Shown piece after piece: positions 1-64,000 of a stretch of DNA of 64,000 bases. The notes under the pieces are model-generated. The model was not told the origin of the DNA, did no database searches, and saw nothing but the letters and a program-made list of their open reading frames with translations. The position numbers and the translations under genes were made by a program. The first letter of the stretch is position 1. The number at the start of each line of letters is the position of its first letter. This DNA is from an uncultured Sphingomonadales bacterium (lineage in GTDB: Bacteria; Pseudomonadota; Alphaproteobacteria; Sphingomonadales; Sphingomonadaceae), in NCBI GenBank assembly GCA_903821605.1, contig CAIJLZ010000004.1, positions 62,001 to 126,000 of the forward strand, written 5' to 3'.

Positions 1-172
1 CTTCCGCCTTGACTGATTCGAAGGGCAGCGGCTGCTTCGACTTGAGCACCGGCTCCGGCATCCATGCGCCACCGCAGTTGATGCAGGTGACGGGATCGTC
101 CTTGCCGAGGTCATAGAAGCGGGTAGCGCATTTCGGGCAAGTGCGCTTGGTGCCCCATTCTGCCTTGATCAC
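1..172 (-). CDS. FYDLN-domain zinc-ribbon protein (TIGR02300-like), 5' part only
   Basis: Read leftward from a GTG at 172 and cut by the window edge, so 57 codons are visible. The peptide begins (M)IKAEWGTKRTCPKC, continues with the FYDLGKDDP stretch and has a second CINCG pair. Two CxxC pairs around an FYDLN-like core are typical of the small acidic TIGR02300 family, common in alphaproteobacteria and of unknown function. GTG was chosen because the family usually starts just before KAEWGTKR and no ATG lies in frame close upstream. It diverges from aroA across about 137 bp. Confidence 0.8.
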   Translation of the reverse strand, partial: MIKAEWGTKRTCPKCATRFYDLGKDDPVTCINCGGAWMPEPVLKSKQPLPFESVKAE

Positions 173-231
173 GATGTGGTGAACCTTTCGCTTCGCGATA
201 TTTCGCGGTGAAAATGCTTGGGAGCATCTAG

Positions 232-2273
<2,042 letters not shown>

Positions 2274-2477
2274 AAGCCTCTCCCCGTTTCGGCGTACGGA
2301 CCCTGGTCGCAACCGACCGGACCCTCCGTGCGCCTTTTCGTATTTCCGGTCGGCCACGATTTCGACTCGGTTCAATGGATGCCGTATCAGCATGGGGCTG
2401 GCACGGCACTTCGGCCAAAAGACCTTCGGAACCAACCGAATGGCCGGAATATGACAGAAACAGGAACTTTTGATCCT

Positions 2478-4196
2478 ATGGCAAGCTCGGCAACCCCGAC
2501 ACGCGACGATTTCGCGTCTCTTCTTGAACAATCCCTTGGTGGCAATGACGGCTTTGAAGGCCGTGTCGTCACCGGCACCGTCACCGCCATCGAAAATGAC
2601 ATGGCCATCATCGACGTCGGGCTGAAGTCCGAAGGTCGCGTGGCGCTCCGCGAATTCGCTGCCCCCGGCCAGAAGGCCGAGATCAACGTCGGCGACAAGG
2701 TCGACGTCTATGTCGATCGCGTTGAGAACGTCCATGGCGAAGCAATGCTCAGCCGCGACCGTGCGCGTCGTGAAGAAGCCTGGGACAAGCTGGAAGCTGA
2801 ATTCACCAAGTCGACCCGCGTCGAAGGCGTCATCTTCGGCCGCGTCAAGGGCGGCTTCACCGTTGACCTGAGCGGCGCCGTGGCGTTCCTGCCGGGCAGC
2901 CAGGTGGATATCCGTCCGGTTCGCGACGTGACCCCGCTGATGGACATTCCGCAGCCGTTCCAGATCCTGAAGATGGACCGCAAGCGTGGCAACATCGTCG
3001 TGTCGCGTCGTGCCATCCTCGAAGAGACCCGCGCTGAACAGCGTTCGGGCCTGATGCTCAACCTGCAGGAAGGCCAGATCATCGAAGGCGTCGTCAAGAA
3101 TATCACCGATTATGGTGCGTTCGTTGACCTCGGCGGCATCGATGGCCTGCTGCACGTCACCGACCTCAGCTACAAGCGCATCCAGCATCCGAACGAGGTG
3201 ATCAACATCGGCGACACCGTTCGCGTGCAGATCATCCGCATCAACCGCGACACCCAGCGCATCAGCCTCGGCATGAAGCAGCTGGAAAGCGATCCGTGGG
3301 AAGGCGCCGCCGCCAAATATCCGGTGGGTGGCAAGTTCACCGGCCGCGTCACCAACATCACCGAATATGGTGCCTTTGTGGAGCTCGAAGCGGGCATCGA
3401 AGGTCTGGTGCACGTTTCGGAAATGAGCTGGACCAAGAAGAACGTCCATCCGGGCAAGATCGTTTCGACCAGCCAGGAAGTCGATGTCGTCATCCTCGAA
3501 GTCGACAGCGAAAAGCGTCGCATCTCGCTTGGCCTCAAGCAGGCTCAGACCAATCCGTGGGAAGGCTTTGCCGCTGCCCATCCGGTTGGCTCGGAAGTCG
3601 AAGGCGAAGTCAAGAACGCGACCGAATTCGGCCTGTTCATCGGCCTCGACGGCGATGTGGACGGCATGGTTCACATGTCGGACATCGCTTGGGGCGTGTC
3701 GGGTGAGGAAGCCCTCAACCTGCACCACAAGGGCGAAATGGTGAAGGCGATCGTGCTCGACATCGATGTCGAGAAGGAACGCATCAGCCTCGGCATCAAG
3801 CAGCTTGAACGCGGTGGCGTTTCGGCTGGTGCCGCTGCAAGCGCCGGCTCGGGCTCGGGCGTCAACAAGAACGAAGTCGTCACGGTCACCGTGCTTGAAG
3901 TCCGCGATGGCGGCCTTGAAGTGCAGGTCGGCGACGATGGGGTCACCGGCTTCATCAAGCGTTCGGATCTGGGTCGCGACCGCGACGAACAGCGTCCGGA
4001 ACGTTATCAGGTCGGCCAGAAGTTCGACGCAATGGTGACCGGTTTCGACCGTTCGAAGAAGCCGACCTTCTCGATCAAGGCGATGCAGATCGCCGAAGAG
4101 AAGCAGGCTGTTGCCCAATATGGCTCGTCCGATTCGGGTGCGTCGCTCGGCGACATCCTCGGCGAAGCCCTCAAGGCACGCGGCGACAAGAAGTAA
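2478..4196 (+). CDS. rpsA: 30S ribosomal protein S1
   Basis: Large RNA-binding ribosomal protein that brings mRNA to the 30S subunit. From the ATG at 2478 the product is 572 residues and starts MASSATPTRDDF, the usual sphingomonad N-terminus. An AGGA lies at 2462-2465. In-frame upstream starts at 2451 (MTETGTFDP) and 2328 exist but look like leader sequence. Six S1 (OB-fold) repeats follow each other, the best being the GxVxNITDYGAFVDLGGIDGLLHVTD type in the middle and the near-duplicate in the next repeat. It sits after cmk and ends at a strong hairpin at 4255-4284. Confidence 0.95.
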   Translation: MASSATPTRDDFASLLEQSLGGNDGFEGRVVTGTVTAIENDMAIIDVGLKSEGRVALREFAAPGQKAEINVGDKVDVYVDRVENVHGEAMLSRDRARREEAWDKLEAEFTKSTRVEGVIFGRVKGGFTVDLSGAVAFLPGSQVDIRPVRDVTPLMDIPQPFQILKMDRKRGNIVVSRRAILEETRAEQRSGLMLNLQEGQIIEGVVKNITDYGAFVDLGGIDGLLHVTDLSYKRIQHPNEVINIGDTVRVQIIRINRDTQRISLGMKQLESDPWEGAAAKYPVGGKFTGRVTNITEYGAFVELEAGIEGLVHVSEMSWTKKNVHPGKIVSTSQEVDVVILEVDSEKRRISLGLKQAQTNPWEGFAAAHPVGSEVEGEVKNATEFGLFIGLDGDVDGMVHMSDIAWGVSGEEALNLHHKGEMVKAIVLDIDVEKERISLGIKQLERGGVSAGAAASAGSGSGVNKNEVVTVTVLEVRDGGLEVQVGDDGVTGFIKRSDLGRDRDEQRPERYQVGQKFDAMVTGFDRSKKPTFSIKAMQIAEEKQAVAQYGSSDSGASLGDILGEALKARGDKK

Positions 4197-4254
4197 GATC
4201 AGGTGTGGGAGGGCTTTGGTCCTCCCCGCTGATCCGATTTCACGTCACAAAAAA

Positions 4255-4284
4255 GGGGCCGTCCGGATCTCTCCGGGCGGCCCC
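4255..4284. terminator. Bidirectional intrinsic terminator between rpsA and the cytochrome c gene
   Basis: GGGGCCGTCCGG at 4255-4266 pairs with CCGGGCGGCCCC at 4273-4284 (12 bp, one G-U), with a 6-nt loop. A run of A's on the left (to 4254) becomes a U-tract for leftward transcription, while TTGCTTGTT follows on the right. It ends rpsA (rightward) and the cytochrome gene (leftward). Confidence 0.85.
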
Positions 4285-4325
4285 TTGCTTGTTGGGCCGC
4301 GGTGATCACCCGCGGCCATGATCGA

Positions 4326-4694
4326 TTATTTCAGCGACAATAGGTAATTCGCCAGTTCGGTCGCCTTGGCCGGATCCTTGATCCCGCCAAATGCCATGCG
4401 GGTACCCGGCACGGCCCCTTGTGGATTCGAAATAAACGCCACCAGCTTGGCGCGGTCCCATTTATATCCGGCAGCCTTCATCGCCGGGGAATAAGCGAAG
4501 CCGGCTGCCGTGCCAGCTTTACGGCCACCAACGGCCCAGAGGTTCGGACCGATCACGGCGCGGCCGGTCGGGCTAACCTGATGGCAAGCGGCGCAAACCG
4601 CAAATGTCGCGGGCTTGGGCAACGGCGCGGCCGCAGCAAGCGAGGGCATGGTGGCAACTGCCGCCACCAACAGAGACAGGTGGAGAGGCTTCAT
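4326..4694 (-). CDS. Periplasmic class I c-type cytochrome
   Basis: Small electron carrier of 122 residues with an N-terminal signal peptide (about 1-23, ending LAAAA), a heme-binding C34-A-A-C37-H38 and a plausible methionine axial ligand at M100 in GTRMAF. The fold looks like mitochondrial-type cytochrome c/c2. The start at 4694 is an ATG preceded by GAAGGA; a TTG directly before it would add one residue. It lies against the local gene direction between rpsA and ihfB, and shares its 3' terminator with rpsA. Its redox partner cannot be read from context. Confidence 0.9.
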   Translation of the reverse strand: MKPLHLSLLVAAVATMPSLAAAAPLPKPATFAVCAACHQVSPTGRAVIGPNLWAVGGRKAGTAAGFAYSPAMKAAGYKWDRAKLVAFISNPQGAVPGTRMAFGGIKDPAKATELANYLLSLK

Positions 4695-4955
4695 CAACGC
4701 AATCCTTCGATGAATGGAGGGAACACAGACGCAACCATATTCTTATGTAACCCAATTCAAAGACTTTTCACCGTTAATAGGGGTCTTTTCCTATTGAAAC
4801 CGAGACGCATTTTCCGGCATTAGGCGATTTGTGGCGAAAGAGAACGACTTTTCTCTCCCGTCGGTTCGCGTATCCGTGTCGGGTCTGATAACTGCCTTTC
4901 GCTGAATGGCAGATGACGACCCGGTGTTGATCCTTTCGAATTTCGGGAGACTCTG

Positions 4956-5234
4956 ATGATCCGGTCTGAACTTGTCGAATTGCTGGTGCGTCAAAATCCG
5001 CATCTGCGCCTGCAGGAGGCGGATCGGATTGTAGCGACGATCCTTGACTCCATTGTTGATCAATTGGCTGAAGGTGGTCGCGTCGAACTGCGAGGTTTTG
5101 GCGCTTTCTCGACCCGCGACCGCGACGCGCGCGAGGGCCGCAATCCGCGGACCGGGGAAACCGTGGCCGTGGCGGCCAAGCGCGTGCCGCATTTCAAACC
5201 GGGCAAGGAACTGCGCATTCGCCTCAACCCATAA
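4956..5234 (+). CDS. ihfB: Integration host factor beta subunit / HU-family DNA-bending protein
   Basis: Sequence-guided DNA-bending protein, half of the IHF heterodimer. The 92-residue product begins [17 protein letters not shown] and carries the arm motif R62-N63-P64-R-T-G-E, whose proline intercalates DNA, then a basic C-terminus ([13 protein letters not shown]). Its position downstream of rpsA is the usual one for ihfB. GGGAGA lies 9 nt upstream of the ATG. IHF beta is favoured over HU by the neighbourhood. Confidence 0.92.
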
Positions 5235-5529
5235 ACGGACTAGAGGTTGGCGGCCACGATGGTGCCGCCAACCCCTTAAAACTGTCCCTGAATCAGGTGG
5301 CAATAGGCGAGTTGGATAGCCGCGCGGTTCCCTTTATTAACCTGCCGCTGTTTCGTTCTGTTTTGAAACAATTTTACTGAACAGATGGATTATTCTTACG
5401 TCCATATTGAACACACATTTTACCCCTAACAGCTTATATTCATTGAATTAGGGGATATGTTCATCCCCTTGATCGGCCCGGGCGTTAATTTCCTTGGTCG
5501 TTCATTATTTGAAGAAGGGACTGTTCAAG

Positions 5530-6027
5530 ATGATGTTGAGAATCCGATCTGCAATGCTCGTGACGGCTGCGCTTGCCGCCGGTCTGCTCTCCCATGGGGC
5601 AGCCCAGGCCGCGTCAACCACGGCCAAGGCCAACGCAACCATCCTCGCCCCGCTGAGCATCTCCAACACACAAGGGTTGAATTTCGGCAGCATCCTTCCC
5701 GGTACGACTGCAGGCACGGTCTCGGTTTCGGCACTAAGTGCGCGCAATTGCAGCTCTTTGGTCTGCTCCGGCAATGCCTTCGCGGCCGCCTTTACCGTGA
5801 TCTCGGACAGCTCGGCTGAAACCGTCGTCACCGTCGATAATTCTGTCGATATCTCGAGTGATTCGGGCGGCAGCATGACCGTGACGCTGCTTCCCAGTGC
5901 CACGACGCTGAGCCTTACATCCGGCACGACCAGCACGCTGACCGTTGGTGGCAGCCTCGCTGTCGGCGCGTCGCAGAAAACCGGCTCCTATACCGGCACC
6001 TTCTCTGTGTCGGTCGATTATAATTAA
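5530..6027 (+). CDS. DUF4402 domain protein, probable secreted pilin-like subunit
   Basis: Exported protein of 165 residues from the ATG at 5530 (GAAGAAGGG lies about 12 nt upstream). The signal peptide covers about residues 1-27 and ends GAAQA. The mature part is Ser/Thr/Gly-rich beta-strand sequence with the phrases LSISNTQGLNFGSILPG and a C-terminal GSYTGTFSVSVDYN, as in DUF4402 proteins. It has one Cys pair in its middle (NCSSLVC). The following genes encode a PapD-like chaperone and an usher-like porin, so this is most simply the structural subunit. No polymer is proven. Confidence 0.85.
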   Translation: MMLRIRSAMLVTAALAAGLLSHGAAQAASTTAKANATILAPLSISNTQGLNFGSILPGTTAGTVSVSALSARNCSSLVCSGNAFAAAFTVISDSSAETVVTVDNSVDISSDSGGSMTVTLLPSATTLSLTSGTTSTLTVGGSLAVGASQKTGSYTGTFSVSVDYN

Positions 6028-6048
6028 TGACCCTCGCGTGTCTGTCGG

Positions 6049-6077
6049 GGGTGCAGCCTTCTGCCATGGCTGCACCC
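6049..6077 (+). terminator. Intergenic hairpin after the DUF4402 gene
   Basis: GGGTGCAGCC at 6049-6058 and GGCTGCACCC at 6068-6077 form a perfect 10-bp stem with a 9-nt loop, followed by TTGGCATATTT. The weak U-tract suggests partial termination or a 3'-end stabiliser, so that the subunit could be made in excess over chaperone and usher. Confidence 0.6.
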
Positions 6078-6235
6078 TTGGCATATTTGCACATTTCGCC
6101 CACGCTGATGTGCGATGGTCATATGTCCATTCAGGACTGTTCCGACCATTATTGTTAGAAATTCATCGATTAGGTGTAGCGCATCACAACAAGAATGCGG
6201 CCTAGGCTGCTGTTCGTTTTGAGTAGGTATGCGTC

Positions 6236-7054
6236 ATGTTCACGGCCCGGCTGGTGCAGGGATTATTACTGTCGGCCCTGATGGGCTTGGCAGCGGTCTC
6301 AACAGCCGAGGCAAGTGGTGATCTGCTGGTGGCCCCGACTCGGGTCGTCCTGACCAATACGCGCAGCAGCGAGGTGGTGCTCAGCAACACCGGTTCGGAA
6401 ATAACGGTCTACCGCATCTCGCTCGAATTACGCCGCATGCGGCCTGATGGGCAGCTTGATAAAATCCCATCCCCCAATGCCGCCGAACAGCTTGCCCTGT
6501 CTTTGGTCAGCTACGCACCCCGGCGTGTGGCCATCGGGCCGGGCCAAACTCAAACCGTCCGGATCGGCATGCGGCCTCCCGCGGGGTTGGCGGATGGGGA
6601 ATATCGCGTCCATCTGACGTTTCGCGCCGTTCCACAGATCGCCGATAATCAAGAACCCGCAGCAGACGGCGGCTTGGGAATTAAGCTCACCCCGATATTC
6701 GGCGTGTCCATCCCGGTCATCTTCCGCGTTGGCCAGACTCAAGCCGATGTCACCATTCCCCATGCCAAATTAATCCGCAATCCAGATGGCCGGACAGCGG
6801 TTTCTTTTACGCTCCACCGTCAGGGAAATGCGTCGGTCTATGGCGACGCCCTGCTGTTTCGTAGCGGCCAGCAAAAGCCGCTGGCCCAAAAACGAGGCAT
6901 CGCGGTCTATCCTGAAGTCAGCGACCGGGAATTGAACATGCTATTGCCGGAGGAGTTCAAATTGAGCGACGGCACGCGACTACAACTGCGCTATATCTCG
7001 CATGAGACAGGCGGCGAGCGAATTCTTGCCGAAACGGAGTTGGGCCTCAACTGA
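6236..7054 (+). CDS. Periplasmic fimbrial-type (PapD-like) chaperone
   Basis: Likely binds and caps the preceding DUF4402 subunit in the periplasm. The 272-residue protein has a signal peptide (about 1-27, ending STAEA), then an immunoglobulin-like domain starting DLLVAPTRVVLTNTRSSEVV with the NTGSEITVYRISLEL strand, and PRRVAIGPGQTQTVRI, which match the first domain of pilus chaperones. A second beta domain follows to LRYISHETGGERIL. GAGTAGG precedes the ATG. It is 26 bp ahead of the usher gene and surely co-transcribed with it. Confidence 0.85.
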   Translation: MFTARLVQGLLLSALMGLAAVSTAEASGDLLVAPTRVVLTNTRSSEVVLSNTGSEITVYRISLELRRMRPDGQLDKIPSPNAAEQLALSLVSYAPRRVAIGPGQTQTVRIGMRPPAGLADGEYRVHLTFRAVPQIADNQEPAADGGLGIKLTPIFGVSIPVIFRVGQTQADVTIPHAKLIRNPDGRTAVSFTLHRQGNASVYGDALLFRSGQQKPLAQKRGIAVYPEVSDRELNMLLPEEFKLSDGTRLQLRYISHETGGERILAETELGLN

Positions 7055-7080
7055 GGTCCAACTCCAAGGCCTGATCATCA

Positions 7081-9744
7081 ATGCCCCCCGCCTCTTATGC
7101 GCGCAGCCGATGGCGGCCACTGGCCGCTTCGCTCGTGTTGATATCCACCGCCCCCCATCAGGCCATGGCCGCCAGTCATTGGCAACCGAACGACGATGAC
7201 AGCCTATTGCTTGAAGCCCAACTCGGCCAATATCGGCTCGGCGATGGGATCAGAGGATATCGCAAGCCCGACTCCATCTGTCTCGACCTCGGCGATTTGA
7301 TCGGCACGCTTGATCTCGCGTTACAACTCGATCTGGCGCGGGGGCGGGCTGAGGGTTGGGCTTTTCAAACATCGCATCGCATCTTGATCGACCGCCAACG
7401 GCAGATGGTGACGATTGAGAATGTGCCACAGCCACTGGAGCCGGACACGCTGATCGATACGCCCGAAGGGTGGTGTGTCGATCATATGGCTGCGGGTCGC
7501 TGGTTGGGTATCGAATTGCTGCCCGATCTCACCAATGCCGTCATCACGATCAAATCCGCCGAGAAATTGCCAATCGAAAAAGCACTCGAACGCCAGGCGC
7601 GCGATGCCAGTTTTCGCCCGCCCGACAAAGTCGATCTCCAGGCCCTGCCGCAGATCGAAGAGCCCTATCGGCTATGGCGTCCCCCGGTCGTCGATATCGC
7701 CGCCGCACTGAAGGCGATGGACAGCGGCACGGGGACGCAGCGGGTGCAGCGGAGTTTCGATATATATGCGGCTGGCGAAGCATTGCAGCTCAGCACCGAT
7801 CTGCGGCTCGCCACCAATAGCAAAGGGCGACCGACAGCGCTGCGGATCAAAGGCTATCGTAACGACGCGAAATCGCAATTGCTGGGAGATTTTCTCGCCA
7901 GCTCGGCGGCGATCGGGGACATCACCTCTTATTCCTCATCACTCGTGGCACAGGGTACATCGGGACGCGGCATCGCCGCGACCAATCGCCCGATTGATCA
8001 ACCAGATGTGTTCGACCGAACAAGTTTACGTGGCGAATTACCGCAAGGATGGGATGCCGAACTCTATCGCAATGATCAGCTGTTGCAGGTGACACAGCCC
8101 ACCGCCGACGGCCGTTACGAATTTGTCGATATCCCGCTGCTTTTTGGGTTTAACCGTCTCGAAGTCGTGCTCTACGGCCCGCAAGGCCAGATCAGGCGGG
8201 AACGCAAGCTGTTCAACATCGGCCGCAACATGGTGTCGCCCGGCAAGCTGCGATATGCCCTGAGCCTGTCACAGGACAATCACAGCCTCATCCCGCTCAC
8301 CACGGCACCGACCTACCGCAATGACGGCTGGCGCATGTCTGCCGCATTCGAGACGGGGCTCGACACCCGCACCAATGCCTTGCTTCAGCTCCACAGCTTC
8401 GAAATTGATGAAAAGCGATATCATTTTATTGAGGGTGGCCTGCGCCGTTCGCTTGGCCCCATGCTGCTGGACATGTCCGGCACGATAGAAGGCGACGCTG
8501 GCCATGCCGCCAGCGCAAAACTGGTCGGCGCGATCGGGCGCACCAGCATCGCCCTGGAATCGATCCTGTCGCACCACATCACGACCGACCGGATCGATAG
8601 CGATATGACCGGCAAACATAGTCTGGCGATTGATCCGAGTATCAAAATCGGAGGTGAGCGCATCTCCTTTCGGCTGGAGGCGCTCTATACGACTTATGCA
8701 ATCAGCAATGATCAGATTGAATTCAGGCCACGTGCCAGCGCCAGGCTATTTGGCCTGAACGTCACCAACCAATGGCAATTTTACCGCACCATCAACCCTT
8801 ATGGACCCGATCCGGCCCTGATCAGCCGCTCCTCGTTGCTCGTCAGCGGGCGTCTTGGCCCAATACGGTTGCGCGGCGAAGGCCGGTGGCAATTTTCTGG
8901 TGGCAGCAACGGCTTTGAAGGCGCCACCGTCGTCGGCGAATGGAGTCCCGATGAACGTCAGGGCTGGCGCAGCCAGATCGATTATGATCGCGAGTCCACC
9001 GCCGCCAGCCTCAGCATTGGCTATATTCGGCGCCTCGATCCCATCGCCCTGTCCACCACCGCCAGCATGACATCTCATGGCGCGGCCACTTTCTCCGTAA
9101 ACGTCTCTTTCAGCCTGAGTCCGGATCCGACGCGGGGCAGCATGAGGATGACTTCCGCACGACAGACACTGACCGGGCGCGTCATCACCCACGTGTTCCG
9201 CGATCTCAATGGCGACGGCCTTTATCAACCCGGAGAACCGCCCGAGCCCAATGTCGAGCTAACGGTCGGGCAGGTCCAGACCGACATTTCCACCAATGCG
9301 CAGGGCGTGGCGCTGCTCGATAATCTCAAACCATTTCGCCCAAATATCATCGGGATCAACACCGGCTCGATCGATGACCCCCTGGTTCGCCCCGCGATCC
9401 CCGGCACAGTGCTGATCTCTCGACCGGGCCTGTCTTCAAGGTTGAACATCCCGCTCGCCGGGGCAAGCCAGATTGATGGCACCTTACGCCGGCCTGATGG
9501 CCGCGCACTCGCCGGTTTGGGACTGGAATTGGTCGATGCGCATGGTCGGGTGCGCGCCACAACCCGAACCGAGTTCGACGGCTTTTTCCTGTTTGAAGCG
9601 GTGCCCAGCGATCAATATCGGCTGCGCATATCTCCACGTGAAACATCAGCCAAGCTGACGATCAACGCCTTGGCCGCCATTCCCGTCGGCCATGATCCAG
9701 CGTCGATCCATCTCGGCAACATCGACACGGAAAATGCCCGGTGA
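7081..9744 (+). CDS. Usher-like outer-membrane protein with C-terminal carboxypeptidase-regulatory-like domains
   Basis: Predicted outer-membrane pore for export and assembly of the DUF4402 subunit. The 887-residue protein has a signal peptide (about 1-30, ending HQAMA), a mostly beta middle, and the phrase NRLEVVLYGPQGQIRRERKL typical of usher-like proteins. From about residue 706 an SdrD-B/CNA-B-type segment DLNGDGLYQPGEPPEPNVEL begins, followed by a second small domain (DGRALAGLGLELVD). It ends 4 bp before the oppositely oriented parB stop. It is divergent from the classical FimD type, so the function is inferred from context as much as from sequence. Confidence 0.75.
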   Translation: MPPASYARSRWRPLAASLVLISTAPHQAMAASHWQPNDDDSLLLEAQLGQYRLGDGIRGYRKPDSICLDLGDLIGTLDLALQLDLARGRAEGWAFQTSHRILIDRQRQMVTIENVPQPLEPDTLIDTPEGWCVDHMAAGRWLGIELLPDLTNAVITIKSAEKLPIEKALERQARDASFRPPDKVDLQALPQIEEPYRLWRPPVVDIAAALKAMDSGTGTQRVQRSFDIYAAGEALQLSTDLRLATNSKGRPTALRIKGYRNDAKSQLLGDFLASSAAIGDITSYSSSLVAQGTSGRGIAATNRPIDQPDVFDRTSLRGELPQGWDAELYRNDQLLQVTQPTADGRYEFVDIPLLFGFNRLEVVLYGPQGQIRRERKLFNIGRNMVSPGKLRYALSLSQDNHSLIPLTTAPTYRNDGWRMSAAFETGLDTRTNALLQLHSFEIDEKRYHFIEGGLRRSLGPMLLDMSGTIEGDAGHAASAKLVGAIGRTSIALESILSHHITTDRIDSDMTGKHSLAIDPSIKIGGERISFRLEALYTTYAISNDQIEFRPRASARLFGLNVTNQWQFYRTINPYGPDPALISRSSLLVSGRLGPIRLRGEGRWQFSGGSNGFEGATVVGEWSPDERQGWRSQIDYDRESTAASLSIGYIRRLDPIALSTTASMTSHGAATFSVNVSFSLSPDPTRGSMRMTSARQTLTGRVITHVFRDLNGDGLYQPGEPPEPNVELTVGQVQTDISTNAQGVALLDNLKPFRPNIIGINTGSIDDPLVRPAIPGTVLISRPGLSSRLNIPLAGASQIDGTLRRPDGRALAGLGLELVDAHGRVRATTRTEFDGFFLFEAVPSDQYRLRISPRETSAKLTINALAAIPVGHDPASIHLGNIDTENAR
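9630..9645. promoter_or_regulatory. Degenerate parS-like site inside the usher gene
   Basis: The core CACGTG and the full right arm AAACA of the parS palindrome are present, but the left arm matches at only one of five positions (12 of 16 overall). It may be chance or a weak ParB site. Confidence 0.25.
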
Positions 9745-9748
9745 GAAT

Positions 9749-10666
9749 TCAGATTCGTTCGCCGCTTAGCCGCTGGCAAATCATGTCGAGCTGATCCAGC
9801 GACGAATAACCCAGCGTCACCGCCCCGCTTTGCCCCTTATGTTGGATCGTCACCTTAAGGCCGATCAAATCGCCCAATTGACGCTCCAACAGGGCAATAT
9901 CGGCATCCGCGCCCATCATCTCGCGCTCACGTGGCGGCGCCTTGGCCTGACGATTGCCGCCGGGGCGCGAGGTGCGCGCCAAATCCTCGGTATCGCGCAC
10001 CGACAAACCGCGTTCGATCACGGTGTCAGCCAAGGCAATCGGATCGGGCGTGTTGATCAAGGCGCGGGCATGGCCCATGGTCAAACGGCCATTGACGAGA
10101 TGGTCACGCACCGGTGCCGGCAAATCAAGCAGGCGCACAAGATTGGCGATATGGCTGCGTGACTTGTGAACCAATCGGCCCAGCGCATCCTGACTATGAC
10201 CGAAATCACGCATCAGCCGGTGATAGGCCTCGGCTTCCTCGATAACGTTCAGATCCTCGCGCTGGATGTTCTCGACCAACGCAATTTCGAGCGTTTCTGC
10301 ATCGTTGAAATCCCGGATGATGACCGGGACTTCATGCAACTGGGCCCGCTGCGCCGCGCGCCACCGCCGCTCCCCCGCGACAATCTGATATTTGCCATGG
10401 AACGGGCGGACAACAATCGGCTGGATCACCCCCCGCGCAGCAATCGACTGCGCCAACTCGCCCAGCGCGTCTTCGTCGAAATGACGGCGCGGCTGATCGG
10501 GATGGGGGGCCAGATCGATGACCGAAACGAACCGGATGCCGGGTGCGGTCGATCCGCTTTCAGGCGCAGATAAGGGAGCCTCACGCTGGACTTCGCCCAT
10601 CAGCGCGGACAAGCCACGGCCAAGGCCAATCGGGCGCTTGCGGATCGGTTGGCCAGTCTCGCTCAT
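9749..10666 (-). CDS. parB: Chromosome-partitioning protein ParB
   Basis: CTP-dependent clamp that loads at parS and organises the origin region. The 305-residue protein shows the N-terminal LGRGLSALMGE patch, the HPDQPRRHFDE box, the GERRWRAAQRA catalytic/CTP-binding motif, a KSRSHIANLVRLL helix-turn-helix and a C-terminal dimerisation domain ending LDMICQRLSGERI. Its start overlaps the parA stop by 4 bp. parS sites lie 1.4 and 3.4 kb upstream in the same operon. Confidence 0.96.
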   Translation of the reverse strand: MSETGQPIRKRPIGLGRGLSALMGEVQREAPLSAPESGSTAPGIRFVSVIDLAPHPDQPRRHFDEDALGELAQSIAARGVIQPIVVRPFHGKYQIVAGERRWRAAQRAQLHEVPVIIRDFNDAETLEIALVENIQREDLNVIEEAEAYHRLMRDFGHSQDALGRLVHKSRSHIANLVRLLDLPAPVRDHLVNGRLTMGHARALINTPDPIALADTVIERGLSVRDTEDLARTSRPGGNRQAKAPPREREMMGADADIALLERQLGDLIGLKVTIQHKGQSGAVTLGYSSLDQLDMICQRLSGERI

Positions 10667-11442
10667 GCGGCCACCGCCAAACGCCCGAGGCGCGGCAAAA
10701 TTTCACGGGCAAGCTTCATATAGGCCTCCGATCCGCTGCAGCGGACGTCATAAATCAATGCGGGCAAGCCGTGGCTTGGCGCTTCGGATAAGCGAACATT
10801 ACGCGGGATCACCGTCTCAAACACCAGATCGCCCAAACAGGCGCGGACATCCTGCGCGACTTGTTCAGACAGGCGATTGCGCCGGTCGAACATCGTCAAC
10901 GCCACGCCGATAATACCCAGATTGGGGTTGAACCGGGCCCGCACCCGCTCCACCGTCTGCAACAACTGGCTTAACCCCTCCAACGCGAAAAACTCGCATT
11001 GCAACGGAACCAGCAGGGACTCCGCCGCGATCAACGCGTTCATCGTCAAGAGACCAAGCGACGGCGGGCAATCGATCAGGCAGACATCCCAGCGGTCGTC
11101 CACATTTTCCAGCGCTGCCGACAGGCGGTGCACACGATTTTCGGATTCGACCAACTCGATTTCAGCGCCCGACAAATCCACCGTGGCCGGGACCAGATCA
11201 AGCATGGGGACGCGGGTCGTGATCACCGCATCATCAAGGCTGCACAAGCCCGTCAGCAATTCGTAACTGCTGTTGAGCCGCTCTCCGGGTGAAACCCCTA
11301 AGCCGGTGGAGGCATTGCCCTGCGGATCAAGATCGATCAGCAACACCCGACGCCCAATCGCCGCCAACGCCGTCGCCAGATTGATCGCCGTGGTGGTTTT
11401 ACCCACCCCGCCCTTCTGGTTTGCGATTGCAATTGTCATCAT
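10663..11442 (-). CDS. parA: Chromosome-partitioning ATPase ParA
   Basis: Walker-type ATPase that binds DNA non-specifically and moves ParB-parS complexes. The 259-residue protein starts MMTIAIANQKGGVGKTTTAI with the deviant Walker A motif, has LLIDLDPQGNASTGLG and the CLIDCPPSLGLLT Walker B segment. Second in-frame ATG one codon in. Coupled by 4-bp overlaps to rsmG upstream and parB downstream. Confidence 0.96.
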   Translation of the reverse strand: MMTIAIANQKGGVGKTTTAINLATALAAIGRRVLLIDLDPQGNASTGLGVSPGERLNSSYELLTGLCSLDDAVITTRVPMLDLVPATVDLSGAEIELVESENRVHRLSAALENVDDRWDVCLIDCPPSLGLLTMNALIAAESLLVPLQCEFFALEGLSQLLQTVERVRARFNPNLGIIGVALTMFDRRNRLSEQVAQDVRACLGDLVFETVIPRNVRLSEAPSHGLPALIYDVRCSGSEAYMKLAREILPRLGRLAVAA

Positions 11443-12110
11443 GGCCGCCTCTTTCCCCTGCTCTTGGGTCGGACGTGCTGCGCCACAACGATGCTCGCTT
11501 CGGCACTGGTCACGCTCGGGATCACCGTGAAATCACCTTGCCACGAACGAGAGGCGACTTCCAGTTCATTCCGCGCGTTTTTGCCCTTAGGCAAGATCCA
11601 GATTGTCTCATCCTTGGCCACATGCGCGGCCATGGCCCATAAAGCATCGAGCGGCGCCACCGCGCGGGCGGTGATGACATCGAAACGCAGCGCCGAATCG
11701 AGATTTTCGACCTTGCCACAGATCACGGTCGCATTGGGCAGATCCAATTGTTCGATGACCCGCAACAGAAAATCGACACGCAGCCGACGAGGCTCGACCA
11801 TCGTCACCGCACAGCCCAGAACGGCCAGGACAATACCCGGCAAGCCTGCGCCGCTGCCGATGTCGAGCCAATGACCGCCACTTGCGTCGGAGCCTGCCGC
11901 CTTCAGCAGTTGCGCGGAATCAAGAATATGGCGCGACCAGAAATCCGGTATCGTCGATGCAGAGATCAGATTTTGCTGCGCGCTTGCCTCGATCAACATC
12001 TCACCATAGCGCGTCAGCTGCTCGAATGTTTCACGTGAAACATCCGCGATGGATTTCAGTTCAGCCCGCAGTTCGGATGGCAGCGGCGGCACTTCAAATT
12101 CCGAGGTCAC
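11439..12110 (-). CDS. rsmG: 16S rRNA (guanine-527-N7)-methyltransferase RsmG
   Basis: SAM-dependent methylation of G527 in 16S rRNA. The 223-residue protein has the SAM-binding DIGSGAGLPGIVLAV motif, DFLLRVIEQL and the RAVAPLDALWAM segment. The parS palindrome at 12027-12042 lies within its early coding sequence and encodes part of DVSRETFEQ. Overlaps mnmG and parA by 4 bp each. Confidence 0.95.
   Translation of the reverse strand: MTSEFEVPPLPSELRAELKSIADVSRETFEQLTRYGEMLIEASAQQNLISASTIPDFWSRHILDSAQLLKAAGSDASGGHWLDIGSGAGLPGIVLAVLGCAVTMVEPRRLRVDFLLRVIEQLDLPNATVICGKVENLDSALRFDVITARAVAPLDALWAMAAHVAKDETIWILPKGKNARNELEVASRSWQGDFTVIPSVTSAEASIVVAQHVRPKSRGKRRP
12027..12042. promoter_or_regulatory. 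parS site (perfect 16-bp palindrome)
   Basis: TGTTTCACGTGAAACA matches the canonical bacterial parS 16 of 16. It lies inside rsmG and close to parAB, and about 8.6 kb from the candidate oriC, as expected for a ParB loading site. Confidence 0.93.
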
Positions 12111-13990
12111 GTCGCCTGTCCTTTGCGAATCGCTGCCAATATCGCGGCCAGTGCAGCGGGGGTAATACCGCGAATCTGTGCGGCATCGGCCAGCGTTTGC
12201 GGCCGTGCCGTTTCGAGTCGCTCCAACATCTCATTGCTCAGCCCCGCGATCGCCCGGTAATCGACCCACGCAGGGATCAGCTTTTGACGATCAGCGGCAA
12301 GCTGGCGCAACTCCTGCTGCTGCCGCTCAAGATAAGGCGCATAGCGACCATCCTCAATCAATTCTTCCAGCACATCCTCGCCAGCCGCATCAAATGCGGT
12401 CGTGGAGAGTGCCGGTTGCAGCGCGCGAACCAACGCCACGTCGATGCCAGGAAAGCGCAACCACTCCCAAAGCGTCCGCTTGATCCCATCGCTCGGCCCG
12501 GTGCCAGCCCAACCCGCAGCGACCAAGGCCCGATCAGATAGCGTCTGATCCATCACGTTGCGCGCAGCGTCACGCCGCGCTGTCCGCCCACGCCAGACCT
12601 CGCTGGCGTCGGCATCAGCTAGCCCGACCGCTTCCGCGATCGGGGCAAGCCGCGTCCACGCATTGTCCGACCGCAGCCGCAGGCGATATTCCGCCCGTGC
12701 CGTGAGCATGCGGTACGGTTCCGTCACCCCGTGCAGGGTCAAATCGTCGACCATGACCCCGATATAAGAATCGGCCCGATTGAATTCGATCGGCGCCCGC
12801 CCAAGCGCATGTGCAGCGGCATTGCTACCCGCAACCAGCCCCTGGCTCGCCGCCTCCTCATAGCCTGTCGTGCCATTGACCTGCCCCGCCAGAAACAACC
12901 CGTCTAGTCCGCGATAGGCGAGACGCCGATCAAGCTGGCGCGGATCGACATAATCATATTCCACCGCATAGCCCGGCTGATCAATCCGCACCTGTTCGAG
13001 ACCCGGCAGGGTTCGGATAAACTGGTCCTGCACCGCCACGGGTAATGAGGTGCTGATCCCATTCGGATAGATGCGCCAATCGTCCAGCCCCTCTGGCTCG
13101 AGAAAAATCTGGTGGCCATCGCGATCGCCAAAGCGAAAAATCTTGTCCTCGATCGACGGACAATAGCGCGGTCCCCGGCCCTCAATCGCGCCCGAAAAAA
13201 GTGGCGATTGGTCGAGATTGTCGCGGATGATCTGATGGGTCTTCGTCGTCGTGCGCGTCACAGCACAAAATAGCTGCGGACATGGGCGACTCTTCGTGCG
13301 CAGCGACATCGTCCACGGATCAAGGTCCGATTCTTGCCGCGGCAAGACAGCCCAATTGATCGTCCGCCCATCAAGCCGCGGTGGGGTGCCGGTTTTGAGA
13401 CGACCAAGCGGCATGCCGAGTTGTTCGAACTGTTGGCCGAGCGCATTGGCGGCGCGTTCATGGATGCGCCCGCCCACCACCATGTCTAGGCCGAAATGGA
13501 GCCGGGCCCGCAAGAAGGTTCCCGCGGCCAACACCACCGAGGCGGCCTGCAACTCACGACCATCCGCCAGACGCAAACCAATAATGCACGACTGGTCTGG
13601 CGAGAACAGAAGCCCCGATGCCTCCGCTTGAAGAACTTGCAAGCCATCGGTTGCGGCAACCATCTCTTGGACCGCGGCTCGAAATAATTTTCGATCCGCC
13701 TGGATGCGCGGGCCTTGGACTGCCCGCCCCTTTGACCGGTTGAGCATGCGATAATGAATAGCCGCCCGGTCGGCCGCGCAAGCCATGATGCCCCCGCAGG
13801 CATCAACCTCGCGCACCAAATGGCCTTTGCCCAGGCCGCCAATCGCCGGATTGCAAGACATGGCGCCGATATCGTGCGCGTTCATCGTCACCAAGGCGGT
13901 GCGCGCGCCGATCCGCGCGGCGGCGGTGGCCGCTTCTACGCCGGCATGGCCGCCGCCCACGACGATAACATCGAACCGGTTTTGTTGCAT
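12107..13990 (-). CDS. mnmG: tRNA uridine-5-carboxymethylaminomethyl modification enzyme MnmG (GidA)
   Basis: FAD-dependent partner of MnmE that modifies wobble U34 in several tRNAs. The 627-residue protein begins MQQNRFDVIVVGGGHAGVEAA with a dinucleotide-binding motif, has the GLKTGTPPRLDGRTIN signature and a C-terminal helical domain (RGITPAALAAILAAI). Full length for the family (about 620-630). Separated from mnmE by 65 bp that hold a parS-like site. Confidence 0.97.
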   Translation of the reverse strand: MQQNRFDVIVVGGGHAGVEAATAAARIGARTALVTMNAHDIGAMSCNPAIGGLGKGHLVREVDACGGIMACAADRAAIHYRMLNRSKGRAVQGPRIQADRKLFRAAVQEMVAATDGLQVLQAEASGLLFSPDQSCIIGLRLADGRELQAASVVLAAGTFLRARLHFGLDMVVGGRIHERAANALGQQFEQLGMPLGRLKTGTPPRLDGRTINWAVLPRQESDLDPWTMSLRTKSRPCPQLFCAVTRTTTKTHQIIRDNLDQSPLFSGAIEGRGPRYCPSIEDKIFRFGDRDGHQIFLEPEGLDDWRIYPNGISTSLPVAVQDQFIRTLPGLEQVRIDQPGYAVEYDYVDPRQLDRRLAYRGLDGLFLAGQVNGTTGYEEAASQGLVAGSNAAAHALGRAPIEFNRADSYIGVMVDDLTLHGVTEPYRMLTARAEYRLRLRSDNAWTRLAPIAEAVGLADADASEVWRGRTARRDAARNVMDQTLSDRALVAAGWAGTGPSDGIKRTLWEWLRFPGIDVALVRALQPALSTTAFDAAGEDVLEELIEDGRYAPYLERQQQELRQLAADRQKLIPAWVDYRAIAGLSNEMLERLETARPQTLADAAQIRGITPAALAAILAAIRKGQAT

Positions 13991-14027
13991 TGTCGCGGCC
14001 TATCGCGTCGCGTCGTCGCTGTCAAAA

Positions 14028-14043
14028 TGTTCCACGTGAAACA
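14028..14043. promoter_or_regulatory. Second parS site, one mismatch
   Basis: TGTTCCACGTGAAACA differs from canonical parS at one position (C for T in the left arm). It fills part of the 65-bp gap between mnmE and mnmG, exactly 2001 bp from the perfect site. Confidence 0.82.
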
Positions 14044-14055
14044 ATAGCAGCGATA

Positions 14056-15372
14056 TCACTTGCCGATGCAGAATTGCCCAAATAGCGCGCCGAGCATGTC
14101 TTCGATCCCACTCCGGCCTGTTAGCGTATCGAATGACTGACGGGCAAGACGGCAGCGTTCGGCCAAGAGCAACAGGTCGGTTTCACCGTCATCGGACAGT
14201 GACTGCACCGCCATCGTCAACCAATGACGTTGCCGCCGATTGACTGCCAACTGATCTTCCGCCGGTACCACCTGGCGGGCCTGATCGAGCAACATCGCCC
14301 TGAACACATCCATACCAAGGCCAGACCGCGCAGACATGGCGAGATCGGCGCCCGTCGCCCGCAGCTCGCGACCCGGCTCATCACAGCGCGCATGGACAAT
14401 AAGCCGGTGCGCGTGATCCGGTGCGTCGCTCGGCTCGCCAAGCCACAATAAAATATCCGCCGCCGAGATTTGATCCTGTGCGCGTGCAATGCCCTGTTGT
14501 TCGATCCGCCCCGTCGCATCGCGTAGACCGGCGGTATCGATCAGCACCATCGCATAGCCGCCGAGATCGATCTGCACCTCGATCACATCACGCGTAGTGC
14601 CGGCTTCGGCGTCGACAATTGCCGCCTCTCGGCCAATCAGTGCGTTCAGCAAACTGGATTTACCGGCATTGGGCGGGCCAGCAAGCACTACCCGAATGCC
14701 ATCCGCAAGTGGCTCTGCCGGGGGTTGTGCCAGCAAGGTCGACATGGCGGCCGAAATCGCGGCCATCTGGTGACGCATCTCGCCAGCCAACTGCTCGTCC
14801 GCCTCCCCGACATCATCCTCATCAGAAAAATCAAGCGCTGCTTCGATCTGGGCGGAGACGGCCAGCAACTGCCGTTCCCATTCGCGGACTTGTCGCCCAA
14901 GACCACCTTCCGCCCGCAACAACGCGCTTTTGCGCTGGCGCTCGGTACGCGCGCGTAACAGATCCGCCAGCCCTTCGGCTTCATCAAGATCCATCCGGCC
15001 ATTTTCAAGCGCCCGCCGGGTAAATTCACCGGGTTCGGCCAACCGCAATCCCGCTTGCCGACCCAGCATCCGCAACACGGCATCGACAATGGCGATCGAC
15101 CCATGAACATGAAGCTCGGCAAGATCTTCGCCGGTGGCGGTATGCGGCCCCGGAAACCAAAGGCTTAAACCGTGGTCAAGCAACGTTCCATCATCGGGAT
15201 CACGCAACCGGCTATATCGCGCGATGCGCGGCACATGATGATGATCTGTCACCCGGGCCAGAATGTCGCCCGCAAGCGGACCGCTGATCCGGATCACGCC
15301 AATTCCCGCCGGCGGATTGCCGGAAGAAAGCGCAAAAATCGTTGGGTAATCGCGGTGCGTCACCGAATTCAC
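14056..15372 (-). CDS. mnmE: tRNA modification GTPase MnmE (TrmE)
   Basis: K+-activated GTPase that works with MnmG on tRNA U34. The 438-residue protein has an N-terminal folate-binding-like domain (TIFALSSGNPPAGIGVIRIS, EPGEFTRRALENG), the GTPase P-loop AGPPNAGKSS at 231-240, the DTAGLRD switch II and the invariant C-terminal FCIGK with its catalytic cysteine. The start is a GTG overlapping the DUF6489 stop; another in-frame GTG three codons on (MTHRDY) is an alternative. Confidence 0.95.
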   Translation of the reverse strand: MNSVTHRDYPTIFALSSGNPPAGIGVIRISGPLAGDILARVTDHHHVPRIARYSRLRDPDDGTLLDHGLSLWFPGPHTATGEDLAELHVHGSIAIVDAVLRMLGRQAGLRLAEPGEFTRRALENGRMDLDEAEGLADLLRARTERQRKSALLRAEGGLGRQVREWERQLLAVSAQIEAALDFSDEDDVGEADEQLAGEMRHQMAAISAAMSTLLAQPPAEPLADGIRVVLAGPPNAGKSSLLNALIGREAAIVDAEAGTTRDVIEVQIDLGGYAMVLIDTAGLRDATGRIEQQGIARAQDQISAADILLWLGEPSDAPDHAHRLIVHARCDEPGRELRATGADLAMSARSGLGMDVFRAMLLDQARQVVPAEDQLAVNRRQRHWLTMAVQSLSDDGETDLLLLAERCRLARQSFDTLTGRSGIEDMLGALFGQFCIGK

Positions 15373-15602
15373 GTGTCAGACTTGCCCCTGCCACCCATTA
15401 AATTGGTCCAGCCAGACATCATCTGGTCGCTCATCGGGCCCCAGCTTTTCATCATGTTGACCATGCCATCGGCTGTGCTCATGTCGTCCATCGCCTTTTT
15501 GACCTTGTCGAGATACAGGTCATGCACCGGCTGGAGATCCGGCAAGCCCATGAAGCGCCGTGCCTCTTCCGGTGTGCAATCAACGTTAATCGTGATCTTC
15601 AT
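15369..15602 (-). CDS. DUF6489-like small conserved protein
   Basis: A 77-residue soluble protein starting MKITINVDCTPEEARRFMGL, then PVHDLYLDKVKK and a Met-rich tail (MVNMMKSWGPMSDQMMSGW). I recognise it as a small sphingomonad family (DUF6489) of unknown role. It is the first gene of the mnmE-mnmG-rsmG-parAB run and overlaps mnmE by 4 bp. It diverges from ogt across 64 bp. Confidence 0.8.
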   Translation of the reverse strand: MKITINVDCTPEEARRFMGLPDLQPVHDLYLDKVKKAMDDMSTADGMVNMMKSWGPMSDQMMSGWTNLMGGRGKSDT

Positions 15603-15666
15603 GGCCGCTGTGCTCCCTGCCGATAGATGATAGACGGGATATTATCGGCTTTACGGAGGAAGGTCC

Positions 15667-16158
15667 ATGGACAGGCTTGCGACTTGTGGTTGGAACGCGC
15701 CTTTGGGGCATATACGCATCACATCCGACGGTCATCATGTGCTCAGCCTGACCATTTTTCCCAGCGGTGAAGAAGTGGAGGATGGGCCGCCGCCCGCGGT
15801 TCCGCTGTTGGTCGAAACGGTGACGCAACTGCGCCAATGGTTTGCGGGCGAGCGCCAACAGTTCGATCTACCGCTGCGGCCAAGCAACACAACACGGGGA
15901 CAGGTGTTACGCGACACAATTGCAGCCATTCCTTATGGCGAGACGGCAAGCTACGGACATCTGGCCCGGCTCGCCGGTTCAGGCCCGCGCGCAATCGGAC
16001 AGGCCTGCCGCCGCAATCCGTTGCCCATCATCATTCCCTGTCACCGCGTCATTGCCGCTCATGGCGAGATCGGGCATTATTCAGGGGGTGACGGGGTGGC
16101 CACGAAGGCGTGGCTCCTCAATTTCGAACAGATACAACAACAACGGAACATGCCATGA
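15667..16158 (+). CDS. ogt: Methylated-DNA--protein-cysteine S-methyltransferase
   Basis: Suicide repair of O6-methylguanine by transfer to an active-site cysteine. The 163-residue protein has the IPYGETASYGHLARLAG wing and the PCHRVI active-site motif with the acceptor at C125, then GHYSGG and a C-terminal helix. GGAGGAAGG lies just before the ATG. The stop overlaps the following hydrolase ATG by 4 bp. Confidence 0.94.
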   Translation: MDRLATCGWNAPLGHIRITSDGHHVLSLTIFPSGEEVEDGPPPAVPLLVETVTQLRQWFAGERQQFDLPLRPSNTTRGQVLRDTIAAIPYGETASYGHLARLAGSGPRAIGQACRRNPLPIIIPCHRVIAAHGEIGHYSGGDGVATKAWLLNFEQIQQQRNMP

Positions 16159-16862
16159 CCATGATCAACATCGCGACCTTTGACCATTCAGGCCAGCTTG
16201 ACGCCTATGTCGCCCTGCCCGCTGGCACCCCGAAGGCGGCCATTATCGTGATTCAGGAAATCTTCGGCGTAAACCCCGGCATCCGTCAGAAATGCGATCA
16301 TTGGGCCAAGCTTGGTTATCTCGCCATCGCACCCGATCTCTTTTGGCGGATCAAACCGGGGATCCAACTTGATCCCGATCTGGATGCAGAACTACAGGAA
16401 GGCTTCGGCTATTTTCAGGCCTATGATCCGAATGAGGGTGTGCAAGATATTGAAGCCACGATCCGGGCGATCCGGATGGGGATCGACGGCATCGCCCCGG
16501 TCGCGAAGGTCGGTTGTGTCGGCTACTGTCTCGGTGGCAAGCTCGCTTATATGGCCGCCGCACGGACCGATATTGATGCATCTGTCGGCTATTATGGTGT
16601 GATGATCGATCAGATGTTGAACGAAAGCCATGCGATTGCCCATCCGTTGATGCTGCACATTCCGGGCGCCGATCATTTCGTGCCCGCTGATCAACAAGCC
16701 GCCATTCACGCCGGGCTTGATGACCATCCGAAAGTCGTCTTGCACGACTATCCGGGGCTTGATCACGGCTTTGCCGCAGAGATGGGTAATCGTCGCAATG
16801 AAGCGGGTGCCCAGCTTGCCGATGGGCGGACACGCGATTTTTTTGCTCGTTATCTCGGTTGA
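16155..16862 (+). CDS. Dienelactone hydrolase family protein
   Basis: Alpha/beta hydrolase of 235 residues. It contains EIFGVN near the N-terminus, the nucleophile motif G-Y-C125-L-G-G, and the acid and base in the C-terminal part (PGADHFVPADQQ and GLDHGFA). That is the Cys-Asp-His triad of dienelactone hydrolases, which open lactones in chlorocatechol breakdown; many family members act on other esters. The ATG at 16155 was chosen because it forms an ATGA junction with ogt. No aromatic pathway genes are nearby, so the substrate is unknown. Confidence 0.88.
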   Translation: MTMINIATFDHSGQLDAYVALPAGTPKAAIIVIQEIFGVNPGIRQKCDHWAKLGYLAIAPDLFWRIKPGIQLDPDLDAELQEGFGYFQAYDPNEGVQDIEATIRAIRMGIDGIAPVAKVGCVGYCLGGKLAYMAAARTDIDASVGYYGVMIDQMLNESHAIAHPLMLHIPGADHFVPADQQAAIHAGLDDHPKVVLHDYPGLDHGFAAEMGNRRNEAGAQLADGRTRDFFARYLG

Positions 16863-16886
16863 TTACGCGCTATCGCCCAACAAAAA

Positions 16887-16906
16887 GGGGCCCGAAACCG
16901 GGCCCC
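16887..16906. terminator. Bidirectional terminator between dienelactone hydrolase and terC
   Basis: GGGGCCCG (16887-16894) pairs with CGGGCCCC (16899-16906) around an AAAC loop. AAAAA precedes and TTTA follows, giving U-tracts in both directions for the convergent genes. Confidence 0.82.
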
Positions 16907-16933
16907 TTTACGCGTTTCGAACAATTGATGTGA

Positions 16934-17656
16934 TTACATAATCGCGAGGATATGGGGCTGCACCTCGTGGAACCCCTCCCAGATCATCTTGCCCGCAACA
17001 TAGACGATAACGACCAGACCAACCCAAGCGATCCAGCGATAGCGTTCGATATATTGCGCAATGACATTGGCCGCGATGCCCATGAGCGCGACCGAGAGCA
17101 CCAAGCCAATCATCAAAATGCCGGGATGCTCGCGCGCCGCGCCTGCAACCGCCAGCACATTATCAAGGCTCATGGACACGTCGGCAATAGCAACCGCCCA
17201 AGCAGCAGCGGCAAAGCTCTTGGCCGCCGATACGCCCGAATGTTCATCCCCGCTGATTTCCGGCGAACCCGGCGATTCCGCAGCATGATGAAGATCACGG
17301 TACATTTTCCACGCGACCCAAAGCAGCAATATGCCACCTGCCAGCACGAGACCGACAATGCCGAGTAGCCAACTGACCATCAAAGCAAAGACAATGCGCA
17401 ACACCAAGGCCGCCATGATACCGATCATGATTACCTTTTTGCGCTGGGCCGCAGGAAGACCCGCCGCCAACGCGCCAACGACAATCGCATTGTCACCAGC
17501 CAAGGTAATATCGATCAGCAGCACCTGAATGAACGCGGCGAAGGCAACGGGGGTCCCGATATTGGAAAAATCGTTGACGATATGCGCCCAGATTTCCGCC
17601 GGAGACCCAAGCCCCGACGCCGTCTGGCCCGCGGCCATCACAAATTCACCGATCAT
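16934..17656 (-). CDS. TerC/YjbE-family integral membrane protein
   Basis: Membrane protein of 240 residues (238 or 234 if later starts are used) with about seven hydrophobic segments. It has the two family signatures with acidic residues in the membrane: DITLAGDNAIVVG and DVSMSLDNVLAV. TerC-family proteins are linked to tellurite resistance and to manganese export during protein export; which applies here is unknown. It begins 12 bp after the rho stop, so it may be co-transcribed with rho. Confidence 0.85.
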   Translation of the reverse strand: MIGEFVMAAGQTASGLGSPAEIWAHIVNDFSNIGTPVAFAAFIQVLLIDITLAGDNAIVVGALAAGLPAAQRKKVIMIGIMAALVLRIVFALMVSWLLGIVGLVLAGGILLLWVAWKMYRDLHHAAESPGSPEISGDEHSGVSAAKSFAAAAWAVAIADVSMSLDNVLAVAGAAREHPGILMIGLVLSVALMGIAANVIAQYIERYRWIAWVGLVVIVYVAGKMIWEGFHEVQPHILAIM

Positions 17657-17668
17657 TATCGCTTCGCC

Positions 17669-18925
17669 TTACTGGTTCATCGAGTCGAAGAAATCATCGT
17701 TGGTCTTCGAATCCTTCATCTTGTCGAGCAGGAATTCCATCGCATCGATGGTGCCCATTTGCATGAGAATGCGGCGCAGCACCCACATTTTCGACAGCTT
17801 GCTCTTCTCGACCAGCAGTTCTTCCTTGCGCGTGCCGGACTTGCCGACATCGAGCGCCGGGAAGATCCGCTTATCCGCGACCTTGCGATCAAGCACGATT
17901 TCCGAGTTACCCGTGCCCTTGAATTCTTCAAAGATCACTTCGTCCATGCGGCTGCCGGTGTCGATCAGCGCTGTCGCAATGATGGAGAGCGAGCCGCCTT
18001 CCTCGATATTACGGGCAGCACCGAAGAAGCGCTTCGGGCGCTGCAAGGCATTGGCATCGACACCACCGGTCAAGACCTTGCCCGATGACGGCACGACGGT
18101 GTTGTAGGCACGACCAAGGCGCGTGATCGAGTCGAGCAGGATCACGACATCCTTCTTATGCTCGACCAACCGCTTGGCCTTTTCGATAACCATTTCAGCC
18201 ACCTGCACGTGACGCGAGGCAGGTTCATCGAAGGTCGAGGAAATCACTTCGCCCTTCACTGAACGCTGCATATCGGTCACTTCTTCCGGCCGCTCGTCGA
18301 TCAACAACACGATCAGGAAAACTTCCGGATGATTATCGGTAATCGCCTTGGCGATATTCTGGAGCAATACCGTCTTACCCACACGCGGTGGCGCCACGAT
18401 CAATGCGCGCTGGCCCTTGCCCTGTGGCGAGACGAGATCGATGACGCGCGCTGACTTGTCCTTGACGGTCGGGTCAAGCGTGTCGAGACGCAGCTTCTCA
18501 TCCGGATAGAGCGGCGTCAGGTTATCAAAGTTGACGCGATGGCGTACGACGTCCGGATCATCGAAATTAACGCTGGTGAGGCGTGTGAGGGCAAAATAGC
18601 GTTCGCCATCTTTCGGCCCGCGAATTTCACCTTCAACCGTATCACCAGTCCGCAGGCCATATTTGCGGACCTGGTTTGGTGAGACGTAAATATCGTCGGG
18701 ACCCGCAAGATAATTTGCTTCCGGCGAACGCAGAAAGCCAAAACCGTCAGTCAACACCTCGATCGTGCCGATCCCCATGATCTGCGTGCCATTTTCGGCT
18801 TCGACCTTGAGGATGGCAAACATCAGGTCCTGCTTGCGCATGGTCGATGCGCCTTCAACCCCCAGTTCCTCGGCCATGGAAACCAGTTCAGCGGGGGTTT
18901 TTTTCTTCAAGTCTTGCAAATGCAT
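17669..18925 (-). CDS. rho: Transcription termination factor Rho
   Basis: Hexameric RNA helicase for factor-dependent termination. From the ATG at 18925 the product is 418 residues, the usual length, starting [20 protein letters not shown]. It has the cold-shock RNA-binding segment [20 protein letters not shown], Walker [12 protein letters not shown], and [15 protein letters not shown] (Walker B). An in-frame extension of 30 codons upstream is not conserved-looking and was not used. A structured leader lies at 18966-19009. Confidence 0.96.
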
Positions 18926-18965
18926 GGGGATACCCGGGATATAAAACAGCGGTTGGGAATGAAAA

Positions 18966-19009
18966 GAAGCGGATGTTACATCAGATGGTGCCTTATCGGC
19001 ACCCGCTTC
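18966..19009 (-). promoter_or_regulatory. Structured leader upstream of rho
   Basis: On the minus strand GAAGCGG and CCGCTTC enclose an inner hairpin GGTGCC-GATAA-GGCACC (18987-19003). The structure ends about 40 nt before the rho ATG. rho leaders are autoregulated in enterobacteria; the same role here is only a guess. Confidence 0.35.
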
Positions 19010-19083
19010 AAGCAACGGGAACGGCAGGACGCCGCCCGGACTTGGCCTGTCCTATGGCGCGCCCGGATTCAAGTCAAGTCGGT

Positions 19084-19533
19084 TCAGAACGGCCTGACAA
19101 TCACCAAAATAACCGCCAAGGCGATGACAATGCCCGGAATCTCGTTCAACAACCGCAAACGGCGCTCGGTCACCGGACGTTGGCCTGCGATAAACTGCTT
19201 GCGTAACCGGGCCAGCCAGCCATGAAAACCACTGAAACCCAAGACAATCGCGAATTTAACGTGGAGCCAAACGCCTTCCCAACCAAGGTTGAACGCCAGC
19301 ATCAAGCCAAAAATCCAGGCAATGATCATGGCGGGGTTGATGATGATACACATCAAACGTCGTTCGCGTTCAATCCACAACGCATCTTCTGGTGAACCCG
19401 GCTGCACCCGGTGGTGATAGACGAAATAGCGCGGCAGCATGAACATGCCGGCCATCCAGAACATCACGAAAATGACATGGCCCGCCTTAACCCAGAGATA
19501 GGCGTCACCGAGATAACCGGTATAATCCGTCAT
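19084..19533 (-). CDS. hemJ: Protoporphyrinogen oxidase HemJ
   Basis: Membrane enzyme of 149 residues that oxidises protoporphyrinogen IX late in heme synthesis. It has four hydrophobic segments and the conserved His19 (AGHVIFVMFW) and Lys93 (LHVKFAIV) of the HemJ family. The start overlaps the hemE stop by 4 bp, giving a heme operon and supporting HemJ over other small membrane proteins. Confidence 0.92.
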   Translation of the reverse strand: MTDYTGYLGDAYLWVKAGHVIFVMFWMAGMFMLPRYFVYHHRVQPGSPEDALWIERERRLMCIIINPAMIIAWIFGLMLAFNLGWEGVWLHVKFAIVLGFSGFHGWLARLRKQFIAGQRPVTERRLRLLNEIPGIVIALAVILVIVRPF

Positions 19534-20564
19534 GATCGACCCGTCCTGACCAGTTTCACCAGTTCTTCGACATGGGCAATCGGGGTGTCCTGTTGGATCC
19601 CGTGGCCAAGATTGAAAATATGCGGCCTATCGGTAAAGGCCAAGCGGATATTCGCGACCGCGGATGACAGTGCCTCTCCCCCGGCAATCAGGGCCAGCGG
19701 ATCGAGATTGCCCTGAACTGGCAGGCCCGGCGGCAATATCTTATCGGCCCAATGCGGATCGACAGTCTCATCAAGTCCAAGCGCATCGACATTGGTACCC
19801 TTGGCATAAGCCGCAAGCTTGCCACCGGCACCCTTTGGAAAGCCAATAATCGGCACCTGCGGATGGCGCGCCCGTAATTGGTCAACGATCGCGCGGTTTG
19901 GCGCAATTACCCATTGTTCAAATTGGGCAGGTGAAAGGCTACCGGCCCAACTGTCAAACAACTGGATGGCATCAACGCCGGCTTTAATCTGGCCATCGAG
20001 ATAATCGACGGTGTGGGCGATGATGGCATCGATCAGTTGTTGAAACAGCTTCGGGTCTTGATAGGCAAGACGGCGTGCTGCGGCTTGTTCCTTGCTGCCT
20101 TGGCCAGCAACCATATAGGTCGCAATTGTCCACGGGCTGCCGGCAAAGCCGAGAAATGTTTTATCATTGGTGAGAGAGGCCTTCACCAGCCGGACCGTTT
20201 CATAAACTGGATCAAGCCGTCCCGGGACCGGAACAAGGCTATCAAGCGTTGCATCGATCATCGTCGGGGCAAGCCGTGGTCCTTCGCCTTGTTCGAACCA
20301 AAGTCGCTGACCCATGGCATAAGGGATAACCAGAATGTCCGAAAACAGGATCACGCCATCGAAATTAAACCGGTGAATGGGCTGCAATGTGACTTCGGCA
20401 GCGGCAGGGCTGTCTTCGACCAGTTCGAGAAACCCGCCTTTTTCTGCTCGTAAGGCGCGATATTCGGGAAGGTAACGCCCTGCCTGGCGCATCAGCCACA
20501 TCGCAGGAATGTCGAGCTTTTTCCCTTGGAGCGTTGCGAGCAATGGTTTGTCGGCGACCATCAT
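19530..20564 (-). CDS. hemE: Uroporphyrinogen decarboxylase
   Basis: Cytoplasmic decarboxylation of uroporphyrinogen III to coproporphyrinogen III. The 344-residue protein has the signature PAMWLMRQAGRYLPEYR near residues 21-37, FSDILVIPYAMGQ, and GSPWTIATYMV. An ATG at codon 2 is an alternative start. hemE flanks the replication origin in Caulobacter and Rickettsia, and here it borders the predicted oriC. Confidence 0.97.
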   Translation of the reverse strand: MMVADKPLLATLQGKKLDIPAMWLMRQAGRYLPEYRALRAEKGGFLELVEDSPAAAEVTLQPIHRFNFDGVILFSDILVIPYAMGQRLWFEQGEGPRLAPTMIDATLDSLVPVPGRLDPVYETVRLVKASLTNDKTFLGFAGSPWTIATYMVAGQGSKEQAAARRLAYQDPKLFQQLIDAIIAHTVDYLDGQIKAGVDAIQLFDSWAGSLSPAQFEQWVIAPNRAIVDQLRARHPQVPIIGFPKGAGGKLAAYAKGTNVDALGLDETVDPHWADKILPPGLPVQGNLDPLALIAGGEALSSAVANIRLAFTDRPHIFNLGHGIQQDTPIAHVEELVKLVRTGRS

Positions 20565-20662
20565 TATTCCAATAGATAAATGTAAGTTTGTAGAAGTATG
20601 TAGGCAGGCTGAGAGTGGGGATTAGGCGATCCGACCGAAAATGCCAACAGTTTGACAGGCCG

Positions 20663-20709
20663 GAGTCATCAGGAGTCAGCGAGAGTCGTTTCTTTTGTCC
20701 CAATGATTC
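20663..20709. repeat. Phased GANTC cluster in the candidate origin
   Basis: GAGTC starts at 20663, 20673 and 20683, and GATTC at 20705. GANTC is the CcrM methylation site of alphaproteobacteria. Three copies are in helical phase. Confidence 0.7.
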
Positions 20710-20715
20710 ACAGTC

Positions 20716-20724
20716 TGTGGAAAA
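20716..20724 (-). promoter_or_regulatory. DnaA box (minus strand)
   Basis: TGTGGAAAA on the plus strand reads TTTTCCACA on the minus strand, which fits TTWTNCACA. Confidence 0.7.
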
Positions 20725-20826
20725 CTCCGTCCCCCTGTGGACGAATAGCGATGCGAGGGCGGGAGGGTTGCCCGGTTTATCCCCGGACTGATTTACGCAC
20801 CTCTTTTGCCTTGCCTTCTCCCGGCT

Positions 20827-20835
20827 TTATCCACA
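20827..20835 (+). promoter_or_regulatory. DnaA box, perfect
   Basis: TTATCCACA, the strongest E. coli-type DnaA box, ends 13 nt before the ppsR ATG. DnaA here could also influence ppsR transcription. Confidence 0.8.
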
Positions 20836-20848
20836 GAGTTTTCCCATC

Positions 20849-21673
20849 ATGGCTATTTTGCACGTCCATCTTGTCTCGGATTCCACTGGCGAAACCCTTG
20901 AGAATATCGCCAAGGCTGCGCTCGCCCAATTTGACGGGGTCGAGGCCGTCAAACATTTCTGGCCGATGGTTCGCAGCGAAGGCCATCTTGACCGGATCAT
21001 GCCGGAAATTGTCAGCCGACCGGGGTTGATTATCTACACGTTGGTCAATGCCGACATTCGACACAAGCTGGAATCGCATGGCGATCTATTGGGTTTGCCG
21101 ATGGTGGCGGCGCTTGATCCGGTGCTGGACGCGCTGACCCGCATGTTGGGCCGACAGGCCAAGGCGCGCCCGGGCCAGCAGCATATGATGGATGCGGCCT
21201 ATTTCGCGCGGGTCGAAGCGATTGGCTTTACCATCGCCCATGATGATGGCGTGGCGCCGGAAAACTGGGAACAGGCCGATATCATCCTTGCCGGTGTATC
21301 GCGATCAAGCAAAACGCCGACCGCGATCTATCTTGCGAACAAGGGTTATAAGGTCGCGAACATTCCGATTGTGGTGGAGTCACCGCCGCCCCCTGCTCTT
21401 TTCCATCTCAAGCATCCGCTGGTTGTCGGGCTGACCACCAGCGGTGATCGGTTGATGCAGGTGCGGCGCAATCGCTTGTTGTCGCTCAACCAATCCCCCG
21501 AAACCGCCTATGTTGACCAAGAGGCGATCAGCCGTGAACTTGCCTATGCGCGACGGCTTTTCGCGGATAATGACTGGCCGGTGATTGATGTCACGCGTCG
21601 TTCCATTGAGGAAACGGCAGCCGCGATCATCAATGTCCATAATTTGCGGCGGATGGAAACGAACCAGCCATGA
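20849..21673 (+). CDS. ppsR: Pyruvate phosphate dikinase / PEP synthase regulatory protein (DUF299)
   Basis: ADP-dependent kinase and phosphorylase that switches PPDK or PEP synthase off and on. The 274-residue protein begins MAILHVHLVSDSTGETLEN and has the P-loop GVSRSSKTPTAIYLANKG at about 148-165. It opens a coupled rightward operon: the maf ATG overlaps its stop by 4 bp. Which target enzyme it regulates is not visible in this window. Confidence 0.93.
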   Translation: MAILHVHLVSDSTGETLENIAKAALAQFDGVEAVKHFWPMVRSEGHLDRIMPEIVSRPGLIIYTLVNADIRHKLESHGDLLGLPMVAALDPVLDALTRMLGRQAKARPGQQHMMDAAYFARVEAIGFTIAHDDGVAPENWEQADIILAGVSRSSKTPTAIYLANKGYKVANIPIVVESPPPPALFHLKHPLVVGLTTSGDRLMQVRRNRLLSLNQSPETAYVDQEAISRELAYARRLFADNDWPVIDVTRRSIEETAAAIINVHNLRRMETNQP

Positions 21674-22266
21674 CCCTGATCCTCGCATCTCGCAGCAGTG
21701 CGCGACAGGCAATGCTGCGCGCCGCCCACATATCCTATCGCGTCGAATTGCCCGATGCCGACGAGGATGTGGCCAAGGCGGCGTTTCGTAGCACCAACAC
21801 CGATCCGCAGGCGCTGGCCATGTATCTTGCCGAGTTCAAGGCACAGGCGCTGAACCCGGTTGACCCAACGACCTTGATCATCGGCAGCGATCAGACGCTG
21901 GCGCTGGATGATGGATCCATGCTCGACAAGGCGCGCGACCAAGACGAACTGGCCTGCCAATTACGCCGCATGGCGGGGCGGACGCATCAGTTGATCAGCG
22001 CGGCCGTTTTGGTGCGCGGCGGAGAGGTGATCTGGCGGGATGTGGAGCGTGTGGCGTTGACGATGCGCCCGCTTAGCGATGATTTCATCCGCGATTATAT
22101 TGCGCGGGAGTGGGACGAAGTGCGCTTCTGCGTCGGGGGCTATCGGATCGAGGGACATGGCGTGCAATTGTTCGACCGGATCGAAGGCAGCCATTTTGCA
22201 ATCATGGGCCTGCCGCTGTTGTCACTGCTCCGCGCGTTGCGCGCGCAGGGGATATTGGCCTCATGA
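21670..22266 (+). CDS. Maf-like nucleotide pyrophosphatase
   Basis: 198-residue Maf/HAM1-type protein that hydrolyses non-canonical or ordinary dNTP/NTPs to monophosphates. It has LILASRSSARQAMLRAA at the N-terminus, IIGSDQTLALDDG with the catalytic Asp, and the DEVRFCVGGYRIEGHG segment. The usual YRSAGAY-like motif is altered (CVGGYRIEG), as seen in the alphaproteobacterial branch. Coupled to ppsR and aroE by ATGA overlaps. Confidence 0.9.
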   Translation: MTLILASRSSARQAMLRAAHISYRVELPDADEDVAKAAFRSTNTDPQALAMYLAEFKAQALNPVDPTTLIIGSDQTLALDDGSMLDKARDQDELACQLRRMAGRTHQLISAAVLVRGGEVIWRDVERVALTMRPLSDDFIRDYIAREWDEVRFCVGGYRIEGHGVQLFDRIEGSHFAIMGLPLLSLLRALRAQGILAS

Positions 22267-23084
22267 CGTCAGCTTTTGCGAGCGTGATCGGTGATCCGAT
22301 TGCCCAATCCAAATCCCCCAAAATCCACCTTTTCTGGGCCAAATGTCTTGGATTGGACGTGGACTATCGGGCTGATCTGGTGGCTGCGGCGGAATTGGCC
22401 GCTTATCTTGCGAGCCGTCGGGTCGATCCCTTGTGGCGAGGGTGCAATGTCACTGTGCCGCATAAGCAAGCGGTCATGGCGTGGTGCGATGATCTCTCGC
22501 CGCTTGCCGCCCGGGTCGGCGCGGTGAACTGCGTCGTGCGGCGTCATGATGGGACGTTGCATGGCGATAATAGCGATGTGGCCGGCTTTGCCTTACCGCT
22601 GCAAGCCCGGGGCTATGCCGGCGGCAAGGCGGTGATCTTGGGGGCGGGTGGAGCATCCCGGGCGGTGGTCGCGGCGCTGGCGGATCTGGGCTGTCGCGAG
22701 TTGGTGATGATCAACCGCAACCAGTCGCGGATTGCGGACATGGCCGCCGACATGGGGTTAAGCATTGCGGCCTATGGTTGGGATGAAGCAGACGCCTTGC
22801 TCAATGGCGCGGCGGTGGTGGTCAATGCCAGTTCATTGGGAATGCAGGGCCAGCCGCCTTTGCCAATCCGGCTTGATCACCTGCCACTTGATGCCATCGT
22901 CAATGACATTGTCTATGCCCCGCTTGAAACCGCCCTCTTGGCTGCAGCACGGGCGCGCGGCAATGCGGTGATTGATGGGTTGGAGATGTTGATCGGCCAG
23001 GCGGCCCGCGCCTTTGAACTGTTCTTTGGCATGTCGCCGCCGCGCGAACGCGATGCGGAACTGCGGGTGATTTTGACGTCATGA
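22263..23084 (+). CDS. aroE: Shikimate dehydrogenase
   Basis: NADPH reduction of 3-dehydroshikimate. From the ATG at 22263 (ATGA junction with maf) the product is 273 residues: IGDPIAQSKSPKIH substrate loop, CNVTVPHKQAV with the catalytic lysine, GDNSDVAGF with its Asp partner, and LGAGGASRAVVAAL for the cofactor. With aroA at the window start it is a second shikimate gene here, in a separate operon. Confidence 0.95.
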   Translation: MTSAFASVIGDPIAQSKSPKIHLFWAKCLGLDVDYRADLVAAAELAAYLASRRVDPLWRGCNVTVPHKQAVMAWCDDLSPLAARVGAVNCVVRRHDGTLHGDNSDVAGFALPLQARGYAGGKAVILGAGGASRAVVAALADLGCRELVMINRNQSRIADMAADMGLSIAAYGWDEADALLNGAAVVVNASSLGMQGQPPLPIRLDHLPLDAIVNDIVYAPLETALLAAARARGNAVIDGLEMLIGQAARAFELFFGMSPPRERDAELRVILTS

Positions 23085-23677
23085 CGCTGGTCATCGGCCT
23101 GACCGGTTCGATCGGCATGGGGAAATCGGCCGCCGCCCGTTTCTTTCGGAAATGGCGGGTGCCGTTGTTCGATGCCGATGCCGCGGTGCATGTGTTGCAG
23201 GGCCCGGGCGGCGATCTTGTGCCGCAGATTGAAGCTGCTTTTCCCGGATCGACCGGGCCGCAGGGCGTGGATCGGCAGTTGTTGGGCAAGATGGTGCTGG
23301 GTGATCCGGTTCGCTTGCGCCAGCTTGAGCGCATGGTGCATCCGGCGGTGGGACAGATGCGCCGCGCCTTTCTGCGCCGCCATCGCGCCGCGCCGATGGT
23401 CGTGCTCGATATTCCCTTATTGTTTGAAAAAGGGGGCAGCCGAGACATTGATCTTGTCGTGGTGGTGTCGGCCCCGGCATGGAAACAGCGCAAGCGGGTG
23501 CTTGCACGCCCCGGCATGACGACCGCAAGGTTCGCGCAGATCCGCCGATTGCAGGTGCCGGATGCCGAAAAACGACGCCGCGCCGATGTGGTGATTGATA
23601 CCGGCGGCACGATGGAAAAAACTTCGGCCCAGATTCGACACTTGGTGGCTTGCATCCGCGCAAAGAGAGTCCGATAA
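23081..23677 (+). CDS. coaE: Dephospho-CoA kinase
   Basis: Last step of CoA synthesis. The 198-residue protein begins MTLVIGLTGSIGMGKS with Walker A at 8-16, followed by VPLFDADAAVH and LDIPLLFEKGG. Overlaps aroE by 4 bp; dnaQ starts 10 bp after its stop. Confidence 0.96.
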   Translation: MTLVIGLTGSIGMGKSAAARFFRKWRVPLFDADAAVHVLQGPGGDLVPQIEAAFPGSTGPQGVDRQLLGKMVLGDPVRLRQLERMVHPAVGQMRRAFLRRHRAAPMVVLDIPLLFEKGGSRDIDLVVVVSAPAWKQRKRVLARPGMTTARFAQIRRLQVPDAEKRRRADVVIDTGGTMEKTSAQIRHLVACIRAKRVR

Positions 23678-23687
23678 CAAGACTCCA

Positions 23688-24452
23688 ATGCGAGAGATTG
23701 TATTCGATACCGAGACAACAGGCCTGAGCCCCAAGGATGGGCATCGGCTGGTCGAAATTGGATGCATTGAACTCATCAACCGGGTCGAAACCGGTCGCCA
23801 TTTCCACTGCTATCTCAACCCTGAACGCGCGATGCCAAGCGAAGCGCAGGCCGTGCATGGCCTGAGCGAGATATTCCTGTCGGATAAGCCGCTGTTCGGC
23901 ATGGTGGTAACCGACTTTCTCGACTTTATCGGCGATAGCCCGATGATTGCGCACAATGCGCGGTTCGATTTCGGGTTCATCAACAATGAATTGCAGATGC
24001 TTGGCTTGGAAGCGATTGCGTTGAGTCGCATGGTCGACACGCTCGAAATCGCGCGCGGGCGTCACCCTGGCGCAAAGCACACGTTGGATGCGCTGTGCAC
24101 GCGCTATGGTGTTGATCGGTCGCAGCGCACGCTGCACGGTGCGTTGATCGACGCCCAATTGCTGGCGCAAGTCTATGTCGAGTTGATGGGCGGTCGACAG
24201 ATCGGGCTGGAACTTGTTGCAGATGTCCAGGTCGAGACGATCGCAATCGACCAGCCGGATAGCTGGCAAGCGCGTCCCGCCTCGTCGATGCAGCGGGTGC
24301 AGCGGGCAGCGCGGTCATTCACGCCATCGGCCGAGGAGCTTGCTCGGCACGAAAAGTTCATTGCCAAGCTCGACCAAGCGCTTTGGCCGTTGGTCGAGCC
24401 ACCGGCATCATTAATGGAAACGGCAATTCTGCCGTCCATGGATCAGGACTAG
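23688..24452 (+). CDS. dnaQ: DNA polymerase III epsilon subunit (3'-5' proofreading exonuclease)
   Basis: DEDDh exonuclease of 254 residues. Exo I is FDTETTGL (D7, E9), Exo II is IAHNARFDFGFINNEL, and the C-terminal motif is RTLHGALIDAQLLAQVY with the His and Asp. The ATG at 23688 gives the standard N-terminus MREIVFDTETTG; an upstream in-frame ATG would add 31 non-conserved residues. It is the fifth gene of the origin-proximal operon. Confidence 0.95.
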   Translation: MREIVFDTETTGLSPKDGHRLVEIGCIELINRVETGRHFHCYLNPERAMPSEAQAVHGLSEIFLSDKPLFGMVVTDFLDFIGDSPMIAHNARFDFGFINNELQMLGLEAIALSRMVDTLEIARGRHPGAKHTLDALCTRYGVDRSQRTLHGALIDAQLLAQVYVELMGGRQIGLELVADVQVETIAIDQPDSWQARPASSMQRVQRAARSFTPSAEELARHEKFIAKLDQALWPLVEPPASLMETAILPSMDQD

Positions 24453-24493
24453 ACCAAGGGGGTCTTGTCCGTTGAAGGAAGGAGCTGTCTGAC

Positions 24494-25081
24494 ATGGACA
24501 TTCGGATTTCGGGCCACCAGGTCGATACGGGTGCGGCACTGAAGGAACATGTTAAGGAGCGCCTTCAGGCGATCGCGGACAAATATTTCGCGCGCGCGCT
24601 GTCGGCGCATGCCACGTTCAACAAGGGCCCGCACGATCATGGCTTCCGTTGTGACATCGTGGCGCATGTCATGCAGGGCGTGATACTCAAGGGCACGGCT
24701 GATGCGCAGGATGCCCATCTCGCCTTCGACATGGCGTCCGACAAGATCGAAAAGCAGCTGCGCCGCTATATGCGCCGCCTCAAGGACAAGCACAGCAACA
24801 ATGTGCCGGTCATTACACCGTCGCTCGAAGAAGGTTTCGATGCCAGCTACACGGTATTCGATGTGCCCGAATCGGATGAGGGCATTCCCGATAATCCGCT
24901 GATCATCGCCGAGACCAAGGTCGACATTCCCCAGTCCAGCGTGTCGGATGCGGTGATGATGCTCGATTTACGCAATACCAACGCCTTGATGTTCATAAAT
25001 GACGCGACAGGCGCCTATAACATGGTCTATCGGCGCCACGACGGCAGCATCGGATGGGTTGAACCGAAGCAGGCCGCCTGA
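24494..25081 (+). CDS. hpf: Ribosome hibernation promoting factor, long form
   Basis: Binds the 30S decoding region and dimerises ribosomes into 100S particles in stationary phase. The 195-residue protein has the N-terminal RaiA-like domain (MDIRISGHQVDTGAALKEHV) and a C-terminal domain (about 130-195: SDAVMMLDLRNTNALMFIND ... NMVYRRHDGSIGWVEPK) that defines the long, self-dimerising form. AAGGAAGGAG lies before the ATG. A hairpin and then ptsN follow. Confidence 0.95.
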   Translation: MDIRISGHQVDTGAALKEHVKERLQAIADKYFARALSAHATFNKGPHDHGFRCDIVAHVMQGVILKGTADAQDAHLAFDMASDKIEKQLRRYMRRLKDKHSNNVPVITPSLEEGFDASYTVFDVPESDEGIPDNPLIIAETKVDIPQSSVSDAVMMLDLRNTNALMFINDATGAYNMVYRRHDGSIGWVEPKQAA

Positions 25082-25090
25082 TCATGGCCT

Positions 25091-25126
25091 AGGGCCGATG
25101 CGGTTGGAATCAGCCGCACCGGCCCT
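25091..25126 (+). other. Hairpin between hpf and ptsN
   Basis: AGGGCCG (25091-25097) pairs with CGGCCCT (25120-25126), and TGCGG (25099-25103) with CCGCA (25114-25118) inside it. No U-tract follows, so it is more likely an mRNA processing or stabilising element than a terminator. Confidence 0.45.
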
Positions 25127-25152
25127 GTAGTTGCGGAAGCCCGTTCGGCGAG

Positions 25153-25620
25153 ATGACAGAGTTTCAAACATTATTGGCCGTGGACGCGGTGATCGATGGC
25201 ATCACCCCCACGTCCAAAAAGAACCTCTTCCAGCTCATCGCCAAGGAAATGGGGCGGCGTTGCGCCATCCCGGCCGCGACGATTGCGGCCTCGCTCAACC
25301 AGCGCGAAAAACTCGGCAGCACCGGTTTTGGGGGTGGGGTTGCCATTCCCCATGGCCGGATCGATGGGCTCACCCGGGTGACCGGCATGTTCATTCGGTT
25401 GGGTCAGCCCATGGCCTATGATGCGGTCGATCATCTCCCGGTTGACCTCATCTTCGTGCTGCTTTCCCCCAAACAGGCGAGCGTCGCGCATTTGAAAGCG
25501 CTGGCCCAGGTCAGCCGCGCTTTTCGCAATCGCCAGTTCGTCGACAATTTGCGCGGTGCCATGTCGGTTGATGCGCTTTATGCCCTGTTTGCGACCCTCG
25601 ATAGCCGTCACGCGGCCTGA
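25153..25620 (+). CDS. ptsN: PTS IIA-Ntr nitrogen regulatory protein
   Basis: Phospho-acceptor of the nitrogen PTS, phosphorylated by NPr/EI-Ntr at a histidine; here H67 in GGGVAIPHGRI. The 155-residue protein has the usual GSTGFGGGVAIPHG and VDLIFVLLSP segments. hpf-ptsN order is widespread in proteobacteria. It could link nitrogen or potassium status to the methylamine genes at 36-47 kb, but nothing in the sequence shows this. Confidence 0.94.
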   Translation: MTEFQTLLAVDAVIDGITPTSKKNLFQLIAKEMGRRCAIPAATIAASLNQREKLGSTGFGGGVAIPHGRIDGLTRVTGMFIRLGQPMAYDAVDHLPVDLIFVLLSPKQASVAHLKALAQVSRAFRNRQFVDNLRGAMSVDALYALFATLDSRHAA

Positions 25621-25656
25621 TATGGGGCCAAGGCGCATGAGCCGGTCAGCCGGTTG

Positions 25657-25998
25657 ATGGGCGCTCGGCTTGCCAGCGGTGTCTTGGCCAGCGCGCTGAT
25701 CCGCTTGGCGGAACAGGCGGGTGGCCATGCGATGGTGTTGCACAAGGGGCATGCCGAAGCGGGGGCATTTCTCCTCGAACTCTATGAGAAAGGACGATTT
25801 TGTCACTTTCTTGAACGGGTCTGGACGGTTGAGGGCGGCTATCGTTGGCGTCCGCTGCCATGGTCGGCGGACAATACCGAAGCGGATCGCGGCGCATTTC
25901 GTTCCCGCCGTCTGCACAGCGACCCCGATCTGTGGATCATTGAACTAGACGTCGCGGATGAACAACGGTTCACCGTGGATATGCCGATCGGCGCTTGA
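25657..25998 (+). CDS. DUF1491 family protein
   Basis: 113-residue soluble protein with ALIRLAEQAGGHAMVLHKGH and DPDLWIIELDVADEQRF, which I recognise as the alphaproteobacterial DUF1491 family. Function is not known. The ATG at 25657 was used; a TTG one codon earlier is also possible. It starts 36 bp after ptsN. Confidence 0.8.
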   Translation: MGARLASGVLASALIRLAEQAGGHAMVLHKGHAEAGAFLLELYEKGRFCHFLERVWTVEGGYRWRPLPWSADNTEADRGAFRSRRLHSDPDLWIIELDVADEQRFTVDMPIGA

Positions 25999-26164
25999 CC
26001 CCGCTGCATTGCAGCATAATAGGGCTGCACCTGTTAGTTGCGCAGGGTTGATCCAAGTCGATGACGGACGGATCGGCCACGCAGACGGGGGTACCGACGG
26101 GGGCAAGATGTAATTTGCCCTTGAAATAGTGTGCAGTCGGGCCACCGCATATTTTTGGAAGTTC

Positions 26165-26806
26165 ATGTCTAAGTTTAATATGGGTGCCGTGTTTGGTGCC
26201 GCAGTTCTTTTCTTTTCGGTGGCTGGCCTGACGGCTGCCCCGGGCCTTGCGGAAGGCCTTTCGGCCTCGGCTGTTCAGCCGGTTGCCACGTCGACAGAAT
26301 CGGACATTCGCGTCCTGAAGATCGACTCCGCCGTATTTTCTCAAGATAATAGTGATGTCCTCTCCCGTTCCCGCATCGGAGATAACGCCGTGGCCAGCAG
26401 CCTCAGCGACCTTGTGCGGCAACTTGCCACCAACCAAACCGCTGACGCCGATCAGGAATGCCTGGCCGGTGCCGTTTATTTCGAGTCCAAGGGCGAACCG
26501 CTTGAGGGCCAGCATGCGGTGGCGGAAGTGATTATCAACCGCACGAAATCGGGTCTTTTCCCGAAGTCGTTCTGCTCGGTCGTGTTCCAGCGCGGCCAGT
26601 TCGCTTTTGCCCATGGCAAGTCGATGGGCTCGATTCCGCGTGAATCGGCGGCATGGCGCAACGCGGTGGCCATCGCCTTGATCGCAACCGAGAATCGCTG
26701 GAAAGATGTTGTGCCGAACGCACTATATTTCCATGCGCGTCGGGTCTCGCCGAACTGGGATCGCAGCAAGATCGCATCGGTCGGCAATCACATCTTTTAC
26801 CGTTGA
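26165..26806 (+). CDS. Secreted cell-wall hydrolase (SleB-like)
   Basis: 213-residue exported protein with a hydrophobic signal (about 6-30) and a C-terminal Hydrolase_2 domain: CLAGAVYFESKGEPLEGQHAV with the predicted catalytic glutamate, VIINRTKSGLFPKSFC, RGQFAFAHGKSM and ALYFHARRVSPNW. Related to spore cortex lytic SleB; in Gram-negatives such proteins remodel peptidoglycan. Start chosen at MSKFNMGAVF because the signal peptide follows directly. Ends at a strong terminator. Confidence 0.9.
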   Translation: MSKFNMGAVFGAAVLFFSVAGLTAAPGLAEGLSASAVQPVATSTESDIRVLKIDSAVFSQDNSDVLSRSRIGDNAVASSLSDLVRQLATNQTADADQECLAGAVYFESKGEPLEGQHAVAEVIINRTKSGLFPKSFCSVVFQRGQFAFAHGKSMGSIPRESAAWRNAVAIALIATENRWKDVVPNALYFHARRVSPNWDRSKIASVGNHIFYR

Positions 26807-26840
26807 TCGGGCGCCGTCGGCGCTGACGACGATGAAAAAA

Positions 26841-26869
26841 AGCCCGGGGCGATATGATCGCGCCGGGCT
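26841..26869. terminator. Strong bidirectional terminator
   Basis: AGCCCGG and CCGGGCT form the outer stem, with inner GCGAT/ATCGC. A6-7 precedes and T6 follows. It separates the convergent cell-wall hydrolase and acyltransferase genes. Confidence 0.93.
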
Positions 26870-26893
26870 TTTTTATAGGTGGTGCTGATGCGA

Positions 26894-28045
26894 TCAGGTT
26901 AAGGCGCGGGCGTAGACGCGATAGACCTTGTTGATTTTGCTTTCGATCATCTCGGCGATTGAGCGCATCCCCTGATTATCATCGAGGATCCAGCCGATCT
27001 CGGCACGTGAGCTACCATAACGCGCCACCGAAGCCTGACGGATATATTCGATCATCATGAAGGCGAGTTGGCTGGCCAAGCGGGAAGATTGCAAATGCGT
27101 CGCCACGCCCATCAATGGCACCCGCATGGTGCGCACCTTGGGGGCGCGCAGCCACCACAGCAACTTGGCCCAATTGAACGGCCATAGCGTGCCGCGATAA
27201 CCGATGAACTTCTCGTTCAGATCAGGCAGGGTGATCATGAAGGCAACCGGCTCGCCATCCACTTCGGCGACGCGGATCAGGTCATTATAGACGATCGGCT
27301 TCAACTTTTTACCGACATGGGCAATTTCGTCGGCGGTCAGCGGCACAAAGCCCCAATTATCGGACCAGGCATTATTGAGCAGGTCGAGCACCAGCGCTGC
27401 TTCCTTATCGAAATGGCGCTTGTCGATCTCGCGAATGCGAATGCGGGCATTGCGTTCACCGCTGGCGATGACGCGCGACACGATGCCGGGAAACTCCCGG
27501 CTGATGTCGACCTCATAGGTGTAGAGATCCTTGATCCCCCCATAGCCCAGCGCCTCGATCCAGCCTTGATATTGCGGCAGGTGGTGCCCCATCATGACCG
27601 TTGGCGGATGGTCGAATCCTTGGACCAGCAGGCCCGGCTCATCCCAGATGCTGAGGCTCATCGGGCCGATCGCGCGGGTCATGCCCTCGGCCTTGAGCCA
27701 ATCTTCGGCCGTTGCGATCAGCGCCTGTGCGGTCGCTTCGTCCGCTGCCTCCATCAGCCCCCAGAAGCCGGTGCCCGGGCCAAAGCCCTGCTCTACCGGC
27801 TGACGAAGCGCGAGGTCGTCAACATGGGCGGAGATCCGCCCGGTCACTTCGCCCTTATCGTCAAGGGCGAGGAACAATTGCAGCCGGCCATGGCCGAACC
27901 AAGGGTTCTTGCCGGGCGTGATCAGCGCATGCATCTCGTCCCGCAAGGGCGGCACCCAATTCGGGTCATGACGGTACAGCCGGAAAGGCAGTTCGACAAA
28001 GGCGCGCTTTTGGGCGCGCGACGTGACCGGGACAATCTCGACCAT
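26894..28045 (-). CDS. YghO-like GNAT-fold acyltransferase, candidate bacterial ceramide synthase
   Basis: 383-residue cytoplasmic protein starting MVEIVPVTSRAQKRAFVELP, with LYRHDPNWVPPLRDEMHALI and a C-terminal GNAT-like half (HLQSSRLASQLAFMMIEYIR, EIGWILDDNQGM). I recognise the YghO-like family often named 'N-acetyltransferase'. From memory, the Caulobacter ceramide synthase is of this type; that match is not checked. It follows an FA2H-like hydroxylase by 5 bp. Sphingomonads make ceramide-based glycolipids with a 2-hydroxy acyl chain, which fits an acyltransferase plus hydroxylase pair. The family name is fairly secure; the substrate is inference. Confidence 0.7.
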   Translation of the reverse strand: MVEIVPVTSRAQKRAFVELPFRLYRHDPNWVPPLRDEMHALITPGKNPWFGHGRLQLFLALDDKGEVTGRISAHVDDLALRQPVEQGFGPGTGFWGLMEAADEATAQALIATAEDWLKAEGMTRAIGPMSLSIWDEPGLLVQGFDHPPTVMMGHHLPQYQGWIEALGYGGIKDLYTYEVDISREFPGIVSRVIASGERNARIRIREIDKRHFDKEAALVLDLLNNAWSDNWGFVPLTADEIAHVGKKLKPIVYNDLIRVAEVDGEPVAFMITLPDLNEKFIGYRGTLWPFNWAKLLWWLRAPKVRTMRVPLMGVATHLQSSRLASQLAFMMIEYIRQASVARYGSSRAEIGWILDDNQGMRSIAEMIESKINKVYRVYARALT

Positions 28046-28050
28046 GTAGG

Positions 28051-28815
28051 TTAGGCCGCTTTGTCACGTTGGCGCGGATGACCGACGACAACCCCGCCCG
28101 ACAAATCGGCGACCTTCGGATAGCGCCGCGCCATTTCCGGCGTATAGCCGAGGCAGAACACATTCGGGCTTTTCTGCGGGCGATCCTGACGTTCGTAGAA
28201 AGTGCCGAACAGCCGGTCCCAGAAGAAATTGGTGATCCCGAAATTGCCGTCTTCGTCATGGAAATGATGCGCCATGTGGCGCGCCTTGATATCGGCGAGG
28301 AAGCGGTTTTTCGGCTTGTAAGACAGATGCTGGATGCAATGGCAGAATTCATAAAAGGCCGTGCACAACAGGCCCGTCGCAAACGCGAGCACCGCGCCGC
28401 TTTCGCCACCGATCAGCCAGCCAATCGGGGCCGTCGCCAGCGCGATGGTTGGCAATGTGGTGTGCAGCGCGCCGAACAGCACCTCAAGATGGTTTGGATC
28501 TTGATGATGGTCGTAATGAATGCGTTTCCATGTTGATGCCAGCAACGGCACCTTGAACATCCAACGGCTATGCAGGATCCAGCGGTGGATCACATACCAA
28601 GCGAGCGGATAGATCATCACGGCGGCCATCACAGCTGCCACACTGCTCAGCAGCGCAACCGGCTGGCGCACGACATAGCCGAAGCCGATGGCGGCAAGGC
28701 CGAGATAGACGACAATCGCGGGATATTGGAAATAAGCGATAATCAACTCACGCAGCGTCATGCGATCAAGGTGATGCCGGCGATTCCAGAAGCCCTGTTC
28801 CGTATTGGCGACCAT
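28051..28815 (-). CDS. Fatty-acid hydroxylase superfamily membrane protein, FA2H/Scs7-like
   Basis: Di-iron membrane hydroxylase of 254 residues with about four membrane segments. The histidine boxes are HRWILH, RIHYDHH, then CHCIQH and ARHMAHHFHDEDGNFGIT followed by FFWDRLFGT. The last phrase resembles the C-terminal box of FA2H/Scs7 ceramide 2-hydroxylases more than sterol desaturases. GGGA precedes the ATG at 28815; in-frame ATGs at 28827 and 28896 are alternatives. It is upstream of the YghO-like gene in one leftward operon and diverges from folK. Confidence 0.8.
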   Translation of the reverse strand: MVANTEQGFWNRRHHLDRMTLRELIIAYFQYPAIVVYLGLAAIGFGYVVRQPVALLSSVAAVMAAVMIYPLAWYVIHRWILHSRWMFKVPLLASTWKRIHYDHHQDPNHLEVLFGALHTTLPTIALATAPIGWLIGGESGAVLAFATGLLCTAFYEFCHCIQHLSYKPKNRFLADIKARHMAHHFHDEDGNFGITNFFWDRLFGTFYERQDRPQKSPNVFCLGYTPEMARRYPKVADLSGGVVVGHPRQRDKAA

Positions 28816-28974
28816 AAAAAATCCCATCAAGAAGTTGACTGGCGATGCGCCCTCGATAGCCTCATGCCCCAATCTGCTTTTTCCCTGCCAAGCCATTGCG
28901 GCAGGATTAGGGCCGAACCGCCGTTATGGGCGCTTTGGGCTGACGGGTGGATGAACATGCGCTATGGCCGGGTC

Positions 28975-29481
28975 ATGACCTCGCCCGTTTCGTCTCATAC
29001 CTATGTGGTGGCGCTCGGCTCCAACCGCGCCGGGCGCTTTGGTCGGAGCCCGTCCGCCATGTTGGAGGCGGCCATCGACCGGCTGCTGCGATCCGGACAG
29101 GTCCGATTAAAGGCGCGCTCATCGATTCGCGCTACTGCCCCGCTCGGGCCAGCGCGCCGCCGTTTTGCCAATGGGGCGATATTGATTGAAACCGCCTTGC
29201 GTCCCGATGCGCTGCTTCGACTGCTGAAGGCGGAAGAGCGCGCCTTCGGCAGACGGCCGGGGCGGCGCTGGGCGGATCGGCCGCTCGATCTCGATATTAT
29301 TCTGTGGTCCGGCGGCCGTCATTACGGGCCAGGGCTGATCATCCCCCATGTCGCCTATCACATGCGCGACTTCGTGCTTGATCCCCTTTGCGCGATTGCA
29401 CCCGCTTGGCGCGACCCGCGCACCGGATATCGCATGACCCATTTACGGGCGCGATGGCGGCGACGCGGCAACAATGGTTGA
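28975..29481 (+). CDS. folK: 2-amino-4-hydroxy-6-hydroxymethyldihydropteridine pyrophosphokinase
   Basis: Pyrophosphorylates the pterin in folate synthesis. The product of 168 residues starts near SHTYVVALGSNRAG, has AEERAFGRRPGRRWADRPLDLDII with the HPPK signature (R-x2-DLDI), and IIPHVAYHMRDFVLDPLCAI. In-frame ATGs at 28951 and 28957 are alternative starts. No other folate-synthesis gene is adjacent. Confidence 0.92.
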   Translation: MTSPVSSHTYVVALGSNRAGRFGRSPSAMLEAAIDRLLRSGQVRLKARSSIRATAPLGPARRRFANGAILIETALRPDALLRLLKAEERAFGRRPGRRWADRPLDLDIILWSGGRHYGPGLIIPHVAYHMRDFVLDPLCAIAPAWRDPRTGYRMTHLRARWRRRGNNG

Positions 29482-29547
29482 CCTCGGCCTCGCATCGGCT
29501 TAGTTGGCCTGACATTCCGCACAGGTGGCCACCACGGCCGCCCGAGG

Positions 29548-29623
29548 GGGCCCTTAGCTCAGTCGGTAGAGCAACTGACTTTTAATCAGTAGGTCGCTGG
29601 TTCGAATCCAGCAGGGCTCACCA
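29548..29623 (+). tRNA. tRNA-Lys (anticodon UUU)
   Basis: 76 nt including an encoded CCA. Acceptor GGGCCCT pairs with AGGGCTC (one G-U), the D-arm reads AGCTCAGTCGGTAGAGC, the anticodon loop CTTTTAA gives UUU, and the T-arm is CTGGTTCGAATCCAG. Confidence 0.97.
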
Positions 29624-29735
29624 TTATTTAACGAAATATCATGCGGTTATGAATATCCTGTGCATTGTATTTCACAGGCTTGCGCCGTAGGAACCGCTTT
29701 TGCGATGGTCTGGATCGGTTGAAAGGGTTCTGTAC

Positions 29736-29918
29736 ATGCGTGTGGTCTCATTATTGATCGGATGCCTCATCCTGTCTGGATGTGTTGGCAAAGTCGTTTC
29801 CACGGTGGTCACTGCGCCGATCAAGGTGGTCGGCAAGACGGTTGATGTCATGACCACGAGCCAAGATGAGGCTGATCGCAATCGTGGACGCAAGGCACGG
29901 AAAGCCGAGCAGGATTGA
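29736..29918 (+). CDS. Small lipoprotein
   Basis: 60-residue protein with a lipoprotein signal MRVVSLLIGCLILSGC, the lipidated cysteine being C16. The mature part, VGKVVSTVVTAPIKVVGKTV, is amphipathic and the C-terminus charged (RNRGRKARKAEQD). It resembles a small lipoprotein family of alphaproteobacteria (NF038104-like, from memory). GAAAGGG lies upstream. It follows tRNA-Lys and converges with the next gene. Function unknown. Confidence 0.75.
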   Translation: MRVVSLLIGCLILSGCVGKVVSTVVTAPIKVVGKTVDVMTTSQDEADRNRGRKARKAEQD

Positions 29919-29924
29919 GGGCGT

Positions 29925-30506
29925 TCAGCGGTGACCTCCTAGGCGCCGGGTGCGTTTCCGGCGCGGCATGACAAAGGAGAGGATCGTCGACAGAATGAGC
30001 AGCACAATCGCGGTACCGAGCGTGTCACCGACGAAAACCGTCAAAATCTGCTCTACATCGCCGTTTAAACGGCCCGAAATCGCCAGATAGCCGTTGAGCA
30101 AAAGGCTGTTCATCACGGCGCCCGCGAGCGACAATCCAATGATGTGCAACGGGCGCAATCCGGACAGGTCGTAGGCGATATGGAACAGTCGGCGGCACAA
30201 ATAGACGGCGATCATCGGTGCGAATCCCGACGATATGGCGAGTATGATTTCATGCGGCAGTTCTGACGGCGATGGATGGGGTAAAGTCAAAAAGGCGCCG
30301 AACATCAAGCCGATCACCCCGATATCGCGGAACACCAGCACCATGATGATCCGCAGGGCGGCGGGCAGAAATATCCAATGTGCCTGCGACGAATGGGCAA
30401 GCGGCGAGAAGATCAATGCATTGAAATTGAACAAGGCCATCCAGCCAAGGGCGATGGCAAGGGCTGTAGCCACTTGTTGAGCGAGTTGGACGGCACGCGC
30501 CTTCAT
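29925..30506 (-). CDS. Integral membrane protein, MASE1-like
   Basis: 193 residues with about six hydrophobic segments (for example ALAIALGWMALFNFNALIF, IGVIGLMFGAFLTL, ILTVFVGDTLGTAIVLLIL) and a basic tail RRKRTRRLGG. The pattern is like a free-standing MASE1-type sensor membrane domain without an output domain. Its start overlaps the stop of the winged-helix gene by 4 bp, so the pair is translationally coupled; a membrane sensor plus regulator pair is an inference. Confidence 0.6.
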   Translation of the reverse strand: MKARAVQLAQQVATALAIALGWMALFNFNALIFSPLAHSSQAHWIFLPAALRIIMVLVFRDIGVIGLMFGAFLTLPHPSPSELPHEIILAISSGFAPMIAVYLCRRLFHIAYDLSGLRPLHIIGLSLAGAVMNSLLLNGYLAISGRLNGDVEQILTVFVGDTLGTAIVLLILSTILSFVMPRRKRTRRLGGHR

Positions 30507-30907
30507 GCGGGTTTGTCAGCGCGCATGAGCATGGTCAGGCTTTGGCCGATGCGCTCCATATAATCCTGCGCAAAAGAGGTCGGCTCGACGAATTTCACCC
30601 GCTTATCTTGATCATCCACCCGGAGCGTGATCAGCCCCTTATCGCGCAGCGCGATGAGCCGACGATAGGCGGTGCTTTGCGAGCTATATCTGCCGTCCTG
30701 CATCAGGTCGCTGATGGTGATGCTCGGTGCCTCATGCCAACGCACGACCAGATCGCCGAGCAGCAGTTCCTCATCTGCCGTCAGGACATTGAACGGTGAC
30801 AAGTCGCGAATTGCACTCAACATATTGAAGAGGCGGACATAAATTGGTGTCTTATCGCCCATGATCCATTTCATCCCGCTCTCTGCTGTGACAAACGAGG
30901 TCATCAT
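30503..30907 (-). CDS. Winged-helix DNA-binding protein (MarR-like), single domain
   Basis: 134 residues. The helix-turn-helix runs through SITISDLMQDGRYSSQSTAYRRLIALRDKGLITLRVDDQDKRVKFV, with the basic wing in DDQDKRVKF. It shares the same architecture and wing sequence with both halves of the divergent gene at 30983, so these are paralogous. Met12 (MKWIMGD) is an alternative start. Coupled to the membrane protein downstream. Confidence 0.72.
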   Translation of the reverse strand: MMTSFVTAESGMKWIMGDKTPIYVRLFNMLSAIRDLSPFNVLTADEELLLGDLVVRWHEAPSITISDLMQDGRYSSQSTAYRRLIALRDKGLITLRVDDQDKRVKFVEPTSFAQDYMERIGQSLTMLMRADKPA

Positions 30908-30982
30908 TCTAGAGCTATAGGTAAAATTACTGCTTGTGTCACATCATCGCTAAGCTACACTATTTCCATATTTGAAAATAAT

Positions 30983-31687
30983 ATGACCGGGGGTGGCGTG
31001 TCTCAAGATATCGCTGTTTGTTTGACCGAGCGACTGAAGCTACGCATTGTGACGGTCGAATATGGGATTGTCTTGCATTTATACGATCGGTCACATGTGT
31101 CGGCAGGCGAGCTATGCGCCATATCGGGCGCCTCGACCGCATCCTTTTATGCTAAGCTGAAGTGTTTGGTGGCGACCGGCCTGCTGTGCAGCGAGCCATC
31201 CGGGTTGGATCGGCGGATCCGCCTCTATTCCCTGTCAAACAGAACGAGAGAAATTCTGGATGAGGAATATAGCTTCCTCCCCGGTTGGATGGATAGAAGA
31301 ATGTCCGGCCATCATTGCATGCGTGGCGAACTGATCACATTTATTGGTAAATGCAGCAAGCGCCTATCGATCAACTTTTTCTCGACAGAATATAAGGTGT
31401 TAATCGATATTTATGATCATGTGACCTTATCAAGCAAAGAGATTGTTTCGCTCAATCCCTCTTCGCCGACATCGGTTTATAGTGCGTTGAAGTCGATCGC
31501 CGATGCCGATCTGATAACGGTGAAGGTCGATGAGCAGGACCATCGGATGAGATTATATCAGTTGAAGGACCGGGTGCGCGATTTTCTCAATGATCAGCAC
31601 ATTTCCTTGTCGCGCTGGATATTGTCGCATCAAGTGAAGTCGCGATTATCGGATGATACCGCCGATCAGTTGGAGGCGGCGGAATAA
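30983..31687 (+). CDS. Tandem winged-helix protein (two MarR-like domains)
   Basis: 234 residues made of an internal duplication with an offset of 110. Domain 1 is about 26-103 (EYGIVLHLYDRSHVSAGEL ... RRIRLYSLSNRTREIL) and domain 2 about 136-213 (EYKVLIDIYDHVTLSSKEI ... HRMRLYQLKDRVRDFL). Both have an HTH and basic wing. A monomer could therefore mimic a MarR dimer. A GTG at 30998 with GGGGGTGG before it is an alternative start. GC is lower than in neighbours. Target unknown. Confidence 0.72.
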   Translation: MTGGGVSQDIAVCLTERLKLRIVTVEYGIVLHLYDRSHVSAGELCAISGASTASFYAKLKCLVATGLLCSEPSGLDRRIRLYSLSNRTREILDEEYSFLPGWMDRRMSGHHCMRGELITFIGKCSKRLSINFFSTEYKVLIDIYDHVTLSSKEIVSLNPSSPTSVYSALKSIADADLITVKVDEQDHRMRLYQLKDRVRDFLNDQHISLSRWILSHQVKSRLSDDTADQLEAAE

Positions 31688-31723
31688 GGCTTGGCCCGTG
31701 CGGTGCGCCGGTCGCCGCCGTCC

Positions 31724-32158
31724 TCAATTGAGGAGATTGGCCACGAGCTGGTGGTCGTCGCGCTCCACGACCGTGAAGAATATATCCTGTCGTGAGATGC
31801 CGTGTTGCTTGATCTTGGCGCTGACCGATGCTTTGCACATGGTCGCTTGTCGCATTGGCGACCAATTGACCGCTTCAATGGCGTCGATCGAAAACTCCAG
31901 GTCCTTATCGATATGCGTATTATAATCGGGACTGTTGAGCTGATGACCGTTGTGGATATTCAAGACAAAAAGCCGCTCTATCGTCCGATTGCGATGAATG
32001 GTCAAAATGAGGTTTTTGACGCCGATATCGCTGCACGACGGTTTGGTAAAATAGGCGGTTGAGATCGGCAAAAGGACGATGAACATGCCTGAAATGAAGA
32101 CATATTTCAGGTTCTTATAAAGAAAATTATTGAGATTATAAATGGCATTGCCGGGCAT
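31724..32158 (-). CDS. Single-pass membrane protein of unknown function
   Basis: 144 residues from the ATG at 32158: a short cytoplasmic N-terminus, one membrane segment (YVFISGMFIVLLPISTAYF, about 18-36) and an outer soluble domain with two Cys (PSCSDIG, ATMCKAS) that could form a disulfide. No known family recognised. An in-frame GTG at 32212 would lengthen it. A perfect FNR-type box with a suitably placed -10 lies upstream. Converges with the tandem winged-helix gene. Confidence 0.6.
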   Translation of the reverse strand: MPGNAIYNLNNFLYKNLKYVFISGMFIVLLPISTAYFTKPSCSDIGVKNLILTIHRNRTIERLFVLNIHNGHQLNSPDYNTHIDKDLEFSIDAIEAVNWSPMRQATMCKASVSAKIKQHGISRQDIFFTVVERDDHQLVANLLN

Positions 32159-32273
32159 CTTGCAGTCTCTATTATGTTGAGTCAGCGCGGATGAAACAGT
32201 GAAATGCGTCACTACACTGGGCTACCATCAAATTTTAAGAAATATTTATATTTTAAATCATGTTGATGGGGCA

Positions 32274-32287
32274 TTGATCCAGATCAA
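32274..32287 (-). promoter_or_regulatory. FNR/Anr-type box and promoter
   Basis: TTGATCCAGATCAA is a perfect TTGAT-N4-ATCAA palindrome. On the minus strand TATAAA follows at 32250-32245, which puts the box centre about 42 bp before the expected transcription start, a class II activation geometry. Target: the gene at 31724-32158. The rest of 32288-32451 shows no feature. Confidence 0.65.
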
Positions 32288-32451
32288 ATTCAGCGATTTG
32301 TGGCTGTGATCTGCGATGGCGTGGGCGCATCAACGCGCATCCGGGCGGCGATGATGATCTCGCCGCGCCGCTTGTGTCATAGAGACCTTGCGATGCGCTG
32401 CCCCCTTATGATCCGGGCAGCGTTCGCACTGCCCGGATCTCATCAGGTGTT

Positions 32452-34614
32452 TCAGCTCATGCGGACAAAGGGGAGCCGCGTCGGACGCGCTTTGCCGAGT
32501 TGGGCGAGCGCGTTGGCGACGGCAGGGGCGAGTGGCGGCACAGGCGGCTCGCCGATCCCGGTCGGGGCTACATCCGATTTGATGATCACCAGCTCAACTG
32601 CCGGCATTTCCTCGATCCGCAGTGATCGATAGCCATCGAAATTGCTGATCGTCGGTGCGCCCTTTTCGAGCGGCACCTCACCATAAAGCGCATGGCCAAG
32701 GGCGAAGCCGATGCCGCCTTCGACCTGCGCGCGGATCACGTCCGGATTAACCGCGACGCCGCAGTCAACCGCGCACCAGACTTTATGGACCTTGGGCTCG
32801 CCATTGGTCCCCAGCGAAACTTCGGCGATTTCGGCGACATAGCTACCGAAGCTTTCCGCCACCGCGACGCCGCGCGCCCGGCCCTTGGCCGGTTCGCTGC
32901 CGGACCAGTTGGCGAGTTCGGCTACCGCCTTCAGCACATTCGCAAGACGCGGGTGTTTGCCCATCAGTTCGAGACGGCCCGCGACCGGGTCTTTGCCGGT
33001 TTCGATCAGCAGCCGGTCGATAAAGGTTTCGCGCGAATAGGCGGCATGGGTGTGGCCAACCGAGCGCCACCAGAGCGTCGATACCGGGCTAGACGGGAAG
33101 TGGGCCTCGCAACGAAAAGCGGGTAAATCATAAGGCAGGTTATTCGCACCCTCGACCGCGATCATATCCACGCCGTTGACCACAACATAGGGTTCCAGCG
33201 CCGTGCCCCGCATGAAGGATTGGCCGACCAATGTGTTGGTCCAGCCGGCGATTTGGCCATCGCGCACCACGCCGCGCATGCGATGGAGAAAGAGTGGGCG
33301 GTAATAGCCGCCGCGAATATCGTCTTCGCGGGTCCATACCAATTTGATGGGCGTGTTCGGGCCGATGGCCTTGGCCGCCTCCGCCAATTCCAGCGCGAAA
33401 TGCGAATTGCCTTGCGCCCGGCGGCCAAAGCTACCGCCCGCGATCAATGTCTCGATTTCGACATTGGCGGGGGCCAGCCCCAATGTCATGGCCAGTGCGC
33501 CCTGATCGAAGGTCTGCGCCTGACAGCCATAGCGCGCAAGGGCGCGCGTGCCATCCCATTGCAGATAGCCGTCAAGCGGCTCCATCGGCGCATGGGCGAG
33601 ATAGGGGAAGACATATTCCGCCTCGATCACCTTACCGCCTGCGGCAAAGGCGGCTGCCGCATCGCCCGATGCACCGGCGACGACACCCGGCGTGGCGGCA
33701 AGCGCGCGATAGTCGGCGATCATCTGTTCGGTGCCACGCGTCTCGGCGCCGCTTTCATCCCATGTGATTTTGAGCGCCTTGCGTCCCTTGATCGCGGCCC
33801 ACATGCCTTTGGCATAAACCGCGACGCCGCTCGGGATCGGCTTGACGGCGACCACGCCATTGACCTTGAGCGCCGCGCTGGCGTCGAACGACGCGAGCTT
33901 CGCCCCGAAGCGGTCGGGATGGGCCACCACGACGGTCAGCATGCCGGGCGCGTTGATGTCGAGGGTGAACTTCGCCTTGCCGGTGCTCTTGGCCAGCGCA
34001 TCGACGCGCGGCGTGCGATGATCCTTGCCGATCAACTGGAAATTGGCCGGGTCCTTCAACGTCACCTGTTGTGGCACGGCGAGCTTGGATGCAGCTTCCG
34101 CGAACTGGCCGAACCGGCCTTCCCGCTGGCTCGCCGCATGGCGCAGCACACCTTGCGAGACGGTGATGTCCTCGGGCTTCACCTTCCATGCCAAGGCGGC
34201 GGCCTGCACCAGCATCGCACGTGCCGTCGCACCAGCACGGCGCATCAAATCATAGGAGGTCGCAATGGCATTCGAACCGCCGGTCATCTGAATGCCCGGG
34301 ATGCCCGCATAAAGGGTTGCATCGACCGGGGCATGTTCGGTCCGGATCTTGCTCCAATCGGCGTCGAGTTCTTCTGCGACGAGCGTCGACAGGCCGGTCA
34401 GCGGCCCTTGGCCCATTTCCAGATGTTTGACGATGACCGTCACGATGTCATCACTGCCGATGCGGACATAGGCATTGACCGCGAGCGGTTTGCCAGTGGC
34501 GGCGCTTTGAGCCAGCAGCTTGCCGCCACCCAGTGGCAGGGTGAGGGCGATCACGAGGCCGGCGGCGCCCTTGAGCGCGGCACGGCGGGACAGATTTGCC
34601 TGTTTGATGGTCAT
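32452..34614 (-). CDS. iorB: Molybdopterin-binding subunit of a xanthine-dehydrogenase-family oxidoreductase (IorB-like)
   Basis: 720-residue periplasmic molybdenum hydroxylase large subunit with a twin-arginine signal (S9-R10-R11-AALKGAAG). Contains the Moco-binding GSFGRRAQGNSHFALEL segment and the C-terminal GIGEPPVPPLAPAVANAL stretch. The single large subunit with a TAT leader, next to a small 2Fe-2S subunit, is the isoquinoline 1-oxidoreductase / aldehyde oxidase layout. Begins 3 bp after the iorA stop. Substrate cannot be read; the nearby methylamine genes do not need it. Confidence 0.88.
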   Translation of the reverse strand: MTIKQANLSRRAALKGAAGLVIALTLPLGGGKLLAQSAATGKPLAVNAYVRIGSDDIVTVIVKHLEMGQGPLTGLSTLVAEELDADWSKIRTEHAPVDATLYAGIPGIQMTGGSNAIATSYDLMRRAGATARAMLVQAAALAWKVKPEDITVSQGVLRHAASQREGRFGQFAEAASKLAVPQQVTLKDPANFQLIGKDHRTPRVDALAKSTGKAKFTLDINAPGMLTVVVAHPDRFGAKLASFDASAALKVNGVVAVKPIPSGVAVYAKGMWAAIKGRKALKITWDESGAETRGTEQMIADYRALAATPGVVAGASGDAAAAFAAGGKVIEAEYVFPYLAHAPMEPLDGYLQWDGTRALARYGCQAQTFDQGALAMTLGLAPANVEIETLIAGGSFGRRAQGNSHFALELAEAAKAIGPNTPIKLVWTREDDIRGGYYRPLFLHRMRGVVRDGQIAGWTNTLVGQSFMRGTALEPYVVVNGVDMIAVEGANNLPYDLPAFRCEAHFPSSPVSTLWWRSVGHTHAAYSRETFIDRLLIETGKDPVAGRLELMGKHPRLANVLKAVAELANWSGSEPAKGRARGVAVAESFGSYVAEIAEVSLGTNGEPKVHKVWCAVDCGVAVNPDVIRAQVEGGIGFALGHALYGEVPLEKGAPTISNFDGYRSLRIEEMPAVELVIIKSDVAPTGIGEPPVPPLAPAVANALAQLGKARPTRLPFVRMS

Positions 34615-34617
34615 GGT

Positions 34618-35082
34618 TCAGGCCTCCAGTTTCGCGGCGGCCGATTTGATCGCGGCGCGAATGCGGACATAGGTAGCGCAGCGACACAGATTGCCGCTCA
34701 TGGCGGCGTCGATGTCGTCATCGCTCGGTTTGGGCGTATCGCGCAGCAGGGCGACGGCGCTCATCACCTGTCCCGACTGGCAATAGCCACATTGCGGCAC
34801 ATCATGCGCGACCCATGCGGCTTGCACGGCTTCCGCGACACGGCCATCGACGGCCTCAATGGTGGTAACCTTTTGGCCCGGCGTGAGCGATGCGACGGGG
34901 GTCGAGCAGGACCGCGTCGGTTGGCCATCGAGATGGACCGTGCAGGCCCCGCACATGGCAATGCCACAACCATATTTGGTCCCGGTCAGTTGCAATTCGT
35001 CACGCAGCACCCACAACAGCGGGGTGTCGTCGTCCACATCGACCTGACGATCGGCGCCGTTCACGTTGAGCGTGTATTTCAT
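34618..35082 (-). CDS. iorA: 2Fe-2S subunit of molybdenum hydroxylase (IorA-like)
   Basis: 154 residues carrying two [2Fe-2S] clusters: the plant-type set C39, C44, C47, C59 and the helical-domain set C98, C101, C133, C135. No signal peptide, which fits co-export with the TAT-tagged partner. First gene of the iorAB pair. The 129 bp upstream, to the GlxA-type regulator, have no other gene. Confidence 0.92.
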
Positions 35083-35211
35083 CTGACCTTGGACCTCCGT
35101 TGATCCGGACGCACGGCCCGGCTCTCCTTGATAGTTTCACCACATCGCGGCGGCGGATATTTCCCAAACCCTAACAGAAGTGGCTGGGCGCACGCCAGAC
35201 TGATCTTTGTA

Positions 35212-36159
35212 TCAAGGTTCGCTGCGTCGCTGGCTCGGGGCATGCCCAAAATGGGCACGATAGGCGCGCGAGAAATGGCTGCTGCTCTGGAAGCCGCACG
35301 CAAGTGCAATGTCCGTCACGGTCATGCCGGTGCTGCGCAACAATTGCGCGGCCTGATCGAGCCGGATCGCTCGCTGAGTGTCCGCCACCGTGCGGCCAAG
35401 ATGCGCCTTGAACAGCCGCTCTAACTGGCGAACGGACACCCCGGCCCGCGCGGCCAGGCCGTCGCGGCCGAGCGGTTCGGCGATGCGGGCTTCCATTTCC
35501 GCCAATACTCGCAACACCCTGTCGTTGCGCACGGCATAGCGTTCGCGCAGGCTTTGGCGCTGGGATTCTCCGGCTTCGCGCGGGGCGGTGCGGATGAACC
35601 ATTCGCCGACCTTGCTGGCGAGCGCATGGCCATGGTCGCGCTCAATCAACTCAATCGCGAGGTCTAGCCCCGCCGTCCCCCCGGCGCAGGTGATGCGGCG
35701 ACGATCAATGACATAGAGCACCGGCTCCAGGCCGACCGCCGGAAACGCCTGTTCGAATGCGGCGGCATGTTCCCAGTGGACCGTCGCGCGATGGCCTTCG
35801 AGCAGCCCGGCGCGTGCCAGCAAATAGGGACCACCCGAAATCCCGGCCAGCCTTACGCCCTGCCGGGCCAATTGCCGCAGCCAGCCAAAGGTCGCTCGAT
35901 CGTCGAAGCTCGCCGGATCACCTGCGGCGAAGACGACCAGCGTGTCACAATCGAGTGGGTCGCCGACGCGGTGATCGGCGAGGATCGTCGCCCCGTTGGA
36001 GGCCCGCACCGGCGCGCCATCGATCGAGACATGATCCCAGGCATAAAGCGCTCGGCCCGCCAGCACATTGGCGGCGCGAAACGGTTCGATCAGCGAGGCA
36101 TAGGACATCAGCGCAAAGCCATTGGTGAGCAGCAAGCCGAAGCGGCGCGTCGCGATCAT
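35212..36159 (-). CDS. GlxA-type transcriptional regulator (DJ-1/PfpI plus AraC domains)
   Basis: An N-terminal DJ-1/PfpI-like domain (RFGLLLTNGFALMSYASLIE) and a C-terminal AraC HTH (GRTVADTQRAIRLDQAAQLL, DIALACGFQSSSHFSRAYRA). Such regulators control betaine, carnitine and sarcosine-type catabolism (GbdR class). The ATG at 36159 is preferred (315 residues) because the family starts just before the RRFG stretch and because two 16-bp direct repeats at 36158-36194 lie upstream. A start at 36195 would put the repeats inside the gene. Divergent from the dehydrogenase operon. Confidence 0.88.
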   Translation of the reverse strand: MIATRRFGLLLTNGFALMSYASLIEPFRAANVLAGRALYAWDHVSIDGAPVRASNGATILADHRVGDPLDCDTLVVFAAGDPASFDDRATFGWLRQLARQGVRLAGISGGPYLLARAGLLEGHRATVHWEHAAAFEQAFPAVGLEPVLYVIDRRRITCAGGTAGLDLAIELIERDHGHALASKVGEWFIRTAPREAGESQRQSLRERYAVRNDRVLRVLAEMEARIAEPLGRDGLAARAGVSVRQLERLFKAHLGRTVADTQRAIRLDQAAQLLRSTGMTVTDIALACGFQSSSHFSRAYRAHFGHAPSQRRSEP

Positions 36160-36194
36160 GTCGTTTTTAGTCATAACAATGTCGTTATTAGACA
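36158..36194. promoter_or_regulatory. Direct repeat, predicted GlxA-type/AraC operator
   Basis: ATGTCGTTTTTAGTCA (36158-36173) and ATGTCGTTATTAGACA (36179-36194) match at 14 of 16 positions, start-to-start 21 bp, two helical turns, as in AraC-family operators. Lies between the regulator and mgdA. Confidence 0.68.
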
Positions 36195-36257
36195 AGCGGC
36201 GCGCGTCGCGCCACCCTAGATTGACCGTGACGCCAGTGGAGAAACGGACCCCGCCTG

Positions 36258-37511
36258 ATGCGCTTCTCGATTTTCAATCTTGCTGCCCATGCGCTGACCG
36301 GCCATCGCCGCTGGACGCCCTCATGGCGCGATGCATCGCCCAAGGCTGGATATGATGTGGTCATCATCGGCGGTGGCGGCCATGGGTTGGCGACCGCTTT
36401 TTATCTCGCCAAGGTGCATGGCATCACCAATGTCGCGATTGTTGAAAAGGGCTGGATCGGCGGCGGCAATGCCGGGCGCAACACCACCATCATCCGTTCC
36501 AATTACGGCCTGCCGGGCAATGAGCCTTTTTACGAATGGTCGATGAAGCTGTGGGAAGGGTTGGAGCAGGCGCTGAATTACAACGCGATGGTCAGCCAGC
36601 GCGGCGTGCTCAATCTGTGCCATTCGGATGCCCAGCGCGATGCCTATGCCCGGCGCGGCAATGCGATGCGGCTGCATGGTGTTGATGCTGAGCTGCTTGA
36701 TCGCAACCAAGTGCGGGCGATGGCGCCGTTCATGAATTTCGATAATGCACGCTTTCCGATTCAGGGCGGGCTGTTGCAGCCGCGCGGTGGCACGGCGCGT
36801 CATGATGCCGTGAATTGGGGCTATGCCCGCGCCGCGTCGGCGCTCGGCGTCGATATCATCCAGAATTGCGAGGTGACGGGCCTCCTCACCGATAATCAAG
36901 GCGCGATGACCGGGGTCGAGACGAACCGTGGTCCGATCCGGGCGGGTAAGGTGGGCATGGCAGTTGCGGGCAATAGCTCGCGCCTTGCCGCCATGGCGGG
37001 CTTGCGCCTGCCAATTGAGAGCCATGTGTTGCAGGCGTTCGTCTCGGAAGGGCTGAAGCCGGTCATCCCCGGCGTCATTACCTTTGGCGCGGGCCATTTT
37101 TACATCAGCCAATCGGATAAGGGTGGGCTGGTCTTTGGCGGCGATATCGATGGGTATAATAGCTATGCCCAACGCGGGAATTTGCCGGTGGTGCAGGATG
37201 TCTGCGAAGGCGGCATGGCGTTGATGCCGATGATCGGCCGGGCGCGGCTGTTGCGCAGTTGGGGCGGGATCGTGGACATGTCGATGGACGGGTCGCCGAT
37301 CATTGATCACGCGCCGGTGCCGGGCCTCTATCTCAATGCGGGCTGGTGCTATGGCGGGTTCAAGGCGACGCCCGCATCGGGCTGGTGCTTTGCCCATCTG
37401 CTCGCGACCGATACGGCGCACGAAACCGCCACCGCGTTCCGCCTTGATCGTTTTGCGACGGGCGATCTGATCGACGAAAAGGGCCAGGGCGCCCACCCGA
37501 ATCTGCACTGA
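36258..37511 (+). CDS. mgdA: N-methylglutamate dehydrogenase subunit A (sarcosine oxidase beta-like)
   Basis: FAD-binding subunit of the heterotetrameric N-methyl amine oxidoreductase, 417 residues. Starts MRFSIFNLAAHALTGHR, then VVIIGGGGHGLATAFYLAK (dinucleotide motif), GNAGRNTTIIRSNY and the C-terminal LNAGWCYGGFKATPASGWCF. Sarcosine oxidase beta and MgdA are paralogous and not separable by motif; the presence of gmaS and mgsABC nearby favours N-methylglutamate as substrate. First gene of a run mgdABCD-purU. Confidence 0.9.
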   Translation: MRFSIFNLAAHALTGHRRWTPSWRDASPKAGYDVVIIGGGGHGLATAFYLAKVHGITNVAIVEKGWIGGGNAGRNTTIIRSNYGLPGNEPFYEWSMKLWEGLEQALNYNAMVSQRGVLNLCHSDAQRDAYARRGNAMRLHGVDAELLDRNQVRAMAPFMNFDNARFPIQGGLLQPRGGTARHDAVNWGYARAASALGVDIIQNCEVTGLLTDNQGAMTGVETNRGPIRAGKVGMAVAGNSSRLAAMAGLRLPIESHVLQAFVSEGLKPVIPGVITFGAGHFYISQSDKGGLVFGGDIDGYNSYAQRGNLPVVQDVCEGGMALMPMIGRARLLRSWGGIVDMSMDGSPIIDHAPVPGLYLNAGWCYGGFKATPASGWCFAHLLATDTAHETATAFRLDRFATGDLIDEKGQGAHPNLH

Positions 37512-37522
37512 GGAGAAGCGGC

Positions 37523-37762
37523 ATGCGTATCCCCTGCCCCCATTGCGGCACGCGCGAGAGCCAGGAATTCGTCTATCGCGGCGATGCGGCCCCCGTGCGG
37601 CCAGCGGATGATGGCGCGATGTTCGACTATGTCTATCTGCGCGATAATGTCGCCGGGGTGATGCGCGAACATTGGTATCATGCCCAAGGGTGCCGCCAAT
37701 GGATTGTCGTCACCCGCGACACGCGCAGCCATGCCATTGATCATGCGGAATTCGCCCGATGA
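37523..37762 (+). CDS. mgdB: N-methylglutamate dehydrogenase subunit B (sarcosine oxidase delta-like)
   Basis: 79 residues with the zinc-binding N-terminus MRIPCPHCGTRESQEF and the WYHAQGCRQWIVVTRDT segment typical of delta subunits. GAGGAGAAG lies before the ATG. Its stop overlaps the subunit C start by 4 bp. Confidence 0.93.
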   Translation: MRIPCPHCGTRESQEFVYRGDAAPVRPADDGAMFDYVYLRDNVAGVMREHWYHAQGCRQWIVVTRDTRSHAIDHAEFAR

Positions 37763-40692
37763 GCCGCTTGCCCACGGGTGGACTGGTCGATCGCAACCAG
37801 CCCTTGCGCTTCAGCTTCGATGGCAAAAGCTATCAGGGTTTTCAGGGAGACACGCTGGCGTCGGCGTTGTTGGCCAATGATGTGACATTGGTCGGGCGCA
37901 GCTTCAAATATCACCGCCCGCGCGGCATTTTGACGGCGGGCAGCGAAGAGCCGAACGCGCTCGTCACCCTGCGTTCGGGCGCGCGGGCGGAGCCGAACAC
38001 GCGGGCCACCACGATTGAACTTTATGACGGGCTAACGGCCAGCAGCCAGAATCGCTGGCCCAGCCTTGGCTTCGATCTGATGGCGGTGAACGGCTTGTTC
38101 TCGCCGCTGTTCGTGGCGGGTTTTTACTACAAGACCTTTATGTGGCCGGCGGCCTTCTGGGAGAAGCTGTACGAGCCGATCATTCGGCGCGCGGCGGGCT
38201 TGGGGGCCTTGTCGATGTTGCCCGATCCGGACAGCTATGATGCCGATCACGGTTTTTGCGATCTGCTCGTCGTCGGTGCCGGTCCCGCTGGCCTTGCGGC
38301 CGCGCTGACAGCGGCGCGGGCAGGCAAGCGCGTGTTCCTCGTCGACGAGGATAGCCGCATGGGCGGTCGCCTGCTGGCCGAACTGCACGAGATTGACGGC
38401 GATGACGGACGGCGCTGGGTTGACCGCACCATTGCCGAACTCGCCGCCTGCCCGCGCGTGACGCTCCTGCCGCGCACGGTGTTGTTCGGGGCCTATGATG
38501 GCGGGGTTTATGGTGCGGTCGAACGGGTGAGTGACCATCTCCCCACCCCCCTGCCCGGCCAGCCGCGCCAGCGCTTGTGGAAGATCGTGGCGACTCGGGC
38601 CATCCTTGCCACCGGCGCGATTGAGCGGCCCTTGGTGTTTGCGGGCAATGATGTGCCGGGCGTCATGACGTCATCGGCGGTGCAGGCCTATGTCCGCCGC
38701 TGGAGCGTCTTGCCGGGCAAGCAAGTGGTGTTCTTCACGACCTGTGACAGTGGCTGGAAGGCCGTGCATGACCTGCTGCGCGCGGGCGTCATTCCCGCCG
38801 CGATTATCGAGGCGCGCGCCCATGTCGCCCCTGACGTCAAGGCGTTGGCGGGTGCCGTGCCGAGCTTCCTTGGCGCGCAGATCATCGGGACCCGCGGTGG
38901 CAAGCGGCTCAAGGGCGTGGACCTTCGCGATGCGCAGGGCCGGACATGGCGGCTTGATGCCGATGTGCTGGCCATGGCGGGCGGTTGGAATCCGGCAGTG
39001 GGGTTGGGCTGCAATCTGGGTGCGCGGCCGCGCTGGTCGGATGAATTGAATGCGTTTCTGCTCGATCACCCGCCAGCCGGCATGGCGATGGCGGGGGCGG
39101 CGGCCGGGCAGTTCGGCCTGGGCGCCGCGCTGGCGAGCGGGATCGCGGCGGCGGCGGAGTTCGGTACCATGGCGGCACCGCGCACCTCGGATGACCCGGC
39201 GGATGGCCGCCCACTTTGGCACGTGCCGCATCGGCGCGGCAAGGCGTTCGTCGATTATCAGCATGACGTCACCGACAGCGATGTCGCCCTCGCCGCGCGC
39301 GAGGGCTTCACCTCGGTTGAACATATGAAGCGCTATACCACGCTGGGCATGGCGACCGATCAGGGCAAGATGGGGCAGGTCAATGGCAATGCCCTGTTGG
39401 CGCAGGCGACCGGCAAGACCATGGCCGAGGCTGGCACCATCCTTTCCCGTCCGCCTTATCTCCCGGTCGCGATCGGGACGCTGGCGGGCCATCATCGCGA
39501 CGAGCATTTCCGCCCTGTCCGCCAAACTGCCGGTCATGGCTGGGCAGCAGAACAGGGCGCGGTGTTTACCGATGCTGGCCAGTGGAAACGCGCCCAATGG
39601 TTCCCCAAGGCGGGCGAGCGCGACTGGCTCGAGTCCGTCTGCCGCGAGGTGAACGCGGTGCGCACCGGTGTTGGCATTTGCGATGTCTCGACGCTGGGCA
39701 AGATCGATGTCCATGGCCCGGATGCGGGGGCATTGCTCGACCGGCTCTATATCAACACCTTCTCCACCTTGCCGGTCGGCAAGGCACGCTATGGCGTGAT
39801 GCTGCGCGAAGACGGGTTCGTGATGGATGATGGCACCACCAGCCGGTTGGCCGACGATCATTTCTTCGTCACCACCACCACGGTCAATGCGGCCAAGGTG
39901 ATGCAGCATATCGACTATGCGCGGCAAGTGTTGTGGCCCGAACTGGATGTGCAGGCGACCTCGGTGACCGAACAATGGGCAACCTATGCGATTGCCGGGC
40001 CGCAATCGCGGGCACTGCTCGCGGCGCTGCTGCCGGAACTCGACCTGTCGAACGAGGCGCTGCCCTATATGGGGGCGCTGTCGTTCCGCTGGCTCGGCGT
40101 ATCGGCGCGCTTGTTCCGGCTCTCCTTCTCGGGCGAGCTGGCCTATGAACTGAGCGTCCCGGCCAGCCATGGCGATCGGCTGATCCGCGCCTTGTTCGAG
40201 CTTGGTCGGGCCTTTGATGCGGTGCCCTATGGCACCGAGGCGCTGGGCGTGATGCGGATCGAAAAGGGCCATGCGGCGGGCAATGAACTGAATGGCCAGA
40301 CGACCGCTGCCGATCTCGGCATGGGTCGGATGATGTCGACCAAGAAGGATTTCATTGGCCGTGTCATGGCGCAACGCCCCGCGCTCACCGATGCAGCCCG
40401 GCCGGTGTTGGTCGGGCTGAAGCCGGTCGATCCTGCTGCCCGGCTGCGCGGTGGGGCGCATCTCCTCCCCAAGGGTGCTGACGCCATCGCGGCCAATGAT
40501 CAGGGCCATGTCACCTCGGTCGCCTATTCGCCGACGCTTGGCCATTGGATCGGGCTGGCGCTGTTGGCCAAGGGGGCCAGCCGTCATGGCGAACGGATCA
40601 TTGTCCATGATCCGGTGCGCGGTGCCGATGTGGAAGTGGAGGTCTGCCATCCCGTCTTTGTCGATCTGGAAGGAGTGCGCGTCCGTGGCTGA
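37759..40692 (+). CDS. mgdC: N-methylglutamate dehydrogenase subunit C (sarcosine oxidase alpha-like)
   Basis: 977-residue large subunit: an N-terminal ferredoxin-like domain (FQGDTLASALLANDVTLVGR, KYHRPRGI), a pyridine-nucleotide-disulfide-oxidoreductase part (VVGAGPAGLAAALTAARAGK), and a C-terminal GcvT-like folate-binding half (from about 600; GKIDVHGPDAGALLDRLYIN, FRLSFSGELAYELSVPA). In the family the folate half transfers the methyl-derived C1 unit to tetrahydrofolate, which PurU, encoded next, can convert further. Length fits alpha subunits (about 960-1000). Confidence 0.93.
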   Translation: MSRLPTGGLVDRNQPLRFSFDGKSYQGFQGDTLASALLANDVTLVGRSFKYHRPRGILTAGSEEPNALVTLRSGARAEPNTRATTIELYDGLTASSQNRWPSLGFDLMAVNGLFSPLFVAGFYYKTFMWPAAFWEKLYEPIIRRAAGLGALSMLPDPDSYDADHGFCDLLVVGAGPAGLAAALTAARAGKRVFLVDEDSRMGGRLLAELHEIDGDDGRRWVDRTIAELAACPRVTLLPRTVLFGAYDGGVYGAVERVSDHLPTPLPGQPRQRLWKIVATRAILATGAIERPLVFAGNDVPGVMTSSAVQAYVRRWSVLPGKQVVFFTTCDSGWKAVHDLLRAGVIPAAIIEARAHVAPDVKALAGAVPSFLGAQIIGTRGGKRLKGVDLRDAQGRTWRLDADVLAMAGGWNPAVGLGCNLGARPRWSDELNAFLLDHPPAGMAMAGAAAGQFGLGAALASGIAAAAEFGTMAAPRTSDDPADGRPLWHVPHRRGKAFVDYQHDVTDSDVALAAREGFTSVEHMKRYTTLGMATDQGKMGQVNGNALLAQATGKTMAEAGTILSRPPYLPVAIGTLAGHHRDEHFRPVRQTAGHGWAAEQGAVFTDAGQWKRAQWFPKAGERDWLESVCREVNAVRTGVGICDVSTLGKIDVHGPDAGALLDRLYINTFSTLPVGKARYGVMLREDGFVMDDGTTSRLADDHFFVTTTTVNAAKVMQHIDYARQVLWPELDVQATSVTEQWATYAIAGPQSRALLAALLPELDLSNEALPYMGALSFRWLGVSARLFRLSFSGELAYELSVPASHGDRLIRALFELGRAFDAVPYGTEALGVMRIEKGHAAGNELNGQTTAADLGMGRMMSTKKDFIGRVMAQRPALTDAARPVLVGLKPVDPAARLRGGAHLLPKGADAIAANDQGHVTSVAYSPTLGHWIGLALLAKGASRHGERIIVHDPVRGADVEVEVCHPVFVDLEGVRVRG

Positions 40693-41152
40693 TCTTGTCC
40701 AGATGATCGAACGCGCCGGCCTGTCGCTGGCGACCGTGATGGCGCGCAAGGGGGCCGATTACGGCGCGATCATTGCCGCGCTCGGCGATGGTGAACTTCA
40801 TGCCACCGGCCCCGGCACCTGGCTGGCCGTTTCGGACGCGTCGCTTGACGAGCTGCCGGATCGGCTGCGCGGACAGGCGTCTGTCTCGGATCAGTCGGGT
40901 GGTTACATCGTCTACCGCTTCGCCGGGCCGGGGGCGCGCCGCCTGTTGCAACGCGGCGCGTTCATCGATCTCGATCCGGAGGCCTTTGGTCCCGGCGCGG
41001 TTGCGGTCACTGCCATCGCCCATATGGGCGTGATCCTGTGGCAAGTTGATGCTGCCCCGACCTATGATGTCGCGATTTTCCGCAGCCATGCCGAGAGCTT
41101 CCGCCACTGGGTCGAGGGCATGATTCCCGCCCTTGCCCCAATTTCTGCCTGA
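40685..41152 (+). CDS. mgdD: N-methylglutamate dehydrogenase subunit D (sarcosine oxidase gamma-like)
   Basis: 155 residues starting at a GTG at 40685 that overlaps subunit C by 8 bp: (M)[20 protein letters not shown], then [20 protein letters not shown] and [15 protein letters not shown], which are gamma-subunit features. An upstream in-frame ATG would extend into mgdC and was rejected. Confidence 0.9.
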
Positions 41153-41174
41153 TTTTGACCCCGACGAGGCCCCG

Positions 41175-42035
41175 ATGACCGCTGTCCCCTATCTGCTTAC
41201 GCTCATCTGCCCAAACCAGCCCGGCATCGTCGCCCGGGTCAGCGCCCATTTGTTCGCCCATCTCGGCAACATCATCGAAGCGCACCAGTTTGACGACACC
41301 GAGACCGGGCGCTTCTTTGCCCGCATCGTGTTCACCCTGCCTGAAGGCGGCGATATCGATACGGTGCGGGCGGGTTTTCGCCCGATTGCGGATCATTATG
41401 CGATGGAATGGACGCTGCGCCCGCGAGACGAACCGCGCAAGGTGCTGCTGCTGGCCTCCAAATTCGATCATTGCCTCGTTGATCTTTTGTATCGCTGGCG
41501 CATTGGCGAACTGAGCATGGATGTCGTCGGCATCATTTCCAACCATCCGCGCGAAACTTATGCCCGCACCGAATTCGGCGACATTCCGTTTCACCATTTG
41601 CCGATCACCAAGGACAGCAAGCCGCAGCAGGAAGCGCAGATCAAGGCCATTGTCGCGGAGAGCGGCGCAGAACTGGTGGTGCTGGCGCGCTATATGCAGA
41701 TCCTGTCGGATGATCTGGCGGCCTTTCTTTCCGGGCGCTGCATCAACATTCATCACAGCTTCCTCCCCGGGTTCAAGGGGGCCAAGCCCTATCATCAAGC
41801 CCATGCCCGTGGCGTCAAGATGATCGGCGCATCGGCGCATTATGTGACGGCTGATCTCGATGAAGGGCCGATCATCGTGCAGGATGTCGAACCGATCAGC
41901 CATGCCGATAGCCCGGAAGATCTGGTGAGCAAGGGTCGCGATATTGAGCGCCGGGTGCTGGCCCGGGCGGTCACCTATCATCTCGCGGGCCGGTCGTTGC
42001 TGAACGGGTCCAAGACCGTGGTGTTCCGCGAATAG
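41175..42035 (+). CDS. purU: Formyltetrahydrofolate deformylase
   Basis: Hydrolyses 10-formyl-THF to THF and formate. The 286-residue protein has an N-terminal ACT domain ([20 protein letters not shown]) and a formyltransferase-fold half with [20 protein letters not shown] and the catalytic Asn-His pair. Its position directly behind mgdD supports a role in recycling folate loaded by the dehydrogenase. Confidence 0.94.
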
Positions 42036-42070
42036 GCGGCGGGCAGGTGCCGGTAGGGATGCGATGTTTC

Positions 42071-42098
42071 TTGACAGGCACCTCTCTCACGGCACAAT
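42071..42098 (+). promoter_or_regulatory. Candidate sigma-70 promoter of the cupin regulator
   Basis: TTGACA (42071-42076), 16-bp spacer, CACAAT (42093-42098, 4 of 6). It lies 57 bp before the GTG at 42156 and within the purU-regulator gap. Confidence 0.4.
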
Positions 42099-42155
42099 CG
42101 CGATGCCCAGCCGCAGCCAAGCCTGCCGCAGCAGATGGGGGAGGAGAAGCACCGC

Positions 42156-42785
42156 GTGCCCGACGATCAAGGCGAATATTATACCGGCTCCGCCGCACCG
42201 AAGGTTGCTGAGCGCAGCCTTGAGCGCGCGCTTGGTATCCATATCCGGCAGGTGAGAAAGCGGCTTGACCTGTCAGTTGCCGAATTGGCGGCGGCGTCTG
42301 GTATTTCCAACGGCATGTTGTCCAAGATCGAAAATGGCGCGATTTCGGCGTCGCTCTCCACGCTCCAGTCGATTTCCAACGCCTTGCAGGTGCCGTTGTC
42401 GTCGCTGTTCGCCTCGTTTGAGGAACAACAGGATTGTTCCCATGTGGCGGCAGGGCAAGGGCTGGTGATTGAACGGCGGGGCAGCAAGGTCGGCCATGTC
42501 TATCAACTGCTTGGCCATTCATTGCGCGGCGATGTGGTGGTGGAGCCGTATCTGATCACGCTCAATGCAGGGGCTAAATCTTATAATGGATTCCGCCATG
42601 CGGGCGTTGAGTTTATCTATATGCTGGAAGGCGAGATCGTCTATCGCCACGGGGCGGAGACCTATCACCTTAAACCCGGCGATTCCTTCCTGTTCGACTC
42701 CGGCGCGCTCCATGGGCCGGAGGAACTGCCGGCGCTGCCGGCGCGCTATCTCTCGATCATCGTCTACCCCCGCGCCGGGGACTGA
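42156..42785 (+). CDS. XRE-family regulator with C-terminal cupin domain
   Basis: 209 residues: an HTH (about 26-80: IRQVRKRLDLSVAELAAASG, SNGMLSKIENGAIS) and a cupin barrel (YNGFRHAGVEFIYMLEGEIV, KPGDSFLFDSGALHGPEEL). Such SinR/PuuR-like proteins sense a small molecule through the cupin. The GTG at 42156 was chosen because GGGGAGGAG sits 9 nt ahead; an ATG at 42135 has no SD. Located between purU and the convergent gmaS, so it likely regulates the methylamine genes. Confidence 0.85.
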   Translation: MPDDQGEYYTGSAAPKVAERSLERALGIHIRQVRKRLDLSVAELAAASGISNGMLSKIENGAISASLSTLQSISNALQVPLSSLFASFEEQQDCSHVAAGQGLVIERRGSKVGHVYQLLGHSLRGDVVVEPYLITLNAGAKSYNGFRHAGVEFIYMLEGEIVYRHGAETYHLKPGDSFLFDSGALHGPEELPALPARYLSIIVYPRAGD

Positions 42786-42817
42786 CCCGGCGGGGAGGGC
42801 AGGGGCCGCGCGCCGCT

Positions 42818-44116
42818 TTAGCAGTCGAGCGTGTGATCACGCTCCCAAGTCGAGAGGTGGCGGCAATATTCGTTCCAGTCGGCAAGCTTGAGCTTGCCAT
42901 AAGCGGTCATGAATTCATGACCAAAGGCCTGTCGCAAGATCGTTGATTTCTCAAAAGCGCGCAGTGCGTCGAGCAAGTTGAGCGGCAGCCGCTTGGCATT
43001 GCGGACCTTGTGGCCCTCTTCGTACATATTGATATCGAGCCGCTTGCCCGGATCGCGGCTCTCGCGGATGCCGTCGAGTCCGGCTGCGAGCACGCCCGCC
43101 TGCAACAAATAGGGGTTGGCGGCACCATCGGCGAGCCGGAATTCGAACCGCCCGTCATCCGGGATACGGATCATATGGGTGCGGTTGTTGCCAGTGAAGG
43201 TGAGGGTGTTGGGCGCCCACGTCGCGCCTGATGTGGTGCGCGGCGCGTTGATCCGCTTGTAGCTGTTGACCGTCGGATTGGTGATCGCGGTCAGCGCCTC
43301 GCCATTGTGCAGCAGCCCGGCGATGAACTGATAACCAAGTTCCGACAGGCCGAGTTCGTCCTTGTCGTCGGCGAATAAATTGGTGTCACCCCGCCACATC
43401 GAGACATGAGTATGGCAGCCGTTGCCGGTGAGGTTGGAAAACGGCTTGGGCATGAACGTCACCCGCAGCCCGTGCTTCTCGGCAATCGACTTGGCCATGA
43501 ACTTGAAAAAGGCATGGCGGTCGGCGGTAATGAGGGCGTCGGCATAGTCCCAGTTCATTTCGAACTGGCCGTTCGCGTCCTCATGGTCGTTTTGATAGGG
43601 ATTCCAGCCCAGCACGATCATCGCATCGCAGATTTCGGTGATGACGTCATAGCGTCGCATCAGCGCTTGCTGGTCGTAACAGGGCTTGGCCTGCTTGTCG
43701 GCGCTGTCTGAAATCGCTTCGCCATCGGGGCTCAGCAAGAAATATTCGCACTCCACGCCCGCTTTCATCTGATAGCCCATCGCGGCCGCCGCCGCGATTT
43801 GGGCCTTGAGCACATTGCGCGGGCCGTGCGGGACGGGTTTGCCGTTCATGATCGGATCGGCGGCGAGCCAGCCCACTTCCGGCTTCCATGGCAGCTGGAT
43901 CAGGCTGTCGGGATCGGGCAGGGCGAACATGTCGGGATCGGCCGGGGTCATGTCTAGCCAGGTCGCAAAACCGGCAAAGCCCGCGCCGTTCTTCATCATG
44001 CCGTCGATGGCTTCTGCCGGGACCAGCTTGGAACGCTGCACCCCGAATAGGTCGGTGAAGCTGATGAGGAAATATTTGATGCCGCGCTCGGCGGCGATTT
44101 TGGAAAGTTTCGTCAC
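42818..44116 (-). CDS. gmaS: Gamma-glutamylmethylamide synthetase (type III glutamine synthetase-like)
   Basis: ATP-dependent ligation of glutamate with methylamine. The 432-residue GS-fold protein has KAGVECEYFLLSPDG, NGCHTHVSMW (metal and ammonia site), and RINAPRTTSG. It resembles GlnT and GmaS, which are alike; context decides: the gene is downstream of mgsABC in a leftward operon, the classical arrangement for the N-methylglutamate pathway. The start is a GTG. It ends 32 bp from the regulator's stop in convergent orientation. Confidence 0.85.
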   Translation of the reverse strand: MTKLSKIAAERGIKYFLISFTDLFGVQRSKLVPAEAIDGMMKNGAGFAGFATWLDMTPADPDMFALPDPDSLIQLPWKPEVGWLAADPIMNGKPVPHGPRNVLKAQIAAAAAMGYQMKAGVECEYFLLSPDGEAISDSADKQAKPCYDQQALMRRYDVITEICDAMIVLGWNPYQNDHEDANGQFEMNWDYADALITADRHAFFKFMAKSIAEKHGLRVTFMPKPFSNLTGNGCHTHVSMWRGDTNLFADDKDELGLSELGYQFIAGLLHNGEALTAITNPTVNSYKRINAPRTTSGATWAPNTLTFTGNNRTHMIRIPDDGRFEFRLADGAANPYLLQAGVLAAGLDGIRESRDPGKRLDINMYEEGHKVRNAKRLPLNLLDALRAFEKSTILRQAFGHEFMTAYGKLKLADWNEYCRHLSTWERDHTLDC

Positions 44117-44208
44117 TGCTTACCCCTTCTCATCCCTGATCCGGCCCGTGGCCGATCCCTTGCATCCCTGCCGGACCGGCCCCGTGCCGATCGGCGAGGG
44201 GGTCGATC

Positions 44209-45543
44209 TCACATGCCGCCGGCCATGCCCGGAATCCAGCCAGTGCCCGCCAGGGGCACCCGCGCCATCGCCGCCGCCTCGATGGTGAGGGCGACAAGGT
44301 CCTCCGGTTCGAGATTGTGGAGGTGGCTCTTGCCACAGGCGCGCGCGATGGTTTGCGCTTCGAGCGTCAGCACCGCGAGATAATTGGCGAGCCGCCGCCC
44401 GGCCGCGACCGGATCAAGCCTTGCGGCCAGCAGCGGATCTTGGGTGGTGATGCCCGCCGGGTCCTTGCCCTCGTGCCAGTCGTCATAAGCCCCGGCGGTG
44501 CTGCCGAGCTTGCGATATTCTGCTTCGAGCGCCGGATCATTATCGCCGAGCGCGACCAGTGCGGCGGTGCCGATTGCCACCGCGTCCGCGCCCAGCGCCA
44601 GCGCCTTGGCCACATCCGCGCCGTTGCGAATGCCGCCCGACACGATCAACTGCACCTTGCGATGCATGCCAAGGTCTTGCAACGCCTGCACCGCTGGGCG
44701 GATCGCGGCGAGCGTCGGGATGCCGACATGTTCGATGAACACTTCTTGCGTCGCCGCCGTGCCGCCCTGCATGCCGTCGAGCACGACAACATCCGCGCCT
44801 GCCTTCACTGCCAGCGCGACGTCATAATAGGGACGGGTCGCCCCGACCTTGACGTAGATCGGCTTTTCCCAATCGGTGATTTCGCGCAGTTCCTCGATCT
44901 TGATTTCCAGATCATCCGGTCCGGTCCAATCGGGGTGGCGACAGGCCGAGCGCTGGTCGATGCCCTTGGGCAGGGTGCGCATCTCGGCGACGCGGTCGGA
45001 AATCTTCTGGCCCAGCAGCATGCCACCGCCGCCGGGCTTGGCGCCTTGGCCAACCACGACCTCAATCGCATCCGCCTTGCGCAGATCGTCCGGGTTCATG
45101 CCATAGCGCGAGGGGAGATATTGATAGACCAGCGTTTGCGACTGGCCGCGTTCTTCCGGCGTCATGCCGCCATCGCCGGTGGTGGTGGAGGTGCCCGCAA
45201 TGGTCGCGCCCCGACCCAAGGCTTCCTTGGCCTGACCCGATAGCGCGCCAAAGCTCATCCCCGCGATGGTCACCGGGGTCTTGAGATGGATCGGCTTTTT
45301 CGCAAAGCGGGTGCCGAGCCAGACATCGGTGCCGCATTTCTCGCGATAACCCTCCAGCGGATAACGCGACATCGACGCGCCGAGGAACAGCAGGTCGTCG
45401 AAATGCGGCAGCTTGCGCTTGGTGCCACCGCCGCGAATGTCATAGATGCCGGTGGCCGCCGCGCGACGGATCTCGGCGAGGGTCGCCGGATCGAAGGTCG
45501 CCGAAAAGCGCGGCAGGGTCTGCGGGATGTTGTTGATGTCCAT
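44209..45543 (-). CDS. mgsC: N-methylglutamate synthase subunit C (FMN-binding glutamate synthase-like)
   Basis: 444 residues with the glutamate-synthase central FMN domain: IAGMSFGALSGQAKEALGRG, GQGAKPGGGGMLLGQKI, and DGMQGGTAATQEVFIEHVG. In glutamate synthase this subunit joins ammonia to an acceptor; here the pathway predicts methylamine transfer giving N-methylglutamate. Start overlaps the mgsB stop by 1 bp (TAATG). Confidence 0.88.
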   Translation of the reverse strand: MDINNIPQTLPRFSATFDPATLAEIRRAAATGIYDIRGGGTKRKLPHFDDLLFLGASMSRYPLEGYREKCGTDVWLGTRFAKKPIHLKTPVTIAGMSFGALSGQAKEALGRGATIAGTSTTTGDGGMTPEERGQSQTLVYQYLPSRYGMNPDDLRKADAIEVVVGQGAKPGGGGMLLGQKISDRVAEMRTLPKGIDQRSACRHPDWTGPDDLEIKIEELREITDWEKPIYVKVGATRPYYDVALAVKAGADVVVLDGMQGGTAATQEVFIEHVGIPTLAAIRPAVQALQDLGMHRKVQLIVSGGIRNGADVAKALALGADAVAIGTAALVALGDNDPALEAEYRKLGSTAGAYDDWHEGKDPAGITTQDPLLAARLDPVAAGRRLANYLAVLTLEAQTIARACGKSHLHNLEPEDLVALTIEAAAMARVPLAGTGWIPGMAGGM

Positions 45544-46226
45544 TAATAAGCCCCCGCATTATCGACGTGGAAGTTGTAGAGGGTGCGGCCCGAGCCATAG
45601 CGGCTGAACTCTTCCGGCCGGGCGTCAACCCCGGCAGCGGCGAGCAATTCGGCCAGCTCCGCGAGATGTTCGGCGCGCATCTCCTTGGCGACGCAATCCG
45701 CGCCGAGGCTCTTCACGCTGCCGCGCACATAGATATGGGTTTCGTAGATCGAATCCCCCAGCGCATCGCCCGCATCGCCGAGCACGACCAAGCGGCCGGA
45801 CTGGGCCATGAAGGCGCTCATCGGCCCGATCGAGCCTTTGACGACAATATCGACGCCCTTCATCGAAATGCCGCAGCGCGCCGACGCATTGCCATCGATA
45901 ACGAGCAGCCCGCCATGGGCGGTGGCACCGGCGGCTTGGCTGGCATCGCCCTTCACATGGACGGTGCCCGACATCATGTTTTCGGCGACGCCGACACCGG
46001 CATTGCCCTCGATGATGATCGTCGCCTGCTGGTTCATGCCCGCGCAATAATAGCCGGCATGGCCCTTGATGGTGACGGTGACCGGCGCATTGACCCCGGC
46101 GGCAAGCGCATGCTGGCCTTCCGGGTGAAGCACGGTCCAGTCAGCGGTGGGCGCGTCCTTGGGCAGGGCATGCAGCGCGCCGTTCAGGTCGCGACGGGTG
46201 GCGGTGGATAGATCGAGTGTCGTCAT
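45543..46226 (-). CDS. mgsB: N-methylglutamate synthase subunit B (GXGXG domain)
   Basis: 227 residues consisting of the GXGXG beta-helix of the glutamate synthase C-terminus, with repeated turns (GHAGYYCAGMNQQATIII, GNAGVGVAENMMSGTVHVKG, GNASARCGISMKGVDIVVKG). Start at 46226 forms an ATGA overlap with mgsA; an upstream GTG/ATG at 46241 is possible but less likely. Confidence 0.88.
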   Translation of the reverse strand: MTTLDLSTATRRDLNGALHALPKDAPTADWTVLHPEGQHALAAGVNAPVTVTIKGHAGYYCAGMNQQATIIIEGNAGVGVAENMMSGTVHVKGDASQAAGATAHGGLLVIDGNASARCGISMKGVDIVVKGSIGPMSAFMAQSGRLVVLGDAGDALGDSIYETHIYVRGSVKSLGADCVAKEMRAEHLAELAELLAAAGVDARPEEFSRYGSGRTLYNFHVDNAGAY

Positions 46227-47113
46227 GACTGGCGCTCCCACGCATAGACATGGGCGGGTTCGGGTTCGAACACCCGGGCATTGGCGATCCCCGGCAGGCC
46301 GGCGAGCGCACGATATTCGGACCCGAAGGCGACATATTGGTCAGTCTCGGCCATCACGGCGGGCTTGCAACTGATCGGGTCGCGCAGCACGGCAAAGCCG
46401 TTTTCGGTGCCGACCACAAAGGTGAAGAAGCCGTCGAGGTCATCAAGGCTTGCTTCCAGCGCCTCGGCAAGGCTCGCGCCGTCGCGCATCTTCCAGCTAA
46501 GATAGCCCGCGGCGACCTCGCTGTCATTGTCGGTGGCGATGTAGATGCCTTCGCGGGTTAGTGTGCGCTTCAGGCTTTTGTGGTTGGAGAGCGAGCCATT
46601 GTGGACGAGGCACTGATCCGGCCCGGTCGAAAAAGGGTGCGCGCCATCGGTGGTGACGGCGCTTTCGGTCGCCATGCGGGTATGGCCGATGCCATGGGTG
46701 CCGGCCATTTGCTGAAGCCCGAAGCGGGTGGCCACTTCGGCGGGCAGGCCGACTTCCTTGTAGAGTTCAATCCGCTGGCCGGAGCCGGTGATCACGAGAT
46801 CGGGGCGTTCGGCTTCGAGCCAGACCCGCGCCGCGTCTTCGGATGCTGCCGGGACCGACAGCACCAAATGGGTATCATGCGCGGTCGCCTCGACCGCCAC
46901 ATGGATCGCGGCGGCCAGCGCCTTGGCGAGGCCATCGAGATTGTCGCCGCGCAAAGTCAGCTTCACATGACCCGCATTGCCCGCGCCATAGACGGCGAAA
47001 CCCGCGCTATCCGGGCCGCGCCCGGTCATCACTTCGAGCATCTCGGCGAGCATCTCACCGAGCTGGGGCTCCAGCGCCTTGTCCTTCAAAAACAGGCCCA
47101 CAATTCCACACAT
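46223..47113 (-). CDS. mgsA: N-methylglutamate synthase subunit A (class II glutamine amidotransferase)
   Basis: 296 residues with the N-terminal nucleophile MCGIVGLFLKDK (Cys2, after Met removal), which forces the start at 47113. The Ntn-hydrolase domain contains GHTRMATESAVTTDGAHPF and HNGSLSNH. It supplies the amide-type transfer from gamma-glutamylmethylamide. First gene of mgsABC; upstream intergenic is described separately. Confidence 0.9.
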   Translation of the reverse strand: MCGIVGLFLKDKALEPQLGEMLAEMLEVMTGRGPDSAGFAVYGAGNAGHVKLTLRGDNLDGLAKALAAAIHVAVEATAHDTHLVLSVPAASEDAARVWLEAERPDLVITGSGQRIELYKEVGLPAEVATRFGLQQMAGTHGIGHTRMATESAVTTDGAHPFSTGPDQCLVHNGSLSNHKSLKRTLTREGIYIATDNDSEVAAGYLSWKMRDGASLAEALEASLDDLDGFFTFVVGTENGFAVLRDPISCKPAVMAETDQYVAFGSEYRALAGLPGIANARVFEPEPAHVYAWERQS

Positions 47114-47500
47114 GTTGAACGTTGCTCCGTGCTTGGCTTGTGCGGCCAGTGTTGCGTCAAATGCACGCCCTGTCAACTGCCAAGAACCATTATTTCCCTT
47201 TAAGAAACTATTGAGCCTTATTTCGGGGGACGCGCCGCATCATAAAATGCGGCGATGCAGCATTTTTAGCCGGATGGCAGTTGACTTGGTGCGCGGGGGG
47301 GCTAGTGACCCGCCCTCGGTCTTCACTCATGGGCATTTGTCCGGGGGCCGAACTTCGCCTTTGTCACCAGTGCACGTGGTGCGGACCCTGTCCCGCCCGG
47401 CGACTCGGCTTGACGCTGGCGGGATGGGGTAGCGGCGACGATGCCCCTGTGATGTTGTTTGTTGTCTTTTGCCTTTTGCCTTTTGAAGGAGATCGTCCGC
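47114..47500. other. Divergent intergenic region between mgsA and the Pro/Ala-rich gene
   Basis: No gene seen in 387 bp. On the minus strand a perfect TTGACA lies at 47176-47171, but the -10 region at the expected distance (AACACT) matches only 3 of 6; an activator-dependent mgsA promoter is possible. The T-rich segment at 47455-47485 with repeated CTTTTGCC leads into the SD of the next gene. No hairpin or repeat stands out. Confidence 0.4.
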
Positions 47501-48850
47501 GTGGAGTCCAAGGTGTTTGTCGATCTGTTGGCAGAAGCATCACAGGACCCGGATGAACTGGCAGAATTGGCGGAAGAGTTGGCGGCGCTTGCCAAGGATC
47601 ATGGCTGGGCCGGTTCACTTCGATTGAAGGCGCTGCACATGCGGCGGCAATTGCTGGCACCGAAACCAGTGGCCGCGCCCGTTCAGCCCAAAGCGGCGTC
47701 CCCCGCCCGCACCGCGCCGCCGCGCCGCCGGACGGCCAGCCCGGCAGCGGAGTTCGCCGAAGCGGTGGCTGCATCGACCCGGCGTGAAGTTGCGCCCATT
47801 CCCGCGCCGGTCGCCCCGGACAAGGATGTGCCGATTTCGCCCGCTGTCGAATTGTCGGCCCCGGTTGTGGCCGCGCCGTCTGTCATGCCGGAACAGCCGG
47901 TGGACGTGGTGCCGATTGCCCCAGCCCCAGCCCCAGCCCCAGCCCCGACGCTGGTCCCGGCCTCAGCCCCAGCCCCGACTCTGGTCCCGGCCTCAGCCCC
48001 AGCCCCAACCCCCGTTTCGAATCCGGTCCCGATCACCGCGCAGCCGGATCGCCCCAATCTGCTGGCGCCGTTCAACCTGCCGCTGCCGGGCGTGGGGCCG
48101 ATGCCGCTTGATCAGTTGCGGATGAAGCTGGCTGATTTCGATCGACTGCAACAGGCGTTGCGCTTGGTCGCCGATCATCTGGCGCAAGGGGCGAGCGAGG
48201 CCGAGGCTGGCGGCTTTATTGTCTGGATGGCGCAGCGGTTCCGTTGTGAATATCAAGGGCGGAGCAATTGGCCGCTCAACGCGGCGCGCGAACTGCTGCC
48301 CGATTTGACGGGGGAGCGGTTGAGCCAGCTTTGCGCGCTGGGCCTGCGTTATTGGAACTTGCCTGCATTTGAGGCGGAAGGGGCGGCCAGCCCGGCCGCC
48401 AGCCTGCCCTATTATGCGGGCTTCCCTGATCAGGCGGTGCAGCCTGCCCATTTCGTCTGGCTGCGTGCCGCGCTTGGCCAGTTGCTGGGCATGTGGCTGG
48501 CGGCGGGCGGGCTTGAACCGCTGGATACATTGGTGCTCGCCAGTGGTCAGCTTGGTTGGCTATCCGATGATTGGCGGACGGTCGAATTTCAGTCGGCAGC
48601 GGTGCGGCTGACATCTCGTCTCGGGGCGTTGCGACGGTCGGCGGATGCCGCGGCGATTGCGCCTGCCGATGTCATTCACTGGCTTGACGAGGTGCATAGC
48701 GGATGGCGGGGGTCGTTGCCGATGCGCGATGGTGAGTTGGCGCATGAACTGGTGGACGAGTTGTTGATGATGGGTGCCGTTGATCAACGCGAGCGTCGCC
48801 GGTGGAGCCTTGGCGCGATGCTTTCCGAGCGCGCGGCGCTGGCGGCCTGA
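47501..48850 (+). CDS. Hypothetical protein with Pro/Ala-rich linker
   Basis: 449 residues from a GTG at 47501 (AAGGAG 9 nt upstream). A short acidic helical N-terminus (residues 1-50: FVDLLAEASQDPDELAELAE), then about 140 residues of Pro/Ala/Val-rich low-complexity sequence with a 10-residue tandem repeat, then a folded helical C-terminus (from about 195: LLAPFNLPLPGVGPMPLDQL ... WLDEVHSGWRGSLPMRDGEL). No signal peptide or membrane segment. I do not recognise a family. Confidence 0.75.
   Translation: MESKVFVDLLAEASQDPDELAELAEELAALAKDHGWAGSLRLKALHMRRQLLAPKPVAAPVQPKAASPARTAPPRRRTASPAAEFAEAVAASTRREVAPIPAPVAPDKDVPISPAVELSAPVVAAPSVMPEQPVDVVPIAPAPAPAPAPTLVPASAPAPTLVPASAPAPTPVSNPVPITAQPDRPNLLAPFNLPLPGVGPMPLDQLRMKLADFDRLQQALRLVADHLAQGASEAEAGGFIVWMAQRFRCEYQGRSNWPLNAARELLPDLTGERLSQLCALGLRYWNLPAFEAEGAASPAASLPYYAGFPDQAVQPAHFVWLRAALGQLLGMWLAAGGLEPLDTLVLASGQLGWLSDDWRTVEFQSAAVRLTSRLGALRRSADAAAIAPADVIHWLDEVHSGWRGSLPMRDGELAHELVDELLMMGAVDQRERRRWSLGAMLSERAALAA
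47925..48010 (+). repeat. 30-bp tandem repeat and AP-dipeptide run within the hypothetical gene
   Basis: The unit at 47941-47970 repeats at 47971-48000 with one mismatch; both start AGCCCCGAC and end CCTCAGCCCC. It is preceded by CCCCAG repeats. The repeats encode Ala-Pro-rich decapeptides. Confidence 0.85.
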
Positions 48851-48957
48851 TCGCAACATCGAAGTAAGGGTCGCTGTCGCCGCCATGCTGGTTTTTGCCG
48901 CATGGGCGTGTATCACGCTGGCACGAAATCCGTAGATCAGGAACAATAGCGCCCACC

Positions 48958-49770
48958 ATGGCTCCCGATATCTCGCCCCATCCGCTCGATTCTGCCGTTA
49001 CCCGCCTGTTGCGAAGCGTGGCGGCCGAAGTGGTCCTACCGCGCTTCCGCAATCTCGCAGCCCATGAGGTCGGCGAAAAAAGCCCCGGTGAATGGGTGAC
49101 GATTGCCGACCATGAAAGCGAGGCGCGGTTGAACGACGGGCTTGCCCGGCTGCTGCCCGAGGCGCGGCTGGTGGGTGAAGAAGCGTGCGCCATGGATGCG
49201 GCGCTGATCGATCAGCTTGGTGACGGGGTGGTATGGCTGGTCGACCCCATTGATGGGACACAGAATTTCAAGGAAGGGATCACGCCCTTCGGGTTGATGG
49301 TCGCCCTGCTGGCCGATGGCGAGGCGCAGGCAAGCTGGCTCTATGATCCGATGGCGGACCGGCTGTGCCATGCCGCGCTGGGGCAGGGGGCCTTTGTCGA
49401 TGGCGTGCGGATTCATGCGCGCGAGACCGGCCATATCCCGCCGCTGGCGTCGATCGCCATGGGGTTTCTCCCCCCTGAACGTCGCGCCGATATTGCGATG
49501 CGCGCGGCGGGACGGCTCGAAATTGTGCCGATCCCGCGCTGTGCCGCCGAACAATATCCCCGGCTGGTGCTGGGGCAGAATGATATCGCTTTATTTGAAC
49601 GGATCCTGCCGTGGGACCATGTGCCCGGCGCGCTGTTTGTGACCGAGGCGGGCGGCGTGATCGCGCGGCCGGATGGAAGCGCGTTGCGCCCCACCGATCA
49701 CCGCCCGGGCCTGATCGGCGCGGCCTCGCAACGACTGTGGGATGTGGCAGCGGCGGCCCTGTTCGCCTGA
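48958..49770 (+). CDS. Inositol-monophosphatase-family phosphatase
   Basis: 270 residues with the family metal sites GEEA, the VDPIDGTQNF motif and PWDHVPGALFVTEAGG near the end. Members include inositol, CysQ-type and histidinol phosphatases; substrate cannot be read. Start at the ATG 48958; an upstream in-frame ATG adds 21 non-conserved residues. A 7-bp hairpin lies at 49824-49841 after the stop. Confidence 0.88.
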   Translation: MAPDISPHPLDSAVTRLLRSVAAEVVLPRFRNLAAHEVGEKSPGEWVTIADHESEARLNDGLARLLPEARLVGEEACAMDAALIDQLGDGVVWLVDPIDGTQNFKEGITPFGLMVALLADGEAQASWLYDPMADRLCHAALGQGAFVDGVRIHARETGHIPPLASIAMGFLPPERRADIAMRAAGRLEIVPIPRCAAEQYPRLVLGQNDIALFERILPWDHVPGALFVTEAGGVIARPDGSALRPTDHRPGLIGAASQRLWDVAAAALFA

Positions 49771-49881
49771 TTGCGCGGCGGCAGGGCCGGGCATCGCCAT
49801 CTCGGGTGTAATGGCGCGCGCCCCTATGCCGTTTGGCATAGACCTTCAGGCCCCATTGCCCTTGGCGATGCTTTGAGAGAT

Positions 49882-49896
49882 TTAATGCATAATTAA
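49882..49896 (+). promoter_or_regulatory. CtrA box
   Basis: TTAA-TGCATAA-TTAA matches the full CtrA site TTAA-N7-TTAA. It ends 22 bp before the GTG of the small PilZ-like gene. Confidence 0.6.
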
Positions 49897-49917
49897 ACTA
49901 GAAAAATCGAGGTGGTC

Positions 49918-50247
49918 GTGAATCAACTGAACGTGCAATGGGCCGGAGTCGACGTCCATATCGAATGCCGGGTCAAGACCGCAGGCCAGATCTATATGGG
50001 GGCTTTGCTCCGCATCGGTCGCCGTACCGCCGTGATTCGCACCGGCTCATCACTGCGTTCCGGCGATCATGTGGTGCTGCACGTCAATGACATGATCATC
50101 CCGGCCGAGATCGTCCATAGCCGCGGTGTTGATCGGGAAGTGTTGCTGGATCGCGAGATCGACGTGACCATGCTGGTCGGGCCATCGACCGGTTTGTTTG
50201 CTCCTGCGGCGTCGCGCCATGTCGCGCAGATCGGCTGGGCAGCCTGA
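49918..50247 (+). CDS. Small PilZ-like protein
   Basis: 109 residues from a GTG at 49918, with GAGGTGG immediately ahead; a GTG two codons earlier is possible. Beta-rich with HIECRVKTAGQIYMGALLRIG and VLHVNDMIIPAEIVHSRGVD, which looks like a PilZ/YcgR-type barrel, though the RxxxR/DxSxxG c-di-GMP signature is not clearly present. A CtrA box precedes it, which would fit a motility or envelope role. Confidence 0.5.
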   Translation: MNQLNVQWAGVDVHIECRVKTAGQIYMGALLRIGRRTAVIRTGSSLRSGDHVVLHVNDMIIPAEIVHSRGVDREVLLDREIDVTMLVGPSTGLFAPAASRHVAQIGWAA

Positions 50248-50394
50248 TCGCAGGCCCTAGGGTGACTATCGGCCAGATGCGAAGATCTTGGGGCCGGATT
50301 GTGCCGCAGGAAAATGCATTGGCTCCGGAATATAACAACAATCTTTGGGGTTGATCGCGGCTGGGCCGATGGCAAAGCTGTAAGGGCGACCCGA

Positions 50395-50420
50395 TAAGGG
50401 GGCATCTTGTGTCCCCCTTA
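50395..50420 (+). other. Hairpin 1 of a tandem hairpin pair
   Basis: TAAGGGGG (50395-50402) pairs with CCCCCTTA (50413-50420), 10-nt loop. It lies 6 nt before a second strong hairpin. The flanking 50248-50394 has no coding feature. Confidence 0.55.
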
Positions 50421-50425
50421 TAACT

Positions 50426-50454
50426 GTGCCCAGCCTGAACAGCAGGCTGGGCAC
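50426..50454 (+). terminator. Terminator hairpin 2 of the tandem pair
   Basis: GTGCCCAGCCTG (50426-50437) and CAGGCTGGGCAC (50443-50454) make a perfect 12-bp stem with a 5-nt loop, followed by TTTTAT. It can end the PilZ-like transcript or a small RNA, and lies just 3' of mucR in the opposite sense. Confidence 0.8.
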
Positions 50455-50493
50455 TTTTATATCACTGCATGTCCGCCCCGAAAGGCGGGGGCA

Positions 50494-50913
50494 TTAAGCC
50501 TTGGCAGGACGACCGCGACGGGCACCCGGCTTGCGGCCAAGGCCGATCTTCACGGCGAGTTCCTTGCGCTGTTCGGCATAGTTCGGGGCAACGATCGGAT
50601 AATCGCGGGCCAGATTCCAGCGCGCCCGATATTCATCAACGCCAAGGCCGTGATCAGCCATCAGGTGGCGCTTCAGCATCTTCAGCTTCTTACCGCATTC
50701 GAGGCAGCTGATATGGTCGGGCTTGACCGAGGTGCGCACCGACACGGCAGGCTTCAGTTCTTCCTGAATGACCGGGGTTACTTCCTGGCCAAGAGTGCTC
50801 AACGCGGCATAGACTGACTTGATCAGGCTCGGCAGGCTGTCAGCGGCGACATTATTGGCGCTGGTGTAGGACGAAACGATGTCGGCGGTAAGTTCAACAA
50901 TATTATCAGTCAT
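50494..50913 (-). CDS. mucR: MucR/Ros-type zinc-finger transcriptional regulator
   Basis: 139 residues starting MTDNIVELTADIVSSY (GAAGG upstream); an upstream in-frame ATG at 50994 adds 27 residues. The zinc finger is CLECGKKLKMLKRHLMADHG, followed by the EYRARWNLARDYPIVAPNYA stretch and a basic tail. MucR proteins silence AT-rich promoters of surface polysaccharide and motility genes. The promoter region to the right (50914-51060) is strikingly AT-rich. Confidence 0.93.
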   Translation of the reverse strand: MTDNIVELTADIVSSYTSANNVAADSLPSLIKSVYAALSTLGQEVTPVIQEELKPAVSVRTSVKPDHISCLECGKKLKMLKRHLMADHGLGVDEYRARWNLARDYPIVAPNYAEQRKELAVKIGLGRKPGARRGRPAKA

Positions 50914-51508
50914 GGTGCGACCTTCTTTTTCACCGGCTGATAACCGGCCATCTATGACGAATAGGTCCAAGATATAGACATAAATCGAGTGCAAGCAAAT
51001 AATCTTTATATAACCATTATGGTTTGAAATATAACAAGGTTGGTAAAGGACAATTCTCAGACTGACGGTGCCTTTGCTTGATGTTTGAAATCAAGATGAA
51101 GCAATGGAATGGGTGATGATGATCAGCGTTTGGCCGTATGCCGACTGGATGGCTTCGGCTTGATAAGTGCCACGCCCTAACGAGAAGGGGTGTTCATTTT
51201 TAAGTGTTTTGGTGCTTCACCGATCTTTGTTGTGCTTATCTGCCGTTGGGCGTCGCGATTTCGGTGATGAGCGTCATATCCCGATAAAGTGACGGCTTCT
51301 GTGCCATCGAGAGACACAGAAGCCGCCTACGCTACGCTACAACTCGCGGATACCCGGTCTGGTCGGCGCGGTGTTTGGCTTCACCGCCGCATGCCGTCCC
51401 CATGGCCAATGGGGCTAGCACCCGTCTTATGGGTTTGATAATAGGTCGAAATGGGAATTTACCTTCTCATTTTGGTAATAATATGTGGCGGCGTGGGAGT
51501 ATGCGTGC
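50914..51508. other. Long AT-rich intergenic region upstream of mucR and the LysR gene
   Basis: 595 bp without a gene. Up to about 51060 it is AT-rich and should hold the mucR promoter, possibly autoregulated. An 11-bp hairpin CGGCTTCTGTG/CACAGAAGCCG sits at 51293-51325 with an 11-nt loop and no U-tract, followed by the short repeat ACGCTACGCTAC. Nothing else supported. Confidence 0.5.
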
Positions 51509-52408
51509 ATGGGCAGCTGGAATGGTATCGACGAATTTGTCGCGGTGGCCAGTGCGGGCAGTTTTGTTGCGGGCGCCCGCAAGGTCGGTGCCTCCACCGC
51601 GCATATGAGCCGATCAGTGGCGCAGCTCGAAAATCGTCTTCAGGCCCAGTTGCTGCACCGCACGACGCGGATCGTGCGGCTGACCGATACGGGGCGCATC
51701 TTTTTCGAACATTGCCAGCGCCTGATGACCGAACGCGACGAGGCGGTGGCTCTGATCAGCGAGCGGGGGGAGCCGCAAGGCGGCTTGCGCATTACCTGTT
51801 CAGTGGTGCTGGGCGAACGCTTTGTCGGGCCGATCATCCGCCAGTTTGCCGAGCAATATCCCCGGCTCTCGGTCACGATCGAACTGACCGACGAGATCCT
51901 CGACCTGGTCGATGGCGGTTATGATCTGGCGGTGCGGATCGGCAGCCTGCCGGACTCCCGCCTGATCGCCACCCGGGTCGGGAGCTATTCCATCTATACC
52001 TGCGCGTCGCGTCGCTATCTGGAAAGTGCGGGCCTACCCCATGCGATTGCCGATTTGGGTCAGCACCAGTGCCTGTTGGGCGGGAATCCCGCCTGGCGCT
52101 TCACGGTCGGGCAACAGCATGAACTCTATCGGCCCAAGGGGCGGTGGCGCTCCAACAGCAGTATCAGCGTGGTCGAGGCCGCTGTCGCGGGCATGGGGAT
52201 TTGCCAGCAGCCAGATTTCGCGATCCGGTCGCATTTGGCGAGCGGTGCGCTGTTGCCCGTGCTGGAACGCTTGCGCCCATGTGATGAACCGATTTGGGCG
52301 GTCTATCCTGAACGCCGCCACTTGATGCCGAAGGTGTCTTTACTGGTCGAACGGGTGCGTGATCAATTGCCGACATTATTGGCCGACGCTGGGCCGATAC
52401 TGGATTGA
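51509..52408 (+). CDS. LysR-family transcriptional regulator
   Basis: 299 residues with the N-terminal HTH (DEFVAVASAGSFVAGARKVG, HMSRSVAQLENRLQAQLLHR) and a substrate-binding domain (GGYDLAVRIGSLPDSRLIAT). It belongs to the DNA-binding style of CrgA/PtxR-like members. Start at MGSWNGID. No neighbour suggests its target; moaB follows in opposite orientation. Confidence 0.92.
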   Translation: MGSWNGIDEFVAVASAGSFVAGARKVGASTAHMSRSVAQLENRLQAQLLHRTTRIVRLTDTGRIFFEHCQRLMTERDEAVALISERGEPQGGLRITCSVVLGERFVGPIIRQFAEQYPRLSVTIELTDEILDLVDGGYDLAVRIGSLPDSRLIATRVGSYSIYTCASRRYLESAGLPHAIADLGQHQCLLGGNPAWRFTVGQQHELYRPKGRWRSNSSISVVEAAVAGMGICQQPDFAIRSHLASGALLPVLERLRPCDEPIWAVYPERRHLMPKVSLLVERVRDQLPTLLADAGPILD

Positions 52409-52414
52409 CGATTA

Positions 52415-52939
52415 TTATTCACGCAGGCGCGGCATCAATTCCACAAAATTACAGGGGCGGTGGCGGCTGTCGAGCTGGCTTGCCAGTATCTGATCCCAGC
52501 CATCTTTGACCGCGCCGGTCGATCCGGGCAGGGCGAAGATATAGGTGCCCCGCGCCACGCCGGCACAGGCACGCGACTGGATGGTCGAGGTGCCGATGTG
52601 GGCAAAGCTCAGCCAGCGGAACAGCTCACCAAAGCCGGGGATCAGCTTGTCACAGACGCGTTCGACTGCCTCGGGCGTGATGTCGCGTCCGGTCACGCCG
52701 GTGCCGCCAGTCGAGATGATGCAGTCCACTTCGGGATCGTCGATCCAGTAATGGAAGCGGGCGATGATATCGTCTTGGTCATCGCGCAAAATCGTGCGGT
52801 CGGCCAAGATATGGCCCGCCGCGGTCAGGCGTTCGACCAGCATGTCGCCAGAACGGTCTTCGGCCAGTGAGCGGGTGTCGGAGACGGTCAACACGGCAAT
52901 GCGAACCGGCAGAAATTTCAGGCTTTCATCAATCGCCAT
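52415..52939 (-). CDS. moaB: Molybdenum cofactor biosynthesis protein MoaB
   Basis: MoaB/Mog-fold protein of 174 residues that adenylates molybdopterin. [20 protein letters not shown] and [15 protein letters not shown] are the family motifs. The start [17 protein letters not shown] was chosen at 52939 over a 26-residue extension that looks non-native. Molybdenum cofactor would serve the IorB-type enzyme 18 kb away. Confidence 0.93.
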
Positions 52940-52974
52940 TACGGCCTCCCAATGGGTTGCGGGTGATCCGCTGA

Positions 52975-53760
52975 TCATGCGTCGAGATGTTGCCGCAGCA
53001 ATTGCAGGTCCTGCCATGCCAGCGCCTTGGCCGCCGGGCGTTGCAGCAGGAAGCGCGGGTGAAATGTCGCAATGGCTCGCAAGCTGCCCGTGTCATGGGC
53101 GATGTCGCGCAATTCCTGCCTCGCCTCCATCACATTCGACCCGATCAGCGCACGACTGGTCGCGTCGCCTAGGATCAACATGGCTTTGGGGGCGGCTAGC
53201 CGGGCAAGGTGGAGCGCTGTTATCTTTAATGGTGGCAGCCAATCCGGCTCAACCCGGCCCCCGGCCAGATAGACCGGGAGGAGGCTGGCCACCATGATAT
53301 CACTGGGGAGGAGGCCGATGGCGGCCATCATCGCGTCGAGTAAGCGCCCGGCCGGGCCACCCAACAGCTCGCCGCTTTGTGCGTCGCTCTCTTCCGGCCG
53401 GTCCACCAGCACCAACAACCGGGGCTGCATCGAGCCGCGCGGCGGCAGGCGGACCATCGCCGGATCGAGCATCGGCAATGCTGCCGGGTCCGCCAACCAA
53501 GCCGCGAAGGCGTTGATATCGTCGGGCAAGGGCAGCGCCGGCGCGGTCGCGATCGGGGCGCGCAGGTCGGCGCTGGCCGCCGGGGCGGCCATGGCCTGTG
53601 GCGTGGCCATGGCGGTGTCTGCGGCCAGGTTACCGGTGCGCGCCTTGGGTGGTGTCGAAAGCCATGACTGGGCCTCGTCGTCGACCAGACAATCGACTCC
53701 CGCCAGCGCCCACCAGTCCAGCATTTGGCCGATCATCGGCTGTGAAGAAGTTGTCGTCAC
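52975..53760 (-). CDS. Uracil-DNA glycosylase-like protein, divergent family 4/5 relative
   Basis: 261 residues. The second half matches the UDG fold ([40 protein letters not shown], ending HPRFLLQRP). Two things differ from classical family 4 enzymes: the expected motif 1 (GExPGxxE) reads V-D-R-P-E, and the four Fe-S cysteines are absent (only one Cys is visible). The first 100 residues are Ala/Pro-rich. It may be a non-catalytic or altered-specificity member. Confidence 0.72.
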
Positions 53761-53933
53761 CTAGATTTGCTCCCGCCGCACGGCGTAGCGCGAAAGTCAG
53801 CAGTTGACGAGAGGGTCATTTCAAAGGCACGGGGCTAATGCATGAGCGTGTTGTGTCACCGGTGCGGCTGGCGCAAGACAAAATCAAGGAGACGGGCTCG
53901 GCCCGATGAACGACGCGGTTTTAGGGGAAGCAA

Positions 53934-55580
53934 ATGACTGTTCGTGAATCAATGCCATATGATGTGGTGATCGTTGGCGGTGGCCCGGCGGGCCTGTCGG
54001 CAGCGATCCGGCTTAAGCAGATCAATGCGGATCTGTCGGTCTGCATCTTGGAAAAGGGCTCGGAAGTCGGCGCGCACATTCTGTCTGGCGCGGTATTCGA
54101 CCCGAAGGCGATCGACGAACTGCTGCCCGAGTGGAAAGAGCAGGGCTGTTCGATGGCCGAAGTGCCGGTCACCGAAAATCATCACTGGGTGATGTCGGCC
54201 AAGGGCAAGATGGCGATCCCCCATTTGTTCACCCCGGGCTGGATGCACAATAAGGGCACTTATACCGGGTCGCTAGGCAATTTGTGCCGTTGGCTTGCCA
54301 GCCAGGCCGAAAATCTTGGCGTGGAAATTTTCCCGGGCTTCCCCGCGGCCGAGATTCTCTACAATGATGATGGCTCGGTGAAGGGCGTTGCCACCGGCGA
54401 CATGGGCGTTGCCCGCGATGGCAGCCACAAGGGCGATTACCAGCCCGGCATGGAGCTGCACGCCAAATATACGCTGTTTGCCGAAGGCGCGCGCGGCCAT
54501 CTGACCAAGCAGCTCAAAGCCAAATATGAGCTTGAAGCCGATTGCCAGCCGCAGGTCTATGGCATCGGCATGAAGGAATTGTGGGACATCGACCCGGCCA
54601 AGCATGAGCCGGGCCGCGTCATCCACACCCAAGGCTGGCCACTGAGCGAGACGGATAGCTGGGGCGGTGGTTTCCTTTATCATCAGGCCAATGGCCAGGT
54701 CGCGCTCGGCTTTGTCGTCGCGCTTGATTACCAGAATCCGCATCTCTTCCCGTTTGAGGAGTTCCAGCGCTGGAAGCAGCATCCGGAAATCCGCAAGATC
54801 CTCGAAGGTGGCAAGCGCATCTCTTATGGCGCGCGCGCGATCAACGAAGGTGGCTGGCAGTCGGTCCCGAAGCTTGGCTTCCCGGGTGGCGCGCTGATTG
54901 GCTGTTCGGCAGGTTTCGTCAACGTGCCGCGCATCAAGGGCAGCCACACGGCGATGAAGTCCGGCATGCTGGCGGCAGAAAGCGTGGCCGCCGCGATCGC
55001 GGCGGGTCGTGCGCATGACGAGGTGGCCGATTATCAGGCGAATCTCAACGAAAGCTGGATCGCGACCGAATTGAAGCTGGTGCAAAATGCCCAACCCGCC
55101 ATCGCCAAGTTCGGCGGCGATTATGGCACCGTGCTTGCGGGTATCGACATGTGGATGCGCACCCTCAAGCTCGGTCTGCCGATCTCGATGAAGCACCATC
55201 CGGATCACAGCATGACTGGCCGCAAGGATCTATATTCGAAGATCAACTATCCCAAGCCCGATGGCGTGATCAGCTTTGATCGCCTGTCGTCGGTGTTCAT
55301 TTCCAACACCAATCATGAGGAAGATCAGCCCTGCCATTTGCAGCTGGCCGATCCGAACATCCCGATCACGGTCAATCTCGAACTTTATGACGCGCCCGAA
55401 ACTCGTTATTGCCCGGCGGGCGTGTACGAGATCGTCGGCAAGGAAGAAGGTCAGCCGCGGCTCCAGATCAACGCGCAGAATTGCGTGCATTGCAAGACCT
55501 GCGATATCAAAGACGCGACACAGAATATTACATGGGTGACGCCGGAAGGCGGTGGAGGTCCGAATTACCCGAACATGTAA
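53934..55580 (+). CDS. Electron-transfer flavoprotein-ubiquinone oxidoreductase
   Basis: Membrane-associated ETF-QO that passes electrons from ETF to ubiquinone in fatty and amino acid oxidation. 548 residues; FAD motif VIVGGGPAGLSAAIRL near the N-terminus, and a C-terminal 4Fe-4S site with CPAGVYE and NCVHCKTCDIKDATQ. Full family length. N-methylamine and branched chain oxidation could feed it; ETF genes are not in the window. Confidence 0.95.
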   Translation: MTVRESMPYDVVIVGGGPAGLSAAIRLKQINADLSVCILEKGSEVGAHILSGAVFDPKAIDELLPEWKEQGCSMAEVPVTENHHWVMSAKGKMAIPHLFTPGWMHNKGTYTGSLGNLCRWLASQAENLGVEIFPGFPAAEILYNDDGSVKGVATGDMGVARDGSHKGDYQPGMELHAKYTLFAEGARGHLTKQLKAKYELEADCQPQVYGIGMKELWDIDPAKHEPGRVIHTQGWPLSETDSWGGGFLYHQANGQVALGFVVALDYQNPHLFPFEEFQRWKQHPEIRKILEGGKRISYGARAINEGGWQSVPKLGFPGGALIGCSAGFVNVPRIKGSHTAMKSGMLAAESVAAAIAAGRAHDEVADYQANLNESWIATELKLVQNAQPAIAKFGGDYGTVLAGIDMWMRTLKLGLPISMKHHPDHSMTGRKDLYSKINYPKPDGVISFDRLSSVFISNTNHEEDQPCHLQLADPNIPITVNLELYDAPETRYCPAGVYEIVGKEEGQPRLQINAQNCVHCKTCDIKDATQNITWVTPEGGGGPNYPNM

Positions 55581-55596
55581 GAGTGATGGTGGAAGA

Positions 55597-57258
55597 TTGC
55601 TGTCGGCCTTGTCGGCGGCAATCTTTCTCGCGCTGGCACCCACGGTTGCCGCGATGGTGCCGCGCGAGCCGGATCGCGCCGCGCTTGCCGCTTATGTGCG
55701 CGCGCGGCTAGGGGATGCCGATGGCGATGCAGCGACGGCGCTTGCGGGCTATCATGCCGCGCTTCATGCCTATCCCGACAATGACATTCTCGCCAGCCGC
55801 GTACTCCGTCAGGCCATTGTGCAGGGCGACAGCCGCATCATGCTGGACACCGCGCGCCAGCTCGACGCGCGCAATCATCTATCGTCGGATAGCCGTTTCC
55901 TGCTGATTGTCGATGCGATCAACCGGCGTGACCTCGCCGTGGCGCGGGCACAGCTCGACCGGTTGGAGAAGGAATCGCTGTTCGGTTTTACCAGCCCGAT
56001 TATTCGCGCGTGGTTGGCGCTGGATGCGCATGCGGCCCAGCCGCTCAACGAACTGTCCAGCCCGGCAGTCGATCCCGCTTTTTCAAGCTATTATGACGAG
56101 CATCGGGCGTTGTTGCTGCTCGCCGCCGGCAAGACCGACGAGGGCATTTCGATTCTGCGCCCGCTGTTCAACGATTTCGGCAGTGGCCGCAATGTCCGGC
56201 TGAAGCTGCTCGCCGCGAATGCGCTGGTGATGAAGGGGCGGCGGGACGACGCGCGGGCGATCCTTGATGGCGATGATCCGCTCTTGGTGACAGCGCGGCT
56301 TCGGCTGGAATCGGGCCAAATCCTTGCCCGTCCGGTGTTGACGACATCGCAGGCGCTGGCGGATTTGTTGTTGCGGCTCGCCTCTGATGTGAATCGCGAA
56401 CGGGTGACGCCGATGGCGCTGACACTCGCCCGTGCCGGGTTGATGGCAGACCCGCAATTGACGGAATCCCGCTTGTTCACCGCTATGTTGCTGGGTTCGA
56501 TCGGCCAGCCGCGCCTTGGCCTGGGACTATTGCCGACTGCCCAAGGCGAGCTGTTCGCCAAGCCGCTTGCGGATGCGCGCATCCAGTTGTTGGTGAAGGA
56601 TGGCCATCTCGCTGAGGCGGTGAAGCTCGCCGCAAGCGAGGTCAATGTGCCGGATGCGACCGATAGTGATTGGACCCGGCTGGCCGATCTCTACACCGAT
56701 CAGGAACAATATTCGGACGCCGCCAGTGCCTATGCCAAGGCGATTGCGATTGTGACGGCGCGCGACGGTGCCGACAAGGTGCCATGGTCTTATTATCTCC
56801 TTCATGGTGGCGCGCTCGATAAGGCGGGGCGCTGGCCGGAAGCCAAGGTCCAGCTCGCGGAAGCGGCTCGGCGCGGGGCAGATCAGCCGGTGGCGCTCAA
56901 TTATCTCGGCTATGCTCAACTCGAACGCCGCGAAAATTTGGCGGAAGCCGAAAAGCTGATCGAACGGGCGGCGGCATTGCGGCCGGATGATCCGGCGATC
57001 ATGGACTCGCTGGGTTGGACCTATTTCATCCGTGGCCAGCATGATAAGGCCATTGCCACGTTGGAACGGGCGGCCATGGCTGAACCAGCCGAACCGACGA
57101 TCAACGAGCATTTGGGCGATGCCTATTGGCAGGTCGGTCGCCGGATTGATGCGCGCTATGCATGGACGGCGGCGCTGCCCCATGCCGATGAGGTGCAGAC
57201 GAAACGGTTGCGGGCCAAGATTGATCGCGGCGTCACGCCGGAAACCGCTGCACCCTGA
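55597..57258 (+). CDS. Exported tetratricopeptide-repeat protein
   Basis: 553 residues if a TTG start at 55597 is used: the signal peptide follows (MLSALSAAIFLALAPTVAAM). At least four TPR-like repeats in the C-terminal half (SDAASAYAKAIAIV, AEKLIERAAALRPDDPAIMD, DKAIATLERAAMAEPAEPTI, VGRRIDARYAWTAAL). The start lies just past the ETF-QO stop, so the genes are likely co-transcribed. ATGs at 55552 (inside ETF-QO) and later are alternatives. ispE begins 11 bp after. Confidence 0.78.
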   Translation: MLSALSAAIFLALAPTVAAMVPREPDRAALAAYVRARLGDADGDAATALAGYHAALHAYPDNDILASRVLRQAIVQGDSRIMLDTARQLDARNHLSSDSRFLLIVDAINRRDLAVARAQLDRLEKESLFGFTSPIIRAWLALDAHAAQPLNELSSPAVDPAFSSYYDEHRALLLLAAGKTDEGISILRPLFNDFGSGRNVRLKLLAANALVMKGRRDDARAILDGDDPLLVTARLRLESGQILARPVLTTSQALADLLLRLASDVNRERVTPMALTLARAGLMADPQLTESRLFTAMLLGSIGQPRLGLGLLPTAQGELFAKPLADARIQLLVKDGHLAEAVKLAASEVNVPDATDSDWTRLADLYTDQEQYSDAASAYAKAIAIVTARDGADKVPWSYYLLHGGALDKAGRWPEAKVQLAEAARRGADQPVALNYLGYAQLERRENLAEAEKLIERAAALRPDDPAIMDSLGWTYFIRGQHDKAIATLERAAMAEPAEPTINEHLGDAYWQVGRRIDARYAWTAALPHADEVQTKRLRAKIDRGVTPETAAP

Positions 57259-57269
57259 TCGGGCCGCAG

Positions 57270-58106
57270 ATGTTGCACGAAACGGCCTTCGCCAAGATCA
57301 ACCTTGCGCTCCATGTGCGGCGGCGGCGTGCGGATGGCTATCATGACATTGAGACGGTCTTCGCCTTTGCGGCCGATGGCGATGCGCTGTCGGCAGAATT
57401 GGCGGACGACATCAGTCTTGAGTTGACCGGTCCATTCGGGGCGGTGCTGGCGGTTGATCCTGCGGATAATCTGGTGCTGCGCGCAGCACGGGCGCTGCAA
57501 CAGGCATTCGCCATTCCTCACGCGGCCCGGCTGGTGCTGGATAAGCGCCTGCCGGTGGCGTCCGGCATCGGCGGTGGCTCGGCGGATGCCGCGGCCGCAC
57601 TGCGCCTGTTGGCGCGGTTGTGGCGGATTGATCCCGCTGACCACCGGCTGATGGTGATTGCCGAACAACTTGGATCGGATGTGCCCGCCTGTCTCGGTTC
57701 GATCACCGGATGGGCGGATGGACGCGGATTTCCGGTGCAGCCCATCGCGGCTGCGGGCTTGGCCGGTACGCCATTATTGCTGGTCAATCCGGGCGTCGCC
57801 GTGGCAACCGGTTCGGTATTCGCGGGCTGGGATCGGGTTGATCGCGGCCCGCTGTCACAGGCGGGGGGCATCGCGGCGGCGCTGGCGGGGCGCAATGATC
57901 TGCAGCGGTCGGCGGTGACATTGGCCCCGGTGATTGGCGACTTGCTGGCGACACTCGAAGACACCGCGCCGCTCGTCGCCCGCATGTCGGGCTCAGGCGC
58001 GACCTGTTTTGCGCTTTATGATAGCCTTGCCGCGCGCGATGCAGCGGCGGCGCGCCTGCATTCAGGCCATCCGGGCTGCTGGACGCTCATTACCACTATT
58101 CGCTGA
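57270..58106 (+). CDS. ispE: 4-diphosphocytidyl-2-C-methyl-D-erythritol kinase
   Basis: Fourth step of the MEP isoprenoid pathway. 278 residues with the GHMP-kinase motif LPVASGIGGGSADAAAALRL, the N-terminal AFAKINLALHV and a C-terminal ARMSGSGATCFALYD. Follows the TPR gene closely and overlaps smc at its 3' end by 45 bp. Confidence 0.96.
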   Translation: MLHETAFAKINLALHVRRRRADGYHDIETVFAFAADGDALSAELADDISLELTGPFGAVLAVDPADNLVLRAARALQQAFAIPHAARLVLDKRLPVASGIGGGSADAAAALRLLARLWRIDPADHRLMVIAEQLGSDVPACLGSITGWADGRGFPVQPIAAAGLAGTPLLLVNPGVAVATGSVFAGWDRVDRGPLSQAGGIAAALAGRNDLQRSAVTLAPVIGDLLATLEDTAPLVARMSGSGATCFALYDSLAARDAAAARLHSGHPGCWTLITTIR

Positions 58107-61100
58107 CCCGTCATGGCCAAGCAGCTGTTCGGCGCGTTGGAGGTCGACCGATACCAATCGGCTGACACCCCGTTCCACCATCGTCACCCCGAACAAGCGG
58201 TCCATCCGGCTCATCGTCACCGCATTATGGGTGACGATCAGATAGCGCGTGTCGGTTTCCTGCTTCATCTGATCGAGCAAATCGCAGAAGCGTTCGATAT
58301 TCGCATCATCGAGCGGCGCATCAACCTCGTCGAGCACGCAGATCGGCGCCGGATTGGTGAGGAACAGGCCGAAAATCAGCGCAACCGCCGTCAGAGCCTG
58401 CTCGCCACCCGATAACAGGGTAAGCGATGCGAGCCGTTTGCCGGGCGGTTGGGCGAGAATTTCCAGCCCGGCTTCCAGCGGATCATCGCTATCAACCAGT
58501 TCAAGATGGGCCTCACCGCCGCCGAACAACGTGGTGAACAGCCGCCGGAAATGGCCATCGACCGCTTCGAACGCCGCGAGCAGCCGCGCCCGGCCTTCGC
58601 GGTTGAGGCTGCCGATCGAGCCGCGCAGCCGGTTGATCGCGAGGTGCAGATCATCCCGTTCCTTGATGCTGATCTCGCGCGTTTGTTCAAGCTCGGTCAA
58701 TTCGGCCTCGGCGACCAAATTGACCGGGCCAAGTCGTTCGCGATCAAGGGTGGCGCGTTCGAGCCGGGCAGATTCGTCTGAGGCCATGCCGACATCATCG
58801 CTTGAAAAGCCGATTTTCTCGGGCAGCACCGGGGCCGGGCATTCGAAGCGTTCACCCGCGACCCGGCCCATTTCGACCCGGCGCTGTTCCTGATTTTCGA
58901 AGCGAGCCGCCGCGCCAGCGCGGGATTCGCGCGCGGCGGCGAGCGCTTCACCGGCCTGCGCCATGGCCTGTTCGGTGGTGCGGAGCATGGCTTCCGCTTG
59001 ATGTTCCGCCTCAACCCGTTCGGCCGAACGGAGGGCCGCCGCCCCGGCCTGTTGGTCCAGTGTAGCAATCAGCGCCGCCAGCCGGGCGGGGCGCGCCTGT
59101 TGTTCGGCCTGTTCATGGGCGATATCTTCCAGCCGTTGCTGCATGTCGCGCAGCCGCCGTGCCGCATCACCGGCGCGCGACTTCCAGCTTTTGATTTCCG
59201 AGCGGATCGAATCGCGCCGTGACTGATCGCGGCCAATCCGGCCATGCAGCCCGGCCAGTTCGCTGCGGGCGTGGCCAAGCTGGTCACGCGCCTGATCATG
59301 GGTGGCCCGCAAGTGCGCGACCCGGCTGGTGATCTCTTGCTGATCCGGCAAGGCGGCACGGGCGGCTTCGGCCTCGGTCCCTTGCTGGGTCGCGGCGTCG
59401 CGATTGGCGGCCGCGCGAGTCGCGCGCTCTTCCAGCACCCGGCGCTGGTCGGCTAGCCGGTCCAGCGCGGCGCGGGCCTGATCGCCTTCGCGCAGTGCCT
59501 GACGTTGGGTGGCTTCGGCGCTGGCCAACTGGTCGCGCGCGGTTCGTTCGGCGTCACGGGCGGCGGCCATGGCGGCGTGCGCCGTCTGTTCGGCCTGTTC
59601 TGCCGCTGCCACTCGCGCACGCGCCGCCGGGATTTGGTCTTCCAAGGCGGACAGCCGGTTGAGGCGCAACAGCCGTTCGGCGGCATCCGCGCCAAGGCCG
59701 GTGGCGACATAACCGTCCCACCGCCGCAATCTGCCGTCGGTTGTTACCAATCGCTGGCCGACGCGCAGCTCCAGCGTGCCATGATCGACATCGACCACGC
59801 CCACCTGTTTCAGTCGCCGGACAAGTGCGGCCGGGGCCTGCACCATGTCGGCCAGGCAGATGGTGCCCGTTGGCAAGGCCGGGTCATCGTCGCGCGCTGC
59901 TGTGCCGCCCCAATATCGCGCCCCGCCGGGCTGCAAGCCTGCATCCAGCTCATCCCCAAGGGCCGCCGCCAGCGCCTGTTCATAGCCCGGCTTGGCCCGG
60001 ACATGGCCGATGGCGCGGTCTGCCGTGTCGCCGCTTGCGAGCGCCTTTTCGAGCGCCCGCGCTTCGGATTCGAGCGCGGCGCACTGGGCGCGCAACTCTC
60101 CGACCTTGGCCTGCGCCACCTCACGGTCGCGGGCGGCCGTATCACGCGCCTGTTCGGCGGCCAAAATGGCGCGCTGTGCCGTCGCGATGGCGCTTTCACC
60201 GGTGACGGCGCGCGCCTCGGCATCCTTCAGACTGGCTTGCAATGGCGCGGATTCGGGCAAGCGGTGCAGTTCGCCTGCGATGGTGGTGCATTCCTGTTCG
60301 GCGCGGGCAATGGCTTGGCGGGCCGCTTGCAGCGCGGCCTCGGCGACGCGCGCATCGGCCAGTGCGGCGGCCTGCTCCGTCTGGGCGCGGGCGAGCGCGA
60401 GTTCGGCGGCATGGGCTGTTTCGGCAAGATGGGCGACCAGTGCCTCGCGATTGGCCTGCTCCTTGTCGGATTGGGTCAGGCTCTGGGCGAGCGTCTTGTC
60501 TTCTTCCTCAAGCCGTTCCAGCGCCTCGGCCGCGTCATGGCCCAGTTCGTCTTCGCGTCCCTGATCCTGAATCAGCGATTCGCGCCGCTCTTGCAATTCT
60601 CGCAGGCGGCGTTCGGTCATCGCCAGTTCCTGCCGGTTGCTGGCAAGCTGCTGCGCCAGTTCATTGGCGGCATCACGCGCCTGTTGCGCGGCGGCGCGGG
60701 CTTCGGCCAGTGTCGTGACCGCCTGTTGCTGGTGGGCGCGCGTGGCATCTTGTCCCGATTGGGCGGCCTGCACCGCAGCATCGGCAATTTCTGCTTCTTT
60801 GCGCGCCTCATTGGCAGCGGCGACCGCATCGCGCCAGCGGGCGAAGATTAGCCGGGCCTCGGCCAGCCGAATGTCTTCGCTAAGCGCGCGATAGCGTTCG
60901 GCGGCGCGCGCCTGTCGCCGGAGTGCCCCGGCGCGTTGTTCCATTTCGACCAGTAGTTCGTCGAGCCGGGCGAGATTGGCTTCGGTCGCGCGCAGCTTTT
61001 GTTCGGCATCCTTGCGGCGGACGTGCAGGCCGGAAATGCCCGCGGCCTCTTCCAACATCTGGCGACGTTCGACCGGCTTGGCAGCGATGACGGCGGCGAT

Positions 61101-61556
61101 TTTGCCTTGGCTGACCAGTGCCGGGCTATGCGCCCCGGTCGCGGCATCGGCGAACAGCAGCGACACATCCTTGGCGCGGACGTCTCGGCCATTGAGGCGA
61201 TAGGCGGACCCGGCCCCGCGTTCGATCCGGCGGACGACTTCCACCTCGCCATCATGATGCACGCCGCTGCCGGGTAGGCCGGGCGTATGATCGCCCGACC
61301 GTTCGATCAGCAGCGACACCTCGGCAAAGTCGCGGGGCGGGCGGCTGGTGGTGCCAGCGAAGATCACATCTTCCATCCCGCCGCCGCGCATCGACTTGGC
61401 GCTGGATTCGCCCATGACCCAGCGGATCGCTTCGAGCAGGTTCGATTTGCCGCAACCGTTCGGCCCGACAACGCCGGTCAGCCCCGGTTCGATCCGGAGT
61501 TCCGCCGGATCGACGAAACTCTTGAACCCGCTGAGCTTGAGCCGCCGGATTTTCAT
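58062..61556 (-). CDS. smc: Chromosome segregation protein SMC
   Basis: 1164-residue condensin ATPase. Walker A GVVGPNGCGKSN at the N-terminus, ABC signature LTLLSGGEQALTA and Walker B VLDEVDAPLDDANIE at the C-terminus, two long coiled-coil arms rich in Ala/Gln/Arg, and a hinge near the middle (GHVRAKPGYEQALAAALGDE). Loaded by ParB at parS in many bacteria; parAB and parS lie 46 kb away in this window. Starts 33 bp after the dsbA-like gene. Confidence 0.96.
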   Translation of the reverse strand: MKIRRLKLSGFKSFVDPAELRIEPGLTGVVGPNGCGKSNLLEAIRWVMGESSAKSMRGGGMEDVIFAGTTSRPPRDFAEVSLLIERSGDHTPGLPGSGVHHDGEVEVVRRIERGAGSAYRLNGRDVRAKDVSLLFADAATGAHSPALVSQGKIAAVIAAKPVERRQMLEEAAGISGLHVRRKDAEQKLRATEANLARLDELLVEMEQRAGALRRQARAAERYRALSEDIRLAEARLIFARWRDAVAAANEARKEAEIADAAVQAAQSGQDATRAHQQQAVTTLAEARAAAQQARDAANELAQQLASNRQELAMTERRLRELQERRESLIQDQGREDELGHDAAEALERLEEEDKTLAQSLTQSDKEQANREALVAHLAETAHAAELALARAQTEQAAALADARVAEAALQAARQAIARAEQECTTIAGELHRLPESAPLQASLKDAEARAVTGESAIATAQRAILAAEQARDTAARDREVAQAKVGELRAQCAALESEARALEKALASGDTADRAIGHVRAKPGYEQALAAALGDELDAGLQPGGARYWGGTAARDDDPALPTGTICLADMVQAPAALVRRLKQVGVVDVDHGTLELRVGQRLVTTDGRLRRWDGYVATGLGADAAERLLRLNRLSALEDQIPAARARVAAAEQAEQTAHAAMAAARDAERTARDQLASAEATQRQALREGDQARAALDRLADQRRVLEERATRAAANRDAATQQGTEAEAARAALPDQQEITSRVAHLRATHDQARDQLGHARSELAGLHGRIGRDQSRRDSIRSEIKSWKSRAGDAARRLRDMQQRLEDIAHEQAEQQARPARLAALIATLDQQAGAAALRSAERVEAEHQAEAMLRTTEQAMAQAGEALAAARESRAGAAARFENQEQRRVEMGRVAGERFECPAPVLPEKIGFSSDDVGMASDESARLERATLDRERLGPVNLVAEAELTELEQTREISIKERDDLHLAINRLRGSIGSLNREGRARLLAAFEAVDGHFRRLFTTLFGGGEAHLELVDSDDPLEAGLEILAQPPGKRLASLTLLSGGEQALTAVALIFGLFLTNPAPICVLDEVDAPLDDANIERFCDLLDQMKQETDTRYLIVTHNAVTMSRMDRLFGVTMVERGVSRLVSVDLQRAEQLLGHDGSANSGNERPAARMA

Positions 61557-61589
61557 GCTGTCAGCGCCGCAAGGACCGCAAAACCGGGA

Positions 61590-62309
61590 TCAAAGCGCCG
61601 CCTTGATCTTCGGCTCCAGCAGGTCCCAGCTCGCCACGTCGTCGATGCGCTTGCCGTTGATCAGGAACATCGGCGTACCGGACAGCTGATATTCGTTGAT
61701 CGCGCGATTGCGCATCGCGACCAGCCGGTCGAGTTCTGGCTTGCTGGCAAGGCAGGCATTGGCCTTGGCCGCCGGGATGCCACGTTGCGCGACAAAAGCG
61801 GTAAGGCCGGTCAATTCTGCCAGCTTTTGGAATTGCTGGGCTGGTGGCAAGCCGCCAAGCGACTGCTGTTCAGCCTGCGACATTTTCTGCGCTTTTTCGA
61901 ACATCGCCGCCTGATTGGTGAACATTTGCTCGGTCAGCTTGAAATAGGGCTTGGCCCCGCCGCACCGGCTGAGCAGTGCGGAGACGACATCGATCGGGTC
62001 ACGCACGAAATTGCGAACTTCCAGCGAGACGCTGCCATTGGCAATATATTTGGCCTTGAGCAACGGGACGCCCTTTTCGGCAAATTCGCCGCAATGCGAG
62101 CAGGTCAGCGAGGCATATTCGACGACCTTCACCTTGGCGTTCGGATTGCCGATGCGGAAACCGCCATCGGCGGTCGCGGTGGCATTGTCGAGCCAGACGC
62201 TGGCATTGGCGGGCTTGGCTTCGGCCTCGTTGGTCGCGGTGGGTTCCTTGTTGCATCCCGCGAGTACGAGGAAACCGATCAGGGCAGTCTTGAACTTGCT
62301 GGCACGCAT
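61590..62309 (-). CDS. DsbA-family thioredoxin-fold lipoprotein
   Basis: 239 residues from an ATG at 62309 (AAGGAG upstream). Lipoprotein-type signal MRASKFKTALIGFLVLAGC, lipid Cys19, then a DsbA-like domain with the active site L-T-C70-S-H-C73. An SGTPMFLINGKR cis-proline loop is present. Likely a periplasmic disulfide oxidase or isomerase. A longer upstream in-frame extension overlaps dciA in another frame and was rejected. Confidence 0.9.
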   Translation of the reverse strand: MRASKFKTALIGFLVLAGCNKEPTATNEAEAKPANASVWLDNATATADGGFRIGNPNAKVKVVEYASLTCSHCGEFAEKGVPLLKAKYIANGSVSLEVRNFVRDPIDVVSALLSRCGGAKPYFKLTEQMFTNQAAMFEKAQKMSQAEQQSLGGLPPAQQFQKLAELTGLTAFVAQRGIPAAKANACLASKPELDRLVAMRNRAINEYQLSGTPMFLINGKRIDDVASWDLLEPKIKAAL

Positions 62310-62349
62310 GAGGGGCAGGCTCCTTGGTTGGTTCGATGTGGGGGTGAAC

Positions 62350-62928
62350 CTAGTCACGCGGACGTGGTTCACCATCCTTTTCAGCGGCGTTCTGCCCGAT
62401 TGCGGGCGGTTCGTCAAAGACCGGTGCGCCATCCGAGGCGGCGACCGCGCCAGCAAAGGATTCGAGGCAGGCACGCAGTTCAGGATCAATGATCGGTCGC
62501 AGCCCGAGACCCAGCGCTGCCGGCACCGCACGCAGGCTGGGCGGGCTTTTGCGCTCGGGCCGGACGGTGGCCACCCGATCCTGTCGCAGCACAATCCGGG
62601 CCACGGCGGCATAGCCGAAAAAACGGTTGGCGCGTTCGATGATGTCGGGCGCGACATGTTGCAACATCGGCGCGTGGGCGGGCTCCACCACCAATGTCAG
62701 CACGCCGTCTGCGCGCTGGCCCGGCGGGAAGCGGATCGATTCCGGCGCCGACACCTGCGCATAACGCTGGCCGACGATCTCGGCCCAGCGGCTGATGATC
62801 GAGGATTGGACGAAACCGAAGCGACGAAACGACATGCGGCCGATATCGGGCAGCAGTTCTCCGACGCGGCTGCTATGCTTGCGCCGCCCGGTCTCACTGC
62901 CACTTCCTGCTTTGCGCCCTTTTGTCAT
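62350..62928 (-). CDS. dciA: DUF721 protein, DciA-like replicative-helicase operator
   Basis: 192 residues beginning MTKGRKAGSGSETGRRKHSS (an ATG four codons earlier is possible). The DUF721 core is RFGFVQSSIISRWAEIVGQR, with RADGVLTLVVEPAHAPML. DciA is thought to load the replicative helicase in bacteria lacking DnaC. Positioned between the dsbA-like gene and mutY, as is common in alphaproteobacteria. Confidence 0.82.
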   Translation of the reverse strand: MTKGRKAGSGSETGRRKHSSRVGELLPDIGRMSFRRFGFVQSSIISRWAEIVGQRYAQVSAPESIRFPPGQRADGVLTLVVEPAHAPMLQHVAPDIIERANRFFGYAAVARIVLRQDRVATVRPERKSPPSLRAVPAALGLGLRPIIDPELRACLESFAGAVAASDGAPVFDEPPAIGQNAAEKDGEPRPRD

Positions 62929-62954
62929 GCCGACTTCCATGCCATAGCCCGGCC

Positions 62955-63977
62955 ATGGCTGTCGACAGCACTTCCCCGATCGCCGCGAGTTTGTTGCGCT
63001 GGTATGATCGCCACGCCCGCGACCTGCCTTGGCGCATTTTGCCGGGGCGAAACATCACGCCTGATCCCTATCGGGTTTGGATGTCGGAAATCATGCTGCA
63101 ACAAACGACCGTGGCCACGGTGCGCGAACGGTTCGCCCAGTTTGTCAGCCGCTGGCCGACGGTTGTCGATCTCGCCGCCGCCGCCGATAGCGATGTGCTC
63201 GCCGCTTGGGCAGGGCTTGGCTATTATGCGCGTGCCCGTAATTTGCTGGCATGTGCGCGCGCGGTGGTGGAGCGGCATGGCGGTATTTTCCCGCAGGATG
63301 AGGACGCGTTGCGCGCGCTGCCCGGCATTGGCCCCTATACCGCTGCGGCCATCGCCGCCTTTGCTTATGGTCATCGCGCGGTGATCGTTGATGGCAATGT
63401 CGAGCGGGTGGTCAGCCGATTGCGCGCGATCGATACGCCGCTGCCCGCTGCCAAGGCCAATATTTACGATGCGATGGACGCCATGACCCCAGCACATCGC
63501 GCCGGGGATTTCGCGCAGGCGATGATGGATCTGGCGAGTGCAGTTTGCGCGCCAAAACGGACCAATTGCCTGATCTGTCCCCTGCAAGATGATTGCGCCG
63601 CCCGGCGTGCGGGTGATCCGCTGCGTTTCCCGCTTAAAGCGGCTCGCAAGCAGCGTCCGGTGCGACATGGCGAGGTGTGGTGGGTGGAGCGCGACGGTGC
63701 GGTGCTGCTGGTTCGCCGCCCCGACAAGGGCATGTTGGGCGGGATGCGCGGCCTGCCGGGCAGTGGGTGGATCGACGGTGCAGGCAGTGATGTGGCCGAT
63801 GTCACCCATGTCTTCACCCATTTCGAGTTGCGGCTGAAGATCGTGGCGATGTCGCCTGCCGAAGCAGCACGGCGCGGGATTGACGGGGCATATTGGCCGC
63901 TTGAACAATTGGACGCGGCCGGGTTACCGACCCTATACACTAAGGTGACCGACAAAATGGGAGCAACAAAGGCATGA
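62955..63977 (+). CDS. mutY: A/G-specific adenine glycosylase MutY
   Basis: Removes adenine opposite 8-oxoguanine. 340 residues: SEIMLQQTTVATV with the catalytic Glu, LPGIGPYTAAAIAAFAYG (HhH), VDGNVERVVSRL with the catalytic Asp, the 4Fe-4S ligands C-x6-C-x2-C-x5-C in CAPKRTNCLICPLQDDC, and a C-terminal Nudix-like domain with GMLGGMRGLPGSGW. Start at MAVDSTSPIAASL. Confidence 0.96.
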   Translation: MAVDSTSPIAASLLRWYDRHARDLPWRILPGRNITPDPYRVWMSEIMLQQTTVATVRERFAQFVSRWPTVVDLAAAADSDVLAAWAGLGYYARARNLLACARAVVERHGGIFPQDEDALRALPGIGPYTAAAIAAFAYGHRAVIVDGNVERVVSRLRAIDTPLPAAKANIYDAMDAMTPAHRAGDFAQAMMDLASAVCAPKRTNCLICPLQDDCAARRAGDPLRFPLKAARKQRPVRHGEVWWVERDGAVLLVRRPDKGMLGGMRGLPGSGWIDGAGSDVADVTHVFTHFELRLKIVAMSPAEAARRGIDGAYWPLEQLDAAGLPTLYTKVTDKMGATKA

Positions 63978-64000
63978 CGGGAATCGGCTTCACGGGATCG
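63974..64000 (+). CDS. nudC: Start of a NudC-like NAD+ diphosphatase, cut by the window end
   Basis: Nine codons are visible from an ATG overlapping the mutY stop in an ATGA junction: MTGIGFTGS. This N-terminus resembles that of sphingomonad NudC-type Nudix hydrolases. Identification rests on very few residues. Confidence 0.45.

What the first reader, a model, noticed from the sequence alone, without database searches (positions are those of the whole stretch)
36158..47113. Complete N-methylglutamate methylamine pathway in two opposed operons
Seen: gmaS-like GS, mgsA (Ntn amidotransferase with MCGIVG start), mgsB (GXGXG) and mgsC (FMN domain) lie in one leftward run, while a four-subunit sarcosine-oxidase-type complex plus purU lies in a rightward run, ending tail to tail at about 42.8 kb. 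Known: this gene set defines the indirect N-methylglutamate pathway (GmaS, MgsABC, MgdABCD). Inference: the complex here is N-methylglutamate dehydrogenase, not sarcosine oxidase, and the strain uses methylamine as nitrogen and perhaps carbon source. I know this pathway mainly from methylotrophs and roseobacters; its occurrence in a sphingomonad may be underreported.
Basis: partly seen in the sequence, partly recalled or inferred. Interest (0 to 1): 0.75.

Follow-up and report, generated by a model that had tools for sequence, protein, structure and literature searches.

The report
Methylamine-using gene cluster in a sphingomonad
This looks like a complete, intact copy of a known bacterial pathway that turns methylamine into usable nitrogen, found in a group of bacteria where it is uncommon; it is a useful annotation rather than a surprise.

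Summary
mgdABCD-purU and an XRE/cupin regulator lie at 36258-42785 (+), gmaS-mgsCBA at 42818-47113 (-); the runs meet tail to tail, 32 bp apart. GmaS keeps 22 of 22 functional residues of the solved Rhodovulum GmaS. The four-subunit complex is of the N-methylglutamate dehydrogenase type, not sarcosine oxidase: MgdA and MgdC fall in a supported clade with gmaS-linked Methylobacterium and sphingomonad copies; in the MgdA tree the two crystallised sarcosine oxidases lie outside it. The pathway reading is supported. The carbon-source suggestion is not: formate-THF ligase and Fae were not found in the genome, whereas formate dehydrogenase and a glutathione-type formaldehyde dehydrogenase were. Methylamine is most likely a nitrogen source whose methyl group is burnt to CO2. 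GmaS occurs in 10 of 249 sampled family genomes (own included), all 10 with a SoxA-family match; the two sampled congeners lack both, and the cluster lies in a 21.6-kb segment without a match in the corresponding 80 kb of one of them. Caution: 7 of 29 genomes with a Mgd-clade complex lack GmaS. New member of a known kind; low interest. Side result: gmaS-linked dehydrogenases fall in two deep lineages.

The parts
35212..36195 (-). AraC-type regulator with DJ-1/PfpI domain, divergent from mgdA; candidate activator (position like that of TmaR)
   Evidence: Pfam HTH_18, HTH_AraC, DJ-1_PfpI; a similar gene is divergent from mgdA in Methylobacterium (e.g. L044), Sphingobium (L039) and other family genomes (e.g. 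L197, L198, L201)
36258..37511 (+). mgdA, beta-type flavin subunit of N-methylglutamate dehydrogenase
   Evidence: TIGR01373 698 bits; Mgd clade; His182 aligns with the His of TSOX beta that is recalled to carry FMN
37523..37762 (+). mgdB, SoxD-like small subunit
   Evidence: PF04267 99.9 bits; below the TIGR01374 cut-off
37759..40692 (+). mgdC, alpha-type subunit with GcvT-like folate domain
   Evidence: TIGR01372 1363 bits; Mgd clade
40685..41152 (+). mgdD, SoxG-like subunit (GTG start inferred)
   Evidence: TIGR01375 58 bits, below cut-off; no Pfam hit; place conserved
41175..42035 (+). purU, 10-formyl-THF deformylase
   Evidence: TIGR00655 316 bits
42135..42785 (+). XRE/cupin (PuuR-like) regulator, found close to mgs-gmaS in many relatives
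   Evidence: HTH_3, Cupin_2
42818..44116 (-). gmaS, gamma-glutamylmethylamide synthetase
   Evidence: TIGR03105 693 bits; PDB 7cql 1.8e-198; 22 of 22 functional residues
44209..45543 (-). mgsC, FMN/glutamate-synthase domain of N-methylglutamate synthase
   Evidence: PF01645 300 bits; 84-88% identity in the Methylobacterium/Methylorubrum loci
45543..46226 (-). mgsB, GXGXG domain subunit
   Evidence: PF01493
46223..47113 (-). mgsA, Ntn amidotransferase subunit (MCGIVG)
   Evidence: PF13522, PF13537; start checked

Best explanation
A complete, chromosomal N-methylglutamate pathway used mainly to take nitrogen from methylamine. GmaS joins methylamine to glutamate with ATP (inferred from residue identity with a characterised enzyme). 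MgsABC then makes N-methylglutamate from the product and 2-oxoglutarate (inferred from family). MgdABCD oxidises N-methylglutamate back to glutamate and passes the one-carbon unit to tetrahydrofolate as CH2-THF (inferred; clade membership shown). FolD (not searched here), PurU and formate dehydrogenase then burn it to CO2; the FrmA route can take any free formaldehyde. The divergent AraC/DJ-1 protein probably switches on mgd and perhaps gmaS-mgs, and the XRE/cupin protein is a second regulator (both inferred from position only).
For: Intact genes and families. GmaS: 22 of 22 residues of RhGmaS named as binding ATP, glutamate, Mg or methylamine or as catalytic, including Ala48 in place of the ammonia-binding Asp. 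MgdA and MgdC in the Mgd clade with gmaS-linked Methylobacterium copies (support 99 and 100); both crystallised TSOX beta chains outside in the MgdA tree. At 10 positions the Mgd and Sox clades hold different near-fixed residues; the window has the Mgd residue at 9. Of the genomes I placed, GmaS is present in 22 of 29 with a Mgd-clade complex and in 3 of 21 without one, and those 3 have the second gmaS-linked lineage. FDH and FrmA present; FTHFS and Fae not found.
Against: Seven of those 29 genomes have the Mgd-clade complex without GmaS, so clade membership does not by itself prove a methylamine role. No methylamine transporter among the genes assigned between 35.2 and 47.1 kb. No biochemically characterised Mgd was in the trees, and no characterised SoxA alpha chain in the MgdC tree. 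No expression or growth data. FolD not searched.
Confidence: 0.92

Rival explanations
1. The four-subunit complex is an ordinary sarcosine oxidase for glycine-betaine breakdown that happens to lie beside gmaS-mgsABC; purU is found beside sox operons too.
For: NCBIfam names the subunits soxB/soxA families; purU also lies beside sox operons without gmaS in the fetched stretch, e.g. L195, L203, L214; by identity the window's MgdA is closer to the Sox clade (50-59%) than to the second gmaS-linked lineage (42-48%).
Against: Separate supported clade and near-fixed residue differences; the same neighbourhood in methylotrophs such as Methylobacterium. There is no other SoxA-family alpha subunit over the cut-off in the genome, so the pathway would lack its dehydrogenase.
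Confidence: 0.04
2. Mgd serves a further N-methyl compound as well (for example homarine, whose breakdown is reported to use Mgd), and the Mo-hydroxylase genes next door (32452-35082) act on that compound.
For: Seven of 29 Mgd-clade genomes lack GmaS. A passage in PMC13390433 says Mgd participates in homarine catabolism. The Mo-hydroxylase pair follows the AraC gene on the same strand.
Against: No similar Mo-hydroxylase hit beside mgd in the other sphingomonad stretches; the homarine paper itself is not held, so its genes were not compared.
Confidence: 0.1

Closest known systems
N-methylglutamate pathway of Methylobacterium (mgdABCD, mgsABC, gmaS)
   Same: Same eight genes, with an AraC gene divergent from mgdA in several; MgsC 84-88%, GmaS 72-74%, full-length MgdA 74-76% and full-length MgdC 56-58% identical in the Methylobacterium/Methylorubrum loci
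   Different: Here gmaS-mgs faces mgd and purU is in the mgd run; no Fae or FTHFS found in the genome
NMG clusters of other sphingomonads (Sphingomonas formosensis L062, Sphingobium MAG L039, unnamed family genomes)
   Same: Same genes plus XRE regulator in most; MgdA 82-87% in 11 of 13 sphingomonad copies (78% in L202, 73% in L090)
   Different: In L062 and L039 the enzyme genes all run in one direction; the place of purU varies
Heterotetrameric sarcosine oxidase (PDB 2gag, 1vrq)
   Same: Same four-subunit architecture; MgdA E 2.5e-134, MgdC 9.9e-188
   Different: Different clade (beta chain); near-fixed differences such as Cys364-Tyr365 for Gly-Thr
Second gmaS-linked dehydrogenase lineage (L073, L076, L094, L098, L114, L118, L278, L280, L281)
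   Same: SoxBDAG-like, on the same contig as gmaS or mgs within about 20 kb
   Different: Deep separate lineage, MgdA 42-48% to the window; lacks the Cys-Tyr signature in the 6 rows compared

Membership tests
N-methylglutamate pathway | gmaS present, of GmaS and not glutamine synthetase type | tested here: met
   TIGR03105 over cut-off; 22 of 22 residues
N-methylglutamate pathway | mgsABC: amidotransferase, GXGXG and FMN domains as separate genes | tested here: met
   no dedicated NCBIfam model matched
N-methylglutamate pathway | mgdABCD four-subunit complex | tested here: met
   MgdB and MgdD under their NCBIfam cut-offs
N-methylglutamate pathway | dehydrogenase falls with MgdA/MgdC and not with SoxB/SoxA | tested here: met
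   clade defined by gmaS-linked Methylobacterium copies, no characterised Mgd itself included
N-methylglutamate pathway | methylamine-dependent growth or enzyme activity | not testable with these tools
   needs the strain
Heterotetrameric sarcosine oxidase | beta subunit clusters with crystallised TSOX | tested here: not met
Methylotrophy (C1 assimilation) | formate-THF ligase or Fae | tested here: not met
   no match in the own genome; the same searches rang in 4 and 2 of 14 control genomes
Methylotrophy (C1 assimilation) | other serine-cycle enzymes | not tested

The most novel reading that the evidence does not exclude
The sphingomonad Mgd complex is a two-purpose enzyme: besides methylamine it serves breakdown of another N-methyl compound, with the neighbouring AraC and Mo-hydroxylase genes as its upstream part, which would explain Mgd complexes in genomes without GmaS.
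Probability: 0.1. Interest if true: 0.45.

Novelty: new member of a known kind. Interest (0 to 1): 0.22.

Why it matters
It extends a known methylamine nitrogen pathway to a small-genome sphingomonad in which it is accessory. The residue signature that separates Mgd from Sox beta subunits may help to annotate soxBDAG-like operons, which the NCBIfam models used here all name sarcosine oxidase family; the SAR11 paper PMC3160333 states that it was unclear which of two such operons had which function (passage seen).

Tried and rejected
Sarcosine oxidase as the identity of the complex: rejected on the trees and on near-fixed residues. A carbon-source role through formate assimilation: no FTHFS and no Fae found. 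Recent import from Methylobacterium: not supported, the nearest rows for MgdA and MgdC are sphingomonads. A tRNA-borne integration site: tRNA-Lys lies at 29548-29623, but the repeat search of 29300-52000 gave no repeat that involves it. Promoter-like sites were above the shuffles (6 found, mean 2.5, sd 1.6; the best, 10 of 12, at 42071-42098 before the XRE gene), terminator-like sites were not (8 found, mean 9.9, sd 3.3); neither is used as evidence. The right flank (48895-49770) did not find the matching place in the congener: its best match there was 50% identical and the window genome has its own second copy at 51%; ETF-QO worked instead. Whether all gmaS-linked dehydrogenases are one clade is left open: in the MgdA tree the two lineages together form one side of a branch against the 31 Sox rows (support 93, the eight intermediate rows not counted), neither shown nor rejected.

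Dropped rows and limits. Taken were MgdC of more than 850 aa and MgdA of more than 370 aa with hits over 90% coverage (80%) and over 33% identity. L133 and L198 in the MgdC tree are the same gene. In the MgdC tree the Sox rows are not one group (2 changes), no PDB alpha chain was included, and FastTree warned of a long-branch join for the far group. The MgdA trees are quick IQ-TREE runs with SH-aLRT support, no bootstrap. L196 and L197 were labelled 'alone' only because the fetched stretch ends short; their gmaS lies about 13-17 kb away on the same contig. Of 36 family genomes with a SoxA-family match, 14 were not fetched; of 37 others (own excluded), 9 were not fetched; these are unclassified. 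In one search I set the MgdD start and the PurU start one codon off; corrected and checked. A paper search for sphingomonad genera with two of six terms was uninformative.

Full report
What is there. The rightward run holds mgdA (36258-37511), mgdB (37523-37762), mgdC (37759-40692), mgdD (40685-41152), purU (41175-42035) and an XRE/cupin regulator (42135-42785). The leftward run holds mgsA (46223-47113), mgsB (45543-46226), mgsC (44209-45543) and gmaS (42818-44116). All ten frames are free of internal stops, and mgdB/mgdC, mgdC/mgdD, mgsA/mgsB and mgsB/mgsC overlap by one to eight bases; 32 bp separate the two runs. An AraC-type regulator with a DJ-1/PfpI domain (35212-36195, -) is divergent from mgdA. 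Family scores are above cut-off for MgdA, MgdC, GmaS and PurU, and below the NCBIfam cut-off for MgdB and MgdD.

GmaS. The best solved relative is RhGmaS of Rhodovulum (7cql, E 1.8e-198). From passages and section 6 of PMC7948447 I took 22 residues described as binding ATP, glutamate, Mg or methylamine, as catalytic, or as standing where glutamine synthetase has its ammonia-binding Asp (Ala48). All 22 are the same in the window protein (16 of 16, 6 of 6). The paper reports the lowest Km for methylamine among the amines tested (passage).

The dehydrogenase. I compared 86 MgdA/SoxB sequences, including the beta chains of two crystallised sarcosine oxidases. The window falls in a clade of 41 rows (SH-aLRT 99) with gmaS-linked copies from Methylobacterium and sphingomonads; the two crystallised oxidases sit in another group (support 96) with 29 copies that have no gmaS in the fetched stretch. 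Adding three rows did not change this (Mgd 41 rows, one change, support 99; Sox 31 rows, one change, support 93). In the MgdC tree (87 rows, FastTree) the 44 Mgd rows are one side of a branch with support 100; there the Sox rows are not one group, and no characterised SoxA was included. Ten positions of MgdA differ almost completely between the clades; the window carries the Mgd residue at nine, among them Cys364-Tyr365 where Sox has Gly-Thr. Identities of MgdA to the window are 50-59% for the Sox clade and six intermediate rows, 72-86% for copies with gmaS or mgs in the same stretch (second lineage aside), and 65-87% for the other copies without.

How specific is that? Of 249 family genomes, 10 (own included) have GmaS over the cut-off, and all 10 have a SoxA-family match at E <= 1e-150. 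Of 37 other genomes of the phylum sample with such a match, 21 have GmaS. I placed the complexes of 50 genomes, 22 of the 36 in the family sample and 28 of those 37. In the Mgd clade, 22 of 29 genomes have GmaS (10 of 12 in the family sample, 12 of 17 in the other). Outside it, 3 of 21 have GmaS (0 of 10 and 3 of 11), and these three (G256, G401, G433) carry the second gmaS-linked lineage. The seven Mgd-clade genomes without GmaS (G067, G220, G260, G314, G330, G361, G379) show that the complex can occur without it; PMC13390433 mentions a role of Mgd in homarine catabolism (passages; the cited paper is not held).

Fate of carbon. In the window's own genome (2.67 Mb, 19 contigs, listed as 100% complete) a formate dehydrogenase alpha subunit (928 bits, cut-off 666) and a glutathione-type formaldehyde dehydrogenase (610 bits, cut-off 544) are present. 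No formate-THF ligase and no Fae were found. I infer that the methyl carbon is burnt, with PurU making formate, and that nitrogen is what is gained. The genome has no other SoxA-family protein over the cut-off.

Relatives and origin. Sphingomonas formosensis (L062) has mgdABCD-purU-XRE-mgsABC-gmaS in one direction, and a Sphingobium MAG (L039) has a divergent AraC gene and then mgdABCD, XRE, mgsABC, gmaS, purU. The facing layout here thus looks like a local rearrangement; L134 too has gmaS-mgs facing mgd. The two other genomes held for the genus, G035 and G118 (the latter 86% complete), lack GmaS over the cut-off and SoxA-family matches. In the 80 kb of G035 that correspond, the window's 6-29920 matches in inverted order and 51523-63963 in forward order; nothing between matched by blastn, and none of 15 window proteins from 32.4-49.8 kb matched by tblastn, while ETF-QO as a control did. 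The cluster is therefore accessory in the genus. The nearest rows of MgdA and MgdC are other family members.

Regulation. TmaR of Ruegeria pomeroyi, an AraC-type activator encoded beside mgd, is essential for growth on any of the methylated amines (abstract and passages of PMC13390433). The AraC protein here lies beside mgd too; whether it is an orthologue was not tested, as I had no TmaR sequence.

Literature. Searches for the pathway with Sphingomonas, Sphingomonadales, Sphingomonadaceae or Novosphingobium listed at most six papers each. Of these I saw passages of PMC8292978 and PMC7065363 and only the listing of the rest; none that I saw describes the pathway in a sphingomonad. PMC8292978 reports mau genes in Novosphingobium KN65.2 and no growth on methylamine. 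The held library is open-access only, so this is weak evidence of absence. PMC5023228 notes the pathway in non-methylotrophic proteobacteria as a nitrogen route (passage).

Verdict. A well-supported new member of a known kind. Interest is low; the two deep lineages of gmaS-linked dehydrogenase and the Mgd/Sox residue signature are the parts most worth keeping.

Noticed in passing
   Followed up: partly
window 29920-51523: A 21.6-kb segment without a match in the corresponding 80 kb of congener G035, at a place where the left 30 kb is inverted; tRNA-Lys at 29548-29623 lies near its left edge; no integrase among the genes scanned and no end repeat seen.
   Followed up: partly
window 32452-35082: Mo-hydroxylase pair (xanthine dehydrogenase/aldehyde oxidoreductase-like; large subunit with a twin-arginine-like start) on the same strand behind the AraC gene.
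   Followed up: no
L135 (G049): A GmaS match starting at profile position 43, with no mgs gene in the 20 kb around it, in a family genome whose mgd operon is on another contig (L201).
   Followed up: no
G067 (L199), G220 (L202): Family genomes with AraC, mgdABCD and purU of the Mgd clade but no GmaS over the cut-off.
   Followed up: partly
window 47459-48850: 463-aa protein with a Pro/Ala-rich stretch made of 12- and 18-base repeats; YjiT-family match below the cut-off (52 vs 150 bits).
   Followed up: no
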